From: a virus
Virus record (IMG/VR): IMGVR_UViG_3300033981_001962
Location: 1-64,000 of that record
Length of the DNA: 64,000 bases
Reading direction: 5' to 3' (one strand)
Shown piece by piece: positions 1-64,000 of the stretch (position 1 is the stretch's first letter; each line of letters begins with the position of its first letter). Under the pieces are notes generated by a model. The model ran no database searches. It saw nothing but the letters and a program-made list of their open reading frames with translations, and was not told the DNA's origin. The position numbers and the translations under genes were made by a program.

Positions 1-144
1 CGACTCCAAGTCCAACGCCATCACCAACACCAAGCCCGACTCCAAGTCCAACGCCATCACCAACACCAAGCCCGACTCCAAGTCCAACGCCATCACCAAC
101 ACCAAGCCCGACTCCAAGTCCAACGCCGTCACCAACACCGAGTC
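1..144 (+). repeat. 36-bp tandem repeat array encoding Thr-Pro-Ser-Pro units
   Basis: Positions 1-36, 37-72 and 73-108 are three identical 36-bp units, and 109-144 is a fourth copy with a few substitutions. Each unit encodes twelve residues of alternating Thr-Pro and Ser-Pro. The identity includes third codon positions, which points to recent expansion or homogenisation and not only to selection on the protein. The reverse complement closely resembles the arrays at 7100-7450 and 7738-8320, so these form long imperfect inverted repeats about 7 kb apart. The array runs off the left edge of the window. Confidence 0.95.
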
Positions 145-215
145 CGACGCCTAGCCCAACACCATCTCCGACTCCAACGCCAAGCCCGACACCAACCGAG
201 ACCCCTATTATATAA
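3..215 (+). CDS. Thr/Pro/Ser-rich stalk protein, C-terminal end only (5' partial)
   Basis: The reading frame is open from position 3 and stops at TAA 213-215; the start lies outside the window. All visible residues are TP/SP repeats, with a short tail containing a TET tripeptide and ending in two isoleucines. Composition matches the C-terminal stalks of the two minus-strand proteins at 7082-7708 and 7731-10919, so it is probably a third member of the same set of virion surface fibres. Such proline-rich, Thr/Ser-dense segments are extended and are typical O-glycosylation substrates. Four glycosyltransferase-like genes follow directly on the same strand. The identity of the missing N-terminal domain is unknown. 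Confidence 0.8.
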
Positions 216-239
216 TCATCACAATATAGGTATAATAAT

Positions 240-791
240 ATGAAAATGAAAATTATCATCTGTCATTATGAACAAAATCTTACATGGATAAATGAATTAA
301 AACATGAATACATTGTTTATAATAAAAATCCTATTAATAATGGAAAATACCACATTGATTTACCAAATGTAGGTTTTGACACTATAGCTTATTTAAGTTA
401 TATAATAGATAATTATTATGATTTACCAGATTATGTTTGTTTTAGTCAAGATAATCCTTTTTTCCACTGTGCCTCTTTTTTAAATATTGTTAATAATTTT
501 AACTTCGATAAAGAATTTGTACCATTGGGAAGAGTATACGAAAGAGGTGGCGAAGTTCTTGATAGAACAATAAATTTATGTAAAAAACACGATATTGCTT
601 ATAAATTACCAATAAAGTTTATTAATTCAGCTCAATGTATTGTTTCTAGAAATTTAATAAAAAAAAGAGATATTGATCAGTATGAAAAAATCAAAAGCTT
701 ATTACCTACATATGAAGTCAAAAACGAGACCAATTATATGGTAGAATATTTATGGCCAACTATTCTAAATTTTAATGAAGAATTAATATGA
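240..791 (+). CDS. DUF3431-like putative glycosyltransferase
   Basis: 183 aa. It resembles the DUF3431 group of small GT-A-like proteins: a short N-terminal strand and turn containing HYEQNLTWI, a central NVGFDTIAYLSYII segment, and a FSQDNPFFH motif. The protein at 55368-55976 is a clear paralogue, sharing the NVGREGHTYL and FCQANPFVH equivalents. Family members occur in surface-polysaccharide clusters; the biochemical role is not firmly known. It opens a four-gene plus-strand cassette and overlaps the next gene by four bases (ATGA). A second in-frame ATG six bases downstream could be the true start. Confidence 0.6.
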   Translation: MKMKIIICHYEQNLTWINELKHEYIVYNKNPINNGKYHIDLPNVGFDTIAYLSYIIDNYYDLPDYVCFSQDNPFFHCASFLNIVNNFNFDKEFVPLGRVYERGGEVLDRTINLCKKHDIAYKLPIKFINSAQCIVSRNLIKKRDIDQYEKIKSLLPTYEVKNETNYMVEYLWPTILNFNEELI

Positions 792-1444
792 ATACAGAAA
801 ACATACCATGCTTAATTATAGCATATAATAATTATACATATGTTAAAAAAATTTGTGAAAGACTTATTAATATAACTAATAATATATTCATTGTTGATAA
901 TAATAGTACATACGGTCCAATGGTAAATTTTTTGGATAATTCTAAACTAAACATTATTAGACTATCGGAGAATCATGGACATAGGGTGTATGAATTAGAA
1001 TCAATTAAAAAAATAGTTGGACCCATTTTCCTATTGACAGATCCTGATATTGAAATATCTGATGCTGTAGATAAAAAAACAATACAAATAATGTATGAAA
1101 CTTCTGAAAAATATAAAATTAGAAAAGTAGGGGTTGCTTTAGATATTTCTGGTGATAATCTGCGAGAAGATGTTAAATATGAAAATCAAACTATAAAACA
1201 ATGGGAAAGTAAATTTTGGCAAAATAAGGTCATACATGAAGAGATAGAAATGTATTGGGCTGATATAGATACCACTTTTTGTTTGATTAATAATAACTAT
1301 ACAACTAATTGGCCATATATAAGATTAGCTGGACCATATACTTCTAAACATCTTCCTTGGTACAAAGATTGGAAAAATCAGTTGATGCCTGGAGAGTACG
1401 AATCGTACATGAGTGGAAACAGATCAACAAACTGGTGCAAATAA
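788..1444 (+). CDS. GT-A fold glycosyltransferase (GT2-like)
   Basis: 218 aa. The N-terminus has the GT2-type pattern of a hydrophobic strand, CLIIAYNN, followed by FIVDNNST and then a LLTDPDIEIS segment that supplies the DxD-like metal and nucleotide-sugar site near residue 95. The C-terminal half contains an aromatic-rich WPYIRLAGPY stretch. It is shorter than a typical GT2 enzyme. It probably transfers a sugar from a nucleotide donor in the host cytoplasm; donor and acceptor are unknown. It overlaps the preceding gene by the ATGA junction and is followed two bases after its stop by the next gene. Confidence 0.7.
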   Translation: MNTENIPCLIIAYNNYTYVKKICERLINITNNIFIVDNNSTYGPMVNFLDNSKLNIIRLSENHGHRVYELESIKKIVGPIFLLTDPDIEISDAVDKKTIQIMYETSEKYKIRKVGVALDISGDNLREDVKYENQTIKQWESKFWQNKVIHEEIEMYWADIDTTFCLINNNYTTNWPYIRLAGPYTSKHLPWYKDWKNQLMPGEYESYMSGNRSTNWCK

Positions 1445-1446
1445 AT

Positions 1447-2124
1447 ATGAAAACAGCGTGTGTTTGTATAGCTAAAAATGAAGATTATTATATTCAAGAA
1501 TGGGTAGAATATCATATTAAATTAGGATTCGATAATATATTTCTTTATCAAAATAATTGGCGCACAAAATTTAATCATCCTAATTTAATTAAAATAGAAT
1601 TTGATGAAGATAGAGGAGATAGACAAATTTATAGTTATAATAAATTTATTGACGATTATAAATCAGAATATGAATATGCTGCTTTTTTTGATATTGATGA
1701 ATTTTTAGTTCTAAAAAATCATAAAAATATAAAAGATTTTTTAAAAAACTATAAAGAATATGCTGCGTTTTGTTTTAGATGGTTTTATTTTGGTAATAAT
1801 GGTTTGGATAAAGTTGAAAATAATAATTATAGTGTTTTACAAAGATTTACAAAAAGAGGTATTAATCCTGATATTATTGGAAAATCTATAGTAAGAATCG
1901 ATAAAAACACCCCTAGTATGCAAGTTCATCGCCCTAATTGTCCTTATCTAGATGTACCAACAGATATTGCTCAATTAAATCACTATTATTCTAAAACTAG
2001 GGAAGAATTTCAAGTTAAAAAATATAATAGAATCGATGATGGTAGATTAGGAGATCATCATTTCGATATAGGAAATCAGAATGAGATAGAAGATTATTTA
2101 GCGTACAACTTTTTTAAAAACTAA
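1447..2124 (+). CDS. GT92/DUF23-like glycosyltransferase
   Basis: About 225 aa from ATG 1447. An upstream in-frame start at 1357 would overlap the previous gene by 88 bases, so 1447 is preferred. The sequence begins with the family pattern CVCIAKNEDYYIQEWVEYH, followed by NIFLYQNN and the acidic FFDIDEFLVL motif near residue 80 that supplies the DxD metal site. A histidine-rich segment (QLNHYYSKT) follows near residue 180, as in Glyco_transf_92 proteins. It probably adds a hexose; the acceptor is unknown. It is the third gene of the plus-strand cassette. Confidence 0.8.
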   Translation: MKTACVCIAKNEDYYIQEWVEYHIKLGFDNIFLYQNNWRTKFNHPNLIKIEFDEDRGDRQIYSYNKFIDDYKSEYEYAAFFDIDEFLVLKNHKNIKDFLKNYKEYAAFCFRWFYFGNNGLDKVENNNYSVLQRFTKRGINPDIIGKSIVRIDKNTPSMQVHRPNCPYLDVPTDIAQLNHYYSKTREEFQVKKYNRIDDGRLGDHHFDIGNQNEIEDYLAYNFFKN

Positions 2125-2133
2125 AACTATATT

Positions 2134-2844
2134 ATGAACTATATCTTTTATCATATGTTTTGTATAAATGACTACTTTGATAGATTCCAAAAAACCATGC
2201 ATAAAATTAAAAATTATGGACTTTATGATTCTATTAATACAATATATATTAATATGATAGGTAAACATATTGATGATTCTATCATTTCACTTCTAAAAGA
2301 CGATAATAAAATTCATCTATCATTTAATTCAAATAATGAAAGTACGGAAGGACACACATTAGATTTTTTATGGAATAAATGTAAGGAATTTTCAGACGAA
2401 GATAATATTTTATATTTACATAGTAAAGGAGTGTGGAGAGCACACTCAAAAGAAAATGAAAAAGATAATATACAGGATTGGATAGACTTAATGGAATATT
2501 TCTTGATAGAATTATGGGACGAATCAACAAAATATTTAAAAAATTATGATGCTTGTGGAGTTAATCTTCAGTCTATACAAGACGGTCATAAACATCCACA
2601 TTTTTCTGGTAATTTTTGGTGGGCATCAAATTCTTATATTAAAAAAATTAGAAGTTTTAATGATGTATATGGTTGTTATATAAGAAAAGATTCTCAACTA
2701 CAGCCTATCGAATTTAGAATTTTTGGAGAGTTTTGGCTTTTGAACGCTTTAAATAAAGGTTTTGCAAATCCGTATTGTATGCATCATTCAAAGATAGATC
2801 ACTATACTAAAAGATATCCTAGATCAGAATATGCACAAAAATAG
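2134..2844 (+). CDS. Putative glycosyltransferase-like protein of surface-glycan type
   Basis: 236 aa. Recognisable blocks are NYIFYHMFC at the N-terminus, ILYLHSKG near residue 89, ACGVNLQ near 145, HFSGNFWWA near 158 and a Glu-rich EFRIFGEFWLL near 192. The YLHSKG and GNFWWA blocks recur in uncharacterised glycosyltransferase-like proteins of bacterial and viral polysaccharide loci. Assignment to a numbered GT family is not possible here. It is the last plus-strand gene and converges with the minus-strand gene ending at 2850, with only five bases between the stops and no obvious terminator hairpin. Confidence 0.55.
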   Translation: MNYIFYHMFCINDYFDRFQKTMHKIKNYGLYDSINTIYINMIGKHIDDSIISLLKDDNKIHLSFNSNNESTEGHTLDFLWNKCKEFSDEDNILYLHSKGVWRAHSKENEKDNIQDWIDLMEYFLIELWDESTKYLKNYDACGVNLQSIQDGHKHPHFSGNFWWASNSYIKKIRSFNDVYGCYIRKDSQLQPIEFRIFGEFWLLNALNKGFANPYCMHHSKIDHYTKRYPRSEYAQK

Positions 2845-2849
2845 ATTGA

Positions 2850-4226
2850 TTAAATTACCTCTAGATCTGTTCCTAAATTTTTAATAGCATCCTCTAGAGT
2901 CTTTATATTCTCTTTATTGCTATTAGATCCATGCCATTCAATCCATATCTTTTTGATATTTTTAGGCCAATCAGATAATAATTTATTAAGAACTTTATAT
3001 TCTGACCATTCTATATCCATTTTGATATAAATATCTTTTTTAGGATCTAATTTTTTTATAAAGTCTAGCAAATCAACACAGTCCACTACCTCTTCTGCAT
3101 AAAAATCTCCATACGCTTTTCCACCTTCAGTTTCTTCCAATAAAGAACCTTGCCCTTCTCCTTTTTCTCCGTGTTGATTAAAAATAGTTCTTCCATTTCT
3201 TATCCATACTGCTTTTTTATGAAATTGAATAGACAATTCTTTAATCGCTTCAATAAACTCTTCTGTTTTAACCATAGAATTCGGTTCAAAACAATGTATT
3301 TCCCAGCTATTATCTATATATAATTTATCAATATATTTTTTTAATCCTTGTAATTGATGAGATCCTAGATCTAGAAATATTTTTGAAGGTCTATTTCCGT
3401 CTTTATCGAAAAGTTTTAGTCCATCGTCTTTGAATATATTAAAGTAAGTCCTCCAATCACACTTAATTAAACTATATTTGGTTTTATTTTTGCAATAAGT
3501 TATATCGAATATTTTTTCGTCACTTCCTATATATTGATGTTCCAGAGATTCATTAATAGTTTGATTAAAATTATCTAATAATTCATCTATCAAATTTACC
3601 GGAATCAAAAAAGCTGTTCCTTGTATGTATCTTTGTTGAGACAACGCATGATTTTCGATATCTTGATTCCTAATCATTATAGTTTGACTATGGCTAAAAA
3701 ATGTTATTTTTGAGTTATCTAGTTCGTTGATTTTATTCAAACATGGCCATCTTTGATTATTATAATTGGATATATTCTCTCTTAGACCACCAGCATCTAC
3801 CCAAATATAAAAATCTCCATTAAAAAATTCTTTAGCTTTTTTTAGAAAAAATATTTTATTGAACATGATGACATTATATAGGGGTTTGGTCATCTCTGGA
3901 ACTTTAGTATGTATTTTATCTTTGAATTCTTTACTGAACATTAAATCACAAAGTTTAGTATAGTACAGTTTATACGCATCCAACTCCTCAATTGGTGTTG
4001 TTATAATAACTGTTTTATCTAGTGTAGGATCGAATTCCTTACGCATTTCCTCTATTTTAGACAAAAATTTCCGTTCTGTATAAATTACAATATAACTATC
4101 TAATGAGAGAGTATTGCGCATCCATGCTAAATAATTGTTGTATGATAGATTATATGATTCCCAATTATCTCTACCTATATCATAAATAGCTGTAACTAAT
4201 ATTGGCTTTTTTATATCCATTGCCAT
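2850..4226 (-). CDS. HtrL/YibB-like glycosyltransferase fused to an FkbM-type methyltransferase
   Basis: 458 aa with two domains. Residues 1-275 resemble the HtrL_YibB/WlaTC family: an N-terminal strand before TAIYDIGR, YIVIYTERKF, and FYIWVDAGG near residue 140 as the metal-binding loop. Residues 280-450 are a Rossmann-type FkbM methyltransferase: FLDLGSHQLQG (SAM motif I), IHCFEPN, IYIKMDIEWSEY and a final IWIEWHG. The fusion suggests sequential sugar transfer and O-methylation on one glycan, an inference. It overlaps the upstream gene by 16 bases; ATG 4220 is an alternative start with more conventional Shine-Dalgarno spacing. It is the distal gene of the minus-strand cassette. Confidence 0.75.
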   Translation of the reverse strand: MAMDIKKPILVTAIYDIGRDNWESYNLSYNNYLAWMRNTLSLDSYIVIYTERKFLSKIEEMRKEFDPTLDKTVIITTPIEELDAYKLYYTKLCDLMFSKEFKDKIHTKVPEMTKPLYNVIMFNKIFFLKKAKEFFNGDFYIWVDAGGLRENISNYNNQRWPCLNKINELDNSKITFFSHSQTIMIRNQDIENHALSQQRYIQGTAFLIPVNLIDELLDNFNQTINESLEHQYIGSDEKIFDITYCKNKTKYSLIKCDWRTYFNIFKDDGLKLFDKDGNRPSKIFLDLGSHQLQGLKKYIDKLYIDNSWEIHCFEPNSMVKTEEFIEAIKELSIQFHKKAVWIRNGRTIFNQHGEKGEGQGSLLEETEGGKAYGDFYAEEVVDCVDLLDFIKKLDPKKDIYIKMDIEWSEYKVLNKLLSDWPKNIKKIWIEWHGSNSNKENIKTLEDAIKNLGTDLEVI

Positions 4227-4963
4227 GTAATCCTTATATTTTTATGTAAAATATTTATATCGTTAATATCGAACATATCTGATGAATTATCAGGATTGAT
4301 AATAGATTTGAGTGAAAAATTATACATATTTAATACTGTTGGAACAAAACCCTCAGAATAACCAAAATATCCTAAACTATTAATTTCAATCAATTTTCTC
4401 ATCGCTTTATTAGAGTACCTGACCGTTGGAAAAAAAGACCCAAAATATTCATTTGTTTTTGGTAGTATGTCATTATGACCAGGAAATCTTTCAAACCACA
4501 GTTGTCCAGAAGTTGTGTTGTGATCGATATATGGTATATTTTCTGTAGATTTTACATTATTCTTTTTAAAACAAAAATATGACATAAAATCATAATCATA
4601 ATTATTTGTAGTATCAATAAATTTTTGCCAATTATCCATATATACATCATCGTCAAAAAACCAATAATAGTCAAAATCATTATGGGTTAAATAGAAATTA
4701 ATCATTCTAAAATGCGCATAAAACCAGATAATATTTCTGTTGCCATAGCTATTCCAGTAGTGCTTTTTGCTAACATCATGATTAAAATTAAGATTTTTTC
4801 TAATATCAGATTCTGTATATATAAAATCATTAGAATTAAAATTACTATTTTTAGTTTTATCTACAATCAAATAGGTGTTCTCATCAATAAAATTCTTTTT
4901 CCAATCTATTAAATTTTGGGAGTATGTCTCTGATGTTGTACACATGCATATTGCATTACTCAT
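4211..4963 (-). CDS. Putative glycosyltransferase with a DDD metal site
   Basis: 250 aa. The N-terminus (CMCTTSETY) is followed by a central YYWFFDDDVYM block near residue 105, the kind of acidic triad that binds the divalent metal and sugar nucleotide in GT-A enzymes. A segment with RFPGHND, and another with YFGSFFPTVRYS, resembles acceptor loops in uncharacterised bacterial glycosyltransferases. The family was not identified. It overlaps both neighbours by 8 and 16 bases and is thus translationally linked within the 2850-7042 cassette. Confidence 0.6.
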   Translation of the reverse strand: MSNAICMCTTSETYSQNLIDWKKNFIDENTYLIVDKTKNSNFNSNDFIYTESDIRKNLNFNHDVSKKHYWNSYGNRNIIWFYAHFRMINFYLTHNDFDYYWFFDDDVYMDNWQKFIDTTNNYDYDFMSYFCFKKNNVKSTENIPYIDHNTTSGQLWFERFPGHNDILPKTNEYFGSFFPTVRYSNKAMRKLIEINSLGYFGYSEGFVPTVLNMYNFSLKSIINPDNSSDMFDINDINILHKNIRITWQWI

Positions 4964-5786
4964 AATCTTTTATTAACTCCTTATTCCATTCAGAAATACG
5001 ATTAAATTGATGTACTATATCATATTGTAAATCACCAATATATATATTATTATTTCTTAATACTGGTATATCTAGGTATCTTTTTTCAATAGTATTCTTA
5101 AATCCCCAAGATTCAAAAAAATTGGTTGGCCCAGCAACGGCACAATTCACGACCCAACCATCCTTTAATGATAGATATTTAATATGTGCATCAATACGTT
5201 TGATAGTATCCAAAACTATAAGTGCGGCCTGATCTTTTATATTATGATTATTTGAACAGTTTTCACACAAATTATACATGCTAGATAATAAATTAATTAG
5301 ATGGTCTCGTTTTCCTGCTATAATGCCGCTACAAATTACATCTCGATTTCTACATAACTGATAGTATTCTGGAAAAATTTTGTTTATTACATCAGAATTC
5401 CAAGGTTCTTCACTCACCAACACTCCTTCTAAAGTTAGAAACAAATCAAATTTATTAAAGTCTAATTTTTTAAATGGATCATTTTGAAAAATAACATCAA
5501 AAACATCAGTAACTAATATATATTCTATATCAATTTTAGACAAAAGATCATATGTATAGTAAAGTCTTTTATGGTTGATAAATTGTAAATCATTATCATC
5601 AATAATAATATTATGAATATTAATATCTAGTTTTATTAATAAGTCTATTTCTTCATTTGATGCATTTGCTGCAATAAGATATATTGCATCATTTTTACAA
5701 TGTTTTTTAAAGCTATTAGTCCATATTTTTATTTTTGAATAATTAGCTGTAATATTTGTTACAAAACCAACCAATGCCCTTTTCAT
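4956..5786 (-). CDS. Putative GT-A glycosyltransferase
   Basis: About 276 aa from ATG 5786, chosen because it overlaps the upstream stop as ATGA; a longer frame begins at 5813. Visible blocks are LVGFVTNITANYSKIKIW, AIYLIAANAS, and ILVTDVFDVIFQNDPF near residue 100, which provides an acidic D-x(3)-D metal site typical of GT-A enzymes acting on glycoproteins or polysaccharides. A CSGIIAGK loop near residue 155 and DQAALIVLD near 185 also match the fold. Donor and acceptor are unknown. It is the second gene of its transcript after the GT60 gene. Confidence 0.65.
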   Translation of the reverse strand: MKRALVGFVTNITANYSKIKIWTNSFKKHCKNDAIYLIAANASNEEIDLLIKLDINIHNIIIDDNDLQFINHKRLYYTYDLLSKIDIEYILVTDVFDVIFQNDPFKKLDFNKFDLFLTLEGVLVSEEPWNSDVINKIFPEYYQLCRNRDVICSGIIAGKRDHLINLLSSMYNLCENCSNNHNIKDQAALIVLDTIKRIDAHIKYLSLKDGWVVNCAVAGPTNFFESWGFKNTIEKRYLDIPVLRNNNIYIGDLQYDIVHQFNRISEWNKELIKDYE

Positions 5787-7042
5787 ATTATTGAACCTTC
5801 TATTTTTTCGCACCAGCCTTTAGATAGTGAGTGCGGCCATACCACCCATTTTTTTGGCATTTCGGAAACATGAAATTCTCTCCATATATTATAGAAGGTC
5901 GGTCGCCCGTTAGAAACTGTATTTTTTATTTCTTCTTTATCACTATCTTTTCTATATACTGTTCTATCTTCAGCATCATGAAAAGCAACCACCCAAAAAT
6001 CATAATCATTTTCATTAATTTTATCTGATGGTAAATTTATACAATATTTAAAAATGTGTTGTAATGATTCTTGAAAATCTTTATCAGGAATATCTATATT
6101 ATTCAAATTAGGATTTTTATGATAAATCACATCATCTGTAATGGATCTTGATTTAAACGATAGCCCACTATACTTCTCATAATCTGTTAAACTTCTAATA
6201 TTGCCAAAACCATATTTTTCAAAATCAATATCTTGTTTTTCATTATCCATTCCAAATAATTTTCTATTTCTTAAATGGCTTAATTGGTTTCTTACATGCC
6301 AAGTTTTATCATCATCCCACTGTTTGGTTCTGTCTTTTCTAGTATATTCGTGCCAAGCCACAACAATATTAGGATGAAAAAGATCATATCCGTGTGTAAA
6401 TGCTCTTACTGCTATACTTATTTCTTCACCATGAAAATAATAATTAGGGTCGTGTTGTACTTCTTTAACAAAATCACCTAATGTAAACGCAAAGTGTGCG
6501 CTATAAAATCTGGATGGTATAGGTTTAGTAATATCATCATTATTGTCAAATGGTGCTGGTAAAAAGAAAACGGCCCCTTCTGGTATGAATCTATCAAAAT
6601 TCATTTTCCAAGGAACCATAACTCTATCACTTGGGTCATTTTTTGGATTATAACTAGGCAAGTATGTGGTGATCAATGGTTTGTTATAACCATCATTTTG
6701 CAAATTTTTGACCATGTCTATCAATAAAATGTCCCAATCTTTTATAAACCTATGATGACTATCTATTTGTAGTGTATACTTTTCATTATTATATAACTGT
6801 TGTACTTTATTTCTGGCCCAACATACTCCCTGAGATTGTTTATAATCTATATCTATAATTCTAAATCGTTTATCATTTTTAAATAAATCTATATTATCCC
6901 AAGCATCATTTTTTTTATTATTTTGCCACGCTATGCCGAATCTTAGATTGTTAGGATTTGCTGCTTTATCTATCAGATCATTAATAGTTGGTACTAATTC
7001 AGGATCCCTGTATGATGCTATTTGAATAAATATTGTTTCCAT
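5783..7042 (-). CDS. GT60-type polypeptide GlcNAc-transferase homologue
   Basis: 419 aa. It has the hallmarks of the pfam GlcNAc family (GT60): FIQIASYRDPELVPTI at the N-terminus, RFGIAWQN near residue 35, GVCWARNKVQQLY near 70, and LQIDSHHRF near 90 as the DxH metal site, then HFAFTLGDF near 180 and HGEEISIAVRA near 200. Characterised eukaryotic members transfer GlcNAc to Thr or hydroxyproline of proteins (for example Dictyostelium Skp1). The upstream gene, 39 bases away, encodes a Thr-Pro-Ser stalk, an obvious candidate acceptor; that pairing is inference. It heads the 2850-7042 cassette and overlaps the next gene as ATGA. Confidence 0.85.
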   Translation of the reverse strand: METIFIQIASYRDPELVPTINDLIDKAANPNNLRFGIAWQNNKKNDAWDNIDLFKNDKRFRIIDIDYKQSQGVCWARNKVQQLYNNEKYTLQIDSHHRFIKDWDILLIDMVKNLQNDGYNKPLITTYLPSYNPKNDPSDRVMVPWKMNFDRFIPEGAVFFLPAPFDNNDDITKPIPSRFYSAHFAFTLGDFVKEVQHDPNYYFHGEEISIAVRAFTHGYDLFHPNIVVAWHEYTRKDRTKQWDDDKTWHVRNQLSHLRNRKLFGMDNEKQDIDFEKYGFGNIRSLTDYEKYSGLSFKSRSITDDVIYHKNPNLNNIDIPDKDFQESLQHIFKYCINLPSDKINENDYDFWVVAFHDAEDRTVYRKDSDKEEIKNTVSNGRPTFYNIWREFHVSEMPKKWVVWPHSLSKGWCEKIEGSII

Positions 7043-7081
7043 AATGAATTTAAGTCCTTTGATTATATAGAGATATAGTAA

Positions 7082-7708
7082 TTATGGGGTTGGTGACGGC
7101 GTCGGATTCGGTGTTGGTGATGGCATTGGACTCGGTGTTGGCGACGGCGTTGGACTAGGAGTTGGCGATGGTGTCGGGCTAGGTGTTGGCGACGGCGTTG
7201 GACTCGGAGTAGGACTTGGAGTCGGACTTGGTGTTGGCGATGGAGTAGGACTTGGCGTGGGTGATGGAGTCGGACTTGGCGTGGGTGATGGAGTCGGACT
7301 TGGAGTCGGACTTGGTGTTGGCGATGGAGTAGGACTTGGCGTTGGACTAGGTGTCGGACTCGGTGTTGGTGACGGCGTTGGAGTAGGAGTCTCAGTGGGA
7401 GTAGGTGTCGGGGTAGGTGTTGGAGTTTCTGTTGGTGTTGGTGATGGTGTTGGCGTTGGAGGTATAGTTTCCATACATCCTACATATGCTAATCTGATCA
7501 AGACAGCAGATTCTAGTGGTTCTTCGAAACATATATCGGTAGTAGTTATTGAAGATGTTAATAATTGTTGTGTTGTCCATGTTCCTCCATTGTCTAAACT
7601 AGTCTCAATATAATATCCAGGAATAAAATTAGCAGCTGATATAGTGATAGTATAACACGGAGCATTACTACTTACGCATTCTATATTGATAATTTTAATA
7701 GGTTCCAT
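7082..7708 (-). CDS. Small fibre protein: beta-rich head plus Thr/Pro/Ser stalk
   Basis: 208 aa. Residues 1-85 form a compact, probably Ig-like or beta-sandwich domain ([39 protein letters not shown]) with four cysteines. Residues 85-208 are almost only TP and SP repeats, with a TETPT interruption near the junction as in the 1062-residue neighbour. No signal peptide is seen, as expected for a virion protein. It lies 22 bases downstream of the large stalk gene and 39 bases upstream of the GT60 gene. Part of the array is identical at DNA level to the neighbouring gene, a sign of recombination or gene conversion. The repeat copy number may vary between clones. Confidence 0.8.
7100..7450 (-). repeat. 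Thr-Pro-Ser-Pro coding array A
   Basis: Low-complexity array inside the 7082-7708 gene. A 92-bp segment, 7188-7279, is identical to 7933-8024 in the next gene, including synonymous positions. The array is in the opposite orientation to the one at 1-144. Confidence 0.95.
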
Positions 7709-7730
7709 AATATTATTCTCTTATTATAAC

Positions 7731-10700
7731 TTAAGGAGTGGGCGATGGCGTTGGACTCGGAGTCGGGCTTGGTGTTGGCGACGGCGTTGGGCTTGGTGTT
7801 GGACTCGGTGTTGGCGATGGTGTCGGGCTAGGTGTTGGCGATGGCGTTGGACTCGGTGTTGGCGATGGTGTCGGGCTAGGTGTTGGCGACGGCGTTGGAC
7901 TCGGAGTAGGACTTGGAGTCGGACTTGGTGTTGGCGACGGCGTTGGACTCGGAGTAGGACTTGGAGTCGGACTTGGTGTTGGCGATGGAGTAGGACTTGG
8001 CGTGGGTGATGGAGTCGGACTTGGAGTCGGACTTGGAGTCGGACTTGGTGTTGGCGATGGCGTTGGACTCGGTGTTGGCGATGGTGTCGGGCTAGGTGTT
8101 GGCGACGGCGTTGGACTCGGAGTAGGACTTGGAGTCGGACTCGGTGTTGGCGACGGCGTTGGACTCGGAGTAGGACTTGGAGTCGGACTTGGTGTTGGCG
8201 ATGGCGTTGGACTTGGTGTTGGCGACGGCGTTGGAGTAGGAGTCTCAGTGGGAGTAGGTGTCGGAGTAGGAGTTTCAGTTGGTGTTGGTGTTGGAGTAGC
8301 TGATGGACTCGGAGTTGGACATTGATTACTATCAAACTCATGAGATAACGATTCACAATGACGAGTAGGTTCTGGTGTTGGACATGGTTCAGTAGGTCCC
8401 GGAGTAGGAGTAAATGCTACTGGAGTTTCTGTTGATGTTGGTGCTGGTGTTGGAGTAGGATCGCATGTTGGTTCCTCATCATATACAACTACACACTCAG
8501 GATCATTCCATACCCCCCACTCTGATCCACAAGTATATTCCACAGCATCAGTACCCAATAATAATTCAATATTCCATGGGGGAACTGGTCTAAAATTGTT
8601 CATTACATTCAACCATTCGAGTTCGTTAGCAAAATCAACAATTTGAATACCTGTTTCACAAGCTCCATTTTGCATAAACTCATCGCCTATCATTACTCCA
8701 CAGCCCCAGTTTTTCATTTCATTGTCTTTTGTTAGTACTGGCGAGCAAGACGATTCTTGATTAGGAAATTGTTCTGAAACTGTCCATTGATAGTAATATT
8801 CTTTAAATCTACCAGCACAAACACCATCACCGAACAGTAATTGATTATCAATATCATCACAGACCGGTGCAGTACCCCACATAGCAGCATAATGATTCGA
8901 TATAGCAGAACCCAGGGGCCAAGCAGTAGTTAAACCTCCATATGTCCAATCTGTATTTGTTACTTGTCCAACAGTAAATACCACCCAATCGGGAAGTCCT
9001 CTTCTTGTAAATGCAGTATAGTAATATTTTGTTGTTGCGGCACTTTCGTCTGGAGGACCATATACCGTTTCTCTCATTATTGCAGATCGTGTACTAGCAA
9101 GACCTTGTGTTCTTGGAGAATCTGGTCCGTCTACCTCAAATAATTCCCATCCAGGAACCAAGTCATTTCTAAAATGCCATAAAGCATAACCTGCAAATGG
9201 ATAGGATGGATCAACTGATTCTGATTCAGAAACGAAATTGCCAGGAGTAATAACATCTTCATTGTACGGCCGCGGACCACTCTCTATGCATCTTTTTCTG
9301 ACATAAAAACCATCATTTCCAATCCCATAATCCTCTGGTAAACAAGAAGGCCATAAATATTTATCAACACAATAATTTGTATATATACTATTATAAAGAT
9401 CTTGTTCAAAAGGTGTTGTTGGAGGATCTGGAACCATCCATCTAGGATTATTGGGAGCATATATCGCTATAAATCCATCAAAAACAGACTCAACGTGTCT
9501 AGTATTAAGATTAAATTTAAAAGTTCTTTGGATTGTAGAAACACATAATTTTTTAACTCTATAGCCACATTCACAAGCTTCTTGATTTTCAAAAGAATAA
9601 TCACAAGTATCTATAGGCTTATTATAATTTTGTGTACTTTCATTCCATCCTGATTCATAAGCTCTTAATGGACCAATTACACAAGTATTTGATCCCGCAC
9701 ATTCTCTGGCTAGTATTTTAAGATTATACTCATTTGATCCTTCGTATAGTGGTTCGAACCACATATTTAAAATTCCATTACCTAACGTATCACATTCACT
9801 TATTCCTGATACTGCCGGAGAACATCCATTAATTCCACATTTTCCTCCTCTACCGGCCGATGTACCAATACTCAAAGTTTCCAAATCCTGTTGAGAAAAT
9901 ATAACGCTGGATGCTGTACAGCATTTGGCCTTACCAAGACGCCCACAATTATCACAACAACTAGCAGAAAGATTTCCTGTTATCCTAATAGGTTCTAAAG
10001 ACACACAACAGTCTTGTTTTTCGCAATATTGTGTACAGTTATCATAATCAACTATCAGAGGAGGACACGTCAAATTACTAATCGGGTCTACAATAACCGG
10101 ACTTATACACGGACCATTGCCGCCACACGGCCCACCACAAGCAGCTTGCATATCTGGATGACACTCTCCATCAGGTACACATCCTCCAGGATTATATCCA
10201 TTATAAAATACCCATCCATATTCTTCTTCTAATCTTTGTTGAGAAAAGTATTCATTATGTGTATGTCCAGTTTCGTCCACAGGAACCCAAGGCTGGTTAT
10301 CTACGACAATAGGAGCAAAATGACCATGTTCGTCGGTTCCTGGCATATAACTTAGACCAGCATTGGCTGTTACGTTTTGATAACCCATATCTTCCAAACA
10401 AGTTTTTAATTCATTTAGAGCACCACTCAATCTGTCAATAATTGTAAAATCAGCATTTTGAGCCCAAGCTAATGCATATTGCTCCATATTATATATTTGT
10501 TCTGGATATACCGGATTGGTCAAATAGCAATACTCATGAGGTGTCCATTCCGCGAAACACTCAGGAGGAAAATCACAACCAATTGCGGATCCATTGCAAA
10601 CATCGCAATAGAAAGCACAACAATCGGTTCTATTTGCAAAATCACAATCACAACCGGGCGAAAAAGTACCATCACTTCCAGGAAGACCATGTAGCGCACA

Positions 10701-10919
10701 AATACCTGCTGGTGGATTTTCGTTTATAACAACTGGTTTTGATGGACCATCAGGGATACAATTAGTGTACGATGGTGGGCTAGTTGGCAGACCATTTTTT
10801 ACATAGTCTATATTTGCGGAAATGTATGAACAGCATCCGCCACAACAGTTTTCATCTGTTGTTACACCGTGTTGTGTTAGTGATATTCTACCATCACACG
10901 ATACATAAACAGGAGACAT
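7731..10919 (-). CDS. Large cysteine-rich surface protein with C-terminal Thr/Pro/Ser stalk
   Basis: 1062 aa. Residues 1 to about 835 form a cysteine-rich region with roughly 50 cysteines, many as CC pairs or CxxC (ENCCGGCC near 25, GPCGGNGPC near 265, SASCCDNCG near 320). A short Pro/Thr linker with three more cysteines follows, then about 195 residues of TP/SP repeats from about 866. No known domain was recognised and no signal peptide is evident. The cysteines could form disulfides after lysis or bind metal. It is probably a virion appendage in which the C-terminal stalk carries or spaces the head. The start ATG overlaps the upstream stop (TAATG) with AAGGA upstream. The N-terminal region has normal codon use for this genome. 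Confidence 0.75.
7738..8320 (-). repeat. Thr-Pro-Ser-Pro coding array B with 48-bp units
   Basis: Contains identical adjacent 48-bp units at 7885-7932 and 7933-7980, repeated again at 8101-8148 (one change) and 8149-8196, so a block of about 216 bp has itself been duplicated. It shares long exact matches with array A and is inverted relative to the array at 1-144. Confidence 0.95.
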
Positions 10920-11248
10920 TATTTATCCTTAGATTCTTTGCTCCATTTATGCCAACCCCTATTCGGCAAATATTCATTATTGTCGTCCTTGCGTTTTGGA
11001 AATAATGTTCCACCCTTTTTATGTTGACCAAAAGATAAAATGCCTCCACAGTCCTGACATCTTAATTCATAATAATCATTACCATCAACATTTCTTACAA
11101 CAAATTTAATATTACCTTTGTTGCATAATGCGCATTTATCTTCGCTAAATATTTCCTGGATTACTGCAAGTTCTTTGAATATTTCTTTTTGACCTTCGGC
11201 TTCAAGTTCAAATTGTAGTTTTTCATTAGCTTTATAGATTAGTTTCAT
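10919..11248 (-). CDS. Small zinc-ribbon protein
   Basis: 109 aa. An N-terminal beta-rich part ([17 protein letters not shown]) is followed by a four-cysteine zinc ribbon: CALC near residue 38 and CQDCGG near 63. A basic, aromatic tail contains GQHKKGG and RGWHKWSK. Such ribbons usually bind nucleic acid or bridge proteins; no specific function is known. It lies nine bases downstream of the 11258-11947 gene, suggesting a shared role with it, and overlaps the start of the cysteine-rich stalk gene. Confidence 0.65.
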
Positions 11249-11257
11249 AAATAGCCC

Positions 11258-11947
11258 TTATTTCCAACCAGCATCGTATCCTTTTATATCATCAGATATA
11301 TTATGGATATTTTGCTGATATGATGACAATTTTTTGATAATATCAACAGCGATACTATGCTCTATATTATAAACATTTTTATCATTATGTCCAGCATCCT
11401 CTAGAACTTTAGCCATATTAATATCTAGTCTTTTGGCCAAAACATCCATAAAGTTTAGCTGATTAGCACTAACCTTATACACCGAGTCACCATCAGGATT
11501 ATCCTCAATATCTTTTGCAATTTCTTCGGCAGCCACAACCTTGCGTAGTTTTAAAGCTCGTCTTAATGCGCGCCCTTCTGCTCGTGTTTCGGCAACGGCC
11601 ACAGGATGATTTCTATATATTTTATCACAATTACCCCAATACACATCGGCCGCACCACTTATAGTTTTCACAATACTACTATTATCATTCGATGAATATT
11701 CTAGCGTATGAACAACAGTGGCTCTTTTTTCATTATTAGGATCAGGACTCTGAACAACATCACTAGTTGATCGTATTACTGTACAATTTAATGCAATTTC
11801 AAATATTCTTCGTAATCCATCAGTAGTAGGATTATCAGATATCTTTTCATCATCAGACAACAAACTTAGAACATGATCAGTCCACTCCAGATCATTAGGT
11901 GTTACAGTATTTTTAGTATCGGTATTTTCTTTTTTGTTTTTGACCAT
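11258..11947 (-). CDS. Hypothetical protein, possibly ssDNA-binding or annealing
   Basis: 229 aa. Residues 45-140 look like a compact alpha/beta domain ending in a basic helix, AETRAEGRALRRALKL, reminiscent of helices in Rad52/ERF-like phage annealing proteins, but similarity is weak and this is not an identification. The C-terminal half (VSANQLNFMDVLAKRLD) is helical. It has a strong ribosome site, GGAG five to six bases before ATG 11947. It is followed by a zinc-ribbon gene, and a nuclease gene lies immediately upstream, which fits a DNA-metabolism role. Confidence 0.5.
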   Translation of the reverse strand: MVKNKKENTDTKNTVTPNDLEWTDHVLSLLSDDEKISDNPTTDGLRRIFEIALNCTVIRSTSDVVQSPDPNNEKRATVVHTLEYSSNDNSSIVKTISGAADVYWGNCDKIYRNHPVAVAETRAEGRALRRALKLRKVVAAEEIAKDIEDNPDGDSVYKVSANQLNFMDVLAKRLDINMAKVLEDAGHNDKNVYNIEHSIAVDIIKKLSSYQQNIHNISDDIKGYDAGWK

Positions 11948-11948
11948 T

Positions 11949-12740
11949 TTAATCTCCTATGTTGATGAGTCTGTCCTGTGGATTGGGAAATTTAGTCTTA
12001 ATACTAGATAGTATTTCTGATAATTTTTCCCATAAAATTTCTGCTCGTGCGTTTGAAAAATCTCGTGTCTGTTTTATTCTAATCAGAGCACATCCTTTTC
12101 CAAGTACCAAACCCGTTTTCTTGTTGTCGTATTTGATATTTTTTTGCAGAGTATCGTCTCCCCATACTGGTAAAAAGTGTGATGGTCCATCAATTTCTAT
12201 CGCAACATTTAATGATGGTATAAATATATCAATCTGTAGTTTGGTATTAGATAAAGTTTGTTCCTTATGAAAGTCCACCTTATATCCAGATTTAACAAGT
12301 TTTGTATGAATAAAATTTTCTAGTTTTGATCCTGTTTTGCTAGTTTTCCTAACGGCTTGTATAGCGGCAGATATTCTATTTTCTTTTTCATCATCAGATA
12401 ATTTTTCCCATCTATCCCGTGCCTTCTGTTTAATTGTTTTTAATTCTGACTCATCCAAACTCTCCCATTTTTCTAATACGCTTTTTCCAATTTTACTTTT
12501 TATATTTTCTGGTCTTGTTTGTCCTTTTGTTGGATGCTTATGAGATCCGTTATCTAAAGCGTTTTTTTGAGCTTCACTCTTATTCCTTATATCTATATTG
12601 AATTTTTTAGCATCTCGTCTAATCTTATTAGGATATGTATCATATAATTCTGCTATTTGTTGAAAAGATTGTTTTTTAATACTGTATAGTTCTTTAATTA
12701 ATTTCTCTTTTTGACTATCGTTTAATTTATCATATTTCAT
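11949..12740 (-). CDS. PD-(D/E)XK endonuclease, free-standing homing type likely
   Basis: About 263 aa from ATG 12740, which is preceded by GGAG; a longer open frame to 12845 lacks support. The N-terminal 60 residues look like a helix-turn-helix (KQSFQQIAELYDTYPNKIRRDAKKF). A NUMOD3-like segment (NKSEAQKNAL, GSHKHPTKGQTRPE) follows near residue 60. The C-terminal half is a Vsr/DUF559-like nuclease with LQIDIFIPSL and VAIEIDGPSHF as the D...ExD core, then LGKGCALIRIKQ. The modular HTH-NUMOD-nuclease build is typical of mobile endonucleases in phages. A repair nuclease remains possible. Confidence 0.7.
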   Translation of the reverse strand: MKYDKLNDSQKEKLIKELYSIKKQSFQQIAELYDTYPNKIRRDAKKFNIDIRNKSEAQKNALDNGSHKHPTKGQTRPENIKSKIGKSVLEKWESLDESELKTIKQKARDRWEKLSDDEKENRISAAIQAVRKTSKTGSKLENFIHTKLVKSGYKVDFHKEQTLSNTKLQIDIFIPSLNVAIEIDGPSHFLPVWGDDTLQKNIKYDNKKTGLVLGKGCALIRIKQTRDFSNARAEILWEKLSEILSSIKTKFPNPQDRLINIGD

Positions 12741-13098
12741 TTGATATCTCCGTAATAGATTCAATAGATTGGATACTTTTATGATCACACGATCCAACAA
12801 AAAAGTATTTGTTTTGTTTATAAAGATCGCATAACCAAAAATCATTAGTACTATTTAGGACAACATTATGATTTCTAGAAGCTAAATATATTGTATCAAA
12901 AATAGGAACAAAGATATTAGGTTTTAATAAATTTAGATCGGTATAGATAGAATATGTATATTTACCTATATTGTTCTTATCAGATAAAAACTCATTAATT
13001 TCTATAAAGTTTTTGTCTTTAAAAATTTCATTAGTTACTTGATTATAGTAAAAACTAATTTGGATTGGATATTCTTTTAAGGAATTTGTTGATTGCAT
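12730..13098 (-). CDS. Hypothetical protein
   Basis: About 122 aa from ATG 13098, the first ATG of the frame; an upstream TTG at 13143 is possible. It overlaps the preceding gene by 44 bases. The sequence is beta-rich with IYTDLNLLKPNIFVPIFDT in the middle and a C-terminal CDLYKQNKYFFVGSCD segment. It was not recognised. Position between a nucleotidyltransferase-like gene and an endonuclease gives little clue; its genome signature matches neighbours. Confidence 0.5.
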   Translation of the reverse strand: MQSTNSLKEYPIQISFYYNQVTNEIFKDKNFIEINEFLSDKNNIGKYTYSIYTDLNLLKPNIFVPIFDTIYLASRNHNVVLNSTNDFWLCDLYKQNKYFFVGSCDHKSIQSIESITEISNEI

Positions 13099-13723
13099 GT
13101 TTTTGATCCATATGTTTGAAGTATAAGAAATCTTTTTTATCAATAATTATATTTTCTATCGTATTTCCATTATTTATTAAAGTATTCAATGTTTCGAAAT
13201 ATAAAAGATTAGATCTATCATAAATACTATTATTAATAATTTCTAATTTTGATGTATGGTTTAATTTAAAAATATTACTAAATTTATGATCTGGCAAATC
13301 CAAATAAATGTGCGATATTCTATTATGATCTATAATACATCCAATATCAAGATTAATATCACTAATAGTAATTGCGTAATTAGATTTGAGGTGCTGTATT
13401 TTTTTTAAAATCTTAGGGTTAAATAAGCATCCATAATCTATAAAAATTAAGTTGTTATATTTTGACTCAAGACACCCTTTTAGAATAGGATTGGTATCGC
13501 ATTCAACAACTTTTATAGTATCAGAAAAAGATCGTTGTATTTTTATTGTATCAAAATTGGAGATAATAATTATTTCATAATTGTTATGATTCTGTTTTTT
13601 AATCCATTCTATTTGATAGTTAAAAATTTTTTTATTATGAAATTCTAATAAGCCTTTTGATCCAAAGGATTTCATCCCCTTATCAATATGACAAGCTAAT
13701 ATGATATACGAAATATCATTCAT
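13055..13723 (-). CDS. Nucleotidyltransferase-like protein (sugar-nucleotide type)
   Basis: About 222 aa from ATG 13723. The N-terminus has a GT-A/NTP-transferase pattern: SYIILACHIDKGM, then GSKGLLEFHNKKIFNYQIEW, matching the signature loop plus conserved Lys and the domain-swapped helix of MobA/GlmU/RmlA-like enzymes, and YEIIIISNFD after it. The metal-binding acidic residues (FIDYGCLF) are less canonical. It may activate a sugar or choline-like group for the adjacent glycosyltransferases, an inference. It overlaps the upstream gene by 8 bases. Confidence 0.55.
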   Translation of the reverse strand: MNDISYIILACHIDKGMKSFGSKGLLEFHNKKIFNYQIEWIKKQNHNNYEIIIISNFDTIKIQRSFSDTIKVVECDTNPILKGCLESKYNNLIFIDYGCLFNPKILKKIQHLKSNYAITISDINLDIGCIIDHNRISHIYLDLPDHKFSNIFKLNHTSKLEIINNSIYDRSNLLYFETLNTLINNGNTIENIIIDKKDFLYFKHMDQKHAINKFLKRISNPN

Positions 13724-14153
13724 TATCAGATGCTCTTGCTTTAATAAAATATTGGATACCATTTATAAATTTGGATTGTTCTATAATAAAACCATGTTTA
13801 TTTAATAATTGAACTATTTCAGACATACAAGATAGTGTTTTCCTATTATTAGCAAATAGTAGAGTGTTAAGAAAATTATTATCTATTTGTTTATTTAGAA
13901 TCGATGCTGCACTAGCGTATCTATCTAATGATTGCACATATAAAATACCATTAGTTTTTAATTTAGATTTGATATCTTTGACAAGTTGATCTTTTTGATT
14001 TGCTGGTACATTATCAATTAGATCCGCAACAAACAACTCATCTATATTTGGCGATTTGAATTTACTAAACTTACTAATAGAACAATATTCAAAACCCTTA
14101 ATTGGATTTGAGGGTTCTGTTGTGTATAGAAAATATTTTCTGATTTTTTTCAT
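13716..14153 (-). CDS. Methyltransferase-like protein lacking SAM motif I
   Basis: 145 aa. The central and C-terminal parts look like the second half of a class I methyltransferase: DELFVADLIDNVP, LVKDIKSKLKTNGILYVQSLD, and a final HGF plus FFIKA-like strand. The glycine-rich SAM-binding motif I is not present, so this is either a degenerate or regulatory relative or a truncated gene retained as a folding unit. It starts with ATG 14153 overlapping the upstream stop and ends inside the nucleotidyltransferase gene, so translation is coupled. Confidence 0.45.
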   Translation of the reverse strand: MKKIRKYFLYTTEPSNPIKGFEYCSISKFSKFKSPNIDELFVADLIDNVPANQKDQLVKDIKSKLKTNGILYVQSLDRYASAASILNKQIDNNFLNTLLFANNRKTLSCMSEIVQLLNKHGFIIEQSKFINGIQYFIKARASDNE

Positions 14154-14617
14154 GATTTTTTAATTTCTGGTTGTATTTTGATTTTTAAAAATTCTTTACT
14201 CATATTTTTAATAATATCTATTATATCTGATATATTACTATATGGAATAACTTTATTATGAATTCTATTCCATGAATTACATATATTTTCAGATACTGCA
14301 ATTTGATATACTGGTTCGAACATATAATGATTGGGCACTTCTGATATATAATTTGGTTTTTCAACATGATCTATAATGATTAGTGGGCAATGTAAAAATA
14401 GTGCTAATTCTATACATTTATCTAAATTTATCATTCTATTATTGCAAACTACAAGATCTATATCATAAATACCATATAGAGTATCCTCCATATCTATAAG
14501 ATTAATATTATCTTTTTCTATATGCTTTTCAAAATTTTTATGATCAGTGTATGTCCATAATACATTTGGTGTGTTATTCATTAATAGAGTTTTATGTATA
14601 ATTGATGATATACTCAT
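14150..14617 (-). CDS. Hypothetical protein of glycan cluster
   Basis: 155 aa. Alternating strands and helices (NINLIDMEDT, DIDLVVCNNRMINL, LFLHCPLIIIDHVEKPNY, YQIAVSENICNSW) suggest a Rossmann-like domain similar to the N-terminal half of a GT-B glycosyltransferase, but no nucleotide-sugar-binding half is present. It overlaps both neighbours by four bases, between a GT4 enzyme and a methyltransferase-like protein. Function unknown; it may be a truncated glycosyltransferase or a partner subunit. Confidence 0.5.
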   Translation of the reverse strand: MSISSIIHKTLLMNNTPNVLWTYTDHKNFEKHIEKDNINLIDMEDTLYGIYDIDLVVCNNRMINLDKCIELALFLHCPLIIIDHVEKPNYISEVPNHYMFEPVYQIAVSENICNSWNRIHNKVIPYSNISDIIDIIKNMSKEFLKIKIQPEIKKS

Positions 14618-15720
14618 ATAAACCCTTTAATATTATTGATAGAATAGCTTAGGACTTTATGGTTTTGTGATTCTATTCGCTCAGACTTTTCTGAAAGAGA
14701 CTCACTTAAAGCTCGCTTCATTTGCATAACCAAACTATCAAGTTCCGGAACATAATATTTATGATGAAAAGAATTATATATCCAATATGGATGACTATTA
14801 TCGTGAGCATTTTTAGGGGTTGATTCTACTCCATAGAATTTTGTACCCTTAACTATATCTGAAGAACCAGAATTCTTATTCACTATAATCTGATTATTAA
14901 AACACATAGCCTCTAATACTGGATATCCAAAACTTTCTCCGGACGATATATCTATATAACAATCGCAATTATTATGTATATATAGTATATTATCATATTT
15001 AGTTTCCCCTACTATAAGTGTTGGGTATGTTATATTTTTATCGATCTTAAAAGGTAATGAATCTATTATTTTATCTATTTCATAGGTCAATAAAGATGTT
15101 AAGTTACTACTATCATTATTTGTATTTTTAGTTTTAATCAGTAGTCCAGTATCTGGAAATTCTATAGCAATAATAAAGAATGCTAGAATCAAAGTTTGTA
15201 GATTTTTTTTATTAGTAAAATCTGATATGGTATAAAACATAAACTTGTTTTTTTTAGATTGTTTTATATTTTTCTGTTTATAATCATCTATAATTGATAA
15301 ATCTATAAATTCTGGCACAACTTTTATTTTATCAATATCTATGTTGCCATTAATAAGTTCTTCTCTAGCGTGTGTTGAACCAACCCAAATTTCATCCACG
15401 ATATTCAGATATTCATAAATATCGTATCCATAATGAGTTTTATCTAAAGAAACTATACCTATATTTTTATAGCCATTGATATGACAAAACTGGTGTGGAT
15501 ATGCATGTTGAATTATTGTATCATAATTGTCTAAATTATTCTTTTCACAACGAATAATAATATCTTCTAATTCTTGTTCTATAATAGGTTTTATAGTATT
15601 GAATAGTGGGCGACAGACAATATTGAATCCAGCGTCGCATAAAGCCTGTATATATTTTCTAGATGCATTACCTATTCCAGTAAATTCTCTATATGGTCCT
15701 ATATATAGTATATTATTCAT
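14614..15720 (-). CDS. GT4-family glycosyltransferase
   Basis: 368 aa with a GT-B fold. The N-terminal acceptor domain starts NNILYIGPYREFTGIGNASRKYIQAL; the linker has KFMFYTISDFTNKKNLQTLILAF; and the C-terminal donor domain has SSGESFGYPVLEAMCFN, the E-x7-E motif that contacts the nucleotide sugar. Length is normal for GT4. It retains its sugar with inversion or retention as GT4 (retaining) by family knowledge. It follows the 534-residue GT4 gene with a four-base overlap, so both are probably co-translated. Confidence 0.85.
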   Translation of the reverse strand: MNNILYIGPYREFTGIGNASRKYIQALCDAGFNIVCRPLFNTIKPIIEQELEDIIIRCEKNNLDNYDTIIQHAYPHQFCHINGYKNIGIVSLDKTHYGYDIYEYLNIVDEIWVGSTHAREELINGNIDIDKIKVVPEFIDLSIIDDYKQKNIKQSKKNKFMFYTISDFTNKKNLQTLILAFFIIAIEFPDTGLLIKTKNTNNDSSNLTSLLTYEIDKIIDSLPFKIDKNITYPTLIVGETKYDNILYIHNNCDCYIDISSGESFGYPVLEAMCFNNQIIVNKNSGSSDIVKGTKFYGVESTPKNAHDNSHPYWIYNSFHHKYYVPELDSLVMQMKRALSESLSEKSERIESQNHKVLSYSINNIKGFI

Positions 15721-17321
15721 GATGACAAGAAATTATCATTTAGTTTGATTTTTCCTGATCTGACTTGTTCACAAAAGACTTTATTATTTAAGAATATCTC
15801 TAGTGCTTTGATAACCGCTTCTCTGGCTTGAATATTATTTTTATTTGATGTGATATCAATAGATTCATTGAGTGATTTTATTAGGTTTTGAGCAAAATAA
15901 GTTTTTAATAAATTAGGCTCACACATAATATCACGGATAATAAATTCTACAAATTCTCTATTGGATAGATTATCTGGAACTGATAGTTTTGTATTGGCAT
16001 TCATTGGAACAGACCATATGTCTTCATTTATAGGCATATTATCAAAAACATCCATGATAGTTTTTGCTGTCATATCCCAACTATAATTTTGAACTAATAA
16101 TTCTCTTGTTTTATGTGAAAATTTAAGCTTATCTTTTGTTGTTTTTTGCATCCATTCCATGATCTCGTGCATTAAATGATCATTATCTGGTGTTGCCCTA
16201 TCTGATCCGGTTTCCAACTCAGTAGCCAATAAATAATTAATTTTAACGCCATCAACTTTAGATGTTATTTCTTCCATTCCGCTATAATTAACAGAAAAAA
16301 TAGGTATACCACAAGAAGCAGCTTCTAGCTGAGGAATACCCAAGCCTTCACAAATAGCATACTGTACATATATATCAAATAAATTATATACATCATTAAG
16401 CTGATCGTTATTAATACCTAATTGCACATTAGGGAAGATGGATACTCCATCGTCACATGACGGAGATGGTATCTTTGAGCCTTTATATTTTGATACAAAT
16501 ATACTATTATCCTTAATAGAATAATATGTAAATAATACATTATTCTCCACCCCATGCTCTTGTAACAATTCGGGAATCGGCCAACCCTGTTTTTCTGGAT
16601 AAGAAGTATGCAAATATAAAAATATATTATGATTATTTGTCGTATCTATTAATTTTCTTAGAACTTTAAATAATTCAGCAATGAGTTTACGCTTTTGATT
16701 TCTCATTACTGATCCTATAATAATAGAATCGGCTGGTAAACCATATCTAGATTTATGATATGTTTTTGTACAGTGTACTGGTTGAAAAACTTCTGTGTCA
16801 ACAGAATCTGTGATGCACGGACCAACATTAATAGGTCTATTTAGAGACCTTAAATAGTCTCCAGCCCAATCGGTATGTGTTAATACCATATCTGCATTTT
16901 CAAACGTTGTTAACCATTCTGTTTTTTGTGGTATAGAATCTATGGTTGGGGCTATTATCCATTTATAGTATGGTCTTAAACATGAAAGTTCTTGGTAGGA
17001 GAACATCCAATAATCCCTTATATCAAAAACTATATCAGGTTTAAAATCTAATAATACTTTTTCGAATCTCCATTGACCAAATTGATTAAGCTGATTAGAT
17101 TCGTATGCTTCTATACTTTGTTTATCATCGTCTTTTGGTACGTTTGAGTATACTTTCCATGGTACGTTTGTTTTTGATCCATCTTTATGATAACAAGCCA
17201 ATTCAGCAAGCTCATATTTATTACTTTTACTTAGTCTGTATAGTATTTCCTTTGTGTATCTGCCGAATCCAGAATTTATATGATGCGCCTCTGCACACAT
17301 CAATACTCGTTTTTTTCTCAT
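15717..17321 (-). CDS. GT4-family glycosyltransferase, long form
   Basis: 534 aa. The N-terminus (RVLMCAEAHHINSGFGRYTKEI) is the typical GT4 start with a glycine loop for acceptor binding. The C-terminal Rossmann domain has IGSVMRNQKRKLIAELF, and AICEGLGIPQLEAASCG near residue 330 as the E-x7-E donor site. About 130 extra residues at the C-terminus have no recognised domain. It is the first gene after the SSB unit and probably has its own promoter at 17376-17405, followed by a 5' hairpin. It probably works with the adjacent GT4 enzyme on the same glycan. Confidence 0.85.
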   Translation of the reverse strand: MRKKRVLMCAEAHHINSGFGRYTKEILYRLSKSNKYELAELACYHKDGSKTNVPWKVYSNVPKDDDKQSIEAYESNQLNQFGQWRFEKVLLDFKPDIVFDIRDYWMFSYQELSCLRPYYKWIIAPTIDSIPQKTEWLTTFENADMVLTHTDWAGDYLRSLNRPINVGPCITDSVDTEVFQPVHCTKTYHKSRYGLPADSIIIGSVMRNQKRKLIAELFKVLRKLIDTTNNHNIFLYLHTSYPEKQGWPIPELLQEHGVENNVLFTYYSIKDNSIFVSKYKGSKIPSPSCDDGVSIFPNVQLGINNDQLNDVYNLFDIYVQYAICEGLGIPQLEAASCGIPIFSVNYSGMEEITSKVDGVKINYLLATELETGSDRATPDNDHLMHEIMEWMQKTTKDKLKFSHKTRELLVQNYSWDMTAKTIMDVFDNMPINEDIWSVPMNANTKLSVPDNLSNREFVEFIIRDIMCEPNLLKTYFAQNLIKSLNESIDITSNKNNIQAREAVIKALEIFLNNKVFCEQVRSGKIKLNDNFLSS

Positions 17322-17350
17322 ATTATTACTGTTTCTTTTTGAGGTATATA

Positions 17351-17375
17351 AAATAAGGGGCGTGTGTCGCCCCCT
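17351..17375 (-). terminator. GC-rich hairpin after ssb, overlapping a promoter start
   Basis: On the minus strand GGGGCG (17373-17368) pairs with CGCCCC (17362-17357) around a five-base loop, then a T-rich tract follows. It lies directly after the ssb stop and fits an intrinsic terminator. The same hairpin lies at the predicted +1 of the promoter at 17376-17405, so transcripts from that promoter would begin with it. Confidence 0.75.
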
Positions 17376-17405
17376 ATTATATAGATCACATATATATTAT
17401 GTCAA
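17376..17405 (-). promoter_or_regulatory. Candidate sigma70-type promoter upstream of the GT4 operon
   Basis: TTGACA at 17405-17400 and TATAAT at 17381-17376, both perfect consensus, with an 18-base spacer; TATATA at 17383-17378 gives a 16-base spacer. It starts three bases after the ssb stop codon and would drive the genes from 17321 downwards. Confidence 0.7.
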
Positions 17406-17407
17406 TC

Positions 17408-17779
17408 TCAGAAAGCTACTGATGATTCAGCAGTTACTGCATCTTTCTTATAGACTCTTGTTACTTTGGCAAAGTTATTAACTCTGACCTTTAATGTAGA
17501 GTGCTTGACTCCATCCTTTTCCCAAGAATCATTCCTTAAACTACCTTCGATCATAACAAGATCACCCTTTTTGAAAGACGATCCGATGACTTCAGCACCG
17601 CTATCCCACGCTTCACATTGGATATATGAAACAATCTTATCTTTTGTTCCATTAGCTCTTGTGAAATCCTTGGATACAGCAACCGTAAAAGAAACTACGG
17701 ATGTTTGCTTTTCTCCGCTACTAACAACACGTAGCTCTGGATCCCTAGTTAAATTACCTTTTAAAATTACAATATTCAT
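17408..17779 (-). CDS. ssb: Single-stranded DNA-binding protein
   Basis: About 123 aa from ATG 17779, chosen because AAGGAG stands seven bases upstream; a TTG six bases earlier is less likely. It is an OB-fold SSB: NIVILKGNLTRDPELR, SFTVAVSKDF, YIQCEAWDSGAEV, and a KGDLVMIEGSLRNDSWEKDG block. It coats ssDNA at the phage fork. The usual acidic C-terminal tip is absent; the protein ends in SSVAF, so contacts to host SSB-binding proteins may differ. It has its own promoter and is followed by a hairpin, so it is likely expressed as a single-gene unit. Confidence 0.95.
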   Translation of the reverse strand: MNIVILKGNLTRDPELRVVSSGEKQTSVVSFTVAVSKDFTRANGTKDKIVSYIQCEAWDSGAEVIGSSFKKGDLVMIEGSLRNDSWEKDGVKHSTLKVRVNNFAKVTRVYKKDAVTAESSVAF

Positions 17780-17824
17780 AAGCAATCTCCTTTAAGTTAA
17801 AACAAAAATACAATCAACACTTAT

Positions 17825-17852
17825 ATTATATCAGAATTCTAGCTCAAGTCAA
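17825..17852 (-). promoter_or_regulatory. Sigma70-type promoter of ssb
   Basis: TTGACT at 17852-17847, a 16-base spacer, and perfect TATAAT at 17830-17825 preceded by TGA (extended -10). The predicted start gives a leader of about 39 bases before the ssb ATG. Confidence 0.75.
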
Positions 17853-17854
17853 GA

Positions 17855-19459
17855 CTATACCAAAAAACATTTTTTTGCGATAATTGAATTATTTTTTTGG
17901 TTCTTTTGTCCATTAAACATCAACACTCGGCCCTCTAGCAGTAATTCCTTATATTTAGAAAAATCATCAGGAAACATAACAACAGAATCCAGACTACCAG
18001 CACCATCTGATAATCTCAAAAAACACATTTCTTGTCCTGGTGTTTTTCCTCTTTTAGTTACAATAACACTCATATTTTCAATTTCAGCTATTAGAAAAAA
18101 TTGTTTATTTTCAGGGAATGTCTTTATAGTTTTACAGTCAGTATTAGCGTATGACGAGTCATAGAAGTCCGTTTTAGCATACGATATCGATACGCCGAGT
18201 ATGTCTCTTTCATTATTAGAAACCCACTCAGGATCGTCTGTTAAAGCATAAGAAGGATCCGATAACTGGTTAAGTATACTTAAAACTTTTGGATGTCTAT
18301 TTTTAGATATTTTACTATTTGCTAGTAATAGCCTAACTATATCGCATGAATTATTAATTTTATTAGAATGTATAATTTCAAGACACTTACTAATTTCTTT
18401 ATCTGTTAATTCCAATATCAAATTTAATTCGAATAGCATTTTATTTCTGGAAATTTTAAGATAGTCTAAAGCTCCAGATAAGATTATAGCTTTAGCAGAT
18501 GACGAGTTGATATTTACCAAAATTCTTAATAATGTATTTGGCCAATCTAATGATGCAACATCTAAATTTTCTGTTATTGATAATATTTTTTGATAAACAG
18601 AATCCCCTAATCCTTTGATGTTCGTTAATCCGAAATATATTTTTCCATCAATAATAGCAAAATCTTTATTCTTGTGTTTTAATTGTGGTCCAAAAACACT
18701 AATGCCCATATCCTTTGCATTACTAATTAATTCTAACGTTTCTAATTGTGGATCAATTTTATCTTTAGCTAATCTAAGATATGATAAGAAAAAAATGGTT
18801 GGAAAGTGTGTTTTAGCATACGCTGATATATAAGCATTGATTGCGTAACTCACAGCATGGCTTTTATTAAAAGAATATCTTTGACTTTTTTCTATCCATC
18901 CGAATATTTGTTCGGCCTCATCTGTTGATACCTTAGCCATACTTCTAGTGCCATCTAAGAATTTGGTTTTAATCTTTGCCATTTCTTCTGGCTTTTTCTT
19001 TCCTATAGCCTTACGCAACATATCAGCTTCTTGCAAATTAAAGCCAGCTATATCTTTGGCTATTTCCATTGCTTGTTCTTGATATACCATTTCTCCATAA
19101 GTATTTTTCAAGATTGGCTCTAACGAACTATGAAAATAGTCTATAGATTCGTTACCGTTTTTTCTATCAATATAATGATATGATACGCTTTTTCCATCTC
19201 TATATGCTTCCAAGCATCCTGGTCTTAAAATACTAATCAAAGCGGATAATTCTTCTATATTAGTAGGCTTGAGTTTTTTACTCATTGCTTGCCCAAGGCG
19301 GCTCTCTAATTGAAAACATCCTTTGGTATTTCCTTCAGAGATTAAGTCCCAGGTTTTTTGACAACTAAAATTTATATTATGAATATCAAAATCGATAGAT
19401 GTTTTTTGTTTATCCAAACTATCGGTTGGGAACTCACAACCGCACTCAAACTTTATCAT
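17855..19459 (-). CDS. DNA polymerase III alpha, C-terminal half (fingers to OB fold)
   Basis: 534 aa. After a short N-terminal CGCEFP segment it aligns with the fingers domain of bacterial replicative polymerases: TKGCFQLESRLGQAM, ILRPGCLEAYRDGK, GEMVYQEQAMEIAKDIAGF and LRKAIGKKKPEEM. A helix-hairpin-helix (FGLTNIKGLGDSV) is near residue 275 and an OB fold from about 450. The catalytic aspartates are not here; they lie in the gene at 20307-22184. Two genes, a DnaQ-like exonuclease and a small protein, separate the halves. No intein motif is seen at the ends, so association is probably non-covalent. It overlaps the exonuclease gene by 14 bases. Confidence 0.9.
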   Translation of the reverse strand: MIKFECGCEFPTDSLDKQKTSIDFDIHNINFSCQKTWDLISEGNTKGCFQLESRLGQAMSKKLKPTNIEELSALISILRPGCLEAYRDGKSVSYHYIDRKNGNESIDYFHSSLEPILKNTYGEMVYQEQAMEIAKDIAGFNLQEADMLRKAIGKKKPEEMAKIKTKFLDGTRSMAKVSTDEAEQIFGWIEKSQRYSFNKSHAVSYAINAYISAYAKTHFPTIFFLSYLRLAKDKIDPQLETLELISNAKDMGISVFGPQLKHKNKDFAIIDGKIYFGLTNIKGLGDSVYQKILSITENLDVASLDWPNTLLRILVNINSSSAKAIILSGALDYLKISRNKMLFELNLILELTDKEISKCLEIIHSNKINNSCDIVRLLLANSKISKNRHPKVLSILNQLSDPSYALTDDPEWVSNNERDILGVSISYAKTDFYDSSYANTDCKTIKTFPENKQFFLIAEIENMSVIVTKRGKTPGQEMCFLRLSDGAGSLDSVVMFPDDFSKYKELLLEGRVLMFNGQKNQKNNSIIAKKCFLV

Positions 19460-20144
19460 TTAAAAAGGCGTCCTTAAATATAATCTTAGCAGATAAATTT
19501 CTATGTAGTCTCATAAATCTTAATAATATTTTGGCACAGTCTTTTACGTCTTTCAGAGCATCATGAGCACCATCTTTTGATATTCCCATATATTCTCTGA
19601 TCGTATCTAAAGAATAATTTTTGATATTGATATTTTCGAACCAATAGAATACCAAATTCATTATGTCGAGTACGTCTCTTGGATAAAATAAAGTGGTGAT
19701 ATTTTCTTTAGCATCAACATTTTTATATTTTTCGCTTAATCTTTGTATAATTTTCAGATCAAATCTATTTATATTATATCCAGCGGCAATAGGTGCGGAG
19801 AATATACTCTTTTTCTTATATCCAAAACAATTATATTTCTCTAGATAACTGACAAAAGCTTTCCATGAAACTTCTTGGGATGGATATTCGTTCCAAGCGG
19901 CGTATATCGCTTCTTGAGAACAACCTCTAACCTTTGAATGAAATTCGATTATATCAGTATCATACTTATAATCAGAATTATTCTCCATCGGTTCTGGTTT
20001 AAAAAAAGCATTAAATTCAGAATCTGGAACAATCTCTAGTTTAACGGGATCTATTATAACAGCCGCTAATTGTACTGGACTACAAACCAGAGGATTTGAT
20101 CCATCGGTTTCAAAGTCAAAAACACATATTTTTTTGGTCAGCAT
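19446..20144 (-). CDS. DnaQ-like 3'-5' exonuclease (DEDDh)
   Basis: 232 aa. Exo I is VFDFETDGSNP near residue 10, Exo II NINRFDLKII near 135, and Exo III HDALKDVKDCAKIL near 205, where His-Asp marks the DEDDh subclass. It removes 3' mismatches, and its place between the two polymerase halves, overlapping the C-terminal one, supports a proofreading role. Members of this family do the same as the E. coli epsilon subunit. A short spacer of two bases separates it from the small gene upstream. Confidence 0.85.
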   Translation of the reverse strand: MLTKKICVFDFETDGSNPLVCSPVQLAAVIIDPVKLEIVPDSEFNAFFKPEPMENNSDYKYDTDIIEFHSKVRGCSQEAIYAAWNEYPSQEVSWKAFVSYLEKYNCFGYKKKSIFSAPIAAGYNINRFDLKIIQRLSEKYKNVDAKENITTLFYPRDVLDIMNLVFYWFENINIKNYSLDTIREYMGISKDGAHDALKDVKDCAKILLRFMRLHRNLSAKIIFKDAFLNDKV

Positions 20145-20146
20145 AT

Positions 20147-20320
20147 TTATTGTACTTTTTCTACTTCATCCAACGGTTTTAGTACTGCCTTTTGTCCTGT
20201 GGTAAGAATCTGACAGTTATCTTTGATCTTGCAGCAACTGACCCTCATTTCTGGAGTCTTAATATACTCCTGATTATTGTGAATAAATTTTTCTCCAACC
20301 GCAACTTCATGAAATTTCAT
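20147..20320 (-). CDS. Small conserved phage-type protein
   Basis: 57 aa from ATG 20320, with AAGGAG six bases upstream; the start overlaps the end of the polymerase N-terminal half by 14 bases. The pattern FHEVAVGEKFIHNNQEYIK followed by an SCCKIKDNC cysteine cluster is typical of small beta-barrel proteins found widely in phages without known function. A similar layout occurs in the 58472-58711 gene. Possible metal binding by the three cysteines is inference. Confidence 0.65.
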   Translation of the reverse strand: MKFHEVAVGEKFIHNNQEYIKTPEMRVSCCKIKDNCQILTTGQKAVLKPLDEVEKVQ

Positions 20321-22184
20321 TTGAAACTCCTTTCTTGAGATATTCTGATATATACATGATTTTGTCCAACATAGCAACACCAAGGATATCAAATTTTACA
20401 ATTCCGATACTTTCCAAATCTTCCATTTCCATTCCGGCTATTCTAGTTTTTGTTTTAGTATCATACACCATGGGACATATGCTGGATAATTCGGTATCAG
20501 CAATAACGACGCCAGCCGCATGTTTAGATTGGTTCACTTTAGTTCCCTCTAATCTAATAGCCTGTTCAAATCTTTTGGCAAGCGGCCCCTGAAATTGTCC
20601 ATTATTATCAATATGACACCATTCTTTTAGTTTGTCTGGCTGGTTCTCCAATGCCCAACGTATAATTGACGATTCACCTGTTTCGTCTTTCATTTCTTGA
20701 AGTTCGTCTGCTATTTTAGCTTCATCGGGTATATTTTTAGTAATATTATTCATTTCTTCAAAACCAATATTACCATATACTCTTAATACGTCTTTAATAG
20801 CACCTCTACCTTTAATTGTATTGAATGTAACCATCTGTGAAACCTGACTAGATCCATACTTCATTTTAATATAAGAAATAATATCTTCTCTCTTTTCAAT
20901 GGGAACGTCAACATCAATATCCGGCATACTTACTCGATCACCAGTATTTCGTCCAGAGTTGTAGAATCTATCAAACAATAAACTATATCTTATCGGATCA
21001 ATATTGGTTATACCAATTAAGTAGGATACTAGACACCCGGCAGCACTACCTCGACCCGGTCCTGGAAGCCATTTGTTGTCTCTAACATGATTGACAATAT
21101 CTTGAACTATTAAAAAGTAACTACTAAGACCAGCTCCTTGTAAAATATCTAATTCATATTTGATTCTATCAACATAAATACTCTGCTGTTCTTTTGGTAT
21201 ATTATTTTGTATTTTATCTTTCCATCCTTTTCTGCATAGTTCTCTTAAGAATTCATCTGGAGCATCGCAACCAAATGGTGGCAATCTAGGTTTGCTTTCA
21301 ATTTCATAATTTTCGCACATATCAGATACTAATAGAGTATTATCTCTTTCTTCTTCTGTGTGCAGAGCGGCAATTTCTTCTTGAGATAAAATATGATAAT
21401 TATCAGAAGTAAAGAAACACCCCATTGGTATATCTTGATTTTGATTAATCTTTTTACTAATTTCTGGCATTGTGGTTTTTAGATTATTACACAATAGTAT
21501 TCTTTGATCTGAAGCATCCTCTTTATTCGCATAATGAGCGTCTGGAGTACATATAATTTTGGTTTTTGTAAATTGACCTAATGCCCTTACAACTTCTGTT
21601 AATTTCTTTTGTATGGGTAAATTTTCTTGATCCATTAATTGGGCTTCCAAGAATAAATTTTCTGGACCAAATATATCTTTTAATTGATCTATCAATCTGG
21701 TTCCTATATTTTTCCAATCAGGAATAATTTGATCATTTTCCGTAATTTTATCGGCCAATAAAGAACCTAGATGGCCGCAAATACCTATTAGGTTGCCGTC
21801 ACAGAATCTCTCCAGATTGTTTAAATCGATCCTAGGCTTGTGATAATAAAAGTCTGGTCTGTTGGACTCTGATACCAGATTGATTAAATTCTGCCACCCG
21901 GTTTTATTTTTGGCCAATACAATAAAATGGCTAAGTTCTTTATTTGACTTATCTTTTATAGAAGCATCTTCTGATATATACAACTCACATCCTAGAATTG
22001 GTTTTATACCAGCTTTCTTCATAACCTTGTGAAATTTAATAGCACCAGCTATATTACCGTGGTCTGTTAAAGCACAAGCGGTAGATCCTATTTCTAAACA
22101 TCTATCAGCTATTTGTTGAGGTTTAGATAAACCGTCTAATAGACTATACATCGAGTGACAATGTAAAGGATTATAAAATTTCAT
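20307..22184 (-). CDS. DNA polymerase III alpha, N-terminal half (PHP, palm, thumb)
   Basis: 625 aa. The PHP domain has intact metal ligands (LHCHSMYSLLDGL, ALTDHGNIAG, LGCELYI). The palm carries GPGRGSAAGCLVSYL near residue 365, the catalytic DID/VD pair in MPDIDVDVP near 425, and the third aspartate in VKFDILGV near 600. The protein stops about 25 residues after this third aspartate, which is the boundary between palm and fingers in E. coli alpha. The remaining domains are in the gene at 17855-19459. By homology this is the phage replicative polymerase. Its start overlaps the upstream nuclease stop as ATGA. Confidence 0.92.
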   Translation of the reverse strand: MKFYNPLHCHSMYSLLDGLSKPQQIADRCLEIGSTACALTDHGNIAGAIKFHKVMKKAGIKPILGCELYISEDASIKDKSNKELSHFIVLAKNKTGWQNLINLVSESNRPDFYYHKPRIDLNNLERFCDGNLIGICGHLGSLLADKITENDQIIPDWKNIGTRLIDQLKDIFGPENLFLEAQLMDQENLPIQKKLTEVVRALGQFTKTKIICTPDAHYANKEDASDQRILLCNNLKTTMPEISKKINQNQDIPMGCFFTSDNYHILSQEEIAALHTEEERDNTLLVSDMCENYEIESKPRLPPFGCDAPDEFLRELCRKGWKDKIQNNIPKEQQSIYVDRIKYELDILQGAGLSSYFLIVQDIVNHVRDNKWLPGPGRGSAAGCLVSYLIGITNIDPIRYSLLFDRFYNSGRNTGDRVSMPDIDVDVPIEKREDIISYIKMKYGSSQVSQMVTFNTIKGRGAIKDVLRVYGNIGFEEMNNITKNIPDEAKIADELQEMKDETGESSIIRWALENQPDKLKEWCHIDNNGQFQGPLAKRFEQAIRLEGTKVNQSKHAAGVVIADTELSSICPMVYDTKTKTRIAGMEMEDLESIGIVKFDILGVAMLDKIMYISEYLKKGVSNEIS

Positions 22185-23182
22185 TCTACTGCACCAGGAG
22201 CTTTGTATTTACCAAAAGAATGTCCATCCTTTTTATATTCTGATACAACGGCGTCCATACCCTTAATCTCTATATCGTGTTTTATTTGTTCGCATTTTGT
22301 CATTGGATAGTTTGGATTACAAACTTGATTATCTCTATATTCTATAATTGGTAATATCTTATTGTCGTTTTCAAAAGTTGTTTTACCAAAATGGCACAAC
22401 TTATTACACATCCATGTTTTATGTAATCTAGGTTTTTTAGTTTTCTTGATCACCTCAAATTTAGACTGTAACATTTTTTCTGTTTTTGCAAGATCGCTTT
22501 TATCAAAAAGTATAGAGAATGGACCTCCATCATTAATAAAATATATAGTCACAATCACATAATCATATTCTGGATATAAATGACTAACAGCATAATGATA
22601 AATCATCAATTGAGGATCATTCTGTAATTTTTCTGGAGTTTTTTCCTGTCCTGTTGCCCAATCAAGTCTTTTTCCAGTTTTCCAATCCACGATTTCTAAT
22701 GTATTATCGCTCACTTTGGTGATCAAGTCAATAGTTCCCTTAATAGCCAGATGTCCTTCTAGCTGACCTTCATCAGTAGAATATGAATATTTAGACCAAG
22801 GTTTTTTTATCTCTATATCAAAATGTTGCTCTGGACATACTATTTCTCTATTTCTCGGATCAAAAGCCCCACTATTAAATTCTATGGCTTTATAAACCCA
22901 GGTACGACAGTCTTTGAAGTCTTTGCTTTCCCAAACGTGATGGGAAAATTCACCAATATAGTAGTTATATACTTGTTCGATTAGAATATCTAAATCATAT
23001 TTATTAATATTTATATTACCAACTATTTCATCTTCTATAAATAATATTTTATCTTGTTGTGCTTTTTTGATAACAGCGAGCAATTCTAAAACTTTATGAC
23101 AGATTGTTCCTTTATCTGCTTTTTTATTAGATTGTCCACGCATACCCAAAACATATTCAATAAAATATTGTTGTTCGCACAT
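22181..23182 (-). CDS. RecB/Cas4-like PD-(D/E)XK nuclease
   Basis: 333 aa from ATG 23182. The active-site blocks are GTICHKVLE near residue 28 (His), GTIDLITKV near 150 (Asp) and LEIVDWKTGK near 165 (Asp, Lys), then QLMIYHYAV, as in PDDEXK_1 proteins. Four downstream cysteines (CNKLCHFG and CNP/KCE) could hold an Fe-S cluster as in Cas4/AddB. The family normally starts about 10-15 residues earlier with an S-S-x-x-x-Y..C motif; exactly such residues (RSSSYNTHS) are encoded in frame upstream without ATG, so a rare start near 23227-23233 is likely. It is probably a recombination exonuclease. Confidence 0.8.
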   Translation of the reverse strand: MCEQQYFIEYVLGMRGQSNKKADKGTICHKVLELLAVIKKAQQDKILFIEDEIVGNININKYDLDILIEQVYNYYIGEFSHHVWESKDFKDCRTWVYKAIEFNSGAFDPRNREIVCPEQHFDIEIKKPWSKYSYSTDEGQLEGHLAIKGTIDLITKVSDNTLEIVDWKTGKRLDWATGQEKTPEKLQNDPQLMIYHYAVSHLYPEYDYVIVTIYFINDGGPFSILFDKSDLAKTEKMLQSKFEVIKKTKKPRLHKTWMCNKLCHFGKTTFENDNKILPIIEYRDNQVCNPNYPMTKCEQIKHDIEIKGMDAVVSEYKKDGHSFGKYKAPGAVE

Positions 23183-23220
23183 ACTATGAGTATTGTATGA
23201 CGAACTCCGAAAATATGTAA

Positions 23221-23817
23221 TTATAATGGTAATATTCCTTTATTGGTTAGGAAATTAATAACAGTATCTATTTGCTCTCGTATAGACATACGATGATTAT
23301 CAATGACTAAATCAAAATGAGAATAATCATAATTATCAGGATCCAACGCAATCTCACTTTCGTGATCTGAATTGTATGGATTACGCATTAATTTTATAAC
23401 TACGCCTCCAGCATCCTTAATTGAAGAAACTTCGTTTGGAAATCTACAATCTGCAATTATTGCTATGTTAGGATTTTCAGTTTTAATTTTTGATATGGTG
23501 GCATCTGCCCATACATTATTTTGCATTTTTCTAAAAATATTTGTGCCAACAAATTGCATAACTTCTCTGGCTGTTAATTGATTATTATCCCAAAAGCAAT
23601 TTACTAGTTCATTTTTTTGGTCATCAGAACCGTAGCATTGATCATATGTTAATCCAAGTATATTCATGCAAATGTCTTTTTTGAGTGGATCAGCAAAATT
23701 ATATATCTTGCCACTATTATAGGGGACTATTGATCCATTCGCATATTTTAAAAGAGCTTCAGAGCAAGTTGTTTTCCCTGATTGTTTGCGACCAGCAAAT
23801 GCAATAATTTGTGTCAT
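23221..23817 (-). CDS. Deoxynucleoside monophosphate kinase
   Basis: 198 aa P-loop protein: AFAGRKQSGKTTCSEAL (Walker A) at residue 6, FADPLKKDICMNI near 45, and IIADCRFPNEVSSIK near 125, the signature of the T4 gene 1-type dNMP kinase family. It would phosphorylate dNMPs, including those from host DNA breakdown, to supply dNTP synthesis together with NrdJ and dCMP deaminase. It overlaps the upstream primase by four bases. Confidence 0.8.
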   Translation of the reverse strand: MTQIIAFAGRKQSGKTTCSEALLKYANGSIVPYNSGKIYNFADPLKKDICMNILGLTYDQCYGSDDQKNELVNCFWDNNQLTAREVMQFVGTNIFRKMQNNVWADATISKIKTENPNIAIIADCRFPNEVSSIKDAGGVVIKLMRNPYNSDHESEIALDPDNYDYSHFDLVIDNHRMSIREQIDTVINFLTNKGILPL

Positions 23818-24953
23818 ATTTTACTCTTAATTTCTGTGTCGATTTCTTCTATGGTCATTTCGGCAACATCTGGCTTATTGATACTTAGATTCACAATATT
23901 ATAAGTATTTTTACATTTCGTATAAATTATCTCAGCCGCTTTTTTACCAGCTAAATCATTATCCATAATAGTTATTATAGTCATAGCACCAGATCCATCC
24001 AATATGATTTTTTGTCTATCGCTTAATGACGAGCCAAACATGGCTACGCTATTATGAATACCGGCTTGTTCTAATCTCCATACGTTACCAGGACTTTCTA
24101 CAAGAATAACCTTTCCAGACTCTAGTATAGATTTTTTAGCAAACCAGAAATTGTATAAATGATTTTGGCTTTTGAATTCATAATTATGTTTCCATTTAGG
24201 GAATTTCCAACCTTCTGATTCTGATGGACAATTCTGATCATGGTAATATCCACATTTGTCACATTTGTCGAATATGCTTCTTCCTGTGCATCCTACTAAA
24301 AATTTGTAATCATTATCATAAATTGGTACAACAGCCCTATTGTACATTTCTTTATTAGATTTATTACATAACCCAACATCGTATTTTTCTAAAATATCGT
24401 TACTGAAACCTCTATTAATAAAATAATTGCAAGGATATTCTAGAGACTTTCTAACTTGTTGTCTGGTTATTAGTTGTTTAGGAGACTCTGCTTTAGTAAC
24501 GATATTATTAACGATATTAGTAAAATTAGTTTTCTCTATCTCGTGTTTTGATATTTTGATCTTGTGTACTTCTTGCTTTAGAAAGGCTTCTACAAACTCT
24601 ATAGTTTCTTCAAAAGATGCAGTATCGTCACCTTCTGTGACCCAGCCATAATTCTTATTCGACAGAACTCCCCTAATAAAGCCTATAATTGATCCTTTAA
24701 AAATTTTCTCGCATCCGTGCGTTCTGCATTTCCAGTTACCTCTATAAGATTCTCCTTCAGGATATAAATTAAAAGCAGATGGATTATCTCCATTGTGTAT
24801 GGGACAACTACCCGATATCATTTTGCCGTTATGTTTTAAATGACTTATAGATAATACTTGTATAAGATCATCTATACTATCGCACAACTTGTCGCAAATT
24901 ACTTTAAGCTGTTTTTGATTATACAAACGGGATGTTTTCTTCTGTGTTATCAT
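23814..24953 (-). CDS. DnaG-like primase
   Basis: 379 aa. An N-terminal zinc module has CPIHNGDNPSAF near residue 50 and CRTHGCEK near 77. The TOPRIM core has VILVESPGNVWRLEQAG near 290 (catalytic Glu) and MDNDLAGKKAA near 335 (DxD). A second CxxC pair (CDKCGYYHDQNC) is inserted near 238 before the TOPRIM domain. It makes RNA primers at the fork. It overlaps the helicase gene by 35 bases and lacks an obvious C-terminal helicase-binding domain, being shorter than cellular DnaG. Confidence 0.85.
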   Translation of the reverse strand: MITQKKTSRLYNQKQLKVICDKLCDSIDDLIQVLSISHLKHNGKMISGSCPIHNGDNPSAFNLYPEGESYRGNWKCRTHGCEKIFKGSIIGFIRGVLSNKNYGWVTEGDDTASFEETIEFVEAFLKQEVHKIKISKHEIEKTNFTNIVNNIVTKAESPKQLITRQQVRKSLEYPCNYFINRGFSNDILEKYDVGLCNKSNKEMYNRAVVPIYDNDYKFLVGCTGRSIFDKCDKCGYYHDQNCPSESEGWKFPKWKHNYEFKSQNHLYNFWFAKKSILESGKVILVESPGNVWRLEQAGIHNSVAMFGSSLSDRQKIILDGSGAMTIITIMDNDLAGKKAAEIIYTKCKNTYNIVNLSINKPDVAEMTIEEIDTEIKSKI

Positions 24954-26391
24954 TTTCTAGTACAAATGTATTTTTGTTATTCTTTTTGGTTCCTGTATTA
25001 TTAGAAATTTCTAATTTGGTTCTTCCTTCTGTGATTTTTGCACACCATCCTTTCATATGACAATTAATATAATCGTTATCATCTAATCCTCCGCCGTGAC
25101 GGCTAATTAATGGAACCAATTTGCGATTACCTTCTGACGGACCATCTTCGGCTATTTCTTCGTCGCTTTTGCGTTTAAATATACTGAAATTACTACATAG
25201 CCATATAATTCTATCTGATCCACTAGCCGTATCTGTACTTTCTTTGGTGATACCATCTCTATTTAATTGAATAAAAGCCACAATTGGCACTTGATATCTA
25301 ACAGCAAAATTATGAAGACTTGTCATCATAAATCCTAATAATTGATATTCTTTGAGGTCTTGACTAATACCAGAACTATCCATTAATTTTAGATAATCAT
25401 AAAATATAACACACTCTTTTGCTGTACCATCATCATTTAAACCAACCTCTTTAACTAACCATCTTCTCATGATGGCTAATTGATCTTCAAAGGGTTTTCC
25501 AGCTATGCTTTTATGGTATATTTTTAGAGATTTTAATTCGTTAACAGCTTTTGCTATTTTATTCTTTTTATCCGGAGAATCAGCAAACTTTCCGGTTTCT
25601 ATACTATTGATTTCGGTTTCGCTCATCATAGCAAGAATTCTATGAATATGATCTTGTTTATTCATTTCTGTATCCATATTTAATATGGGAATACCAAGAT
25701 CAGCAATATTTTTTCCTATATTATCGGACAAAAGCGTTTTTCCTGTTTTGGGTCTGGCCGCTATAACATTTACTGTTCCTCTTCTTAATCCTCCGCCAAT
25801 AGCCTGATCGTACACAGGAAATCCTGTTGGTATACCAACTTGATCTACTTTATTTTTTTCTAGATTTTCGATGTACTCATCAAGATTAGAACCTATTTGC
25901 TCCGGAGCAGAGTCAGTATCGTTAAGGAGCGACGTAAAATTAAAAACCGTATCCTCGGCTAGTCCTATAATCGAAGATATAGATTCGCTACCATTAATTT
26001 CTAATATTTTATCTTGTGCTTTTTCTAGTTGCTCCCTAAGTAATCTTGCAATTTCTAGCTTACGAATTTTAGCCGCAAACTTAGGTACATTTTCTTTATT
26101 AACAGGAAAATCTAAAACCGCCCTAAGATGTTGGGCCTCTTCTTTTTTGGATAAAATATGAGACACACCAACTTCTTGAGCCACAGAATATATAGATGCG
26201 AGATCTATACTATTAGGACTATTCTTTTCACACAGATCTTTTAAGCACTTATATAGTATTTTATTACTATCAATGGTAAAAGAAGACTCTTGAAGTATAT
26301 CTGCAATATCAAGATAAACTTCCTCGCCATACTTACATATTCCTGCGAGTACCGCTCTTTCAGCAGAAGGATCAGATAAAATTATTGGCAT
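24919..26391 (-). CDS. DnaB-like replicative helicase
   Basis: 490 aa. The N-terminal helical domain (DPSAERAVLAGICKYGEEVY, about 1-150) is the DnaB_N type. The RecA-like motor from about 185 has GIPTGFPVYDQAIGGG, Walker A ARPKTGKTLL, MDTEMNKQD, and CVIFYDYLKLM (Walker B), followed by FIQLNRDG. It unwinds DNA 5'-3' ahead of the polymerase as a hexamer. It is co-encoded with the primase and sits just downstream of a small zinc-ribbon gene. Confidence 0.9.
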   Translation of the reverse strand: MPIILSDPSAERAVLAGICKYGEEVYLDIADILQESSFTIDSNKILYKCLKDLCEKNSPNSIDLASIYSVAQEVGVSHILSKKEEAQHLRAVLDFPVNKENVPKFAAKIRKLEIARLLREQLEKAQDKILEINGSESISSIIGLAEDTVFNFTSLLNDTDSAPEQIGSNLDEYIENLEKNKVDQVGIPTGFPVYDQAIGGGLRRGTVNVIAARPKTGKTLLSDNIGKNIADLGIPILNMDTEMNKQDHIHRILAMMSETEINSIETGKFADSPDKKNKIAKAVNELKSLKIYHKSIAGKPFEDQLAIMRRWLVKEVGLNDDGTAKECVIFYDYLKLMDSSGISQDLKEYQLLGFMMTSLHNFAVRYQVPIVAFIQLNRDGITKESTDTASGSDRIIWLCSNFSIFKRKSDEEIAEDGPSEGNRKLVPLISRHGGGLDDNDYINCHMKGWCAKITEGRTKLEISNNTGTKKNNKNTFVLENDNTEENIPFV

Positions 26392-26778
26392 TTACTCACC
26401 AGCCATCGTAGAACACTTGTTGCATTTATATCTATCGTTGGAATCCGGCAGAAGAACAGGATTGATTTTTTCGCTTTTCCCACAAGATCTACACTTTACA
26501 TCTACAGCCTCAAATTGTCTTGTTCTTGGGCTTGGAGGATGAACAGACAACTTTTTATCTATTAAAGAATCACTTTTATGCATACCGGCTTCTGGCATAT
26601 TATCAAATTTATTATAATGTTCTGATTTTAGTTTTCTTGTTTTTGTTTTTATATTATGATCTGGAAGAATTTCTTCTGTTCTCTCTTCTGCCTTTGGAGT
26701 ATTTTCTTTCGGTAATAAATTTTGTAATGCACTAATTAATTGCTTAATTTGCTCTGGATCACTAAAATTAAGTTCCAT
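26392..26778 (-). CDS. Small protein with C-terminal zinc ribbon
   Basis: 128 aa. Residues 1-80 are mostly polar and low in order (many Lys, Glu, Pro). Residues 95-125 form a zinc ribbon: CRSCGKSE and YKCNKCS. The stop abuts the helicase start. A helicase loader or fork adaptor would fit the place but is only inference. Confidence 0.6.
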   Translation of the reverse strand: MELNFSDPEQIKQLISALQNLLPKENTPKAEERTEEILPDHNIKTKTRKLKSEHYNKFDNMPEAGMHKSDSLIDKKLSVHPPSPRTRQFEAVDVKCRSCGKSEKINPVLLPDSNDRYKCNKCSTMAGE

Positions 26779-27274
26779 GATGTTTCACCTTTGTTTTTTG
26801 AATAGAAATCAATATATCTGATAGATTTTTTACAGAGGAGGCGATATAACTGAGTCTATCTGATCTTTGTTTGGCATATTTCTTAATTTTGTTTAATGCA
26901 CTAGCTTTATCGTTGTGTTTGATGGCTTGTGCTGACTTTTCTATATAGCCATATCCCTTATAATTATTTATATCATCAGCAATAGTTTCTTTAATCGTAT
27001 CTTCCGCCCAGTTTAATCTTGCGAGTTCTCTATTTAGTGATCTTTGTATATGAAAAGCAAATTGGGCCAACCTGTATGCTATTTGAGAACAATCTTCTGG
27101 CGTTAATTTTTCTATGCGATCTCTATCCATGGTTAAATATTGATTGATCTCTTGTTCGCTAATAACCTCACTAATATAATTAGGTAGTCCGAGATTTTTC
27201 TCGTACTCATCTAAAATATTGTCCCAATAACTAACTTGTTCAGTTGAACTTTTGTTGGTGGTAGTATTATTCAT
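26768..27274 (-). CDS. Helical hypothetical protein, recombination neighbourhood
   Basis: 168 aa, predicted mainly alpha-helical, with QIAYRLAQFAFHIQRSLNREL and a basic C-terminal helix KIKKYAKQRSDRLSYIASSVKNL. Size, charge and place between a nuclease, RecA and the helicase resemble recombination mediator proteins such as UvsY, but no sequence signature proves it. It overlaps the upstream nuclease by eight bases and the downstream gene by 11. Confidence 0.5.
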   Translation of the reverse strand: MNNTTTNKSSTEQVSYWDNILDEYEKNLGLPNYISEVISEQEINQYLTMDRDRIEKLTPEDCSQIAYRLAQFAFHIQRSLNRELARLNWAEDTIKETIADDINNYKGYGYIEKSAQAIKHNDKASALNKIKKYAKQRSDRLSYIASSVKNLSDILISIQKTKVKHHGT

Positions 27275-27674
27275 TTTTTATTCTGCTTTTCCATTTGTCT
27301 ATATCTTCATTAAACGGTAATTCTATATATTCAATCCCATTGATACTGCACCATTCAGCTTTTTCTTGATCTCTTTTTTTGTGCCTCATGAATCCTAACA
27401 AGTTGTGATGATAAAATCTGCTAAATGTATAATGTTGTTCTCCATGTACTTCTATACATTTCTTGTTCAATGGCAAGTAAAAATCCAAATACAGAGTTTC
27501 TGATCTCCTAACTTGAACTGGTACTTCTTCTAGAACCTGAAGTGTTGGAAAACATTCATGAATTAACTCTCTGGCTTTTAGATGTAGGCTTGATTTGTTC
27601 TTGAGCGACCCATGAGATATTCCACCAATTAATTGCCAATGACAAAAATTATTGTCCAAATCTTTTACTTGCAT
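27267..27674 (-). CDS. PD-(D/E)XK endonuclease-like protein
   Basis: 135 aa. Core motif: LYLDFYLPLNKKCIEVHGEQHY near residues 60-80, giving D-x(n)-E-x-H, followed by HKKRDQEKAEWCSINGIEYIEL, as in Vsr-like and phage-type small nucleases. The N-terminal 40 residues (NNFCHWQLIGGISHGSLKNKS) may contact DNA. It could be a Holliday-junction or repair nuclease given that recA lies directly upstream with a ten-base overlap, or a homing-type nuclease. Confidence 0.65.
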   Translation of the reverse strand: MQVKDLDNNFCHWQLIGGISHGSLKNKSSLHLKARELIHECFPTLQVLEEVPVQVRRSETLYLDFYLPLNKKCIEVHGEQHYTFSRFYHHNLLGFMRHKKRDQEKAEWCSINGIEYIELPFNEDIDKWKSRIKNE

Positions 27675-28684
27675 TTGATACCCATTGTTTCATAGACTTT
27701 TTCCAAAAGATCATTATATGTTTTCGGATTATCAACAAGATACTGTCTGGCTTTTTCTAAACCTTGAAATTTTGGCTTATCTTCAACAGTAGTAATTGTA
27801 TACCAAGCACCACCCTTATTGATTAAGCCAAGATCCACGGCTAAATTTAAAAGCTCCATGTGTTTATCAATACCTGTTCCGTATCTTATATAACTAGTAA
27901 TTGAGCCGCCCGGTGGTCCTAATGCCGAACATAGTACTTCCCATTCTACTTCTTGTCCGATTTGTGGACTATCATCGGATAGATTCCACTTCTTAAAAAA
28001 CTTGGCTTTAAGCTTTATATCAGTTTGATATGCAATGGCCTGACCGCTCTTCTCTTTCCATTCAGCATTTCCATATCCGGGATTACCCATTAGATGAGTA
28101 ATACCAATAACTATATTTTTGTTAACAGGAATAACATTAGCTACTTTACGACAAAACTTAGCTAATAATTTTGCTCCGTCTGCTCTTTGCATTTTATTCA
28201 TATCGCTAGTGATCTCGGCCTCGGTGCATAATGCTGAATATGAATCAATAATAACTATTGATCCTGGTAATTCATTAATAATGCGTTCGCCTATTTGTAG
28301 ATATTCTTCTGCGTGTAAAATTTTACCTTCTTGAGATCCTACAATATGAAATTTATCAAGATTTAATCCTGGTATTCCTTCTAAGTCTCTTTTTTTCAAT
28401 CTACCTTCAATGTTCAGGTAATACACTTCTCGGCCATCTTTAAAAGATCCATATGCGTATTCTGGTTTTTGTGCAGTAGCACAGAAATCTAGGGATGTTG
28501 TTGTTTTTCCGCACTTGGGTTGTCCTGTTAAAATAACAAAACTACCCTCTGGAATACCACCATTTAATACAATATCTAACGATGGACTAACTGGTATTGT
28601 GAGCAGTTTTTTGTCCATGACAGAACTTGCTGTAATTAGAATATTATCTCCGAAGTTCTTTTTTACATCCTCTTTTAAGCTCAT
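27665..28684 (-). CDS. RecA/UvsX-type recombinase
   Basis: 339 aa. Walker A is GQPKCGKTTTS near residue 54, Walker B SIVIIDSYSALC near 138, and an L1/L2-like stretch with MGNPGYGNAEWKEKSG follows near 200. The N-terminal SPSLDIVLNGGIPEG block is the usual entry into the RecA core. It promotes strand exchange and recombination-dependent replication. The C-terminal domain is reduced. It overlaps its upstream gene by four bases and the nuclease downstream by ten. Confidence 0.9.
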   Translation of the reverse strand: MSLKEDVKKNFGDNILITASSVMDKKLLTIPVSPSLDIVLNGGIPEGSFVILTGQPKCGKTTTSLDFCATAQKPEYAYGSFKDGREVYYLNIEGRLKKRDLEGIPGLNLDKFHIVGSQEGKILHAEEYLQIGERIINELPGSIVIIDSYSALCTEAEITSDMNKMQRADGAKLLAKFCRKVANVIPVNKNIVIGITHLMGNPGYGNAEWKEKSGQAIAYQTDIKLKAKFFKKWNLSDDSPQIGQEVEWEVLCSALGPPGGSITSYIRYGTGIDKHMELLNLAVDLGLINKGGAWYTITTVEDKPKFQGLEKARQYLVDNPKTYNDLLEKVYETMGIKCK

Positions 28685-29088
28685 TCTAATTCCTTTAATC
28701 TTGACAGAGTATTTTTTTGTTTAGATGATTTGTGGTATGTCTTTTGAGTATTTCTATCAAATTCCATAGACAATTTATTATTTTGTGCTTGTATGATAGC
28801 CTCGTGTTCTTCTATGATAGGAATCAAGTGCGGTGCTCGCAATGAAAAAATTTTCTTGGCTCTATCGTCTTTGATGGCTTCTATAATGGCTTGGCTAGAA
28901 TATTTTTCAATTAATTTATTAGCTGTGGCTATCTGATTTCTATAAAATAAAGACCACTCCTTGTTTGTCCAAAATCTAAAATGCAAATCCTTTTTTTCCT
29001 TTAATGCCTTGTGTTCGCAAATCAGCTCAGTAATATATTGCTGTGCTGTTACAAATTTATCATTGGAATATTTGGAGATATATTTCAT
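28681..29088 (-). CDS. Hypothetical protein upstream of recA
   Basis: 135 aa, helical and basic. FRFWTNKEWSLFYRNQIATA and LIEKYSSQAIIEAIKD resemble small DNA-binding replication proteins of phages, followed by APHLIPIIEEHEAI and a disordered basic tail. Not recognised. Overlap with recA suggests a replication or recombination accessory role. Confidence 0.45.
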   Translation of the reverse strand: MKYISKYSNDKFVTAQQYITELICEHKALKEKKDLHFRFWTNKEWSLFYRNQIATANKLIEKYSSQAIIEAIKDDRAKKIFSLRAPHLIPIIEEHEAIIQAQNNKLSMEFDRNTQKTYHKSSKQKNTLSRLKELE

Positions 29089-29411
29089 TTATTTTTATCT
29101 GGTCGAAAAATAGATACTTTGCCACTACGAGATACTGTGGATTTGATTTTTTTCTTGAAATCGTCATTTACTTCTGATGCTGCTTTTGTCATAATAGCCA
29201 CAGAATTGATCTTCTTATTGTTGGTTTGTGTAATCATAAGATCTTTACTATTAACCTTCGAAGAAGTTGTTTTTATTTTAGTATTATTGCTAGATTGTTT
29301 GGTTGCTTTTTTGATATCTGAAATATCTACTTTGAGTTCTTTGGATATTTGTTCATCAGATTTCCCTATACTATTTAGGTACAATATTGCGTACTTTGTT
29401 TCTTTGTTCAT
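29085..29411 (-). CDS. Small helix-turn-helix-like protein
   Basis: 108 aa. The first 40 residues (YAILYLNSIGKSDEQISKELKVDISDIKKATK) look like a helix-turn-helix of the sigma/terminase-small type. The middle is Ser/Thr/Lys-rich and probably disordered. The C-terminal 40 residues are basic. A role as regulator is possible; no more can be said. Confidence 0.45.
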   Translation of the reverse strand: MNKETKYAILYLNSIGKSDEQISKELKVDISDIKKATKQSSNNTKIKTTSSKVNSKDLMITQTNNKKINSVAIMTKAASEVNDDFKKKIKSTVSRSGKVSIFRPDKNK

Positions 29412-29794
29412 GTTAGTTCCCTTTCTGCATTATTTAACCATGCGACATTTTTTGTTCTTAAAAAATTTACATACATATCAAAAACCTTTTGATTAACTCT
29501 GGTGAAACTGAATTCATTTTTACCTACTTTTGATAAGAATTTATTAGCTTTGCCTTCTGAATATAGTCCTATTGGATTAAATATCTTACCATATAATCCA
29601 ACCTTTACAAAATATTGAGTATCGCTATCGTTGTTGATTTTGGAATAAGCGTAAGCATTTTTTTCATTTTTGGTTCGCGGATTGTTGTTTTCATCCAAGA
29701 AATCGTGTTTTCCTAAAACAGTATAATAATTCCTATCCGAAACTGGATCTATTTTGGAAGGATTGATTTGGAATATATTAGAATAATGATTCAT
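29408..29794 (-). CDS. Hypothetical protein
   Basis: 128 aa. Contains YAYSKINNDSDTQYFVKVGLYGKIFNP, a strand-rich middle, and a helical C-terminus with VNQKVFDMYVNFLRTKN. Pattern is typical of uncharacterised phage proteins. It overlaps both neighbours by four bases, within the 27-31 kb operon. Confidence 0.5.
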   Translation of the reverse strand: MNHYSNIFQINPSKIDPVSDRNYYTVLGKHDFLDENNNPRTKNEKNAYAYSKINNDSDTQYFVKVGLYGKIFNPIGLYSEGKANKFLSKVGKNEFSFTRVNQKVFDMYVNFLRTKNVAWLNNAERELT

Positions 29795-30168
29795 TTTTTA
29801 CCTCGTTTAGTTTTGCCTTTGGATCCTGGCCATTTGATTTTTTCTGGTTTTTTGATTCTGCTCATGCCTGTTGGTAATGTCTTAGTACTTTCATCAAATT
29901 TATATTCGTTATGTTTATGATATAAATGAGTTTTTTCATCCTCGCTCATTCTGTCACTATTACGTTTAGCTAAATCGCCTAATGTTTTTAATTCTGTATC
30001 AGACTTACGAACACTTGTGCTTTGTGTTATCACATCATCAACATATCTTCTGTGGGTTTGTTTACTGTGGCATTTTTCACATTTGGGATGATCTATATAG
30101 TCTTTGATATAAAAAAATAATTCAAATCTATTTTGACATTTTTCGCACTGATATGAGTATGTTGGCAT
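29791..30168 (-). CDS. FmdB-type zinc-ribbon protein
   Basis: About 125 aa from ATG 30168, which overlaps the upstream stop as TAATG. The N-terminus PTYSYQCEKCQNRFELF and CEKCHSKQTHRRY form the two CxxC knuckles of the FmdB family of small regulators. The C-terminal 60 residues are basic and Lys/Pro/Gly-rich, suggesting nucleic-acid binding. Phage members have no established role. Confidence 0.75.
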   Translation of the reverse strand: MPTYSYQCEKCQNRFELFFYIKDYIDHPKCEKCHSKQTHRRYVDDVITQSTSVRKSDTELKTLGDLAKRNSDRMSEDEKTHLYHKHNEYKFDESTKTLPTGMSRIKKPEKIKWPGSKGKTKRGKK

Positions 30169-30743
30169 TATAGATAAGATTCCGGCAGATATGTCTTCCA
30201 TTCTTCTGGTAGATCATCTTTTATCTTAAGAAGATGTTCGGCAATAGGCAAGAATTTCATATTTTTATTTGGTTTTATTGGTAATTTAATCAAGGGCATA
30301 TTAGCTTGTTTGGGTGTTTTATTACCCTTTTTACGATTACAGTATGTACACGCCGTGACTATATTTGTCCAACTAGTTGGTGATGATGGTCCTGTCCATT
30401 TAGATTTTGGTATAACATGATCATATGTTAGACTACTCATTTCATATTGTTTATGGCAATATTGACAAGTATAATTATCTCTGATAAAAATATTTTTACG
30501 AGAGAATATAACATCCTGATTATTGATTCTAAAAAATCTTTGCGTTTTGGTTACTGCTGGAATAGGATATTTTTTATCTACTCCATTGATGTGATCGTTT
30601 TTATAGAAATCTATTATTTCAATACCGTATCTAGGATTATTTTCAAATCTTATAGACCATATAATAGCCTTTTGCCAGGATATTATACTTAATGGACTAT
30701 AATCAGCATTCAATAATAGACATTGTTTATGTTTTTGTTCCAT
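30168..30743 (-). CDS. HNH endonuclease
   Basis: About 191 aa from ATG 30743; a TTG two codons earlier is less likely. The HNH core is ever typical: CQYCHKQYEMSSLTYDHVIPKS near residue 95, then NIVTACTYCNRKKGNKTP near 125, giving two CxxC zinc pairs and the DH catalytic pair. The N-terminal NADYSPLSIISWQKAI is the conserved entry segment of a widespread bacterial HNH group. It could be a homing-type or DNA-processing nuclease. It overlaps phoH by 17 bases. Confidence 0.85.
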   Translation of the reverse strand: MEQKHKQCLLLNADYSPLSIISWQKAIIWSIRFENNPRYGIEIIDFYKNDHINGVDKKYPIPAVTKTQRFFRINNQDVIFSRKNIFIRDNYTCQYCHKQYEMSSLTYDHVIPKSKWTGPSSPTSWTNIVTACTYCNRKKGNKTPKQANMPLIKLPIKPNKNMKFLPIAEHLLKIKDDLPEEWKTYLPESYL

Positions 30744-31446
30744 TTTCAAAATTATCTAATCTTGCTAAAATTTTTGCTATTATTGGATTTCTCACTATGT
30801 CTGATGATTCTAATTTACAATTCCCGATACCTTCTATTCCATCTAGAGCATTGATCATATGAATAAATCCACCCTGTAAGTGTCTACTAAGATCGGATTG
30901 TCCAATATCGCCAGTTAGTATTAATTTACTCTCGTGACCAACTCTTGTCAATAACATTTTTAATTGTTCGTATGATGCGTTTTGGCACTCGTCAGCAACA
31001 ATGAAACAGTTGTGAAAATTACGACCTCTCATTAAACCTAAAGGTACTACTTCTATCTTATTATTTAGTTTTAATGAAGCATACTGGGCCATACTAATAA
31101 AATGATTAATTTCATCAATAATAGGCAATAAATAAGGATGTAATTTTTCTTCCGCCGTTCCTGGTAGATATCCTATTTTTTCACCAGCCTCTATAACTGG
31201 CCTTGTGATAACAATTCTATTAACCTTTTGGTCTAATAAATACTCTAGTGCCATACCAATTGCTATGTGGGTTTTACCTGATCCGGCTAACCCTTGACAA
31301 AAAGTTATAGTATTTTCAGCAACAGTTCTTATATATTCTTTTTGATTTTCGCTCCTGGGTTTTAATCTATTTCTATAGATAGGACCAGATTGTTCAATAT
31401 CATTAGTGAGATCAACAGCTTTTTTCTTTTTATTATTTTTTCTCAA
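30727..31446 (-). CDS. phoH: PhoH-like ATPase
   Basis: 239 aa. Walker A is CQGLAGSGKTHIAIG near residue 52, followed by IVITRPVIEAGEKIGYLPG, FIVADECQNA (Walker B) near 150 and ILTGDIGQSDL near 175. PhoH-type ATPase/helicase domains are common in marine and large phages; the proposed role is RNA or phosphate metabolism. The start is TTG 31446: there is no ATG before Walker A, and AAAGGG stands six bases upstream. Confidence 0.9.
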   Translation of the reverse strand: MRKNNKKKKAVDLTNDIEQSGPIYRNRLKPRSENQKEYIRTVAENTITFCQGLAGSGKTHIAIGMALEYLLDQKVNRIVITRPVIEAGEKIGYLPGTAEEKLHPYLLPIIDEINHFISMAQYASLKLNNKIEVVPLGLMRGRNFHNCFIVADECQNASYEQLKMLLTRVGHESKLILTGDIGQSDLSRHLQGGFIHMINALDGIEGIGNCKLESSDIVRNPIIAKILARLDNFENGTKT

Positions 31447-31470
31447 TGTTTACCCTTTGCGAATAGTGGA

Positions 31471-33663
31471 TTAAATTAGACATGCACCGCCAGCGCAACT
31501 AATTTCCTCTATTCCCACGGTATTGTCCTCTGTTTCAGATAGTTGCGTATAATCAACCTTTTTGAAACTATTATATAGATCACAATAGATTTTCCAATTA
31601 TAAACGTCTTTCATGCAATATGTTAAACGTTTGATATCACCATCAAAATATTTACCAGCAAAGTTTTTCATTTTCGTAACAAATAATAACTTATCTTGAG
31701 CATCGTCTGTCTTTGCTTGATTCATACTAACGTAATCGCAAGCGGCCCAAAGATTGTTATCGAATGCGTTAAGAGATAACTCGATTAGACCAGAACACCA
31801 CAATGCAGCATCACCATACTCTTTAACAATTTCACGACTAGTATAAACTGTGGTAAATGGTGCTTGTGGATAGTCTTTATCGCCACTCTGAGGAATCAAA
31901 CTAATACCGGCAAAATATTTACGATTATCATAAATAAATTTGGTTACGTCTTCCCATTCGTCAGGCTTAACCGTAACAGTATTACTAACATTATGGCTCA
32001 AATATTCTTGAGTACATAAGCCTTTATTTTTTCCTGATTGTACCCAATGCTTTTGAGTATCTTTTACTATTGATAACATTTCAACGGCTGGTAATTGATT
32101 CTTTAATTTTGCACCATCAGGTACTTCTATAGGAAATTTAATAACTTCATCAGTATTATTGGCCGACCAAGATGATTTTTCGCAGGCTTGCGGGTTTAAT
32201 TTTTTGAAGTGTTGGTATGGTGCTTCTAAAATGTTCGCCTGTACATGACGTATATATCGTTTGGCGTGATGTGGATGTATACCAGAACTAGTACCCAACA
32301 TACTACTGCTGGTACCTTCTGGTTTTAAGCATGTGACTCTAGCCGCTTGATTAATACCTATCTTTTTTGCTAATTCTTTATTTGTTTCGACCGCTATTTT
32401 AGCGCCTTTGGTCAAAACCTTTTCTGTCAAGACCAGATCGTGCTTTTCCATTGTGCCAGTTAATGACACGCCTAATAGGGCTTCCCTGTCAAAAATCCTT
32501 TCACTAGTTTCTCCCAAATAATCCAATTTAGTAAAACCAGCTTGAAGAGTACCAATAATGGAAGCTGCTTTGCACCTTTCATAAAAATCCTCCTCGTCGG
32601 TTACACTAGAACAATTAATGGTAGAAAGATTGCAACCCTGCCATCCGCTCTTACCATTTTCTTCATCGACAGGCCACATACCAATTTCTACACATGGATT
32701 AAAAATCATTTCTGTAGACTCGCTCCAAATAAATCCTGGTTCTCCGAATTCTTTCACAGATTGCATAAGAGTATCAAATTCCTCAAAAGTAGTTTCATTC
32801 TTTAGTAGGAGTGCGGAATTGTTACTTCTTGCTCTCTGTGGATTGTCAATAAACCAATTACCGGTTTTAGCTTTTGCCATTTCTTCGTCATCGGGACTAA
32901 ATAGCGCTAAACTAGCCGAACGCCTTACTCCTCCACTTAAAACAGCATCGCTACTATGCATCACTATATCATAAGCGTCGATAGGACGTAATTTTTTTTG
33001 TCCATTTGCTATACAACGATCTAATAAAGATCTGATTTTTTCAAGGCCATTTGCTAATGGCTCATAACCGGGTGCTTTACCCACGCCGGATGCCAAAGAC
33101 GATCCTTTTGGTCTAATATTAGTATAATCAAAAACTATATGACAATTTTTATATTGTTTGAATTCTTCTACTGGTTTACTAAAATAAGAACTAAGTAAAA
33201 CACCTAAAGCATCGGCCCAACCTTCTATGCTATCGTCAATAACATATTTAGTTCCAACATCTTCTACGGGGGCGTGCTCTAGTGTTGGTAATTTAGAAAC
33301 ATGGTGTTTTTGTACACTAAATCCGGTTCCACTTCCGCACAATAATAACCAGAAACATTCTTGGAAAAAACGTAATCTATCACAGTAAGAACTGGTACAG
33401 TTATAGATTTTTGCGTGTCTTTTAAGAATAGGATCGCCACCAAATTGGAGTGCTCTTTGAGAACCAAGAACCTTTTTCTTATACATTATATCATAAGCCC
33501 AATCAATATCGTCTTTGATTCCAAACTCATCATACTTCGTGTGCATCATGTCACGGACTCTATCAACCGCTTCTTTCCATGTTTCACGGCGATTCTTATC
33601 CTCAATCCAACGAGCGTATTTACTAACGAATGTATAATTTTGCAGTTCTTGGAGCGCCGACAT
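31471..33663 (-). CDS. nrdJ: Adenosylcobalamin-dependent ribonucleotide reductase (class II)
   Basis: 730 aa, close to the length of the monomeric Lactobacillus leichmannii triphosphate reductase. Visible marks: YNCTSSYCD near residue 90 (first redox cysteine), FNPCVEIGM near 325 with the Asn-Cys-Glu radical motif, CLKPEGTSSSMLG near 440, and a C-terminal SCAGGAC thiol pair that re-reduces the active site. It makes dNTPs and needs B12, without oxygen or an R2 subunit. It is uninterrupted, with no intein. AGGAG stands five to six bases before ATG 33663. Confidence 0.93.
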   Translation of the reverse strand: MSALQELQNYTFVSKYARWIEDKNRRETWKEAVDRVRDMMHTKYDEFGIKDDIDWAYDIMYKKKVLGSQRALQFGGDPILKRHAKIYNCTSSYCDRLRFFQECFWLLLCGSGTGFSVQKHHVSKLPTLEHAPVEDVGTKYVIDDSIEGWADALGVLLSSYFSKPVEEFKQYKNCHIVFDYTNIRPKGSSLASGVGKAPGYEPLANGLEKIRSLLDRCIANGQKKLRPIDAYDIVMHSSDAVLSGGVRRSASLALFSPDDEEMAKAKTGNWFIDNPQRARSNNSALLLKNETTFEEFDTLMQSVKEFGEPGFIWSESTEMIFNPCVEIGMWPVDEENGKSGWQGCNLSTINCSSVTDEEDFYERCKAASIIGTLQAGFTKLDYLGETSERIFDREALLGVSLTGTMEKHDLVLTEKVLTKGAKIAVETNKELAKKIGINQAARVTCLKPEGTSSSMLGTSSGIHPHHAKRYIRHVQANILEAPYQHFKKLNPQACEKSSWSANNTDEVIKFPIEVPDGAKLKNQLPAVEMLSIVKDTQKHWVQSGKNKGLCTQEYLSHNVSNTVTVKPDEWEDVTKFIYDNRKYFAGISLIPQSGDKDYPQAPFTTVYTSREIVKEYGDAALWCSGLIELSLNAFDNNLWAACDYVSMNQAKTDDAQDKLLFVTKMKNFAGKYFDGDIKRLTYCMKDVYNWKIYCDLYNSFKKVDYTQLSETEDNTVGIEEISCAGGACLI

Positions 33664-33664
33664 A

Positions 33665-33802
33665 TTATCTCCTATATAAAATTGCTGAAATGCCCAGTAA
33701 TACTGTGAGTTGAAAAGAAGTTAAACACATTTCTGTATTACCGGTAAACTTATGATATAAAAAAATAAAAATACTAATATAGAATAATACTGTTGTATTC
33801 AT
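33665..33802 (-). CDS. Tiny membrane protein between nrdJ and dCMP deaminase
   Basis: 45 aa. ATG 33802 overlaps the deaminase stop as ATGA and TAA ends at 33665, two bases before the nrdJ ATG; the ribosome site of nrdJ lies in its last codons. Two hydrophobic stretches (VLFYISIFIFLY, and LTVLLGISAILY) are joined by a polar loop, so one or two transmembrane helices. This exact tiling supports a real gene. No function can be assigned. Confidence 0.7.
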   Translation of the reverse strand: MNTTVLFYISIFIFLYHKFTGNTEMCLTSFQLTVLLGISAILYRR

Positions 33803-34266
33803 AATACACCACCGAGTTCTTTCAGCCAAGAAAGATTTGGTTCTATATAAATAATTTCTATTCCGCTCATTGAGACAAATTTTCTAAAAATATTTTGGGC
33901 TTCTTCATTGAATAAATGTGTACCATGATTATTTGACATAACTACTTTTCTTATACCTTCTTGCCATAAAGCCATAATACAGTCATTACAACTTTGACCA
34001 GTAACATACGCTATACCATTATCTGGTCTAACAACACAGTTAGATAGCGCATTTCTTTCGGCATGAATCATCCATGGATATTTTTCTGGCCGTGTTCTAG
34101 GTAATAAATCATCATCAAGTCCACGAGGAAAGCCATTATATCCTACGCCTAGAATTCTATCCCTAGAATCTGTGATAACGCAGCCGTGCTGTGTTTGCAT
34201 ATCGTGACTACGTTGAGAAACAACTTTAGCCAAACCTAAAAAATAATCTGTCCACGATGGTCTCAT
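33799..34266 (-). CDS. dCMP deaminase
   Basis: 155 aa. The N-terminus RPSWTDYFLGLAKVVSQRS is the usual dCMP deaminase entry; zinc ligands are MIHAERNALSN near residue 72 (HAE) and GQSCNDCIMALW near 98 (two cysteines). It converts dCMP to dUMP for dTMP synthesis; no thymidylate synthase is in the window. Promoter elements at 34273-34300 place the predicted +1 at the A of the ATG, so the mRNA may be leaderless. Confidence 0.9.
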   Translation of the reverse strand: MRPSWTDYFLGLAKVVSQRSHDMQTQHGCVITDSRDRILGVGYNGFPRGLDDDLLPRTRPEKYPWMIHAERNALSNCVVRPDNGIAYVTGQSCNDCIMALWQEGIRKVVMSNNHGTHLFNEEAQNIFRKFVSMSGIEIIYIEPNLSWLKELGGVL

Positions 34267-34272
34267 GGAAGT

Positions 34273-34300
34273 ATTATAGCAAACCTACGCGTCTGGTCAA
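34273..34300 (-). promoter_or_regulatory. Sigma70-type promoter giving a leaderless dCMP deaminase mRNA
   Basis: TTGACC at 34300-34295, a 16-base spacer, and perfect TATAAT at 34278-34273 preceded by TGC. The -35 box overlaps the TGA stop of the upstream gene. Counting seven bases from the end of the -10 puts +1 at 34266, the first base of the start codon. Confidence 0.75.
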
Positions 34301-34551
34301 GATTTATTTGTTGTGAGTTTGTTATACAGAACCAATGATAATACTGCACCAGCAACACCCATAACAACACCGGCAGGAGATACAGCATCGTAGTTTCCTA
34401 ATAAATACAGGATTGCTCCGCCCATATAAGAGCCAGCAACACCCAATGCTACTGTTTTAACAAAACCAAAATTTTCTTCTCCGGGTACTATACTTTTAGC
34501 AATAGAACCAACAAATAAACCATATACGCACCATACTAAAATGTTAAACAT
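34297..34551 (-). CDS. Transglycosylase-associated (GlsB/YeaQ/YmgE-like) membrane protein
   Basis: 84 aa with three predicted transmembrane helices. The family pattern is visible: GLFVGSIAKSIVPGEENFG, then ALGVAGSYMGGAILYLLG and AGVVMGVAGAVLSLVLYNKL. Cellular members are small stress-related membrane proteins of unknown mechanism. In this block of small membrane genes it could assist lysis or alter the envelope. It overlaps the upstream gene by eight bases. Confidence 0.75.
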   Translation of the reverse strand: MFNILVWCVYGLFVGSIAKSIVPGEENFGFVKTVALGVAGSYMGGAILYLLGNYDAVSPAGVVMGVAGAVLSLVLYNKLTTNKS

Positions 34552-34939
34552 TTGCTGCCTCCACTAAGGTTATGACTTCATCATCCTTGAGATCTGCTCC
34601 TGTATCTAAAATAGCGTTCAATAGTTGAATACCATATTTAGCATATTGTTCTTTTGGTAACTCTCTTCTTAATATTCTTTTAATTCTCATCTGTGTGAAC
34701 AGACCACGACGAGCACTATATTCTTTAATTTCTGATCCGTAAAGATTGTATTTATCTTGAGAGGTATAGTTTCCAGATAATTTATTTTTATTACATTCTT
34801 GTAATACTCTAATAACTGTTAGAATAATACTAATCATCATAAGAATAGCAATAACGCTACCAAAATTTTCTTCTTGTGGTACTCCGGCTTTATTTAAAAC
34901 CTTTGCGGCTATTGCTTTTAACTGTTCATCATTATTCAT
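34544..34939 (-). CDS. Membrane-anchored hypothetical protein
   Basis: 131 aa. A short helix (EQLKAIAAKVLNKAG) precedes a transmembrane segment, VIAILMMISIILTVIRVL, near residues 28-46. The C-terminal 75 residues are basic and helical (TQMRIKRILRREL) and end in an acidic tail. Not recognised. It overlaps its upstream neighbour by four bases and the next gene by eight. Confidence 0.55.
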   Translation of the reverse strand: MNNDEQLKAIAAKVLNKAGVPQEENFGSVIAILMMISIILTVIRVLQECNKNKLSGNYTSQDKYNLYGSEIKEYSARRGLFTQMRIKRILRRELPKEQYAKYGIQLLNAILDTGADLKDDEVITLVEAANV

Positions 34940-35274
34940 TTTTTGATTATCCTACATCCATTAGGTCCACATGATATAGTTGTTGAACCACTTTTAGTTA
35001 CACCACTCTTAGATGGTTGTGTGAGTGTTTGTGTGCCTGTTTCTGGCTCACAATATCCACAATCAACCATTTTGATACCGTCACCACTCAAATATTTACC
35101 CGTACCCTTACATACTGGACAATTTTTCCTTTTGTATTTTGTATCAGGCATTTCAATATGTGTAGACTTAATAATGCCGCCAGCCAGAACAACAGATGCC
35201 GTAGTGGATCCTTTGTATTGAGATGATCCAAATAATATAGTTGCTACTAATACTAGCCCTAATAATTTATTCAT
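34936..35274 (-). CDS. Secreted or lipoprotein-like protein with a DnaJ-type zinc motif
   Basis: 112 aa. The N-terminus (NKLLGLVLVATILFGSS) is a likely signal peptide. Residues 50-75 hold CPVCKGTGKY and CGYCEPETG, one CxxCxGxG-like DnaJ zinc repeat. The tail is Thr/Ser/Gly-rich and ends CGPNGCRIIKK. Export of a zinc-knuckle protein is unusual; it might fold with a disulfide. Function unknown. Confidence 0.55.
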   Translation of the reverse strand: MNKLLGLVLVATILFGSSQYKGSTTASVVLAGGIIKSTHIEMPDTKYKRKNCPVCKGTGKYLSGDGIKMVDCGYCEPETGTQTLTQPSKSGVTKSGSTTISCGPNGCRIIKK

Positions 35275-35434
35275 TTTTTACTCTTGGAAAGATTCTTTTT
35301 CTTTTTGGTTTAGGATTATCAATATTATCATCCGCTTCTGTTTTTTGCGGTACTATTAATTTAAGTACCGCCAAGATAAAAGTTAATAGCATACTAATTA
35401 GTCGTTGCAAAGCAATTTTATCTATTAGTCTCAT
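35267..35434 (-). CDS. Small basic membrane protein
   Basis: 55 aa from ATG 35434 to TAA 35267, overlapping the next start by eight bases. A hydrophobic segment, LISMLLTFILAVLKLIV, near residues 12-28, is followed by a polar and then strongly basic tail (KPKRKRIF). The short gap to the protease gene upstream and the overlap downstream support it. A small pore or lysis accessory protein is possible. Confidence 0.6.
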   Translation of the reverse strand: MRLIDKIALQRLISMLLTFILAVLKLIVPQKTEADDNIDNPKPKRKRIFPRVKNE

Positions 35435-35445
35435 TATTATACACC

Positions 35446-36369
35446 TTATAAGTAATCGAACCCATAATCTGGTAATTTTTGTACAGGAAATCCATTAAAA
35501 TTACTAAAGGCATAAGTTCCATTTTGTTTAATCATGCCTTCTGCTACGTCACTATGGATTAGGAATGAGCCGTCTGGAATTGGACCCCACTCTGGATGAT
35601 CACCATCATTCCATTTACCCCAGCTATTTTGTACCAAAAACGATGTATCCCCATTGGTATCATCACACGCTATCCAAGCCATACAATGAGCCCAACTACC
35701 ACTAGTTCTAGCAAATCCTTTACTATCTCTTTTATTACTAAAACCATAATTAGAACAGACTGCTAATCCATAGCCATTTGCTAATGCGTCTCGTGCTTCT
35801 TCAACACTTTTAATAAGTGATGTAGTTCTAATTTGATGATCATTAGCTAAATCTAATACTTTATCCGGAACACCGCGACCACCCCATCCGGCACCAAGCA
35901 TTCCGTCATATTTGCTAAGATCAACAACGCCCTTATAATTTTTACGAACAAGGACACCACCAATTTTATTAACAAATTCAGCGGCCTTGCTACCTGTCAT
36001 ACCTTGACCACTCCAACCTCTAGCGCCATAAATGGCTTCGGTTGCTCCTCTTGCTACCCAGCTTTCTTTTTCGCCCAATATATCTATTTCTACCGCTCTA
36101 CTAATATCACATGCGTTTCTTGTACCATGACTTACGCAATCGCCAGTAACTTGTCGTTCTTCATAAGGCTTTTTATCAAACTTCAAGACGCTTTTGTATG
36201 GAGTTGATAGTTTACCTTTACCACTATTTGTAATTCTAGAACTAGCATCACCAAAGTATGGATATTTTAAAATTTCCATTAAGTGATCAAATTCTAGTTG
36301 ATTCCAAATGGCTCCTTGAAAGCCTTGTCTATAGTTATTATAAAGATCAATTGGTGATAGTCGAGCCAT
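35446..36369 (-). CDS. Papain-like (C1 family) cysteine protease
   Basis: 307 aa. Catalytic cysteine is in VTGDCVSHG at residue 78; histidine in GSWAHCMAW near 228; asparagine in QNSWGKWN near 250. Spacing and the Gln-like upstream region fit family C1. No signal peptide or long pro-domain is visible; residues 1-60 could act as a short pro-segment. In a phage it might process virion proteins or act on the envelope; it sits among small membrane proteins and no classical endolysin was found in the window. Confidence 0.85.
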   Translation of the reverse strand: MARLSPIDLYNNYRQGFQGAIWNQLEFDHLMEILKYPYFGDASSRITNSGKGKLSTPYKSVLKFDKKPYEERQVTGDCVSHGTRNACDISRAVEIDILGEKESWVARGATEAIYGARGWSGQGMTGSKAAEFVNKIGGVLVRKNYKGVVDLSKYDGMLGAGWGGRGVPDKVLDLANDHQIRTTSLIKSVEEARDALANGYGLAVCSNYGFSNKRDSKGFARTSGSWAHCMAWIACDDTNGDTSFLVQNSWGKWNDGDHPEWGPIPDGSFLIHSDVAEGMIKQNGTYAFSNFNGFPVQKLPDYGFDYL

Positions 36370-36867
36370 TTATTTTGCTCCTTGTGAACAAGCCCACGCC
36401 AATGCTTTAAAACCCTCAGCAGCCTGAATGCGGGATTCTCTATTTAATGCTACACTATCATCGCCAATAGCCTCAACTATTACAGCCTTACAAGCTTCTG
36501 CTAATTTAGGATATTTATTTTTAATATCCAGTTTGAGCATAGTTCCCGCTAATTTGTTGGCTTGTCTAATTTCTTCTGTATTTTTAATAACCTCATCATC
36601 ACCATCTAAGGTTACAAGAGTTGCTAAATCTACATATAAACTAGATAATCTTTTGCCATCAGTTTTACGATCAGGATCACCGTCTTTTAAAACCCTAACA
36701 ACCTCATCAGCTTTAGCTTTTAAGCCTTCTCTAACCGGTGCAGATAATTCTGCAATATCAACAACAACAGGTTGTGGACGATCTACCAATGATCCAAGAT
36801 CAGGTTTGAATAATCCAATTCCTATTAGTATAAAAGCTAATGCTAATAATAATGTTTTAGTATTCAT
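36370..36867 (-). CDS. Membrane-anchored helical protein
   Basis: 165 aa. Residues 4-20 (KTLLLALAFILIGIGLF) form an N-terminal anchor or signal; the rest is helical and charged, with an acidic and an alanine-rich C-terminal helix (AEGFKALAWACSQG). It directly precedes the papain-like protease without gap and overlaps its upstream gene by four bases, so the three genes 36370-37241 plus the protease may form one functional unit. Confidence 0.55.
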   Translation of the reverse strand: MNTKTLLLALAFILIGIGLFKPDLGSLVDRPQPVVVDIAELSAPVREGLKAKADEVVRVLKDGDPDRKTDGKRLSSLYVDLATLVTLDGDDEVIKNTEEIRQANKLAGTMLKLDIKNKYPKLAEACKAVIVEAIGDDSVALNRESRIQAAEGFKALAWACSQGAK

Positions 36868-37241
36868 GTTGACTCCTTATCTCCACAAACTACAGGACTT
36901 AAGTATGGAAACATTTGATCAGCAACTTCTACGGCCTTAACACATCCGCACTCGGCAGCTAAATCTCGCGTTTGTTTCCAGCTTACAATCAGTTTAAAAA
37001 ATATATCCTCTTTAGTTGTAACAACCGGCTTGACCGACGGAACAACAACAGCAACAGGAGTTACTGGTTTAAGTGGAGATGCGTTTTTAAATTTTTCCAC
37101 TAATCCACCTAATAGTGTTTGCACAGGGCTTAGTTTATCCTTAAATAATACCCATAGTATTAAGCCGACACCAGCGTATAGGGCCAAATCCATTGGTCCA
37201 ACTTTACTAGCAAATTCTTCAAAAGTTTCTGTGTAATTCAT
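36864..37241 (-). CDS. Membrane protein with Pro/Val linker
   Basis: 125 aa. A transmembrane helix, LALYAGVGLILWVLF, near residues 18-33 is followed by a Pro/Val-rich linker (KPVTPVAVVVPSVKPVV) and a C-terminal helical domain with CGCVKAVEVADQMF. The linker could span a periplasm, as in spanin-like proteins. No homology was recognised. Confidence 0.5.
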   Translation of the reverse strand: MNYTETFEEFASKVGPMDLALYAGVGLILWVLFKDKLSPVQTLLGGLVEKFKNASPLKPVTPVAVVVPSVKPVVTTKEDIFFKLIVSWKQTRDLAAECGCVKAVEVADQMFPYLSPVVCGDKEST

Positions 37242-37624
37242 AATCCAGCCTCTCTTTTAATAAAAACGCCCGTATTTCTAAAAATGGTAACCGTAGCATC
37301 AATAGTGGCACTCACCATTATCATGAGCATATTTTTGATGTACTTATGTATAATAGGCTCAACAAGATTGGGAACAAATGGAACATCTATCACTAAAAAG
37401 ATTTTATCATAAAAACTATTCAAAAGATCCATTGCCAAAGCTTTTTTATCAGGATTGCTTAAATCGTTACCAATAGCTTCTATAATTTGTACAACACTAG
37501 CTGTTGTGAGCTGTAATAGTTTCCACGCTTCACCAAGAGCAAAACGCTTAACTTCATTTACTTTTTCTTTTGTGTTGACTATTAGTTTTTCTACTTCTGC
37601 TCTTATTAGTTCTTGGCTTGACAT
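37238..37624 (-). CDS. Hypothetical membrane-associated protein
   Basis: 128 aa. Amphipathic N-terminal helix (AEVEKLIVNTKEKVNEVKRF), then hydrophobic patches such as FLVIDVPFVPNLVEPII and MLMIMVSATIDATVTIF. GAGG lies nine bases before ATG 37624. It overlaps the holin-like gene by 71 bases in another frame. Function unknown. Confidence 0.55.
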   Translation of the reverse strand: MSSQELIRAEVEKLIVNTKEKVNEVKRFALGEAWKLLQLTTASVVQIIEAIGNDLSNPDKKALAMDLLNSFYDKIFLVIDVPFVPNLVEPIIHKYIKNMLMIMVSATIDATVTIFRNTGVFIKREAGL

Positions 37625-37898
37625 CTTTTTTTACCTCTGGTTGTTCTATTAACTTATTTGACTCATTTTGATTAGTCCACCAAATTTTCTTAATCTCATT
37701 GCGGCCTTTTACATATCGAAATAACACCGTTAGCTGACCAATAATCAATATTAATGCTTCTAAACCTCGACTAGTTTCTGCAATCAAATCCTCTTTTTGA
37801 GAATGATCATTTAGTATACCCAATAAATATAGTCCACTAAATAAGAAGCTTACTAGTGTGAACCAGAACTCACTGGTTTTGTATCCTGGTTTGATCAT
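37554..37898 (-). CDS. Holin-like membrane protein
   Basis: 114 aa. Two predicted transmembrane helices, WFTLVSFLFSGLYLLGIL and ALILIIGQLTVLFRYV, joined by a short polar loop, and a very basic C-terminal tail rich in Lys, Arg and Ser. This class II-like holin topology suggests a role in lysis timing. No endolysin is adjacent; the papain-like protease four genes downstream is the nearest enzyme. Confidence 0.6.
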   Translation of the reverse strand: MIKPGYKTSEFWFTLVSFLFSGLYLLGILNDHSQKEDLIAETSRGLEALILIIGQLTVLFRYVKGRNEIKKIWWTNQNESNKLIEQPEVKKDVKPRTNKSRSRKTNSQHKRKSK

Positions 37899-37924
37899 AA
37901 ATTATAACCTACTTTTAGAAAAGT

Positions 37925-38239
37925 TTACTTTATAACAGGAGGCGCTGGTGGAAGGAATAACCCTTCTAATACTTTAGCTGGTTCACTACCTAATAGTTCC
38001 AAAACCTTAGCTTCAACTTGGGCTTGAGTATAATCGCCAATAGCATCATAATCATTGTTTGTCCATAAAAGTAGAGAATAGGGGCAGGGGCGAATGCGAA
38101 CTTCGCATCTCTTCCTTTTGTTATTGTCGATTAGGGTTATGTCCAATTCAGATAAAGTGATAGGCTTTTGAACACGTACCTCTCCGGTGGATCGAGTAAT
38201 GGTTGGTGGTTGAATAGTAACTGGCTGTGAAAGATTCAT
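37925..38239 (-). CDS. Hypothetical tail-region protein
   Basis: 104 aa. N-terminal Pro/Thr-rich segment (TIQPPTITRSTGEV), then LSELDITLIDNNKRKRCEVRIRPCPYSLLLW, and a helical C-terminus with AKVLELLG. It resembles small phage proteins that accompany tail-fibre genes and contain a similar CEVRIRPFP-type block. Role unknown, possibly an adhesin accessory protein. It follows the repeat-fibre gene by two bases. Confidence 0.55.
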   Translation of the reverse strand: MNLSQPVTIQPPTITRSTGEVRVQKPITLSELDITLIDNNKRKRCEVRIRPCPYSLLLWTNNDYDAIGDYTQAQVEAKVLELLGSEPAKVLEGLFLPPAPPVIK

Positions 38240-38241
38240 AG

Positions 38242-39402
38242 TTATATAACTCCTAGAATGGAAGAACCGTTGATGCCGCGAGGGATCGGAAACGGCGTGC
38301 GATTGGCGTAGGTTTCAGTGCCATTCACAACGCCAGTGCTTCCGTTGTACGAACTGTCATTGAAAGTCGCGTCTCCGGTGACGGTGCCGCTGTTGTACGA
38401 ACTGCCGTTGAACGTCGCGTTGCCACTGACGCCGCCGTCGTTGTACGCATTGTTGTTGAACGTGGCGTCTCCGATAACAATGCCGCCGCCGCTGTTATAT
38501 GAACTGTCGTTGAACGTGGCGTCTCCGGGGACGGTGCCTTCGTTGTTGTACGAACTGTCGTTGAACGTCGCGTCTACGCCGAGCGTGCCGTTGTAGTTGT
38601 ACGAACTGTCGTTGAATGTCGCGTCTCCGGTGAAGGTGCCGTAGTTGTTGTACGAATTGTCGTTGAACGTCGCATCGCCGTTGACGGTGCCTTCGTTGAT
38701 GTATGAATAATCATTAAACGTGGCGTCTCCGGTGACGGTGCCGCCGGAGTTGTTGTATGAATAATCATTAAAAGTAGCATGTTGATTGATAGTATTAGAA
38801 TTATCAGCACCTCCATAAAATATAGCATTTCCATTTACGTATCCGTAGTTAATCATATCGATAAATGTAGCATTATTTCCGATATATCCCTCGTTTACCG
38901 ACGATGCTTCAAAAATTGCGTTACCATTTACGGAGCCGCTTCCGTTATTATATCCACCAGCACCAAAGGTAGCATTTCCATTGATAGTACCATTGTTATA
39001 ACCAAGAGAATTAAATAATACACTACCATTAATAATACCATTATTATTTCCGCTATAAGAGGCTCCAGTTAAATAAACCTTGTGTGCGGTTAGTGTGCCT
39101 GTTAAGAAGGCATCTATTATAATTGCAATAGTATAATATTCCGAAACTTGAATAGCCGTAATATTTATGCCAAGCGTTGCAGTACCGCCGCTCACACTGC
39201 CATTAGATGGACCACCATCAAAAGTAAGAGTGTTAACTATAGCACCACTACCGCTATTAGTTAAACAATCAGCAATCATTATAACATCGTCAGCACTACT
39301 AGGTAAAGATGTGGCAGGAACGGAGTATACATTATCGCTCCACCAGTTGCCGAGCGTGTTCCAGTTGCTGTCGACCGCGCCGTTGAAATACAGAGTTGCC
39401 AT
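38242..39402 (-). CDS. Repetitive tail-fibre or adhesin protein (DATFND-SYN repeats)
   Basis: 386 aa. The N-terminus (ATLYFNGAVDSNWNTLGNWW, then SADDVIMIADC) is a phage structural domain seen in similar fibre proteins. From about residue 130 the chain is a run of roughly 20-residue repeats of the form GDATFNDSSYNNxGTV, likely a beta-helix. The first repeats are encoded in AT-rich DNA and those from about 38720 down to 38260 in GC-rich DNA with GC-ending codons. The first 25 codons are also GC-rich. This suggests recent exchange of segments with a high-GC relative. It is probably a host-binding fibre. Confidence 0.75.
   Translation of the reverse strand: MATLYFNGAVDSNWNTLGNWWSDNVYSVPATSLPSSADDVIMIADCLTNSGSGAIVNTLTFDGGPSNGSVSGGTATLGINITAIQVSEYYTIAIIIDAFLTGTLTAHKVYLTGASYSGNNNGIINGSVLFNSLGYNNGTINGNATFGAGGYNNGSGSVNGNAIFEASSVNEGYIGNNATFIDMINYGYVNGNAIFYGGADNSNTINQHATFNDYSYNNSGGTVTGDATFNDYSYINEGTVNGDATFNDNSYNNYGTFTGDATFNDSSYNYNGTLGVDATFNDSSYNNEGTVPGDATFNDSSYNSGGGIVIGDATFNNNAYNDGGVSGNATFNGSSYNSGTVTGDATFNDSSYNGSTGVVNGTETYANRTPFPIPRGINGSSILGVI
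38260..38735 (-). repeat. GC-rich block of tandem fibre repeats
   Basis: Six to seven near-identical units of about 60 bp, each containing a GACGCCACGTTCAACGAC-like core, coded mostly with C or G at third positions. The same peptide units at 38760-39020 use A/T-ending codons. The composition boundary is sharp, near 38735-38760. Confidence 0.85.
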
Positions 39403-39419
39403 AACATTTTACCTTTCTG

Positions 39420-39884
39420 TTAATAACCCGGTACAAAAGCTATAATGTCCCACTTGTTTCTGCTACTATCATAAGTAGCACCAAGAATATCCATATTTCC
39501 GCTAGTTGAACTAAGAGGTAGTGGACTTGTGGCACTACTAGGAATTTTAAATTGGTTACCAAAATTAAGAGTTAAACTATTAGCGTTGTGAGAGATTCTC
39601 CAGCGTAAACTTTGACCATCTGTGGGATTAGTTGGATTAGATAAAGTACCACTAGCAGCTAACGTAAGATCAAAAATATCTCCAAGACTAGCGTCTGTAT
39701 TGATAGTACCACTAACACTACCAAGTTGAACTACTGTGGGATATCCAATACCAGCACTTATTTCACTAAGACTAATCTTTTTAGTAACACCACTACCAGA
39801 TGGATCATCCATAAATAAGAAAACGTCATCGTTACTCAGACTGCCGCTACCTTCTGGAAATTCATTTATTCTTAAAATTGGCAT
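39420..39884 (-). CDS. Tail-associated structural protein
   Basis: 154 aa. N-terminus PILRINEFPEGSGSLSNDDVFLFMDDPSG is a typical phage start for proteins that sit before a beta-rich C-terminal domain (TDGQSLRWRISHNANSLTLNFG, then WDIIAFVPGY). Such proteins are found next to cyanophage- and pelagiphage-type fibres. Probably a small fibre or decoration component. One base separates its start from the gene region 39403. Confidence 0.6.
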   Translation of the reverse strand: MPILRINEFPEGSGSLSNDDVFLFMDDPSGSGVTKKISLSEISAGIGYPTVVQLGSVSGTINTDASLGDIFDLTLAASGTLSNPTNPTDGQSLRWRISHNANSLTLNFGNQFKIPSSATSPLPLSSTSGNMDILGATYDSSRNKWDIIAFVPGY

Positions 39885-39885
39885 A

Positions 39886-40098
39886 TTAGCCTCCTACTAC
39901 TGTGTCGTTACCAATACCATAGTAATATGCTGGATCATCAAATCTGTTATCATATTTAGCTTCTATATCGCTAATGGTGGGAGTATTTTTAACATAAGTA
40001 TTTAATAAGCTGTATTCTCCTGTTGTGGTGCAGGATACCAGCAGTGTACCATTTTTAATAGAATTAGCCGAAATTGCTTTGGTTATATCATTAGCCAT
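39886..40098 (-). CDS. Small tail-region hypothetical protein
   Basis: 70 aa. Starts MANDITKAISANSIKNGTLLV and ends NDTVVGG, low in charge, with NTPTISDIEAKYDNRF in the middle. It sits between the permuted lectin-like protein and a structural protein. Not recognised; probably a minor virion protein or chaperone. Confidence 0.5.
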   Translation of the reverse strand: MANDITKAISANSIKNGTLLVSCTTTGEYSLLNTYVKNTPTISDIEAKYDNRFDDPAYYYGIGNDTVVGG

Positions 40099-40130
40099 AT
40101 TATTTCCTTTTATTTAGAGGATATTTAGTA

Positions 40131-41102
40131 TTACACCAGAATACCATCGCCTGTTGCTGTTGCTGTAATATTATTTGGCACAGTATTACTTTGGGTAGCA
40201 TATAACCAATATCCGGCATTTGTAGAACCACCTTTATAAAATCCAGCCTTGGTCCATTCATTAATATTTGGTAAAAAATATTTGGCTCCAACTTTTCTAA
40301 TTGGTATACTTAAATTGATATCATATGCTCCGTCTTCTGTAGTTCCGGCATTTTGAGACCCGCTTGGTTTTCCATTATGTAGCCAATTGATATATCGTGC
40401 TGCCATTTTCCAGCTTACAAAATTTATTGGTTTGTTGCCCATATTTGCTTTTACAGTATATACATATTGACTACTACTTCCACTTCCTCCAATCAATGTC
40501 CTAGTAATACCACCAGAAATATTTGTTGCCATATCATTTAAATAAACATTACTAGGAACACTTGGAGCATTATCTATGGAAGCTATTGCTATTAAAAAAT
40601 CTTTATACTCATTATTTGTTACATTATATTTAGCGACATTAAATAAATATGGTACTGAACCATATCCGTTTGGTGCGGCAACATTATTAGCATCCCAAAC
40701 TGGTATGAAATTATTATATCCATGCGGATTATTTAAAGAGGCTACTCTGAATCCTCTAACCACACCAGCTGCTACTATATTTATATTGAATAAATCAGTA
40801 TATCTTAAATAATTTACGGTATCATCAAATGAAGCGGCATGTCTATACATATAGATTATACCACTAATAGTACTTTGGTAATTTTCTAGATATTCTTCAA
40901 CTAGTCCGCTTTGATCATAAGTTCCGTATGCACTAGAACCACCGTTGGTTCCTACTGTAGTTACATTGCCTCCAGGAACAGTAAGTGTGGTTGTTCCATT
41001 CCAGTTTGCTGTTTTATACCAATTCACAGTATTACTACCTATGGGATAAATAATAGATTTAAAATTGGTTAATAAACTATTATTTTTTACGAAAGTATTC
41101 AT
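40131..41102 (-). CDS. SUMF1/FGE-fold receptor-binding protein, circularly permuted
   Basis: 323 aa with no cysteine, so it cannot be a catalytic formylglycine enzyme. Blocks that normally close the FGE-sulfatase fold (SAYGTYDQSGLVEEY near residue 58, GFRVASL near 117) come first, and blocks that normally open it (FNVAKYNVTNNEYKDFL near 150, KPINFVSWKMAARYINWL near 222, AKYFLPNINEWTKAGFY near 275, GYWLYATQSNTVP near 298) come last. The C-type-lectin-like fold is a common phage receptor-binding scaffold. Either a circular permutation or deletion between two tandem copies explains this order. It overlaps its upstream gene by four bases. Confidence 0.75.
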   Translation of the reverse strand: MNTFVKNNSLLTNFKSIIYPIGSNTVNWYKTANWNGTTTLTVPGGNVTTVGTNGGSSAYGTYDQSGLVEEYLENYQSTISGIIYMYRHAASFDDTVNYLRYTDLFNINIVAAGVVRGFRVASLNNPHGYNNFIPVWDANNVAAPNGYGSVPYLFNVAKYNVTNNEYKDFLIAIASIDNAPSVPSNVYLNDMATNISGGITRTLIGGSGSSSQYVYTVKANMGNKPINFVSWKMAARYINWLHNGKPSGSQNAGTTEDGAYDINLSIPIRKVGAKYFLPNINEWTKAGFYKGGSTNAGYWLYATQSNTVPNNITATATGDGILV

Positions 41103-41593
41103 AGCTGTGACGCTATTACAAATCCTTGATCAATTTGTTCTGGAGATAATCCTAAATATTGACCAAGGCTTTCAATAAGAGGATGATTTCTTTCTATATA
41201 AGGAGCATATTCCCATTCTACTCTTGTTTTCTCTCTCAATTTCTCGTTAACAATAGTATCAATAGCGGCCTCAACACTTGTTAAACTAATATCGTTATCG
41301 ATTAACCATAAGCGAACTTGTCGTGCGCTAATACTTTCTGGTACCACAATAGGAATTGGTATCCATGTTCTTGTAATATCAACATATGGTTTATTAATAT
41401 TAACTACTCTTTGAGAAACATCTTCTACTGTATTTTCTGGTTGAGGTGGATTATCACTACGAACAAAATAGTATCCACCTTCAGCAAGAATACTATTATC
41501 CAGATTTTCTCCAGTAATTATTGTTCCATTATCTAGAGTTATGCTAGTTGGTAGACTATCGACTAATTGTTGATTATTAATATTATAGTACAT
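41099..41593 (-). CDS. Tail-fibre accessory protein
   Basis: 164 aa. The N-terminal 70 residues (MYYNINNQQLVDSLP, YYFVRSDNPPQP, VVNINKPYVDITRTW) are a paralogue of the upstream 88-residue protein. The C-terminal half has SARQVRLWLIDNDISLTSVEAAID and a block with WEYAPYIERNHPLIESLG, then LGLSPEQIDQGF, widely found in phage tail-fibre assembly or attachment proteins. It probably helps fold or attach the fibre. Confidence 0.65.
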   Translation of the reverse strand: MYYNINNQQLVDSLPTSITLDNGTIITGENLDNSILAEGGYYFVRSDNPPQPENTVEDVSQRVVNINKPYVDITRTWIPIPIVVPESISARQVRLWLIDNDISLTSVEAAIDTIVNEKLREKTRVEWEYAPYIERNHPLIESLGQYLGLSPEQIDQGFVIASQL

Positions 41594-41595
41594 TA

Positions 41596-41862
41596 TTATT
41601 CACCTTCTGATGGATTTCTTTGTTTCCATACTCTAACCACATCGGCGTATGGTTTATCTAGTGTGACCACTCTGTTTTTTACATCTTCATAATAATCTGA
41701 ACCTGGAGACTCCACATCATTCCGTATAGTATAATAGTTGTGATTAGCCCACAAGTTAATATCGTTCGCACTATCAAAGTTAAAATAGAAATTACCATCA
41801 GGACCAATACTATTTTTTGGTAATGTTTCTACTATAATTTTATTTTTATCATCATAATACAT
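41596..41862 (-). CDS. Short paralogue of the tail-fibre accessory N-terminal domain
   Basis: 88 aa. It has the same order as the downstream gene's N-terminus: MYYDDKNKIIVETLP, NHYYTIRNDVESPG-like segment, and RVVTLDKPYADVVRVW. It lacks the C-terminal RQVRLWL domain. This looks like a tandem duplication in which one copy lost, or never had, the second domain. It lies ten bases after the giant fibre gene. Confidence 0.65.
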   Translation of the reverse strand: MYYDDKNKIIVETLPKNSIGPDGNFYFNFDSANDINLWANHNYYTIRNDVESPGSDYYEDVKNRVVTLDKPYADVVRVWKQRNPSEGE

Positions 41863-41872
41863 AAATTATTCC

Positions 41873-44800
41873 TTAAATTTTCTTGCCTATATAATGACCT
41901 TGTATAATCGTCGATCCTATACTACGTAATAGTATAAGATAAACACCAGAAGAGAAAGTTGGTAAAGAAGTATTATACCAATCTGTTACAAACCCGCTAT
42001 CAAAAGCAACAGTTGTTGTTGAAGTTACAGTAATTTGAAGCACAACATCAACACTTCGATTTGCTGTTGTCCAACCGGTACCTTCTGTAAAGTTGACACT
42101 AGTTCCATTAAGAGTTACTGTTTGTATTTGTCGATCTACATCATAACTAATAGCAGTATTTCCGCTAACTGTTCCAAGACTGTACACAGGCGTTGGAGCA
42201 GATATGCCGTCATCTACTGTAATATATCCATTAGTATATACTTCTCCATCAGATTCTAAAGTTAGTTCATTATCAAGTCTGCTCGGACCAGAGCTGGTGA
42301 TAATTGATATTTTTGATGGTTGACTAGTATTAGATCCCCCAAGAACCCCATCCGCAGATCCTAATATTCTTCCAACAGTCTCAGCAATACCGCTAGTATT
42401 TGGTGCTGCATATATTATAGCTCCAATAGTATCGTTATTTAATAAACCAGAAGGTGAGGATTCTGTACCATTAAATCTTCTAAAGATTAATCTTCCACCC
42501 ATAGTAGCTGAAGTATTAGTATCGTAAGCAGTAATTCTTAATCCTGGAACATTACCACTATCTCCAATACTAGTATCGTAAGTAATATCCACTATTTTTG
42601 TAGAATCATTAAAAACTATACCACTTTCGGCAACTATACCTGTTGATGTTCCATCGCTAGTTAGTAATCTATTGTTACCATAATTTGTTATGGTTGTTCC
42701 ACCGCCACCAGTACCACTAGACGATATAGTATAGGTAGTTCCTGATGTTGATACTGTTACATTGCTACCAGCAACTATATTAGTTATTGGTAGCAATCCG
42801 CTTACGCTACTGTTAAAGTCCGTAATATTACTGCTGGTGTGGGTATGGCCTACAACGCTGTAGTTGCCGCTGGGCTGTAATCCAGTAACACTTACAGTAT
42901 AAATATTATTGGCAAATGACGTTGTAGCATATCCGATTCCACTAACACTAGGTAATAGTCCGCTAACGGTGCTATTAAAATCAGTAATATCACTGCTGGT
43001 ATGAGTGTGGCCGCTTAGACTAACTCCGGTTCCATTAACAGTTAATGATGTAAAACTACCACTAGCAGCATTAATAAGACCACCAGCATTCAAACCATTA
43101 CTAAAAGTATGAAGTGCGCTAATGGTTCTGTTATTATCAATATGCACATATTGGGAGTGATCATCATCGGCCAATCCGAATAAACTACCATGATCATTTT
43201 GAACAACACCAGCAACAGTAGATTGAATAGCCACTCGTATATCTAGTATACTTTGTAAGCTACTCTTTGGCGTATTTGTATAGGTAGAATTGGTTTTAAA
43301 AATTAGTCGATATAGTGGTCTTATTTCTTGTGTTGGAATATTAGTAAGATTAATATCATTCCAATTATTGTGACTCTCGGCACTATTTAAACTGCTATCC
43401 TCTCTTTGACCAACTATAGCAAGAATAGGATCATTAATATCGTTTGTTGCCACAATCCACATTGCGAAAAATCTATCGTTAGTAACGTTTGGAATTGTCC
43501 AAGTTCCCCCACTAAATAGATTGTACTGAGCGCGTGTTCCATTGTATTTTACTGGGAACGCTGTGGCAGAGTCTCTTACCCACTGTCCCGTTGAACCACT
43601 ATGATAGTAGGTAGGAATATAGGCTATTGGATTAAGTGTTTGAACAAATTCATTGGCACTATTAATTCCATTATCATTAGTAATATCTATAATTATATCT
43701 TCTTGATATAAAACACCATCAGATATATCAATTTGAGCATGACTGTTAGAGGATCCATTACCTAATAAGATGTATCCACCAATACTAAGACCATTAATAT
43801 ATTGTATGCCGAAAGTGTTGTGTATCCATTTATGAGTAACACTATCCATGCGGATTCCATGACGTTCTTCACCAAAAAATGTGCTTTGATTAATATCAGC
43901 ATTCCAATGAATATAAGCTATCGGTACATCAGTATCAAAATTAAATCCTGTTGTTTTATTATCCAATAATCCAGTGTCAGTATTAAAATGAAGATAATTT
44001 AGTGCAGTTCCAGTTGGTATAACAATACTTTCGCTTGTTGTTTTAGTAACTTTAATTCCCTCAATATAAACATCATAACTTGCTCCACTAGGAGCAATAG
44101 TAAATGTTCTGGTACTATCATTAAAGCTAATAACACTATCAAGTCTATTTACAAATCCTTGAGGTTCTAAACTAAGTTCATTAATTTCAGTGTGAAGATT
44201 ATCCAATCTTAGAGTATTAGCTGGATCGTCATATGTTAATTGAACGCCAGTGCCAGCGACTAAAAATCCACTACCTAAATTATCTTGAATAACTTCTGTT
44301 ATGACACCACTAATATCAGCATTAATAGTATAAATACCACTAGACGATGATACAGAAATACCGCTACCAGCTAATATGTCTTTAACTGGAAGTAGTCCAC
44401 TAACGGATGAATTAAAGTTTGTGATGTCATTAGTAACGTGAGAGTGACCACTAATGCTCACCACCACCCCTCCAACTGTTAAACTATCAAAATTGCCAGT
44501 TCCGCTAGGAATAGTTACTGATCCAGTGAAAATAGCTCCGCTTAAATTTGCCTTTTGTCCCAATCCACTAGCAATAGTGGTGGCAAAATTAGGATCGTCA
44601 CCTAGTGCTGCTGCTAATTCATTAAGAGTATCTAGTGTTGATGGGGCGGAGTCTATTAGGTTACTGATTTCTGTTCTAACAAATGCTGTGCTAGCAATTT
44701 GGGTAGAATTTGTTCCGCTTGGTGCTGTTGGCACAGTTGGGGTGCCACTAAAAGCGGGACTATTATTAAATACTAAATTTCCAGATCCAGTTTCATCACT

Positions 44801-46156
44801 AATTAAAGTATTAAGATTACTACTAGACGGTGTTAATAAAAAAGTTCTAGCATTAGAAGATAGATCTGTAATATCAGCTAGTTGAATAGTAGGATCACTT
44901 AATGTTACAAAATAATTTGTGCCACTATTAGTGACAACTATTCCGCTTAATCCAGTTAGTGAAGTAAAGTTAGACGGAGGAATCAATCCACTAACAGCAC
45001 TATTGAAGTCTGTGATATCAGAACTAATATGATAATGAATACCACTAGCATAAACTCCACTTGGTTGTTTACTATCTAAAGCATTTTGCAATCCCGAAAC
45101 ATCAGCTATAACATGTGAATGACCAACAACACTATAGTTACCACTTGGTTGTAGCCCACTAGCGCTAAGAGTATAGATATTATTAGCGAAAGACGATACT
45201 ATATATCCGCTGCCACTAACGCTAGGAAGGAGTCCGCTTACTCCGCTATTAAAGTCTGTTATATCACTAGTATTGTGAGAGTGTCCAATTAAACTATAGT
45301 TTCCACTTGGCTGAACGCCAGTAACAGAAATTATTAGACTGTTTCCTAAATCATTATAATTAAGATTTACATAATTACCACCCACTAATAAATTACTTAC
45401 TCTATCATCAACTTCTTCGTCAGTAAGACCAAAAGTCCCAGTAACACTAACTGTAAAATCACCAGAAACTGAAGATATTCCTATGCCGCTGCCAGCACTA
45501 ATATTCTTAACAGGAAGAAGTCCGCTAACACTAGAGTTAAAATCTGTAATATTAGAGCTTGTATGAGTATGACCATCAACGCTATAATTTCCACTAGGTT
45601 GTAGTCCTGTTACAGAAATAGTATAAAGATTATTAGAAAAAGACGAAGAGACATAGCCAGTGCCAGTTACACTTGGTAACAAACCGCTTACACTACTATT
45701 AAAATCTGTTATATCGCTACTAGTATGAGTATGAATAGCATTAGCATAATTGCCACTAGGTTGTAATCCAGTGGCAGATATTGTAGTAAATCCTGTATTA
45801 TCGTTATAATTAATATTAATATAATTTCCAGCTAATAACCCACTATTACCAATAATATCTTGTACAGCTTCTGTTAGATCAACTATACCACTAGCAGAAA
45901 TAGTTGGATTAGATAATGATACTGTATATAGTCCACTACTACTAGAGACTAAAATTCCACTACCACCAATAATATCTAGAACAGGTATTAACTCATTAAT
46001 TTCTGACGGAAGTAATGCTATACAATGATTAACTTCTACTATTGATGTATTATCATAAGTTACTATATCTATAGATGATGGCTGATCACCAATACAAGTT
46101 TCAATCTCTATGGTGTTAATATTAGGATCTAAAATTTGTACATCAAAACAGCTCAT
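41873..46156 (-). CDS. Giant repetitive tail fibre
   Basis: 1427 aa. The chain has many repeats of SSDITDFNSSVSGLLP, SVSGSGY, NNIYTVSVTGLQPSGNY, and GHTHTSS in several versions, interrupted near residues 480-560 by TAPSGTNSTQIASTAFVRTEI and LDTLNELAAALGDDPNFATTI, both common phage fibre modules. Residues 660-1030 hold a non-repetitive domain. The C-terminal 90 residues (TVTSTTTVAFDSGF) form a likely beta-rich tip. Host recognition is the probable job. Start ATG 46156 overlaps the upstream stop. Confidence 0.85.
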   Translation of the reverse strand: MSCFDVQILDPNINTIEIETCIGDQPSSIDIVTYDNTSIVEVNHCIALLPSEINELIPVLDIIGGSGILVSSSSGLYTVSLSNPTISASGIVDLTEAVQDIIGNSGLLAGNYININYNDNTGFTTISATGLQPSGNYANAIHTHTSSDITDFNSSVSGLLPSVTGTGYVSSSFSNNLYTISVTGLQPSGNYSVDGHTHTSSNITDFNSSVSGLLPVKNISAGSGIGISSVSGDFTVSVTGTFGLTDEEVDDRVSNLLVGGNYVNLNYNDLGNSLIISVTGVQPSGNYSLIGHSHNTSDITDFNSGVSGLLPSVSGSGYIVSSFANNIYTLSASGLQPSGNYSVVGHSHVIADVSGLQNALDSKQPSGVYASGIHYHISSDITDFNSAVSGLIPPSNFTSLTGLSGIVVTNSGTNYFVTLSDPTIQLADITDLSSNARTFLLTPSSSNLNTLISDETGSGNLVFNNSPAFSGTPTVPTAPSGTNSTQIASTAFVRTEISNLIDSAPSTLDTLNELAAALGDDPNFATTIASGLGQKANLSGAIFTGSVTIPSGTGNFDSLTVGGVVVSISGHSHVTNDITNFNSSVSGLLPVKDILAGSGISVSSSSGIYTINADISGVITEVIQDNLGSGFLVAGTGVQLTYDDPANTLRLDNLHTEINELSLEPQGFVNRLDSVISFNDSTRTFTIAPSGASYDVYIEGIKVTKTTSESIVIPTGTALNYLHFNTDTGLLDNKTTGFNFDTDVPIAYIHWNADINQSTFFGEERHGIRMDSVTHKWIHNTFGIQYINGLSIGGYILLGNGSSNSHAQIDISDGVLYQEDIIIDITNDNGINSANEFVQTLNPIAYIPTYYHSGSTGQWVRDSATAFPVKYNGTRAQYNLFSGGTWTIPNVTNDRFFAMWIVATNDINDPILAIVGQREDSSLNSAESHNNWNDINLTNIPTQEIRPLYRLIFKTNSTYTNTPKSSLQSILDIRVAIQSTVAGVVQNDHGSLFGLADDDHSQYVHIDNNRTISALHTFSNGLNAGGLINAASGSFTSLTVNGTGVSLSGHTHTSSDITDFNSTVSGLLPSVSGIGYATTSFANNIYTVSVTGLQPSGNYSVVGHTHTSSNITDFNSSVSGLLPITNIVAGSNVTVSTSGTTYTISSSGTGGGGTTITNYGNNRLLTSDGTSTGIVAESGIVFNDSTKIVDITYDTSIGDSGNVPGLRITAYDTNTSATMGGRLIFRRFNGTESSPSGLLNNDTIGAIIYAAPNTSGIAETVGRILGSADGVLGGSNTSQPSKISIITSSGPSRLDNELTLESDGEVYTNGYITVDDGISAPTPVYSLGTVSGNTAISYDVDRQIQTVTLNGTSVNFTEGTGWTTANRSVDVVLQITVTSTTTVAFDSGFVTDWYNTSLPTFSSGVYLILLRSIGSTIIQGHYIGKKI

Positions 46157-46557
46157 AATGCGCAGTCTAGTAATGTTGTTGATTGACTAAATCGTTTAAT
46201 AATAGTAATGGTTCCATATAAAACTCGTATAGTATATTTACCTCCACCAACATATAGATCCTGTGGACTTTGTAATTCTAGATCATATTTAGCAGAATTA
46301 AAGTTGTAGTCATTGGTGGCTTCTGCGGGAATTAATAGATTAATAGTTCCTTGAGGGCCGTCAATAGTAAATTTATATTCATCAAAATTAGTTTCTAAAC
46401 TACTAAATACTTTATATTCATCGCTACCTATTTTCATGGTTAGTCTAGCACAATAATTGGTTAAGTCTATTATATTACCATCGCTATCTTTATATGTTAG
46501 ACTTAACCTGAACGAAGACCCTTGTTCAATGTTAAAATTATATTGAGTTGCTGCCAT
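46153..46557 (-). CDS. Baseplate or fibre-base beta-sandwich protein
   Basis: 134 aa. NFNIEQGSSFRLSLTYKDSDGNIIDLT and CARLTMKIGS, then YDLELQSPQ and GGKYTIRVLYG are the pattern of BppU-like/Ig-like phage structural domains that describe a polarisable extension of the baseplate. It directly precedes the giant fibre in transcription, which suits a linking role. Confidence 0.65.
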   Translation of the reverse strand: MAATQYNFNIEQGSSFRLSLTYKDSDGNIIDLTNYCARLTMKIGSDEYKVFSSLETNFDEYKFTIDGPQGTINLLIPAEATNDYNFNSAKYDLELQSPQDLYVGGGKYTIRVLYGTITIIKRFSQSTTLLDCAL

Positions 46558-46878
46558 TTAATTTCTTTCTATTCTATCTTCTAGGGCTTCTAGTGTTTTA
46601 CCAAGTGTTGCTATTTGCACCTTCAATTCATTCATTACTTCAGTATTACGCTGTAAAGCATTAGCAAAAGCTGCCTGAGTTTCTTTATTAGTCGCTAATC
46701 GTTCCATAATAAATTGACGATCTTGAAGATATGGACTATCATTTTTAATAATCTCAGTCACTTCTGCTTTAGTGACCATATTTTTACCAATAGTAAACCA
46801 AAAACCAAGCATTGTTATTATAATGCCTATACTTGTTGTAGCGATATTTTCCCAAAAATGAATTATTGTTTCATTCAT
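46558..46878 (-). CDS. Membrane protein with coiled coil
   Basis: 106 aa. N-terminal transmembrane helix TTSIGIIITMLGFWFTIG (residues 14-31), then a long helical, heptad-like C-terminal part (KETQAAFANALQRNTEVMNELKVQ shortened). This layout fits an i-spanin-like or holin-associated lysis protein, or a tail anchoring protein. AAAGGG stands six bases before ATG 46878. Confidence 0.55.
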   Translation of the reverse strand: MNETIIHFWENIATTSIGIIITMLGFWFTIGKNMVTKAEVTEIIKNDSPYLQDRQFIMERLATNKETQAAFANALQRNTEVMNELKVQIATLGKTLEALEDRIERN

Positions 46879-46895
46879 ATATTACCCTTTAATTA

Positions 46896-46932
46896 AATAA
46901 GCCAACGACACACATGGTATCATTGGCTTATT
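46896..46932 (-). terminator. Hairpin after the 46961-47485 gene
   Basis: A near-perfect inverted repeat pairs 46896-46908 with 46920-46932 with one mismatch and an 11-base loop; on the minus strand it is followed by TTTAATT. It probably ends the short structural transcript. Confidence 0.65.
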
Positions 46933-46960
46933 ATGATGTAAGTGTCGTAAGTTATTTAAC

Positions 46961-47485
46961 TTAGTTTGTTTTTGCCTTGTAATCATCTTGAACAGGAACT
47001 GGTGCTCCGGTTTTGTACTGTAGTTCACCAGGATATGCTCTACTTGGATTAGCAGCATCATCAGTAGCGAAAGTATCAACAGCAACAACAGGATTCGTAC
47101 CAAATGTGCCTGTGTAAATATTCCATTCACCAGCACGAATAGCTGTAGTTAATCTGCGTGTTCTTACAGATTGAATACTATGAATACTACGAATATTACC
47201 AGGAACTGCGGCACCGCTTAATAAATATGTATTACTCACACCAGATAAAGTTTTTGTAACTCTTTTTGCTACTGGTTTTTGATTACTGTAAGAAAATGTA
47301 CCGGCACTTAAGGCTTTATCAGCGTCATTATTATCGACTACTGATGAACCAAAAACGCCAACATTAGAGTAGCCTAAATCAACACTGTTAAGAACAGAGG
47401 TTGAACCACCCTTGAGTACTGATCCGCCATTATTATCTGTTGAAGATGCTGTTACAGCACTACCATTTACTTGTTGAGTTGCCAT
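46961..47485 (-). CDS. Probable virion structural protein
   Basis: 174 aa, rich in Ser, Thr, Val, Gly and Ala: NGSAVTASSTDNNGGSVLKGGST, then YLLSGAAVPGNIRSIHSIQ and VRTRRLTTAIRAGEWN. It has a strong ribosome site (AAGGAG), a clean intergenic region on both sides and its own terminator, which suggests high independent expression, as for head-decoration or major tail proteins. No family was recognised. Confidence 0.6.
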   Translation of the reverse strand: MATQQVNGSAVTASSTDNNGGSVLKGGSTSVLNSVDLGYSNVGVFGSSVVDNNDADKALSAGTFSYSNQKPVAKRVTKTLSGVSNTYLLSGAAVPGNIRSIHSIQSVRTRRLTTAIRAGEWNIYTGTFGTNPVVAVDTFATDDAANPSRAYPGELQYKTGAPVPVQDDYKAKTN

Positions 47486-47552
47486 TATATATTTGCTCCT
47501 TATAAGGTATTACAGATCTTAATACACATTTTTGGAATTTAGCTAAATTATT

Positions 47553-48215
47553 TTATTTTTCATAAAAATAGCCAATTAAATCTGGTATAATATTTAAAGT
47601 ACTAATTCGTACACAAGAAATATTATTTTTTTTTAATTTTTCGAAATGGTCTTTATTCCATATATTTCCAGAAAATATAGTTGTAATATTACTTTTTTGA
47701 TTAAGTAGAATAGTGGCTATAATATTATCGTCAATATTATCTAACATATATCCTGTGGATGGATATACATAATTAATATTGTGTTCTTTCAGAATATTAC
47801 AGGCTTTGATAAGAGATTGATGTGTGAATGTTCTGTATTCTAAATAAAAAAATAATTCTACATTATTATCATCACAGATTTGTTTATTTAGCTTAATATC
47901 TGTTTTGATTTTATCGTATTTTCTATTAGCTAATAAATTATTGGGAAATACTAATTCTATTTTTTGAGCACCATTATTGATAGCATTAAGTACTGCGGAG
48001 CTTCTGCTTTTAGTGTCAGAAATACCTAAAGGATAGTCGATAGCATTGGATACTTTGATATTTGTATCTTTAAGTATATTTCTACAGAGTTTAGTATAAA
48101 AATATGGTATTGATATATAACTAATATGAGTAAGATCTTTGATTTTTTCTATATTTAGTTTTATTTCATTTTCATCTGTATCAGTACTATACGATGCGTA
48201 TTCTATATATTTCAT
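47553..48215 (-). CDS. DeoC-like aldolase fold protein lacking both catalytic lysines
   Basis: 220 aa. TIM-barrel landmarks of deoxyribose-phosphate aldolase are clear: NAIDYPLGISDTKSRSSAV, GAQKIELVFPNNLL and YVYPSTGYML. However, the Schiff-base lysine of the FIKTSTG motif is tyrosine here, the second lysine (GFKPAGG in E. coli) is serine in a IFSGNIW segment, and the Asp of VDVVF is Glu. The fold is kept but the classic chemistry is unlikely. It may bind a ligand, act in regulation, or use another mechanism. It overlaps the ClpP-like gene by four bases. Confidence 0.75.
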   Translation of the reverse strand: MKYIEYASYSTDTDENEIKLNIEKIKDLTHISYISIPYFYTKLCRNILKDTNIKVSNAIDYPLGISDTKSRSSAVLNAINNGAQKIELVFPNNLLANRKYDKIKTDIKLNKQICDDNNVELFFYLEYRTFTHQSLIKACNILKEHNINYVYPSTGYMLDNIDDNIIATILLNQKSNITTIFSGNIWNKDHFEKLKKNNISCVRISTLNIIPDLIGYFYEK

Positions 48216-48892
48216 GTTTTTTTGATAATATTTTTAATAGAATCTATACTAGGATATTTTTTTGTACCAAATATACCATCGGCAAAACCATACCTTACAG
48301 CTTCTTCAGCAGTTAATATCCAATCTCTTTTGGTTGCCAATTGACTAACAATATGTTTTCTGGCCATCATGCGTTTCCAATTTTTTTCTTTAGATATACT
48401 ACTATTCATACACTTTTCTGTAAATATATCTATCATCTTTTCGCTCTCTTTATCGCTCCATTGCACCATACTTAAAGCTGCTTTGTGTTCATTATCAATA
48501 CTTAAAGAACCATAATGTATTAAAAAATTTGTATTTGGCATCAGTATTCTAAGATCAGCAGCTTGTAATAATACGCTGCTGCTGGATTCAACTTTTGCCG
48601 CTGCAATAATTATTACTTTGCTTTTACTGGCTTTAATTGAATCATATATACCTAGACAATCTTGCCAATCTCCACCGGGTAAATGCATATGTACTAATAT
48701 TGGTTCTAGAGATAATGTATTCAAATATCTCAGATTTTTTTCAAAAATTACAGCAGATCTATAATCTACGCCGGTTTCTTCATCATCAGATAAATATGAA
48801 TGTAAATATAGTTCTCTATTTTTAACATCTATATTATAAGAGTGGATGAGATTTAGATCGTTATCTTGCTCTTTATTGGTTGAATTTGACAT
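48212..48892 (-). CDS. ClpP-like serine protease
   Basis: 226 aa. The triad is complete: Ser in KVESSSSVLLQAA, His in TNFLIHYGSLS, and Asp in ATKRDWILTAEEA. HMHLPGGDWQDCLGIYDSI is the family oxyanion and GG loop. Phage ClpP-like proteases often serve as head maturation proteases; no capsid gene lies in the window, so a cellular ClpP-interfering role is also possible. It ends next to the DeoC-like gene, and its start follows the upstream stop directly. Confidence 0.8.
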   Translation of the reverse strand: MSNSTNKEQDNDLNLIHSYNIDVKNRELYLHSYLSDDEETGVDYRSAVIFEKNLRYLNTLSLEPILVHMHLPGGDWQDCLGIYDSIKASKSKVIIIAAAKVESSSSVLLQAADLRILMPNTNFLIHYGSLSIDNEHKAALSMVQWSDKESEKMIDIFTEKCMNSSISKEKNWKRMMARKHIVSQLATKRDWILTAEEAVRYGFADGIFGTKKYPSIDSIKNIIKKT

Positions 48893-49303
48893 TTAGTACT
48901 CTAGTATTTGGTAAACATTATTATTTACATCTCTCATAACTTCAGAATCATTGAAAGCTTTTCCGACACTAATTCTAAAACGATATTTTGTAAAAACATC
49001 TAATGTCTCTATGCCATCAGTTGATTCAATTGCGTCTGAAATTTTTTTAGTTATGCTAAAATTTGTATGACCATTCCAGAAATTAAAAATTTTACCAGAA
49101 GCGGTTTGTTCGTTGTAGGAAATTGCCCCAAATGGCGTAATAATCATTTTGATTTTCTGTTCTGGTTTATATTTATTATTAATTTGATCATCATATGAGT
49201 CTGAATATTGGTCCTCTTCATTTATTTCATCATTATCAAAACCAAGAGGATCAATCCATTTTTCCCATATAATTTTTGGTTCAAATTTATTGTTGATTAC
49301 CAT
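48893..49303 (-). CDS. Hypothetical protein
   Basis: About 136 aa from ATG 49303; a longer frame to 49363 would overlap the upstream gene by 77 bases. Features: NNKFEPKIIWEKWIDPLGF, an acidic stretch (DEINEEDQYSD), and KMIITPFGAISYNEQTASG, then FNFWNGHTNFSIT. Phage structural or accessory protein of unknown role, in a short operon with the protease and sigma factor. Confidence 0.55.
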   Translation of the reverse strand: MVINNKFEPKIIWEKWIDPLGFDNDEINEEDQYSDSYDDQINNKYKPEQKIKMIITPFGAISYNEQTASGKIFNFWNGHTNFSITKKISDAIESTDGIETLDVFTKYRFRISVGKAFNDSEVMRDVNNNVYQILEY

Positions 49304-49667
49304 TAATATACCTAGTAAAAACTTTAGATGGCAATATAAATGCTTGGTCTTTTTGCTCATCATTAGATACTATTTTTTGCTCTAACATAATTAATAATAA
49401 TAGTATATTTTCAATTGCGGTTTTATTTTTATAATTGATCTTATCTAAGATAATTGATATTATTTGATTTTTTAATTTACCACTATTAATTATATGCAAA
49501 AATTCTGCACAGTCTTCTTGAGCAGTTCCGATCACATTATTAATTTTATCTTCATTGATATTAACTATTAGATCTATTTGTTTATCTGATTTCAAAGAGA
49601 TCAAAATATTACATATATTATCGTCCTTGTCATATCTAGCAAAAAATTTTTTAATCAGATTGATCAT
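49287..49667 (-). CDS. Hypothetical protein
   Basis: 126 aa. Alternating charged and hydrophobic segments, with a helical LLLLIMLEQKIVSNDEQKDQA near residue 85 that is not a clear membrane helix. ICNILISLKSDKQIDLIVNINEDK suggests an alpha/beta sheet at the start. Overlaps both neighbours by 4 and 17 bases. Confidence 0.5.
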   Translation of the reverse strand: MINLIKKFFARYDKDDNICNILISLKSDKQIDLIVNINEDKINNVIGTAQEDCAEFLHIINSGKLKNQIISIILDKINYKNKTAIENILLLLIMLEQKIVSNDEQKDQAFILPSKVFTRYINGNQQ

Positions 49668-50095
49668 AGACTATTTTGTAGAATAGAGTCTATTATACCG
49701 TATACTGGCTGGCTAACTTTATCTTGAATTGAATATTTAAATTTTAACCAATTAAAATTGGGATCAACTATATCCAGCTTTTGTATAACTATACCGCATA
49801 ATAAAAATAAATCGTGGTCTAAATCATAAATTTGATGAGTATCAATTTCTTTAATATAATCAATCAATAATTCATTTTTAATATCAAGACCAGAGACTAT
49901 TACTTGCTCTATAAATTTTATTACTTTAGAATCAAAAATGGATTTGACATTATATCTAATCTCATTCAAGATATATCTTGGGCTTTCCAGTTTATATATT
50001 GGAAATATAATTTTTTCTTTATCTAATGATAAAATATAGCTTTGTTTTTCTTTTTCATCAGCCGTAACAACACAATAAACTACAAAAACATTCAT
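49664..50095 (-). CDS. Hypothetical protein
   Basis: 143 aa. FVVYCVVTADEKEKQSYIL, ILNEIRYNVKSIFDSK and a helical C-terminus with LDHDLFLLCGIVIQKLD. Not recognised. It overlaps the sigma-factor gene by four bases, so its translation is linked with it. Confidence 0.5.
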   Translation of the reverse strand: MNVFVVYCVVTADEKEKQSYILSLDKEKIIFPIYKLESPRYILNEIRYNVKSIFDSKVIKFIEQVIVSGLDIKNELLIDYIKEIDTHQIYDLDHDLFLLCGIVIQKLDIVDPNFNWLKFKYSIQDKVSQPVYGIIDSILQNSL

Positions 50096-50733
50096 GATAA
50101 CTTTCTGATTTTTTCTATGGCCGATTTGATGCTTTGTCTAATAGCCTCTCTAGTTACATTAAATTGTTTGCCAATATTTTCAAGTGTTTGATTTTCTAAA
50201 TAATACATTCTTAAATGTTGTTTTTGTTTTTCAGATAAAATATCGGAAGAAAATAAGTCATCTATTAATTTAGATGCTATATTTTTATTTTCTGAATCAA
50301 TCAAAATTTCAATAGGCTCTGTCTGGTTTGTATCTTCAATTAAGTTAATAATTTCTAAATCTTCATTTTTATTTGACAGTAGAGACATAGTATAACATTT
50401 ATTGTTTTTACTGTGTTTATACTTTTTGGTTATATATGTTTGAATTGCCCAAATAGCACATTGATTTCTATACGAATACAGATTTTTATATTGTTTAGTA
50501 TTGTCACTATCATTCTGTTTCCATCTCCAATCCCCCATCATAATAGCATTTGCAACAAAAGATATTGCATCTTCATTGGTTAACATTTCTTTAGATAAAC
50601 CAATAAAAAATGTAGGAGCTAATTTTGCTATAATTTTTTGAGCTAAATTAACATAAAAATCTAAAGATTCAAACTTAATATCATTATGGTCTTTATATAG
50701 TATCTTTTGTTTACCAATAGCTGGTATAATCAT
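50092..50733 (-). CDS. Sigma70-family RNA polymerase sigma factor
   Basis: 213 aa. The C-terminal 60 residues are sigma region 4: ILSEKQKQHLRMYYLENQ, then TLENIGKQFNVTREAIRQ (helix-turn-helix) and a final IEKIRKL. Residues 60-120 (YSYRNQCAIWAIQTYITKKYK) may be a divergent region 2. It probably redirects host RNA polymerase to phage middle or late promoters. A short AT-only inverted repeat lies just upstream (50740-50775). Confidence 0.8.
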   Translation of the reverse strand: MIIPAIGKQKILYKDHNDIKFESLDFYVNLAQKIIAKLAPTFFIGLSKEMLTNEDAISFVANAIMMGDWRWKQNDSDNTKQYKNLYSYRNQCAIWAIQTYITKKYKHSKNNKCYTMSLLSNKNEDLEIINLIEDTNQTEPIEILIDSENKNIASKLIDDLFSSDILSEKQKQHLRMYYLENQTLENIGKQFNVTREAIRQSIKSAIEKIRKLS

Positions 50734-50783
50734 TTATTGTCCTTTAATAGAATAGGTCCTAATTATTATTTAGATAATAATTA

Positions 50784-51251
50784 TTATTTTGTTAATTTCT
50801 TCCACTGATCAGGATCTGGTCTATCTTTATCCCCAGGCTTTGCGGGTTTGTATTTTTTACCCATTCGTTCTTTTTTCTTTCTTATATTTTCCCATAAACC
50901 GGGTTTTGATCCACCTTCAGAAGTATCGGCAGATTCTGCGACGTACATGACAAAATCGTGAATGCTTCTCATTTGATCCTCAACAACAGCGATCATACCC
51001 TGTAGGTGGGCTGCTGTCAAATTTTCGCTGACCGTTGGATTGTCTAGACTACTCAGTATACTCTTGGCGTGTTGCATAATAGCATTTAATGATCCTATAT
51101 TCATATCATAAAAATCTTTCTTATATTCCATAAGTTCCATTTCTGGACTTTCTTCTTCCATTTCTTCAACTTTGGTAAAATCACCATCTTCAGATTTTGT
51201 TTTTAGACTTTGATTAACGGAATTGAGTATGTCTTTAAATCGTTCGTTCAT
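50784..51251 (-). CDS. Conserved phage protein of the virion region
   Basis: 155 aa. Residues 50-110 (SLNAIMQHAKSILSSLDNP, LTAAHLQGMIAVVEDQMRSI) form a helical bundle and the tail has KPGLWENIRKKKERMGKKYKP and DRPDPDQW, a block common to phage proteins encoded near head or tail genes. Function unknown; the tail is typical of scaffolding-like or prohead core proteins, which is a guess. Confidence 0.6.
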   Translation of the reverse strand: MNERFKDILNSVNQSLKTKSEDGDFTKVEEMEEESPEMELMEYKKDFYDMNIGSLNAIMQHAKSILSSLDNPTVSENLTAAHLQGMIAVVEDQMRSIHDFVMYVAESADTSEGGSKPGLWENIRKKKERMGKKYKPAKPGDKDRPDPDQWKKLTK

Positions 51252-51272
51252 TGTGTAGCCTTTCTTATATTG

Positions 51273-51935
51273 TTACCATGCTTTGCAAGACCAATATCGT
51301 GCTTTCCATTTGGGACCAGGATTATCACAATTGTGTCTTGCTCTAAAGTTCTTTCGGCGTCCCGGAATGTTCTTTTTGATTTTCATATTAGGATCACCAA
51401 AATTTACTTTTACAACGTTACCTTTATCATTTTTAACATAGACACTAGATTTTTTAGGACCATTTGGTGTTCTAAAAGGTTTATTGAGAGTAACTTTACG
51501 ACCCTGATATTCTTCTGCTTTACCTACATATACTAAAGTTTTACCGTCTTTAGTATAATTACTTCTCATATCATAATAAAAAATTTCACCAGTTCTTGGA
51601 TCTTTATATTTATAAGATGCTAAACAATCTAGTGCGTATTCTTCTGTTTCTTCGTCACACTCCATGTAATCATCGTCATTTGGAATTACAAGATTATCCA
51701 TTGTAAGTTCTTCTTCGTATCCAACGCAAGAATCACAATAACCCATACCAAAATAATAATTCAATATATCAAAGGTTTGTTGAAATATTCCTCCTTTGCT
51801 TTTTTTTGTTTGTCCCAAGCAAATAGCAACTCTTTGTTTGGAGTCAGGATATTCCTTTTTCATTGTTTCGTTGCCCATGCAGCGAGCAACAAACTTATTA
51901 TTGTCCTCGTTTTCTTTTCTTGATGGTATTGGCAT
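51273..51935 (-). CDS. Two-domain conserved phage protein
   Basis: 220 aa. The N-terminus PIPSRKENEDNNKFVARCMG followed by KKEYPDSKQRVAICLGQ is a block often attached to phage head or portal-associated proteins. The C-terminal block (VYVKNDKGNVVKVNFGDPN, then KNFRARHNCDNPGPKWKARY) is another mobile phage domain. Between them a CDSC pair and an acidic stretch suggest a metal site. Probably virion-associated. Confidence 0.6.
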   Translation of the reverse strand: MPIPSRKENEDNNKFVARCMGNETMKKEYPDSKQRVAICLGQTKKSKGGIFQQTFDILNYYFGMGYCDSCVGYEEELTMDNLVIPNDDDYMECDEETEEYALDCLASYKYKDPRTGEIFYYDMRSNYTKDGKTLVYVGKAEEYQGRKVTLNKPFRTPNGPKKSSVYVKNDKGNVVKVNFGDPNMKIKKNIPGRRKNFRARHNCDNPGPKWKARYWSCKAW

Positions 51936-51940
51936 TATAA

Positions 51941-53014
51941 TTATCCGTATAAATGATTATAGAGAATATTTGCGGTATTTGACCAAGTTAAATTTTTGGC
52001 CGTTTCTAACCCTACAGGATTAGTATTTACACTGTTCTTATACACATATCTCATATGTTCTACCATTTGTTCGATCTCATTGAAAGATAAATCGGCCCAA
52101 TTACCAAAACCATCAAAAAATAAATTATCTTTTGCGGGTACTAATCGGTCTATATCGATAAGATATGAATTATTAGTATTAGCATATTCTGTATGTGCAG
52201 AATAGTTGGTTAAAATTATTGGCTTATTCATAGCCATCATTTCTACCGCTTCATTATTCCATCCTTCTGCCCTTGCTGGAAAAATTCCACAATCGGACAT
52301 TGATATAATATTGGCCACATCCTTATGTGTTGGTAATCTTGGTAGTATTTTTATTTTATTGCCAAGTTTAGAATTTTGATATAATTTTACCCATTTTAAA
52401 TTATCTTCTGGACTTAAAAATGGATTATATGATAGCATCCATAATTCCACATTATCTTTTTCTTCAAATGCCAAATTAAATGCTTCTAATAAAACATCAT
52501 GACCTTTTCTTAATTCCCATTTGCCCATATTTAGAAATATATATTTGTCTGAGGATTCTTTTGGTCGTTCATGAGCAACAGAAGTATTAAATATTTCTTG
52601 ATCCGCCGCTAGTGGAGATACGCATATTTTTGTTGTAATATTATTATTCAATAAAATCTGTTTGGCCCAGTTAGACGCAACAAATATTATATCAGTATTA
52701 TTTATCATACTAATTTCTATTGGTTTTAATTTATCAACTTCAAAAAAAGTTAATGCCGCATACTTACCATTACCTATTCTTGTTGCTAAATCATATTGGT
52801 GCCATATTTTTAAAAATGTAGTTTGATTATCATAGATTAATTGTTTCTGTATATCTTCTACTATATTTTGTTTATCTGTTTCAAAATCTATAGAAGGATT
52901 TCCTATAGGAAATAAACAAATCTCAAGTTTATCTCTTAATTGTTTATATATATTATATGATGTTATGCCATAGCCTGTTGATCCAATTGGACACATTAGA
53001 TTTAATTTATTCAT
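51941..53014 (-). CDS. GT4-family glycosyltransferase
   Basis: 357 aa. N-terminal domain starts LNLMCPIGSTGYGITSYNIY; the donor domain has YIFLNMGKWELRKGHDVLLEAF near 170 and FPARAEGWNNEAVEMMAMN near 250 as the E-x7-E motif. It probably adds sugars to the same glycan as the other enzymes in 51941-58241. Its ATG abuts the GMP reductase stop with a one-base overlap. Confidence 0.85.
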   Translation of the reverse strand: MNKLNLMCPIGSTGYGITSYNIYKQLRDKLEICLFPIGNPSIDFETDKQNIVEDIQKQLIYDNQTTFLKIWHQYDLATRIGNGKYAALTFFEVDKLKPIEISMINNTDIIFVASNWAKQILLNNNITTKICVSPLAADQEIFNTSVAHERPKESSDKYIFLNMGKWELRKGHDVLLEAFNLAFEEKDNVELWMLSYNPFLSPEDNLKWVKLYQNSKLGNKIKILPRLPTHKDVANIISMSDCGIFPARAEGWNNEAVEMMAMNKPIILTNYSAHTEYANTNNSYLIDIDRLVPAKDNLFFDGFGNWADLSFNEIEQMVEHMRYVYKNSVNTNPVGLETAKNLTWSNTANILYNHLYG

Positions 53015-54135
53015 TATTCGTAGATCCTATTATGGGTATTGTTTACTTGTATAAATGTTGTTTTTTTGCCAAAATCTTTAATTTTGTCTGCGCCGATATA
53101 TGTACAGGCACTTCTAAGACCACCATAGATATCGTATAGTATTTCTTGTGCTGGTCCTTTATATGGAACAGTAACGCATTTGCCTTCTGCTGTTCGATAA
53201 TTAGCTACTCCATTATGATGTTTATCCATAGCGTTTTTACTACTCATGCCATAATATTTTAAAGATATTTTTTTGTTAGGAGTAGAATATCCTGGATTTA
53301 GTGTTTGCCAAAATCCCTGAGCAGAGGATCCTGCCTCAATATAATACTCATACTCCCATTCTCCTTCGCACTCATCACTTCCTGCAAACATACTACCCAA
53401 CATTACAAAATCACTATTGCCACCAAAAGCCTTACAAATATCTCCAACTACTTTGCAGCCTCCATCAGAACAAATATGTCCACCAAGACCATGAGCAGCG
53501 TCCGCACACTCCATAACAGCACTCAGTTGTGGGTATCCTACACCAGTTTTTAAACGCGTGGTACAAACACTACCTGACCCTATACCAACCTTGACTATAT
53601 CAACTTTGCCATGAAGTATAAGTTCTTCAACCATTTCTGGAGTAACAACATTTCCGGCCATGATAATAACTTCCGGAAAAGATTTGCGTAGATGTGCTGC
53701 TGTTTTAACAAATTGTTCTGTGTACCCATTAGCAACATCAAGACAAATATTAGGCATTAATATATTATGAGTTTTTAACCGATTGAATACTTCTAATATT
53801 TTTTCGTTATCTTTTAATGATGTTCCTGTAGAATAAAAAACATAGTCTCTAAGATCTGAGTATTGTATATAAAAGTCAACTAAAGATTCAACAGAGTAAT
53901 GCTTGTGTAGGCATACTATGCTCTTGTGTTTGCTAACAGTTTTTGCCATTTCAAAAGTACCAACAGTATCCATATTAGCGACCATAATAGGTGTGCAACT
54001 TAACTGTCTTGGCGAATGAATAAAATGAAAATCCCTAACTAAAGAAACTTGTTTTCTGCTTGTCAGAAAAGATCTTTTCGGTCTAATCAAAACATCATCA
54101 AAATCTAGTTTAGTTTCATTAATTATTTTTTGCAT
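53014..54135 (-). CDS. guaC: GMP reductase (IMPDH/GMPR family)
   Basis: 373 aa. LDFDDVLIRPKRS at the N-terminus, CLDVANGYTEQF, and GIGSGSVCTTRLKTGVGYPQ near residue 185 with the catalytic cysteine; MECADAAHGLGGHICSDGGC near 210 is specific to GMP reductases. It would turn GMP into IMP with NADPH, shifting purines from G to A, which may suit an AT-rich genome. Split inteins are known in metagenomic phage IMPDH relatives; this gene is whole. It overlaps the upstream gene by 17 bases. Confidence 0.85.
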   Translation of the reverse strand: MQKIINETKLDFDDVLIRPKRSFLTSRKQVSLVRDFHFIHSPRQLSCTPIMVANMDTVGTFEMAKTVSKHKSIVCLHKHYSVESLVDFYIQYSDLRDYVFYSTGTSLKDNEKILEVFNRLKTHNILMPNICLDVANGYTEQFVKTAAHLRKSFPEVIIMAGNVVTPEMVEELILHGKVDIVKVGIGSGSVCTTRLKTGVGYPQLSAVMECADAAHGLGGHICSDGGCKVVGDICKAFGGNSDFVMLGSMFAGSDECEGEWEYEYYIEAGSSAQGFWQTLNPGYSTPNKKISLKYYGMSSKNAMDKHHNGVANYRTAEGKCVTVPYKGPAQEILYDIYGGLRSACTYIGADKIKDFGKKTTFIQVNNTHNRIYE

Positions 54136-54664
54136 TGAAAAAGTACCATCTTTTATGAGTGTCTATATTTTCTGAAGTATGTATATGTTCTAAATAAGAT
54201 TTGATTTCATCCCAATTAGAAAAAATCATTTGATGAGGTATTGTACCAAACAGCCAATCGGGCGTTTTGTTTTTACCTTGTACCATATGAACTATTATAG
54301 GTTTTTTTTGACGATTGGCCCAAAAAATTTCTTCATATGTGCCGCATGGATGGATATCTAAATCTAGATTAACTACTAGAAAATCACTAATATCAACTAA
54401 TCGTAAATCTACGGCACGAATAGTTTTCATCATTGCTGTTAATTCATCATATCTGCTCATTTGTTTGAGTTTAGTTTTGATTTGATGAGTATCGTGATCT
54501 TCTAATCCGATATCTGTTGGCTTGCTTATTGGATTAAATACAATTATTCCTAGGCTTGACAGAAACGGAGTTATACTATCTCGCCAGCCAACACCACGAT
54601 CTGCAACACGATCCATAGCACCAGCCAAATATACTCTTTGATTATTAAGTCTGTTATTCATCAA
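54119..54664 (-). CDS. Nucleoside 2-deoxyribosyltransferase-like protein
   Basis: 181 aa. VYLAGAMDRV at the N-terminus, RAVDLRLVDISDFLVVNLD, and HPCGTYEEIFWAN near residue 105 with the conserved glutamate. The family cleaves or swaps deoxyribose-base bonds; phage members may salvage bases or hydrolyse modified nucleotides. It overlaps GMP reductase by 17 bases and the methyltransferase by four, linking it to nucleotide metabolism. Confidence 0.75.
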   Translation of the reverse strand: MMNNRLNNQRVYLAGAMDRVADRGVGWRDSITPFLSSLGIIVFNPISKPTDIGLEDHDTHQIKTKLKQMSRYDELTAMMKTIRAVDLRLVDISDFLVVNLDLDIHPCGTYEEIFWANRQKKPIIVHMVQGKNKTPDWLFGTIPHQMIFSNWDEIKSYLEHIHTSENIDTHKRWYFFNAKNN

Positions 54665-55371
54665 ATATCAAATTCTTTTTTAACAACACAACCGATACCC
54701 AAAAAACTACCATTCACACTATTATATTGATCAGTGAATTCATAAAAATTATGCGTATCAACTAATTCAGTCTTTAATTCTTTCCAATATCTTACTACTC
54801 CTGGACAATGATCATTAACAATATCATGAAATACTTGTATATTAGCTGAATTTCGAGTATTTTCGCTATCTTGTTTTACTCCATCATAATTATGATCCCC
54901 GTCAATTAAAATCAAATCATATTTATTAGTTTGCATAAATTCTATAAAAGATTTATTGTGGGAATCTGTTCTGACATAATTAACAAATTTGTGTTTAGAT
55001 AAATAGTCTAAAATAAGCTGATTTGGTTCTAAAAGATCACAGGCCGTAGAAAAAAAAGACTCGCCTGTGTTGAATTTCCTGATTAATTCTGTTGTTAATA
55101 TAAACGTTCCACCAGATCGACATCCTATTTCGTAGTAACTGTTGATTTTAGTAGCATACGATGTAAGCCATTTTAGGTATTTGCTAAATTGATTAGGGTA
55201 TTGCCAAATTCTAAAGCCAAAACCTTTACCATAAAAATCATTATATTCTGGTGGTTGTTCGTGCAGAATTTCATTATTAAGACCAAGATCTAAAATGATT
55301 TTTTCTATAGATGCTAAAGACCCAAAAGATTCTTTGGTCAAATTGTCTAGATATTCTTGATAATTGTTCAT
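54661..55371 (-). CDS. Class I SAM methyltransferase
   Basis: 236 aa. YEIGCRSGGTFILTTELI (motif I) near residue 80, LILIDGDHNYDGVKQD near 150, and NIQVFHDIVND near 175 match the Methyltransf_24 group of sugar- or antibiotic-type O-methyltransferases. The acceptor is unknown, probably a sugar given neighbours Glf and DUF3431. It overlaps both adjacent genes by four bases. Confidence 0.75.
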   Translation of the reverse strand: MNNYQEYLDNLTKESFGSLASIEKIILDLGLNNEILHEQPPEYNDFYGKGFGFRIWQYPNQFSKYLKWLTSYATKINSYYEIGCRSGGTFILTTELIRKFNTGESFFSTACDLLEPNQLILDYLSKHKFVNYVRTDSHNKSFIEFMQTNKYDLILIDGDHNYDGVKQDSENTRNSANIQVFHDIVNDHCPGVVRYWKELKTELVDTHNFYEFTDQYNSVNGSFLGIGCVVKKEFDI

Positions 55372-55976
55372 AAAAATTGTAAATATTTGTTTGATAATTT
55401 ATAGTTCGTATTCAGTATATAAGGCCACAGTCTTTCTATAATATAGCCCTCTATCGGATCTTGTTCAAAAGATAAAAATTTTATCAAAAACATATAAAAC
55501 TCGATAGGTCTATTTAGTATAATTTCTTTTCTAGCCGCGAATTGAGCCCCATAATAAACATCTAGTTGTGTGTCAATTGACAGTTTTATGCCAAATAATA
55601 GATCAAAAAAATAATATATTGGCAAGCCCAAAGGATGAGTGGAATGAATATTACCATACGGTCCTTCTTTCGCTTTATTACACAACGGTAAAAAATTCAT
55701 ATCTTGTAAATAAAACTCTATGTTATTGCACCATTGTATGAAATCGTTTTTGTGTACAAAAGGATTTGCTTGACAAAATACAGTTATGTCTGCAAGATTG
55801 TTGTAATTATTAATGATATGATTAAGATATGTATGACCTTCTCTACCAACATTTTCTAATTTATTAGATGAGTTATCAAATTTATCATAGACAACAATAT
55901 TAAAAATTTTTTTTATATTATTGATCCAACTGATATCCTCTTTATATTTTGCTATAATCATATCCATAAAAATCAT
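55368..55976 (-). CDS. DUF3431-like putative glycosyltransferase
   Basis: 202 aa. The N-terminus IIAKYKEDISWINN, then NVGREGHTYLNHII and VFCQANPFVHKNDF, and YYGAQFAARKEIIL near residue 140 match the plus-strand protein at 240-791. Two paralogues more than 54 kb apart suggest gene duplication or separate capture. It overlaps Glf as ATGA. Possibly finishes a glycan chain; not proven. Confidence 0.6.
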   Translation of the reverse strand: MIFMDMIIAKYKEDISWINNIKKIFNIVVYDKFDNSSNKLENVGREGHTYLNHIINNYNNLADITVFCQANPFVHKNDFIQWCNNIEFYLQDMNFLPLCNKAKEGPYGNIHSTHPLGLPIYYFFDLLFGIKLSIDTQLDVYYGAQFAARKEIILNRPIEFYMFLIKFLSFEQDPIEGYIIERLWPYILNTNYKLSNKYLQFL

Positions 55977-57061
55977 ATTTCTGTTGATAGTGCTGACCCG
56001 ATAACTTGATGCATATCGTAATATTTGTATTCTGCTAATCTACCACCAAATATAAATTTACTTTTTATGTTTTGCGTCATTTTTTTATAGGAGTTACAGA
56101 TCAAGGTATTTTTTTCATCGTTTACTGGATAATAAGGCTCATTATCTATATTTAGATTTTGCGGATATTCTTTAGTAATAACAGTTTTTATATTATCATT
56201 TATCATATCAAAATGTTTATGTTCTAAAATTCTTGTATATGGTATATTAGCATTGGTATAATTAACAACAGCATTGCCTTGAAAGTTATTTTTTTCTACT
56301 ACTTCCATGTCAAAAGACAGACTTCTGTATTCTAAATGTCCGTGCTCATAATCGAAAAACCGGTCAATAGGCCCAGTATAAACAACCGTCTTTGCTAGGT
56401 TATCGTAATAATCTCTATTATTAATATAATCTACAGAAAGCTCAATAGAGCATCCATCTATCATATTACTGATTAATGATGTATATCCATCAATAGGAAT
56501 CCCTTGATATGTATCATCAAAATAATCATCATTAAATGAGAATCTTAATGGTATTCTTTTAATAATGGAAGCAGGCAGATCTTTAGCTTTTTTATTCCAT
56601 TGTTTTTCTGTATATCCTTTTATTAGTAGATCATATATGTCTTTACCAACCATACTAATAGCCTGTTCTTCTAAATTTCGAGGGGTGCCAGAAAAACGCT
56701 GACTATTCAATTTTCTTAACACTTCTTCAGGATCGGTAATGCCCCAAACCTGATTAAATGTCCACATATTAAATGGTAAAGAATATAGTTTATTATTATA
56801 GTTTGCTATAACTTTATGTCTATATTTATTAAATTTACCAAAACGATTTACATAATTCCATATTTTATCATTTGATGTATGGAATATGTGTGCTCCATAT
56901 TTATGAACATTGATATTATGAATTTTTTCTGTATACGCATTACCGCCTATATGGTTTCTCTTATCTAAAATAAGAACAGATTTTCCCAGTTCTTGTGCTC
57001 TTTGTGCTATAGTGGCTCCATAAAATCCACAACCAACAATCAAATAGTCAAATTTATTCAT
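55973..57061 (-). CDS. glf: UDP-galactopyranose mutase
   Basis: 362 aa flavoprotein. YLIVGCGFYGATIAQRA (FAD-binding GxGxxG) starts the chain; LDKRNHIGGNAYTEK, KYGAHIFHTSND and LPFNMWTFNQVWG follow, as in bacterial Glf. It ring-contracts UDP-galactopyranose into UDP-galactofuranose, a sugar absent from the normal host nucleotide pool in many bacteria. It suggests that phage glycans contain galactofuranose. Full length; overlaps its upstream gene by four bases. Confidence 0.92.
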   Translation of the reverse strand: MNKFDYLIVGCGFYGATIAQRAQELGKSVLILDKRNHIGGNAYTEKIHNINVHKYGAHIFHTSNDKIWNYVNRFGKFNKYRHKVIANYNNKLYSLPFNMWTFNQVWGITDPEEVLRKLNSQRFSGTPRNLEEQAISMVGKDIYDLLIKGYTEKQWNKKAKDLPASIIKRIPLRFSFNDDYFDDTYQGIPIDGYTSLISNMIDGCSIELSVDYINNRDYYDNLAKTVVYTGPIDRFFDYEHGHLEYRSLSFDMEVVEKNNFQGNAVVNYTNANIPYTRILEHKHFDMINDNIKTVITKEYPQNLNIDNEPYYPVNDEKNTLICNSYKKMTQNIKSKFIFGGRLAEYKYYDMHQVIGSALSTEI

Positions 57062-57708
57062 AGTCCTATTTGATTAGCGACGTGTTTCATAATAGCTAAT
57101 CTGTCTTGAAACATTGTTGCATGAAAAAATTTAGTTTCTTTAGGTATACCGCGATGATCATGGACATGAGGATTCCATAGATAATCCAACTTTGTCCATG
57201 GAATATCAAAAGTGTCTGGCATTTTGATATCATTAGATCCGCTATCTATTCCTAGTAAATGCAACATAGCATCCTGTTCCCACCAACCGTCACTTCTTGG
57301 TAAATTATTTAATGGCCATAATTTATGAAACCATGATAAGCATTTTTTGTCTAATAACCATATTCCACAGTTAGGTACTAGACCAATAGGAACTTCATGT
57401 ACCACCATGCCAACATGACTATCAATTGAAAAATCATCAAAAATATCTTGATTATATTTGCAAATCACAACATCAGCATCAATCCATAGTATCCGATCAT
57501 AAGTTTGAAAAAGTTTTTCAATTAATTCTATTTTCCACCATGAACACGGCCGTTGCTTAGTCTCATCAGAAAAAAAATTCTCATTAGGTAAAAAAACATC
57601 ATAATTATGTAATTGTGCGTATTTGTAAAATCCAGCAACAGAAACCTCTAAGAATTTTTGGTGTTCACTAAAACCAAATGAACATAAAACTTTTTTCATA
57701 TAATTCAT
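57058..57708 (-). CDS. GT34-like or galactosyltransferase-like GT-A enzyme
   Basis: 216 aa. VLCSFGFSEHQKFLEVSV, RPCSWWKIELIEKLFQTY and RILWIDADVVICKYN near residue 70 with the DxD site, then LVPNCGIWLLDKK and WWEQDAMLHLLG. This order fits GMA12/MNN10-like or similar nucleotide-sugar transferases. The adjacent Glf makes galactofuranose a possible donor sugar. It overlaps Glf and the macro-domain gene by four bases each. Confidence 0.75.
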   Translation of the reverse strand: MNYMKKVLCSFGFSEHQKFLEVSVAGFYKYAQLHNYDVFLPNENFFSDETKQRPCSWWKIELIEKLFQTYDRILWIDADVVICKYNQDIFDDFSIDSHVGMVVHEVPIGLVPNCGIWLLDKKCLSWFHKLWPLNNLPRSDGWWEQDAMLHLLGIDSGSNDIKMPDTFDIPWTKLDYLWNPHVHDHRGIPKETKFFHATMFQDRLAIMKHVANQIGL

Positions 57709-58241
57709 TTATTATGATAGATAAAGACTGAATAATTATTCCAAATATCTTTGATCAGTTCTTGTATAAAAGCCCAATTACCACCAGCCAAACCGCTGCC
57801 AAATTTTGGTGCATGAATTTGAACTTTATTCACGGCATCAAAATTATTTTCTATAAAGTTATTGACTCCTTGCATTGATTTACACAGAGCATAGTAATTT
57901 AGTGGTCTACGATTATTTGAACCAATAGTTCCATTTTGGGAAATCATATTTGCAAATATCAACTTATGATTATATTTATCATTATGTTTAACAGTAACAA
58001 ACTGGGTATAACCTAGATTACTCTTAAGGAATTTAGATCCCAAGAGATGGTAATTCTCTTTGACTATTGGATAGAGTTTAGCAACTGCCCCAGCAAAACC
58101 AGCACCAAATGCGTTAACATTATTGCATACATGAGGAATGATAACTGTGCATCCGTTATTTCCTAATGAAACCAAAGACTCAGAAACATCAAAGATATTA
58201 TCTGATTTTAAATTAACTATGCTTTGATTTATTGTTTTCAT
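57705..58241 (-). CDS. Macro-domain protein (ADP-ribose binding)
   Basis: About 178 aa from ATG 58241, with GGGGA upstream at proper spacing. IIPHVCNNVNAFGAGFAGAVAKLYP near residue 40 is the substrate-binding signature of the Poa1p/TARG1-like macro group, and HAPKFGSGLAGGNWAFI near 145 the second loop. Possible jobs are cleaving ADP-ribose 1''-phosphate after tRNA repair or reversing ADP-ribosylation used in host defence. Which one cannot be read from the sequence. Confidence 0.85.
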   Translation of the reverse strand: MKTINQSIVNLKSDNIFDVSESLVSLGNNGCTVIIPHVCNNVNAFGAGFAGAVAKLYPIVKENYHLLGSKFLKSNLGYTQFVTVKHNDKYNHKLIFANMISQNGTIGSNNRRPLNYYALCKSMQGVNNFIENNFDAVNKVQIHAPKFGSGLAGGNWAFIQELIKDIWNNYSVFIYHNK

Positions 58242-58491
58242 TTTCAGATCCCCATTTTCCAATAGGACACTCCTGATCGCTCCATGCTAACTTATTCAAG
58301 AATATTTTTTTAGTACTTAGATTGCAACCACAAATTAAACACTGACTATTTTTTGCATCAAAATTTTCACATTGAGTACAAATATTGAATCTGCTATCAA
58401 TAGTTTGCTGACTGCTTTTTGGCAAACCTCGACTAACGTGCCAAAATAAGGAATAAAAAAAGTTTTTGAGTTTATAAAAGATTCGCATCAT
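58213..58491 (-). CDS. Small zinc-binding protein
   Basis: About 92 aa from ATG 58491 (58488 also possible). RFNICTQCENFDAKNSQCLICGCNL gives a four- to five-cysteine zinc site when read as CTQC and CLICGC, and a conserved DQECPIGKWG follows. This block is common in phages, function unknown. The start overlaps the upstream gene by 20 bases and the end overlaps the macro gene by 29. Confidence 0.6.
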   Translation of the reverse strand: MMRIFYKLKNFFYSLFWHVSRGLPKSSQQTIDSRFNICTQCENFDAKNSQCLICGCNLSTKKIFLNKLAWSDQECPIGKWGSENENNKSKHS

Positions 58492-58711
58492 TTTTGGTTG
58501 TTTCCTTAATTGGTATAATATTATTTTGTTTATCCATTCTATAAATCTGTATATCTTCAACTATAACAGTATTATTGAACCATTGAGGAAAGCCATTATC
58601 TAATCTATATGATAATTTAGATCCGTCTTTTTTAAAGTCGCTAGTTAAAAGATAGACAAAATTATCATGTATGAAACAATCTCCGTTCTTAATTTCTTCT
58701 AAATATTTCAT
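58472..58711 (-). CDS. Small hypothetical beta protein
   Basis: 79 aa. KYLEEIKNGDCFIHDNFVYLLT resembles the small barrel type of the 20147-20320 protein, followed by VEDIQIYRMDKQNNIIPI. No cysteine cluster. It overlaps the previous stop by one base. Function unknown. Confidence 0.55.
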   Translation of the reverse strand: MKYLEEIKNGDCFIHDNFVYLLTSDFKKDGSKLSYRLDNGFPQWFNNTVIVEDIQIYRMDKQNNIIPIKETTKNDANLL

Positions 58712-58896
58712 TAATAATTATCTTTCCAATCATCCCACGGTTCTTCATCTTTCATATGTTGCCTTTTTTGTTTAAAAGCCTTCTTGGACTTTGACAAAAA
58801 ACGCTGTTCTTCAGAAAGATCGAACGGTCGTTTCTTCTTGTTTAAGAACTTTTGTTTTCTATTTTCTTTTCTGTCTTTGTTATCAAAATCGGACAT
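58711..58896 (-). CDS. Small basic phage protein
   Basis: About 61 aa from ATG 58896; a TTG two codons before is less likely. Very basic middle (KDRKENRKQKFLNKKKRPFD) and an acidic, aromatic end (DEEPWDDWKDNY). Small phage proteins with a RPFD..EEQ.F block and such an end recur in cyanophage-like genomes. Promoter elements at 58923-58950 lie just upstream. Confidence 0.65.
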   Translation of the reverse strand: MSDFDNKDRKENRKQKFLNKKKRPFDLSEEQRFLSKSKKAFKQKRQHMKDEEPWDDWKDNY

Positions 58897-58922
58897 TATC
58901 AATTCTCTGAGTTTCTAAACAT

Positions 58923-58950
58923 ATAGTATTCGCTGTTTGTGACCTGTCAA
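58923..58950 (-). promoter_or_regulatory. Candidate sigma70-type promoter for the 58896 gene and onward
   Basis: Perfect TTGACA at 58950-58945, a 16-base spacer, and TACTAT at 58928-58923. It lies in the 123-base gap between the secreted protease gene and the small basic gene and would drive the 51941-58896 cluster. Confidence 0.6.
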
Positions 58951-59019
58951 GTTTAAAAATTCTGGTTTGACAAAGGATTAGTTTATGGATATGTATTATG
59001 CAGTGCGGGTGGTAATATA

Positions 59020-59763
59020 CTATCTTATAATATCCTTAATCCATCCTATGAACTTAGATACTCTTGTATGTCCTGACTCATCACCATATGTAGAATCTGG
59101 CTTCCTATCTGCTGCTAAAACACAAGAATTTATTCCTGCTAATTTGCCATCAATATATAATCCGCCGCCACTGTCACCACTACCTATCAAAAATTCTAGT
59201 TGAGTTCTATCTTTATCTGTTGATCTAGATGGTGAACACAACAATAAATTATTCATAACTGAGTCTATTTTATTTGATCCCGCTCTTTTTTTGGAGTCGC
59301 TAACTTTTATCCCAGTATTAAAAGTTCCTGTTAAACCATATCCAGCAATTGAACACACTTTACCAACCTCATCATCGGATTCGTATAATTCTGGATAAAA
59401 ATCCAAACCTAAATCTTCTTCAACGTAACATAACGCTATATCTGCTTCACCAAATTTTTCTTCTGTAAAATCATTGTGAATAATTATTTTTTTAACTTCG
59501 TATGCTTTATCATCAGTATGTATTAGACAAGTTCTTGCGTCTTTAACAATATGGGCGGCTGTTAAAAACCAGTGACTATTAATAGCAGTAGCAGATGCAC
59601 AGAACAATGATTTATCTTTGTAGGATCCGCATATTTTATATGTGTGTATAAATTTTTCTCCATACTCTATATACTTTGAGTCTTGGTTACTGGGGTCTAT
59701 TGTACCAGCAGGGGAATGGACTAGAAATATAAGCATCATAATAAATATTAATGCTTTTACCAT
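59020..59763 (-). CDS. Secreted trypsin-like serine protease
   Basis: 247 aa. Signal peptide VKALIFIMMLIFLVHSPAG at the N-terminus; catalytic His in HWFLTAAHIVKD near residue 69, Asp in GEADIALCYV near 109, Ser in IGSGDSGGGLYIDG near 195. The triad order is chymotrypsin-like (family S1). Several cysteines could pair outside the cytoplasm. S1 proteases are rare in phages; this one should act in the host periplasm or outside. AAAGGGG lies before ATG 59763. Confidence 0.85.
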   Translation of the reverse strand: MVKALIFIMMLIFLVHSPAGTIDPSNQDSKYIEYGEKFIHTYKICGSYKDKSLFCASATAINSHWFLTAAHIVKDARTCLIHTDDKAYEVKKIIIHNDFTEEKFGEADIALCYVEEDLGLDFYPELYESDDEVGKVCSIAGYGLTGTFNTGIKVSDSKKRAGSNKIDSVMNNLLLCSPSRSTDKDRTQLEFLIGSGDSGGGLYIDGKLAGINSCVLAADRKPDSTYGDESGHTRVSKFIGWIKDIIR

Positions 59764-59844
59764 AACTATCCCCTTTATAGAAAAGACTATTTTAGCATAT
59801 TATATTACACACTTATTTAATTTGTATATATTTTTATTTTTTGA

Positions 59845-60849
59845 TTATAAAACCTTAGAAGCTATTAAACAGCCCTTTGATACCGCATGTAAAGGATCTT
59901 CAGCATGAACTATCTCTTTAACTTGAAGAGGAAAATTATTATTGTCTAATTTAGTGATAAATTGTTCAATATAACCATTTGCTAAAGATGTACCTCCAGC
60001 AATTACTATTTTAAGTGGATTCTTAAATTTTGGTAAAGATTTATGATTTTTAAGTGCCAAACTTAAGTTTTTTGTCGTGTAATCTATGAGTCTTTCATAA
60101 TATGCTGAAACAGCGGCAAGCACAGGATTTTCGCTGTGGTCGCCGATTTTAAATTCCCCTCCCTCCTTCTCTGCCTGAACAACACTATCGGGTTCTCCCG
60201 TGGCTACAGCGGCCATACGATCAATCCAATCGCCTGACTTGGTTGTACTAAACACGACAGTAGGTTCGCCATTAAGCATAACACAAACATTAGTCATTCC
60301 GGCACCACAACTAATTCCAATTCCAGTATAATCTTCATCTTCTAATTCAGCATAGCACAATGCTTCTGCTTCATTGATTGATCGTGCGTCATAACCACAT
60401 TCTGATAATACTGTTTTTATTACATCTTCATGATAACCAACATCAAAGTCATCATCTTCTTGATCTACTGGTTGTGCTGGTACGCAAAATACTAATTTTT
60501 CATTTGGTTCTGATGCTGTGCCGACTACTTCTTTAAGAATAAATGCTAATATTTTTTTTGCATCTTTTTCTTTTGCAGAAACAACACCCCTGTACATGGG
60601 TCTTTTTGCTGTATCATTTCTCTCTATTGCTTTTTCTAAAGCGTCTTTTCCTAGTATAATAAAAGATCCGTCAGCGTCTTTGATAAAAATTTTGCCAGAC
60701 AAACCTTTTTCTATCATTTTTGTTGCTACTGGCGTTGTTGGTTTGATTATATAGAATGCATCTCTAAAATCTTTATATTCTATCTGATTATTCTTTTTTT
60801 CACTCGACAAAACTATATAACTTGTACCAACATCAAGACCTTTTGCCAT
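59845..60849 (-). CDS. Actin-like ATPase (ParM/MreB/Hsp70 fold)
   Basis: 334 aa. Phosphate-1 loop AKGLDVGTSYIVLSS at residue 2, connect-1 region INEAEALCYAELE near 160, phosphate-2 GIGISCGAGMTNVCVM near 178, and adenosine motif IVIAGGTSLANGY near 285. A filament-forming or chaperone-like ATPase is expected. In phages such proteins can move or segregate DNA, or organise replication sites. No partner gene such as ParR was found next to it. AAAGGG precedes ATG 60849. Confidence 0.8.
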   Translation of the reverse strand: MAKGLDVGTSYIVLSSEKKNNQIEYKDFRDAFYIIKPTTPVATKMIEKGLSGKIFIKDADGSFIILGKDALEKAIERNDTAKRPMYRGVVSAKEKDAKKILAFILKEVVGTASEPNEKLVFCVPAQPVDQEDDDFDVGYHEDVIKTVLSECGYDARSINEAEALCYAELEDEDYTGIGISCGAGMTNVCVMLNGEPTVVFSTTKSGDWIDRMAAVATGEPDSVVQAEKEGGEFKIGDHSENPVLAAVSAYYERLIDYTTKNLSLALKNHKSLPKFKNPLKIVIAGGTSLANGYIEQFITKLDNNNFPLQVKEIVHAEDPLHAVSKGCLIASKVL

Positions 60850-60852
60850 AAA

Positions 60853-61149
60853 TCACCCTTTCATATTTTTTAATTTATTAATAGCGGAAGATATATTTTC
60901 AGTAGACTGTGTAGTAGTTCCTAATTGATCATATTTCTTCTCTAGGTTATCTGTCTTTATTTCTGTAACGACCTTACTGTTATCAATAGTTATTTTTTGA
61001 TTATCGCTAATAGATTCTTTGTCAAAAAATGACTTTGGCTTATTTTGAATTACACCATTATTGTTAGCAATCTTACCAAGAATATAGCCAATTAATAAAA
61101 ATAGTATATTAATACATACTAATATAATAAATAATTTATTGTCTTGCAT
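60853..61149 (-). CDS. Membrane-anchored protein with charged tail
   Basis: 98 aa. Residues 6-25 (LFIILVCINILFLLIGYILG) form a transmembrane helix; the rest is polar, Lys/Asp/Ser-rich, with EKKYDQLGTTTQSTENISS and a final basic helix. It sits between the actin-like ATPase (three bases away) and the periplasmic thioredoxin-like gene (14-base overlap), so it could tether the filament to the membrane, an inference. Confidence 0.6.
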   Translation of the reverse strand: MQDNKLFIILVCINILFLLIGYILGKIANNNGVIQNKPKSFFDKESISDNQKITIDNSKVVTEIKTDNLEKKYDQLGTTTQSTENISSAINKLKNMKG

Positions 61150-61522
61150 TTTTTAACCATTCAGCATATTTTATTTTGTCTTTATATCCAATATATTGGG
61201 ATGTTTCTATGTTTTTTTTCATAACTCTTGAGTCCGGAATTTTTCTTACTCTGTATTCTTTTATAAGATCCGGTCTGTTATCATAGTCTATGATACAAAT
61301 TATACAATCTTTTAAAGACTCATTATCTGATTGCAAAAATTCCCTTTTTAAGATTTCACAATTTTTGCACCAATCAGCACTAAAAACTATTAATATATCC
61401 TGCTTAGATGATTCTGCAAGAGCCACAGCATCTTCTAGACTATCTACTAAAATACTTTCTCCAAACACATTATTAGATGTTAATAATAATAATACACCAA
61501 ATAAACTATTCAATAATCTCAT
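61136..61522 (-). CDS. Periplasmic thioredoxin-like protein
   Basis: 128 aa. Signal peptide RLLNSLFGVLLLLTSNNVFG, then a thioredoxin fold with IVFSADWCKNCEILKREF (WCxxC) near residue 50 and VRKIPDSRVM near 95 (cis-proline). It should act on disulfides outside the cytoplasm, perhaps for the secreted S1 protease or another cysteine-rich protein. Overlaps the glycosyltransferase gene upstream by 17 bases. Confidence 0.75.
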   Translation of the reverse strand: MRLLNSLFGVLLLLTSNNVFGESILVDSLEDAVALAESSKQDILIVFSADWCKNCEILKREFLQSDNESLKDCIICIIDYDNRPDLIKEYRVRKIPDSRVMKKNIETSQYIGYKDKIKYAEWLKNARQ

Positions 61523-62261
61523 AATACTTTTTAAGCTCCATATCTGAATATTGTTTGATTTGTTCGTATAGATTATAGTTGTGTGTCGCCATAGGGTTTA
61601 GATTTTTATCGCTATTAATGCCTCTTGAATGTTCCAAATGAAAAATATAATTTTTTGACCAACCAACTTTTAGATCTAATTTTTGAAATCTATATCCTAA
61701 CTCCCAATCTTCAGGCCCGTATGAATAAAAATTCTCATTCATTTTTCCATATTTCATATAAGAATTTCTATTTAAGAATTGACATAATCCATATTTCGCT
61801 ATTTTAAGTGATATGGAAGTATTAGGAATATCTTTAATATTATCTAGAATTTTAGATTTAGCATCTTTTTTAATTTCTATTAAAGATTCTCCATCAAAAT
61901 ATGGATAAAATAGATCGTATCCTTCTATGATTTTATTATACGCATATTCATATATATTATTTGGTAGTAATATGTCTATATCATAATTGACTACAACTGG
62001 TGTTGTTGACATAGACAACATAGTATTTAGATAATTTGTTTTATGAAATAATTCATTTTTATTGTATTGAAATACGTATTTTATACTAGCATTATTAGTA
62101 GATATATCTGATAATATTTTTGGTATTTTTGATTCAGTATCATTTTCTAGAATAATAATATTATATGGTGCGTATTTACATAAATATTGTAAACATATTT
62201 TAGCATTCTCTATTCTGTCTTCACTTTCTAAGCGTACTGGTATAAGGAATGTTATATTCAT
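61506..62261 (-). CDS. GT2/GT27-like glycosyltransferase
   Basis: 251 aa. ITFLIPVRLESEDRIENAKIC and IIILENDTESKIP start a GT-A fold; VVVNYDIDILLPNNIY near residue 92 is the DxD site; and SYGPEDWELGYRFQKL near 185 is the Glyco_transf_7C-like acceptor motif (found in galactosyl- and polypeptide GalNAc-transferases). It may extend the stalk or fibre glycans. It overlaps ruvB by four bases. Confidence 0.8.
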   Translation of the reverse strand: MNITFLIPVRLESEDRIENAKICLQYLCKYAPYNIIILENDTESKIPKILSDISTNNASIKYVFQYNKNELFHKTNYLNTMLSMSTTPVVVNYDIDILLPNNIYEYAYNKIIEGYDLFYPYFDGESLIEIKKDAKSKILDNIKDIPNTSISLKIAKYGLCQFLNRNSYMKYGKMNENFYSYGPEDWELGYRFQKLDLKVGWSKNYIFHLEHSRGINSDKNLNPMATHNYNLYEQIKQYSDMELKKYYEIIE

Positions 62262-63142
62262 ATTTTACCAATTGTTCTACCCTTTTGAGTTCTATAAACA
62301 AAACCTTGTCTCATTAAGAACGGTTCAATACTATTTTCAATTGTTTCAATAGATATTCCTGTAATAGAAGATATAGATTTTAGACCTAAAGGACTACCTC
62401 TAGACTTCTTTAGTGCATTAATATACATCCTATCATACTCATCTAATCCATTGGCGTCGATACCTTGGGCATTAAAAATATCATCTATTGAACTTGTATT
62501 ACCGTTACAAGACACATAATTTTTATACCATTGTAATCTAGAATTCAATATTCTAGGTGTTCCTTTACTTCTTTTTGCTATTTCTAGCAGGTCAGATTCT
62601 GCTATTGATAATCCCATCTTTTGTAAATTCGATCCTGCTAGTTTAGCTAACTCATGTTCATTATAAAAATTTAGATGTTCTTTTATAGAGAAACGATCAT
62701 AAAATGGCTGACTTAAACTTCCGCCACTAGTTGTTGCACCGACAAGTGTGAACATTGGTAGATCTATAGTATCAACATTATTATCTAAAACTATGCTAAG
62801 TTTAAAATCTTCCATAACAGGATAGAGAAATTCTTCAACTAATTTTGGTAATCTGTGAATTTCGTCTATAAAGAATACTGATCTTGGTGCTATGCCCATC
62901 AAATAGGGTAGTATACTTTTGACGCTTCTTAAATTAGCAGCATTTGCGGTATACAAATTAACATTTAGTTCATTCGCTATAGCACTTGCAATAGTTGTTT
63001 TGCCAAGACCCGGAGGCCCATCAATCAAAACATGAGGCAGAACACTGGAACTATTTTTGCATCCAGTAATTGATATTTTTAATCGACGAACAACATCTTC
63101 TTGTCCAATTATTTCATTAAAATTTGTTGGTCGGATATTCAT
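62258..63142 (-). CDS. ruvB: RuvB-like Holliday-junction motor ATPase
   Basis: About 294 aa from ATG 63142, preceded by GGAG; a longer TTG start is unlikely. Core motifs: FNEIIGQEDVVRRL, IDGPPGLGKTTIAS (Walker A), FFIDEIHRLP (Walker B), TLVGATTSGG (sensor) and FYDRFS (arginine finger), and a C-terminal winged helix (RGSPLGLKSISSITG). By homology it drives branch migration. No full RuvA or RuvC is present in the window; the gene just upstream carries a RuvA-domain-III-like end. Confidence 0.9.
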   Translation of the reverse strand: MNIRPTNFNEIIGQEDVVRRLKISITGCKNSSSVLPHVLIDGPPGLGKTTIASAIANELNVNLYTANAANLRSVKSILPYLMGIAPRSVFFIDEIHRLPKLVEEFLYPVMEDFKLSIVLDNNVDTIDLPMFTLVGATTSGGSLSQPFYDRFSIKEHLNFYNEHELAKLAGSNLQKMGLSIAESDLLEIAKRSKGTPRILNSRLQWYKNYVSCNGNTSSIDDIFNAQGIDANGLDEYDRMYINALKKSRGSPLGLKSISSITGISIETIENSIEPFLMRQGFVYRTQKGRTIGKI

Positions 63143-63542
63143 TGTTAACTCCAATTGATTCTAAGGCTTGTTTCAAAATTATTTTCCAATCATCTGATTT
63201 GGTTTTTCTGTATGACAATGAAACCAATTCATTGGCTTCGTCATTAGTAAAACCATAACTTTTAAGAACATAAACACACTTATCTAGTATTATAGATGGC
63301 ACTACTATGTCGGCAGTATTTATTTCTGGTATATTATTTTCTATTTCTTTGTAAGTTATTTGTATATTTTCTATTAGTTTTGGTCGTATTATTAATCCAC
63401 AATAACAAACTATCTTGAAATTTTTTGTTTTTGCTTCTGATAGATTGATCCATTTTTCTTGACCACAATCTGGATTAGGACATCTATATTTGAAATACGC
63501 ATCAATATCAATCGGTTTTTGGTTCTTCTTTACTGTTTTCAT
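63117..63542 (-). CDS. Zinc-ribbon protein with RuvA-domain-III-like C-terminus
   Basis: 141 aa. Residues 18-50 form a zinc ribbon, CPNPDCGQEKW and CYCGLIIRP. Residues 90-141 (CVYVLKSYGFTNDEANELVS, then WKIILKQALESIG) match the three-helix domain III of RuvA, the part that tethers RuvA to RuvB. The OB and double HhH DNA-binding domains of RuvA are missing. It overlaps ruvB by 26 bases, so it is likely a phage-specific loader replacing RuvA; inference. Confidence 0.6.
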   Translation of the reverse strand: MKTVKKNQKPIDIDAYFKYRCPNPDCGQEKWINLSEAKTKNFKIVCYCGLIIRPKLIENIQITYKEIENNIPEINTADIVVPSIILDKCVYVLKSYGFTNDEANELVSLSYRKTKSDDWKIILKQALESIGVNNEYPTNKF

Positions 63543-63948
63543 TTGGCGGTTCTTCTTTTACCCAAAATATGAAATCGTTTTCTTCTGTATCAAATGCAGA
63601 TTCTAGATATCCTTTTTTAACTAAACTAGATAAAATATTAGCGACCAATCTTGCGTTTAGTGTTTCAATAACATGATAGAATAATTCATCTGTTATAAGA
63701 TATCTTTTTGATCCATTTTTTTTATTTGTTTGTTGACGTAAAGATTCTTTAATAAGAACTAAAGATTCATTATAAGATAAAAAGGAATCTAGTTCTTTTT
63801 CAAAAACAGGATCGTTTATCTTGTCCATCATATCCATAAAATCTTCTTTGGATTCTGCTAGTGTTTTACCAAAACCGCCATAAACTAATGATCTGACAGA
63901 ATTAATAAACTGCTCTAAATCATTTATTATATACCATTCTTTTTTCAT
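63508..63948 (-). CDS. Winged-helix-like conserved phage protein
   Basis: 146 aa. The N-terminal half is helical (DLEQFINSVRSLVYGGFG). The C-terminal half, YLITDELFYHVIETLNARLV and ILSSLVKKGYLES, then NDFIFWVKEE, looks like a small winged helix and recurs in many phages without known function. It could be a transcription regulator. It overlaps the zinc-ribbon gene by 35 bases. Confidence 0.6.
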   Translation of the reverse strand: MKKEWYIINDLEQFINSVRSLVYGGFGKTLAESKEDFMDMMDKINDPVFEKELDSFLSYNESLVLIKESLRQQTNKKNGSKRYLITDELFYHVIETLNARLVANILSSLVKKGYLESAFDTEENDFIFWVKEEPPNENSKEEPKTD

Positions 63949-64000
63949 TTAATCATATCCTTAGTTCAGAATATCGAACAATCCCTTATAGTGCGTCGGT

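Follow-up and report, generated by a model that had tools for sequence, protein, structure and literature searches.

In a 64,000-nucleotide stretch of a large, uncultivated phage (positions 1 to 64,000 of IMG/VR record IMGVR_UViG_3300033981_001962, hereafter the window), a gene for a GT60-family glycosyltransferase lies directly downstream of two genes whose products end in long Thr-Pro/Ser-Pro (TP/SP) repeats, an arrangement that recurs in other phages. We consider it probable that the phage uses this cassette to place mucin-type O-glycans on proteins of its own virion. That the DNA comes from a phage is supported by G134, a longer contig of this phage, which encodes a tape-measure protein.

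The cassette and its TP/SP-tailed proteins

The cassette comprises the following genes:

7731-10919, minus strand: TP/SP-tailed protein 2, 1062 aa, a Cys-rich 855-aa part followed by a 207-aa TP/SP block; proposed acceptor
7082-7708, minus strand: TP/SP-tailed protein 1, 208 aa, a 75-aa N-terminal domain followed by a 133-aa TP/SP block; proposed acceptor
5783-7042, minus strand: GT60 (PF11397) glycosyltransferase of 419 aa, which we propose to be the O-HexNAc transferase that initiates glycosylation of polypeptides
4956-5813, minus strand: GTa, GT-A-fold glycosyltransferase by predicted structure; proposed elongation enzyme
4211-4963, minus strand: GTb, putative glycosyltransferase with a conserved YWFFDDD stretch, overlapping GTa by 8 nt
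2850-4226, minus strand: HtrL_YibB domain fused to an FkbM methyltransferase domain; would extend and methylate the glycan

These genes run in one direction with operon-like packing: gaps of 22 and 39 nt are followed by overlaps, the first being an ATGA in which the GT60 stop codon meets the likely true start of GTa at 5786. An earlier note on this DNA had described two proteins upstream of GT60 that end in TP/SP repeats, and the blocks indeed occupy residues 76-208 of protein 1 and 856-1062 of protein 2. Their longest unbroken runs of [T/S]P comprise 44 and 85 dipeptides, respectively, whereas none of 2000 shuffled versions of the 860-aa N-terminal part had a run of more than 3. The final 166 residues of protein 2 consist of 42 Thr, 83 Pro and 41 Ser, with no other residue, yet their codons are varied: four are used for Pro, three for Thr, and Ser draws on both of its boxes (AGY 26, TCN 15). 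The 5137-bp stretch that holds GT60 and the two TP/SP genes has letter-identical copies in another two IMG/VR contigs, which makes it unlikely that the repeats arose through misassembly of a single contig. Protein 1 has no match in Pfam at E<=0.1 or NCBIfam at E<=0.01, and protein 2 none in Pfam at E<=0.1 or PHROG at E<=0.01. The name 'stalk' given to both by the earlier note is an interpretation: the smaller protein is a 75-aa domain with a TP tail.

A third TP/SP protein, overlooked earlier, reaches into the start of the window. It comes after a tail module with the tape-measure protein and before other glycosyltransferases, which form a second cluster:

3-215, plus strand: tail of the third TP/SP protein (337 aa, N-terminal part beyond the window; whole at L003:16828-17841, minus strand)
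240-791, plus strand: DUF3431 protein (Pfam, E=1.9e-14), the first gene past the third TP/SP protein
788-1444, plus strand: GT2-type glycosyltransferase of the second cluster (Pfam, E=4.8e-06)
1387-2124, plus strand: GT92 / Glyco_tranf_2_4 protein of the second cluster (Pfam, E=1.7e-12 and 3.4e-11)
2134-2844, plus strand: last gene of the second cluster, with no Pfam or NCBIfam match

Its tail, ending at window position 215, holds a TP/SP block of 125 aa. All three blocks (133, 207 and 125 aa) are long Pro/Thr/Ser-rich repeat domains of a mucin-like kind, with P+T+S of ~92% or more, and could carry dense O-glycans.

The glycosyltransferases of the cassette

The next gene downstream of the TP/SP proteins, read as a GT60 homologue in the earlier note, matches PF11397 at E=6.9e-77 (259.7 bits against a Pfam cut-off of 21). 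The alignment spans positions 96-351 of the 352-position profile, with an additional N-terminal piece at 1-53, and covers the catalytic region. D94-S95-H96 and H231 are invariant in aligned homologues (21/21 and 31/31 rows), and we take this DSH to be the counterpart of the DxH metal motif of GT27. The predicted model (pLDDT 91.3) has a GT-A fold with the DxH metal site, and its structural neighbours are GT-A enzymes. Among the matches listed in the fold search, ranks 1-29 are all polypeptide GalNAc-transferases (Z 19.5-23.1; rmsd 3.4-3.8 and 262-281 aligned residues, each except in two rows) and the first other family appears at Z 16.8, although absence of a family from the matches listed excludes none. 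This likeness of a predicted fold suggests a peptide acceptor without proving one. By sequence the protein does not fall in GT27, as Pfam finds PF11397 only, and phmmer and profile searches against PDB chains give no match at E<=1. Pfam finds no ricin-type lectin domain in it, and the model has a beta-rich C-terminal part at residues 328-417. We regard the protein as a putative UDP-GlcNAc:polypeptide alpha-GlcNAc transferase.

Characterized GT60 members differ in their acceptors: the Trypanosoma cruzi enzyme acts on Thr of mucins (PMC9472816), whereas Toxoplasma Gnt1 requires hydroxyproline of Skp1 (PMC6939170). On the latter model, prolines of the TP/SP tails would be hydroxylated and GT60 would glycosylate hydroxyproline, and runs of 2OG-Fe(II) oxygenases do occur in two GT60 phage records (G037, G039). 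We nevertheless judge this route very improbable. PF13640, the one family looked for, gave no match in the window's record and was missing from 44 of the 46 records searched, most of which may be fragments; the 44 include G134 and the complete genomes of XacN1 and RAS14. Both records that bear it belong to the clade in which GT60 has no TP neighbour.

Farther downstream, the earlier note had counted three more glycosyltransferase-like genes and a separate FkbM methyltransferase gene. GTa holds up as a GT-A enzyme by predicted structure (pLDDT 89.6), the LH3 glucosyltransferase domain (Z 17.9) being tied with GT6-type enzymes (Z 17.5) among the matches listed. GTb is weakly supported as a glycosyltransferase, with weak family matches of its relatives (DUF3405, E=0.0098; TAGT, E=0.051), and HtrL_YibB is an uncharacterised family. 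The FkbM domain turns out to be the C-terminal half of the 2850-4226 protein, of which HtrL_YibB forms the N-terminal half; both exceed their Pfam cut-offs (HtrL_YibB, E=3.8e-19; FkbM, E=1.1e-05), and in NCBIfam an FkbM model is over its cut-off (1.5e-12) and the YibB equivalog model well below its own.

Two other substrates deserve consideration for this set of enzymes. Glycosylation of DNA bases is a known activity of phage glycosyltransferases (PMC12619734), and among six GTb relatives, one matches TET-associated glycosyltransferases marginally (E=0.051). However, this match is not significant, the neighbouring genes are of virion type, and the family and predicted fold of GT60 point to peptide acceptors, so that modification of the phage DNA seems to us barely credible. 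The enzymes might also modify a glycan on the host surface (LPS or capsule, for instance) or produce a free one, for serotype conversion or superinfection exclusion. Genes for HtrL_YibB, FkbM, GT2, GT4-like and UDP-galactopyranose mutase proteins are present, and all of these also occur in bacterial surface-polysaccharide pathways. A host-directed role is quite improbable in view of the linkage of GT60 to TP/SP proteins, the absence of flippase or polymerase domains among the cassette genes (Pfam and NCBIfam, cassette genes only) and the action of described GT60 members on polypeptides (PMC9472816, PMC6939170).

Linkage of GT60 and TP-rich genes

A TP-rich gene lies directly upstream of GT60, on the same strand, in 22/34 non-redundant phage loci, compared with 14/513 other genes, and none of 20,000 permutations reached so high a value; close relatives dominate the sample, so that the 34 loci stand for fewer independent events. 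They represent 35 clusters minus L025, which the gene caller dropped despite a TP gene 75 nt upstream, and L018 was scored negative; both are labelled TP in the GT60 tree. The caller prefers TP-rich ORFs to overlapping ones, equally for all genes, in these counts and in the TP-rich sample described below. On the tree, 5 changes are required to account for the TP pairing, and well-supported branches force at least 4 of them; the non-TP parts of the TP partners (L003, L006, L008 and the large clade) form separate BLAST groups with no similarity across the four lineages. The linkage that the earlier note had suggested looking for in related phages is therefore found, and in several GT60 lineages.

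Other loci are arranged differently. In the clade of L009/L010/L014/L017/L055, the GT60 cassette flanks read (up to 10 kb per side) contain no TP ORF, the cassette sits among genes of non-structural look, and the 180-kb record L014 has zero TP-pattern matches. In the sister L005, HtrL_YibB is the gene upstream of GT60, the counterpart of TP/SP protein 2 seems tail-less by eye, and TP ORFs lie 5-9 kb off on the opposite strand; in L013, L053 and L081, a non-TP protein of structural look is encoded directly upstream of GT60. Nor is it generally true that a glycosyltransferase gene comes next after a TP-rich one, and we rejected such a rule: among random TP-rich phage genes, 0/47 next-downstream genes match a glycosyltransferase family at E<=0.001, and control genes included at least five glycosyltransferase-type families (HtrL_YibB counted) among 112 genes (112 of 114 listed genes used, 25 of 48 control families listed).

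The clade with GT60 apart from TP genes, the three loci with a structural-looking neighbour and the 0/47 result would all suit an account in which virion proteins are glycosylated but the main acceptor is another structural protein or a site in a folded domain, the tails being plain spacers that lie nearby because late genes cluster. We think this unlikely: adjacency at the rate given above recurs with BLAST-dissimilar partners, and the predicted fold of GT60 is like that of enzymes acting on P/T/S-rich unfolded peptide. Glycosylation of the TP/SP tails themselves remains our preferred reading.

At the level of whole records, we dropped co-occurrence as support for the link. In 31 of 80 RNR-anchored records (those of at least 40 kb, which may be fragments), the TP pattern occurred in 7/10 with GT60 and 9/21 without, a difference that is not clear, and a backward control pattern matched 5/31, which makes single TP-pattern matches weak evidence. 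In the reverse direction, and among the matches listed, GT60 was present in 7/50 records with the TPTPTPTP pattern (the first 50 listed of at least 15 kb) versus 0/40 with the backward pattern (40 of the 42 listed of at least 15 kb, L255 and L343 being excluded for carrying both). A conserved neighbour gene proved unusable as a GT60-free control, as GT60 adjoins it in 70/80 loci. A galactofuranose link reminiscent of the T. cruzi glycans, for which the window holds a UDP-galactopyranose mutase gene, was likewise abandoned, with GLF in 5/46 records and unrelated to GT60 (1/25 with GT60 versus 4/21 without).

In cellular genomes, a TP-rich gene adjoins GT60 in 6/79 loci compared with 14/676 background genes, a level reached in 133/20,000 permutations (L562 left out, neighbour of L570 not inspected). 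Such pairs occur in Jiulongibacter, Saprospiraceae, Vicinamibacterales, Gemmatimonas and Prosthecobacter; three of the TP-rich proteins have twin-arginine-like starts, and that of Gemmatimonas (L509) has just 37 TP-rich residues. No TP-rich neighbour of GT60 was found in 15 GT60-bearing genomes drawn from two phyla (two seed genomes excluded; some may overlap the 79 loci), and a draw of 395 Bacteroidota gave a full-strength match in the seed genome only, with ten others borderline. These bacterial cases lend weak support to the pairing.

Proposed mechanism and known systems

We propose that, in the cytoplasm of the infected cell, GT60 would transfer HexNAc, most likely alpha-GlcNAc from the host UDP-GlcNAc pool, to Thr and perhaps also Ser. 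These acceptor residues would lie in the extended TP/SP tails of virion proteins that are made late, from the transcript that also encodes GT60. The sugar may then be extended and methylated by GTa, followed by GTb and the HtrL_YibB-FkbM protein. Tails modified in this way would enter the particle and could form a stiff, hydrated brush that spaces, shields or sticks its appendages, and masking or host binding are conceivable roles.

An experimental parallel is the isolate XacN1, a Xanthomonas phage whose glycosyltransferase ORF334 is a GT60 homologue (45% identity) and whose ORF350 is TP-rich. At least two XacN1 glycoproteins are reported from proteomics (PMC5852040); the passages of that paper that deal with them neither name them nor mention ORF350. 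The idea in the earlier note that the phage builds O-glycans on its own stalks is favoured by these glycoproteins, by the 22/34 linkage and by fold neighbours with peptide acceptors, and tempered by the 0/47 result and the clade with GT60 apart from TP genes.

A wider reading, possible though short of probable, is that mucin-type O-glycosylation is widespread among large phages from the environment. A cytosolic GT60, with the build of the enzymes that initiate animal mucin glycans, would then prime TP/SP tails acquired by many unrelated virion proteins, a conserved GTa-GTb-YibB set would elongate the sugar, the bacterial pairs would look as if glycosylated before Tat export, and GT60 would be an old prokaryote/virus enzyme ancestral to the parasite and Skp1 pathways. 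To our knowledge, glycosylation of the particle by the phage itself has been described in few cases. As GT60 lies beside tails of simple sequence repeats, the substrate is open to synthesis and direct testing. If confirmed, the proposal would assign a function to a gene that one scan found in 170 stretches of viral contigs, possibly explain the XacN1 glycoproteins, bear on the origin of mucin-type glycosylation and provide a compact, soluble system with which bacteria could make O-glycosylated TP/SP repeats.

Among the best matches listed in the open PMC literature we found no link between GT60 and TP/SP proteins in phages, and no paper there pairs 'GT60' with 'bacteriophage'. Mycobacteriophages and XacN1 share with the present case phage-encoded glycosyltransferases and glycosylated phage proteins (PMC12619734, PMC5852040), but mycobacteriophage glycans lie at the C-termini of capsid and tail tube subunits (as cited in PMC12619734), and the passages on these systems describe neither a TP/SP acceptor nor a GT60 link (PMC12619734, PMC5852040). 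Moraphages, compared by description only, are also large aquatic phages, with four core glycosyltransferase orthogroups (PMC12619734). Skp1 Gnt1 of Dictyostelium and Toxoplasma is likewise a GT60 enzyme that glycosylates a cytoplasmic protein (PMC6939170); unlike the phage system, in whose window record and longer contig (G000 and G134, possibly fragments) PF13640 was not found, it requires a prolyl hydroxylase. Animal and protist polypeptide GalNAc-transferases (GT27) provide the closest solved folds to the GT60 model, with Z up to 23.1, but differ in sequence, as set out above. T. cruzi TcOGNT shares with the proposed unit its PF11397/GT60 membership, mucin-like acceptors and priming with GlcNAc-alpha-Thr followed by elongation (PMC9472816); it is a eukaryotic Golgi enzyme acting on GPI-anchored surface mucins, whereas the phage enzyme is presumably cytosolic and would act on virion-type TP/SP tails.

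The GT60 cassette and a second TP/SP cluster

The virus record, of which the window covers bases 1-64000, is linear and 65,921 bp long. Six consecutive genes form the cassette around its GT60 homologue:

Genes of the GT60 cassette, in minus-strand gene order
7731-10919, minus: TP/SP protein 2
7082-7708, minus: TP/SP protein 1
5783-7042, minus: GT60
4956-5813, minus: GTa
4211-4963, minus: GTb
2850-4226, minus: HtrL_YibB-FkbM

The first genes are separated by gaps of 22 and 39 nt and the later ones overlap, so the cassette looks like a single transcript; the start codon of GTa most probably overlaps the GT60 stop within an ATGA. The long TP/SP tails that the earlier note ascribed to both upstream proteins are confirmed as blocks of 133 and 207 residues with >92% P, T and S, in which the longest [T/S]P runs comprise 44 and 85 dipeptides (shuffles give no more than 3). 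In TP/SP protein 2, the C-terminal 166 residues consist of T, P and S only, and silent-position codon variation together with the use of both serine codon boxes points to selection on this tail as protein, rather than as a DNA repeat alone. An identical copy of the 5137-bp stretch 5783-10919 is present in two other contigs.

The assignment to GT60, also made in that note, stands: the protein matches PF11397 (259.7 bits) and PHROG 24687 'glycosyltransferase' (E=6e-166). Its D94-S95-H96 motif is invariant in all 31 aligned phage proteins and in 21/21 of an alignment with the isolates XacN1 and RAS14. When its AlphaFold2 model (mean pLDDT 91.3) is compared with solved structures, polypeptide GalNAc-transferases occupy all of ranks 1-29 (Z 19.5-23.1), and the next family appears only at Z 16.8. 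As a sequence search of the PDB returned no match at E<=1, the relation indicated by the model is one of fold likeness, not family membership. Behind the GT-A domain, model residues 328-417 form a beta-rich C-terminal part of unassigned kind.

GTa also has a predicted GT-A fold, closest to the glucosyltransferase domain of LH3 (Z 17.9), with GT6-type enzymes tied (Z 17.5). GTb gave no significant match in family searches and has conserved relatives sharing a YWFFDDD stretch, and the gene at 2850-4226 fuses HtrL_YibB to FkbM. With GTa and GTb recognized by alignment and YibB by eye, the order GT60-GTa-GTb-YibB is retained in the viral loci L010, L017 and L055; L013 and L081 also retain it, with one additional gene between GT60 and GTa. 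This gene resembles the DUF3431 protein found in the second cluster of the window.

That second cluster follows a third TP/SP protein, absent from the earlier note, whose tail lies at the window's left edge and which is complete as L003:16828-17841 (TP block of 125 aa). A longer contig of this phage shows it preceded by a same-strand run of large genes, one of them for a tail-length tape-measure protein (PHROG E=4.5e-21); the remaining scanned members of the run gave no PHROG matches and no Pfam matches over cut-off. After it come DUF3431, GT2, GT92 and one gene without assigned family, and thus the order of TP/SP protein followed by glycosyltransferases is seen once on each strand of this phage, with GT60 missing from the second cluster.

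Linkage of GT60 with TP-rich genes

The search for linkage in related phages that the earlier note proposed gave a favourable result. The best 80 of 170 confirmed relatives from a viral contig scan formed 35 clusters at 95% identity, 34 of them readable, and a TP-rich gene lies directly upstream of GT60, on the same strand, in 22/34, against a background of 14/513 for the remaining genes at these loci; in 20,000 permutations, the highest number of pairings was 6. The gap is mostly 75-100 nt in the large clade, and the TP label requires 5 changes on the GT60 tree. With TP blocks excluded, the partners of L003, L006 and L008 gave no BLASTP match to each other or to those of the large clade at E<=1e-3 over >=40 residues, a threshold at which remote kinship between domains this short could go unseen. 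Because the pairing recurs with partners dissimilar outside the TP blocks, the TP part would be what GT60 stays beside, and this repetition with dissimilar scaffolds is our strongest argument.

A 130-aa domain protein (P0001, the L085-L164 anchor gene) is conserved downstream of many GT60 cassettes; in some phages, such as L106 and L120, its C-terminus is extended by a TP-rich stretch, and in others it has no such extension.

A TP-rich gene directly upstream of GT60 is lacking in 12/34 clusters, among them the clade of L009, L010, L014, L017 and L055, in which genes of non-structural look surround the cassette. The TP DNA pattern has no matches in the records of L014 (180 kb) and L010 (78 kb), one in that of L009, and 32 and 3, far from GT60, in those of L017 and L055. 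L016, L069, L013, L053, L081 and L005 also deviate from the pairing, and L018 was scored negative because of a small intervening ORF. Such clusters would suit an acceptor that is another virion component, not the TP/SP tails, which, set against the 22 pairings, we regard as unlikely.

Among 31 relatives collected by their RNR gene, the TP pattern occurs in 7/10 with GT60 and in 9/21 without it, and at 69 viral loci with TP-rich ORFs none of 47 downstream neighbours matches a GT family. TP-rich tails are therefore common in phages and not in themselves a sign of glycosylation; the unusual feature is a GT60 located beside them. In reverse, GT60 was found, among the matches listed, in 7/50 records with the TP pattern versus 0/40 control records. 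Two phage records whose GT60 does not adjoin TP-rich genes each carry a run of three matches to 2OG-Fe(II) oxygenases (G037:C1:32797-35529 and G039:C1:228284-229801).

Isolates and cellular genomes

GT60 relatives occur in 3 of 50,697 phage records, XacN1, CM1 and RAS14. The TP pattern matches 36 times in XacN1 and 28 times in RAS14 (backward control, 3 and 1). In XacN1, the TP-rich ORF350 lies on the same strand as GT60, ~12 kb away, and adjoins ORF351, annotated structural. By proteomics, at least two glycoproteins have been reported for this phage in a text whose relevant passages mention neither ORF350 nor the identity of the sugar-bearing proteins (PMC5852040); glycosylation by a GT60 phage has thus already been suggested in print, and those passages do not describe the TP/SP link.

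In the cellular set (best 80 of 168, of which some close ones may be bacteria-binned phage contigs), a TP-rich gene adjoins GT60 in Saprospiraceae, Jiulongibacter, Vicinamibacterales, Gemmatimonas and Prosthecobacter loci, three of these neighbours having twin-arginine-like N-termini as read by eye. The enrichment is modest (6/79 vs 14/676 background), and the pairing did not repeat among 15 further GT60 genomes. In Jiulongibacter sediminis (L505), the TP-rich gene sits between GT60 and a shorter paralogue (313 aa, DAH replacing DSH) ~1.1-2.1 kb upstream. In Paraburkholderia, Trinickia and Cupriavidus (L521, L522 and L513), the gene directly upstream of GT60 encodes a protein that looks secreted and by eye resembles spore-coat-U/Csu pilin, perhaps another acceptor type.

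Proposed function and known systems

On balance, we consider it more likely than not that GT60 primes the TP/SP tails with O-linked HexNAc. Assembly of tailed virions takes place in the cytoplasm, and a soluble GT60 would therefore require no secretion route. That the glycosyltransferases instead serve a host-glycan role seems improbable beside the recurrent pairing.

The window holds further sugar genes, of which the glycosyltransferases in the last two lines are numerous for a fragment of such size:

55973-57061, minus: UDP-galactopyranose mutase (GLF E=2.5e-75; TIGR00031 over cut-off)
57058-57708, minus: GT34/GT8-like, adjoining the mutase
55368-55976, minus: second DUF3431 protein, adjoining the mutase
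14614-15720, 15717-17321 and 51941-53014: Glycos_transf_1 matches over cut-off
61506-62261, minus: GT2/GT7-like, below cut-off

Since it encodes the mutase, the phage could supply galactofuranose; across 46 records, the mutase and GT60 are not associated.

Phage virion glycosylation is already known; the literature searched did not reveal a mucin-type arrangement with peptide priming. Outside phages, the T. cruzi GT60 is described as acting on Thr of mucins (PMC9472816) and another GT60 member on hydroxyproline of Skp1 (PMC6939170). Judged by family, the donor of the phage enzyme is most likely UDP-GlcNAc, whereas its fold neighbours, the polypeptide GalNAc-transferases, use UDP-GalNAc.
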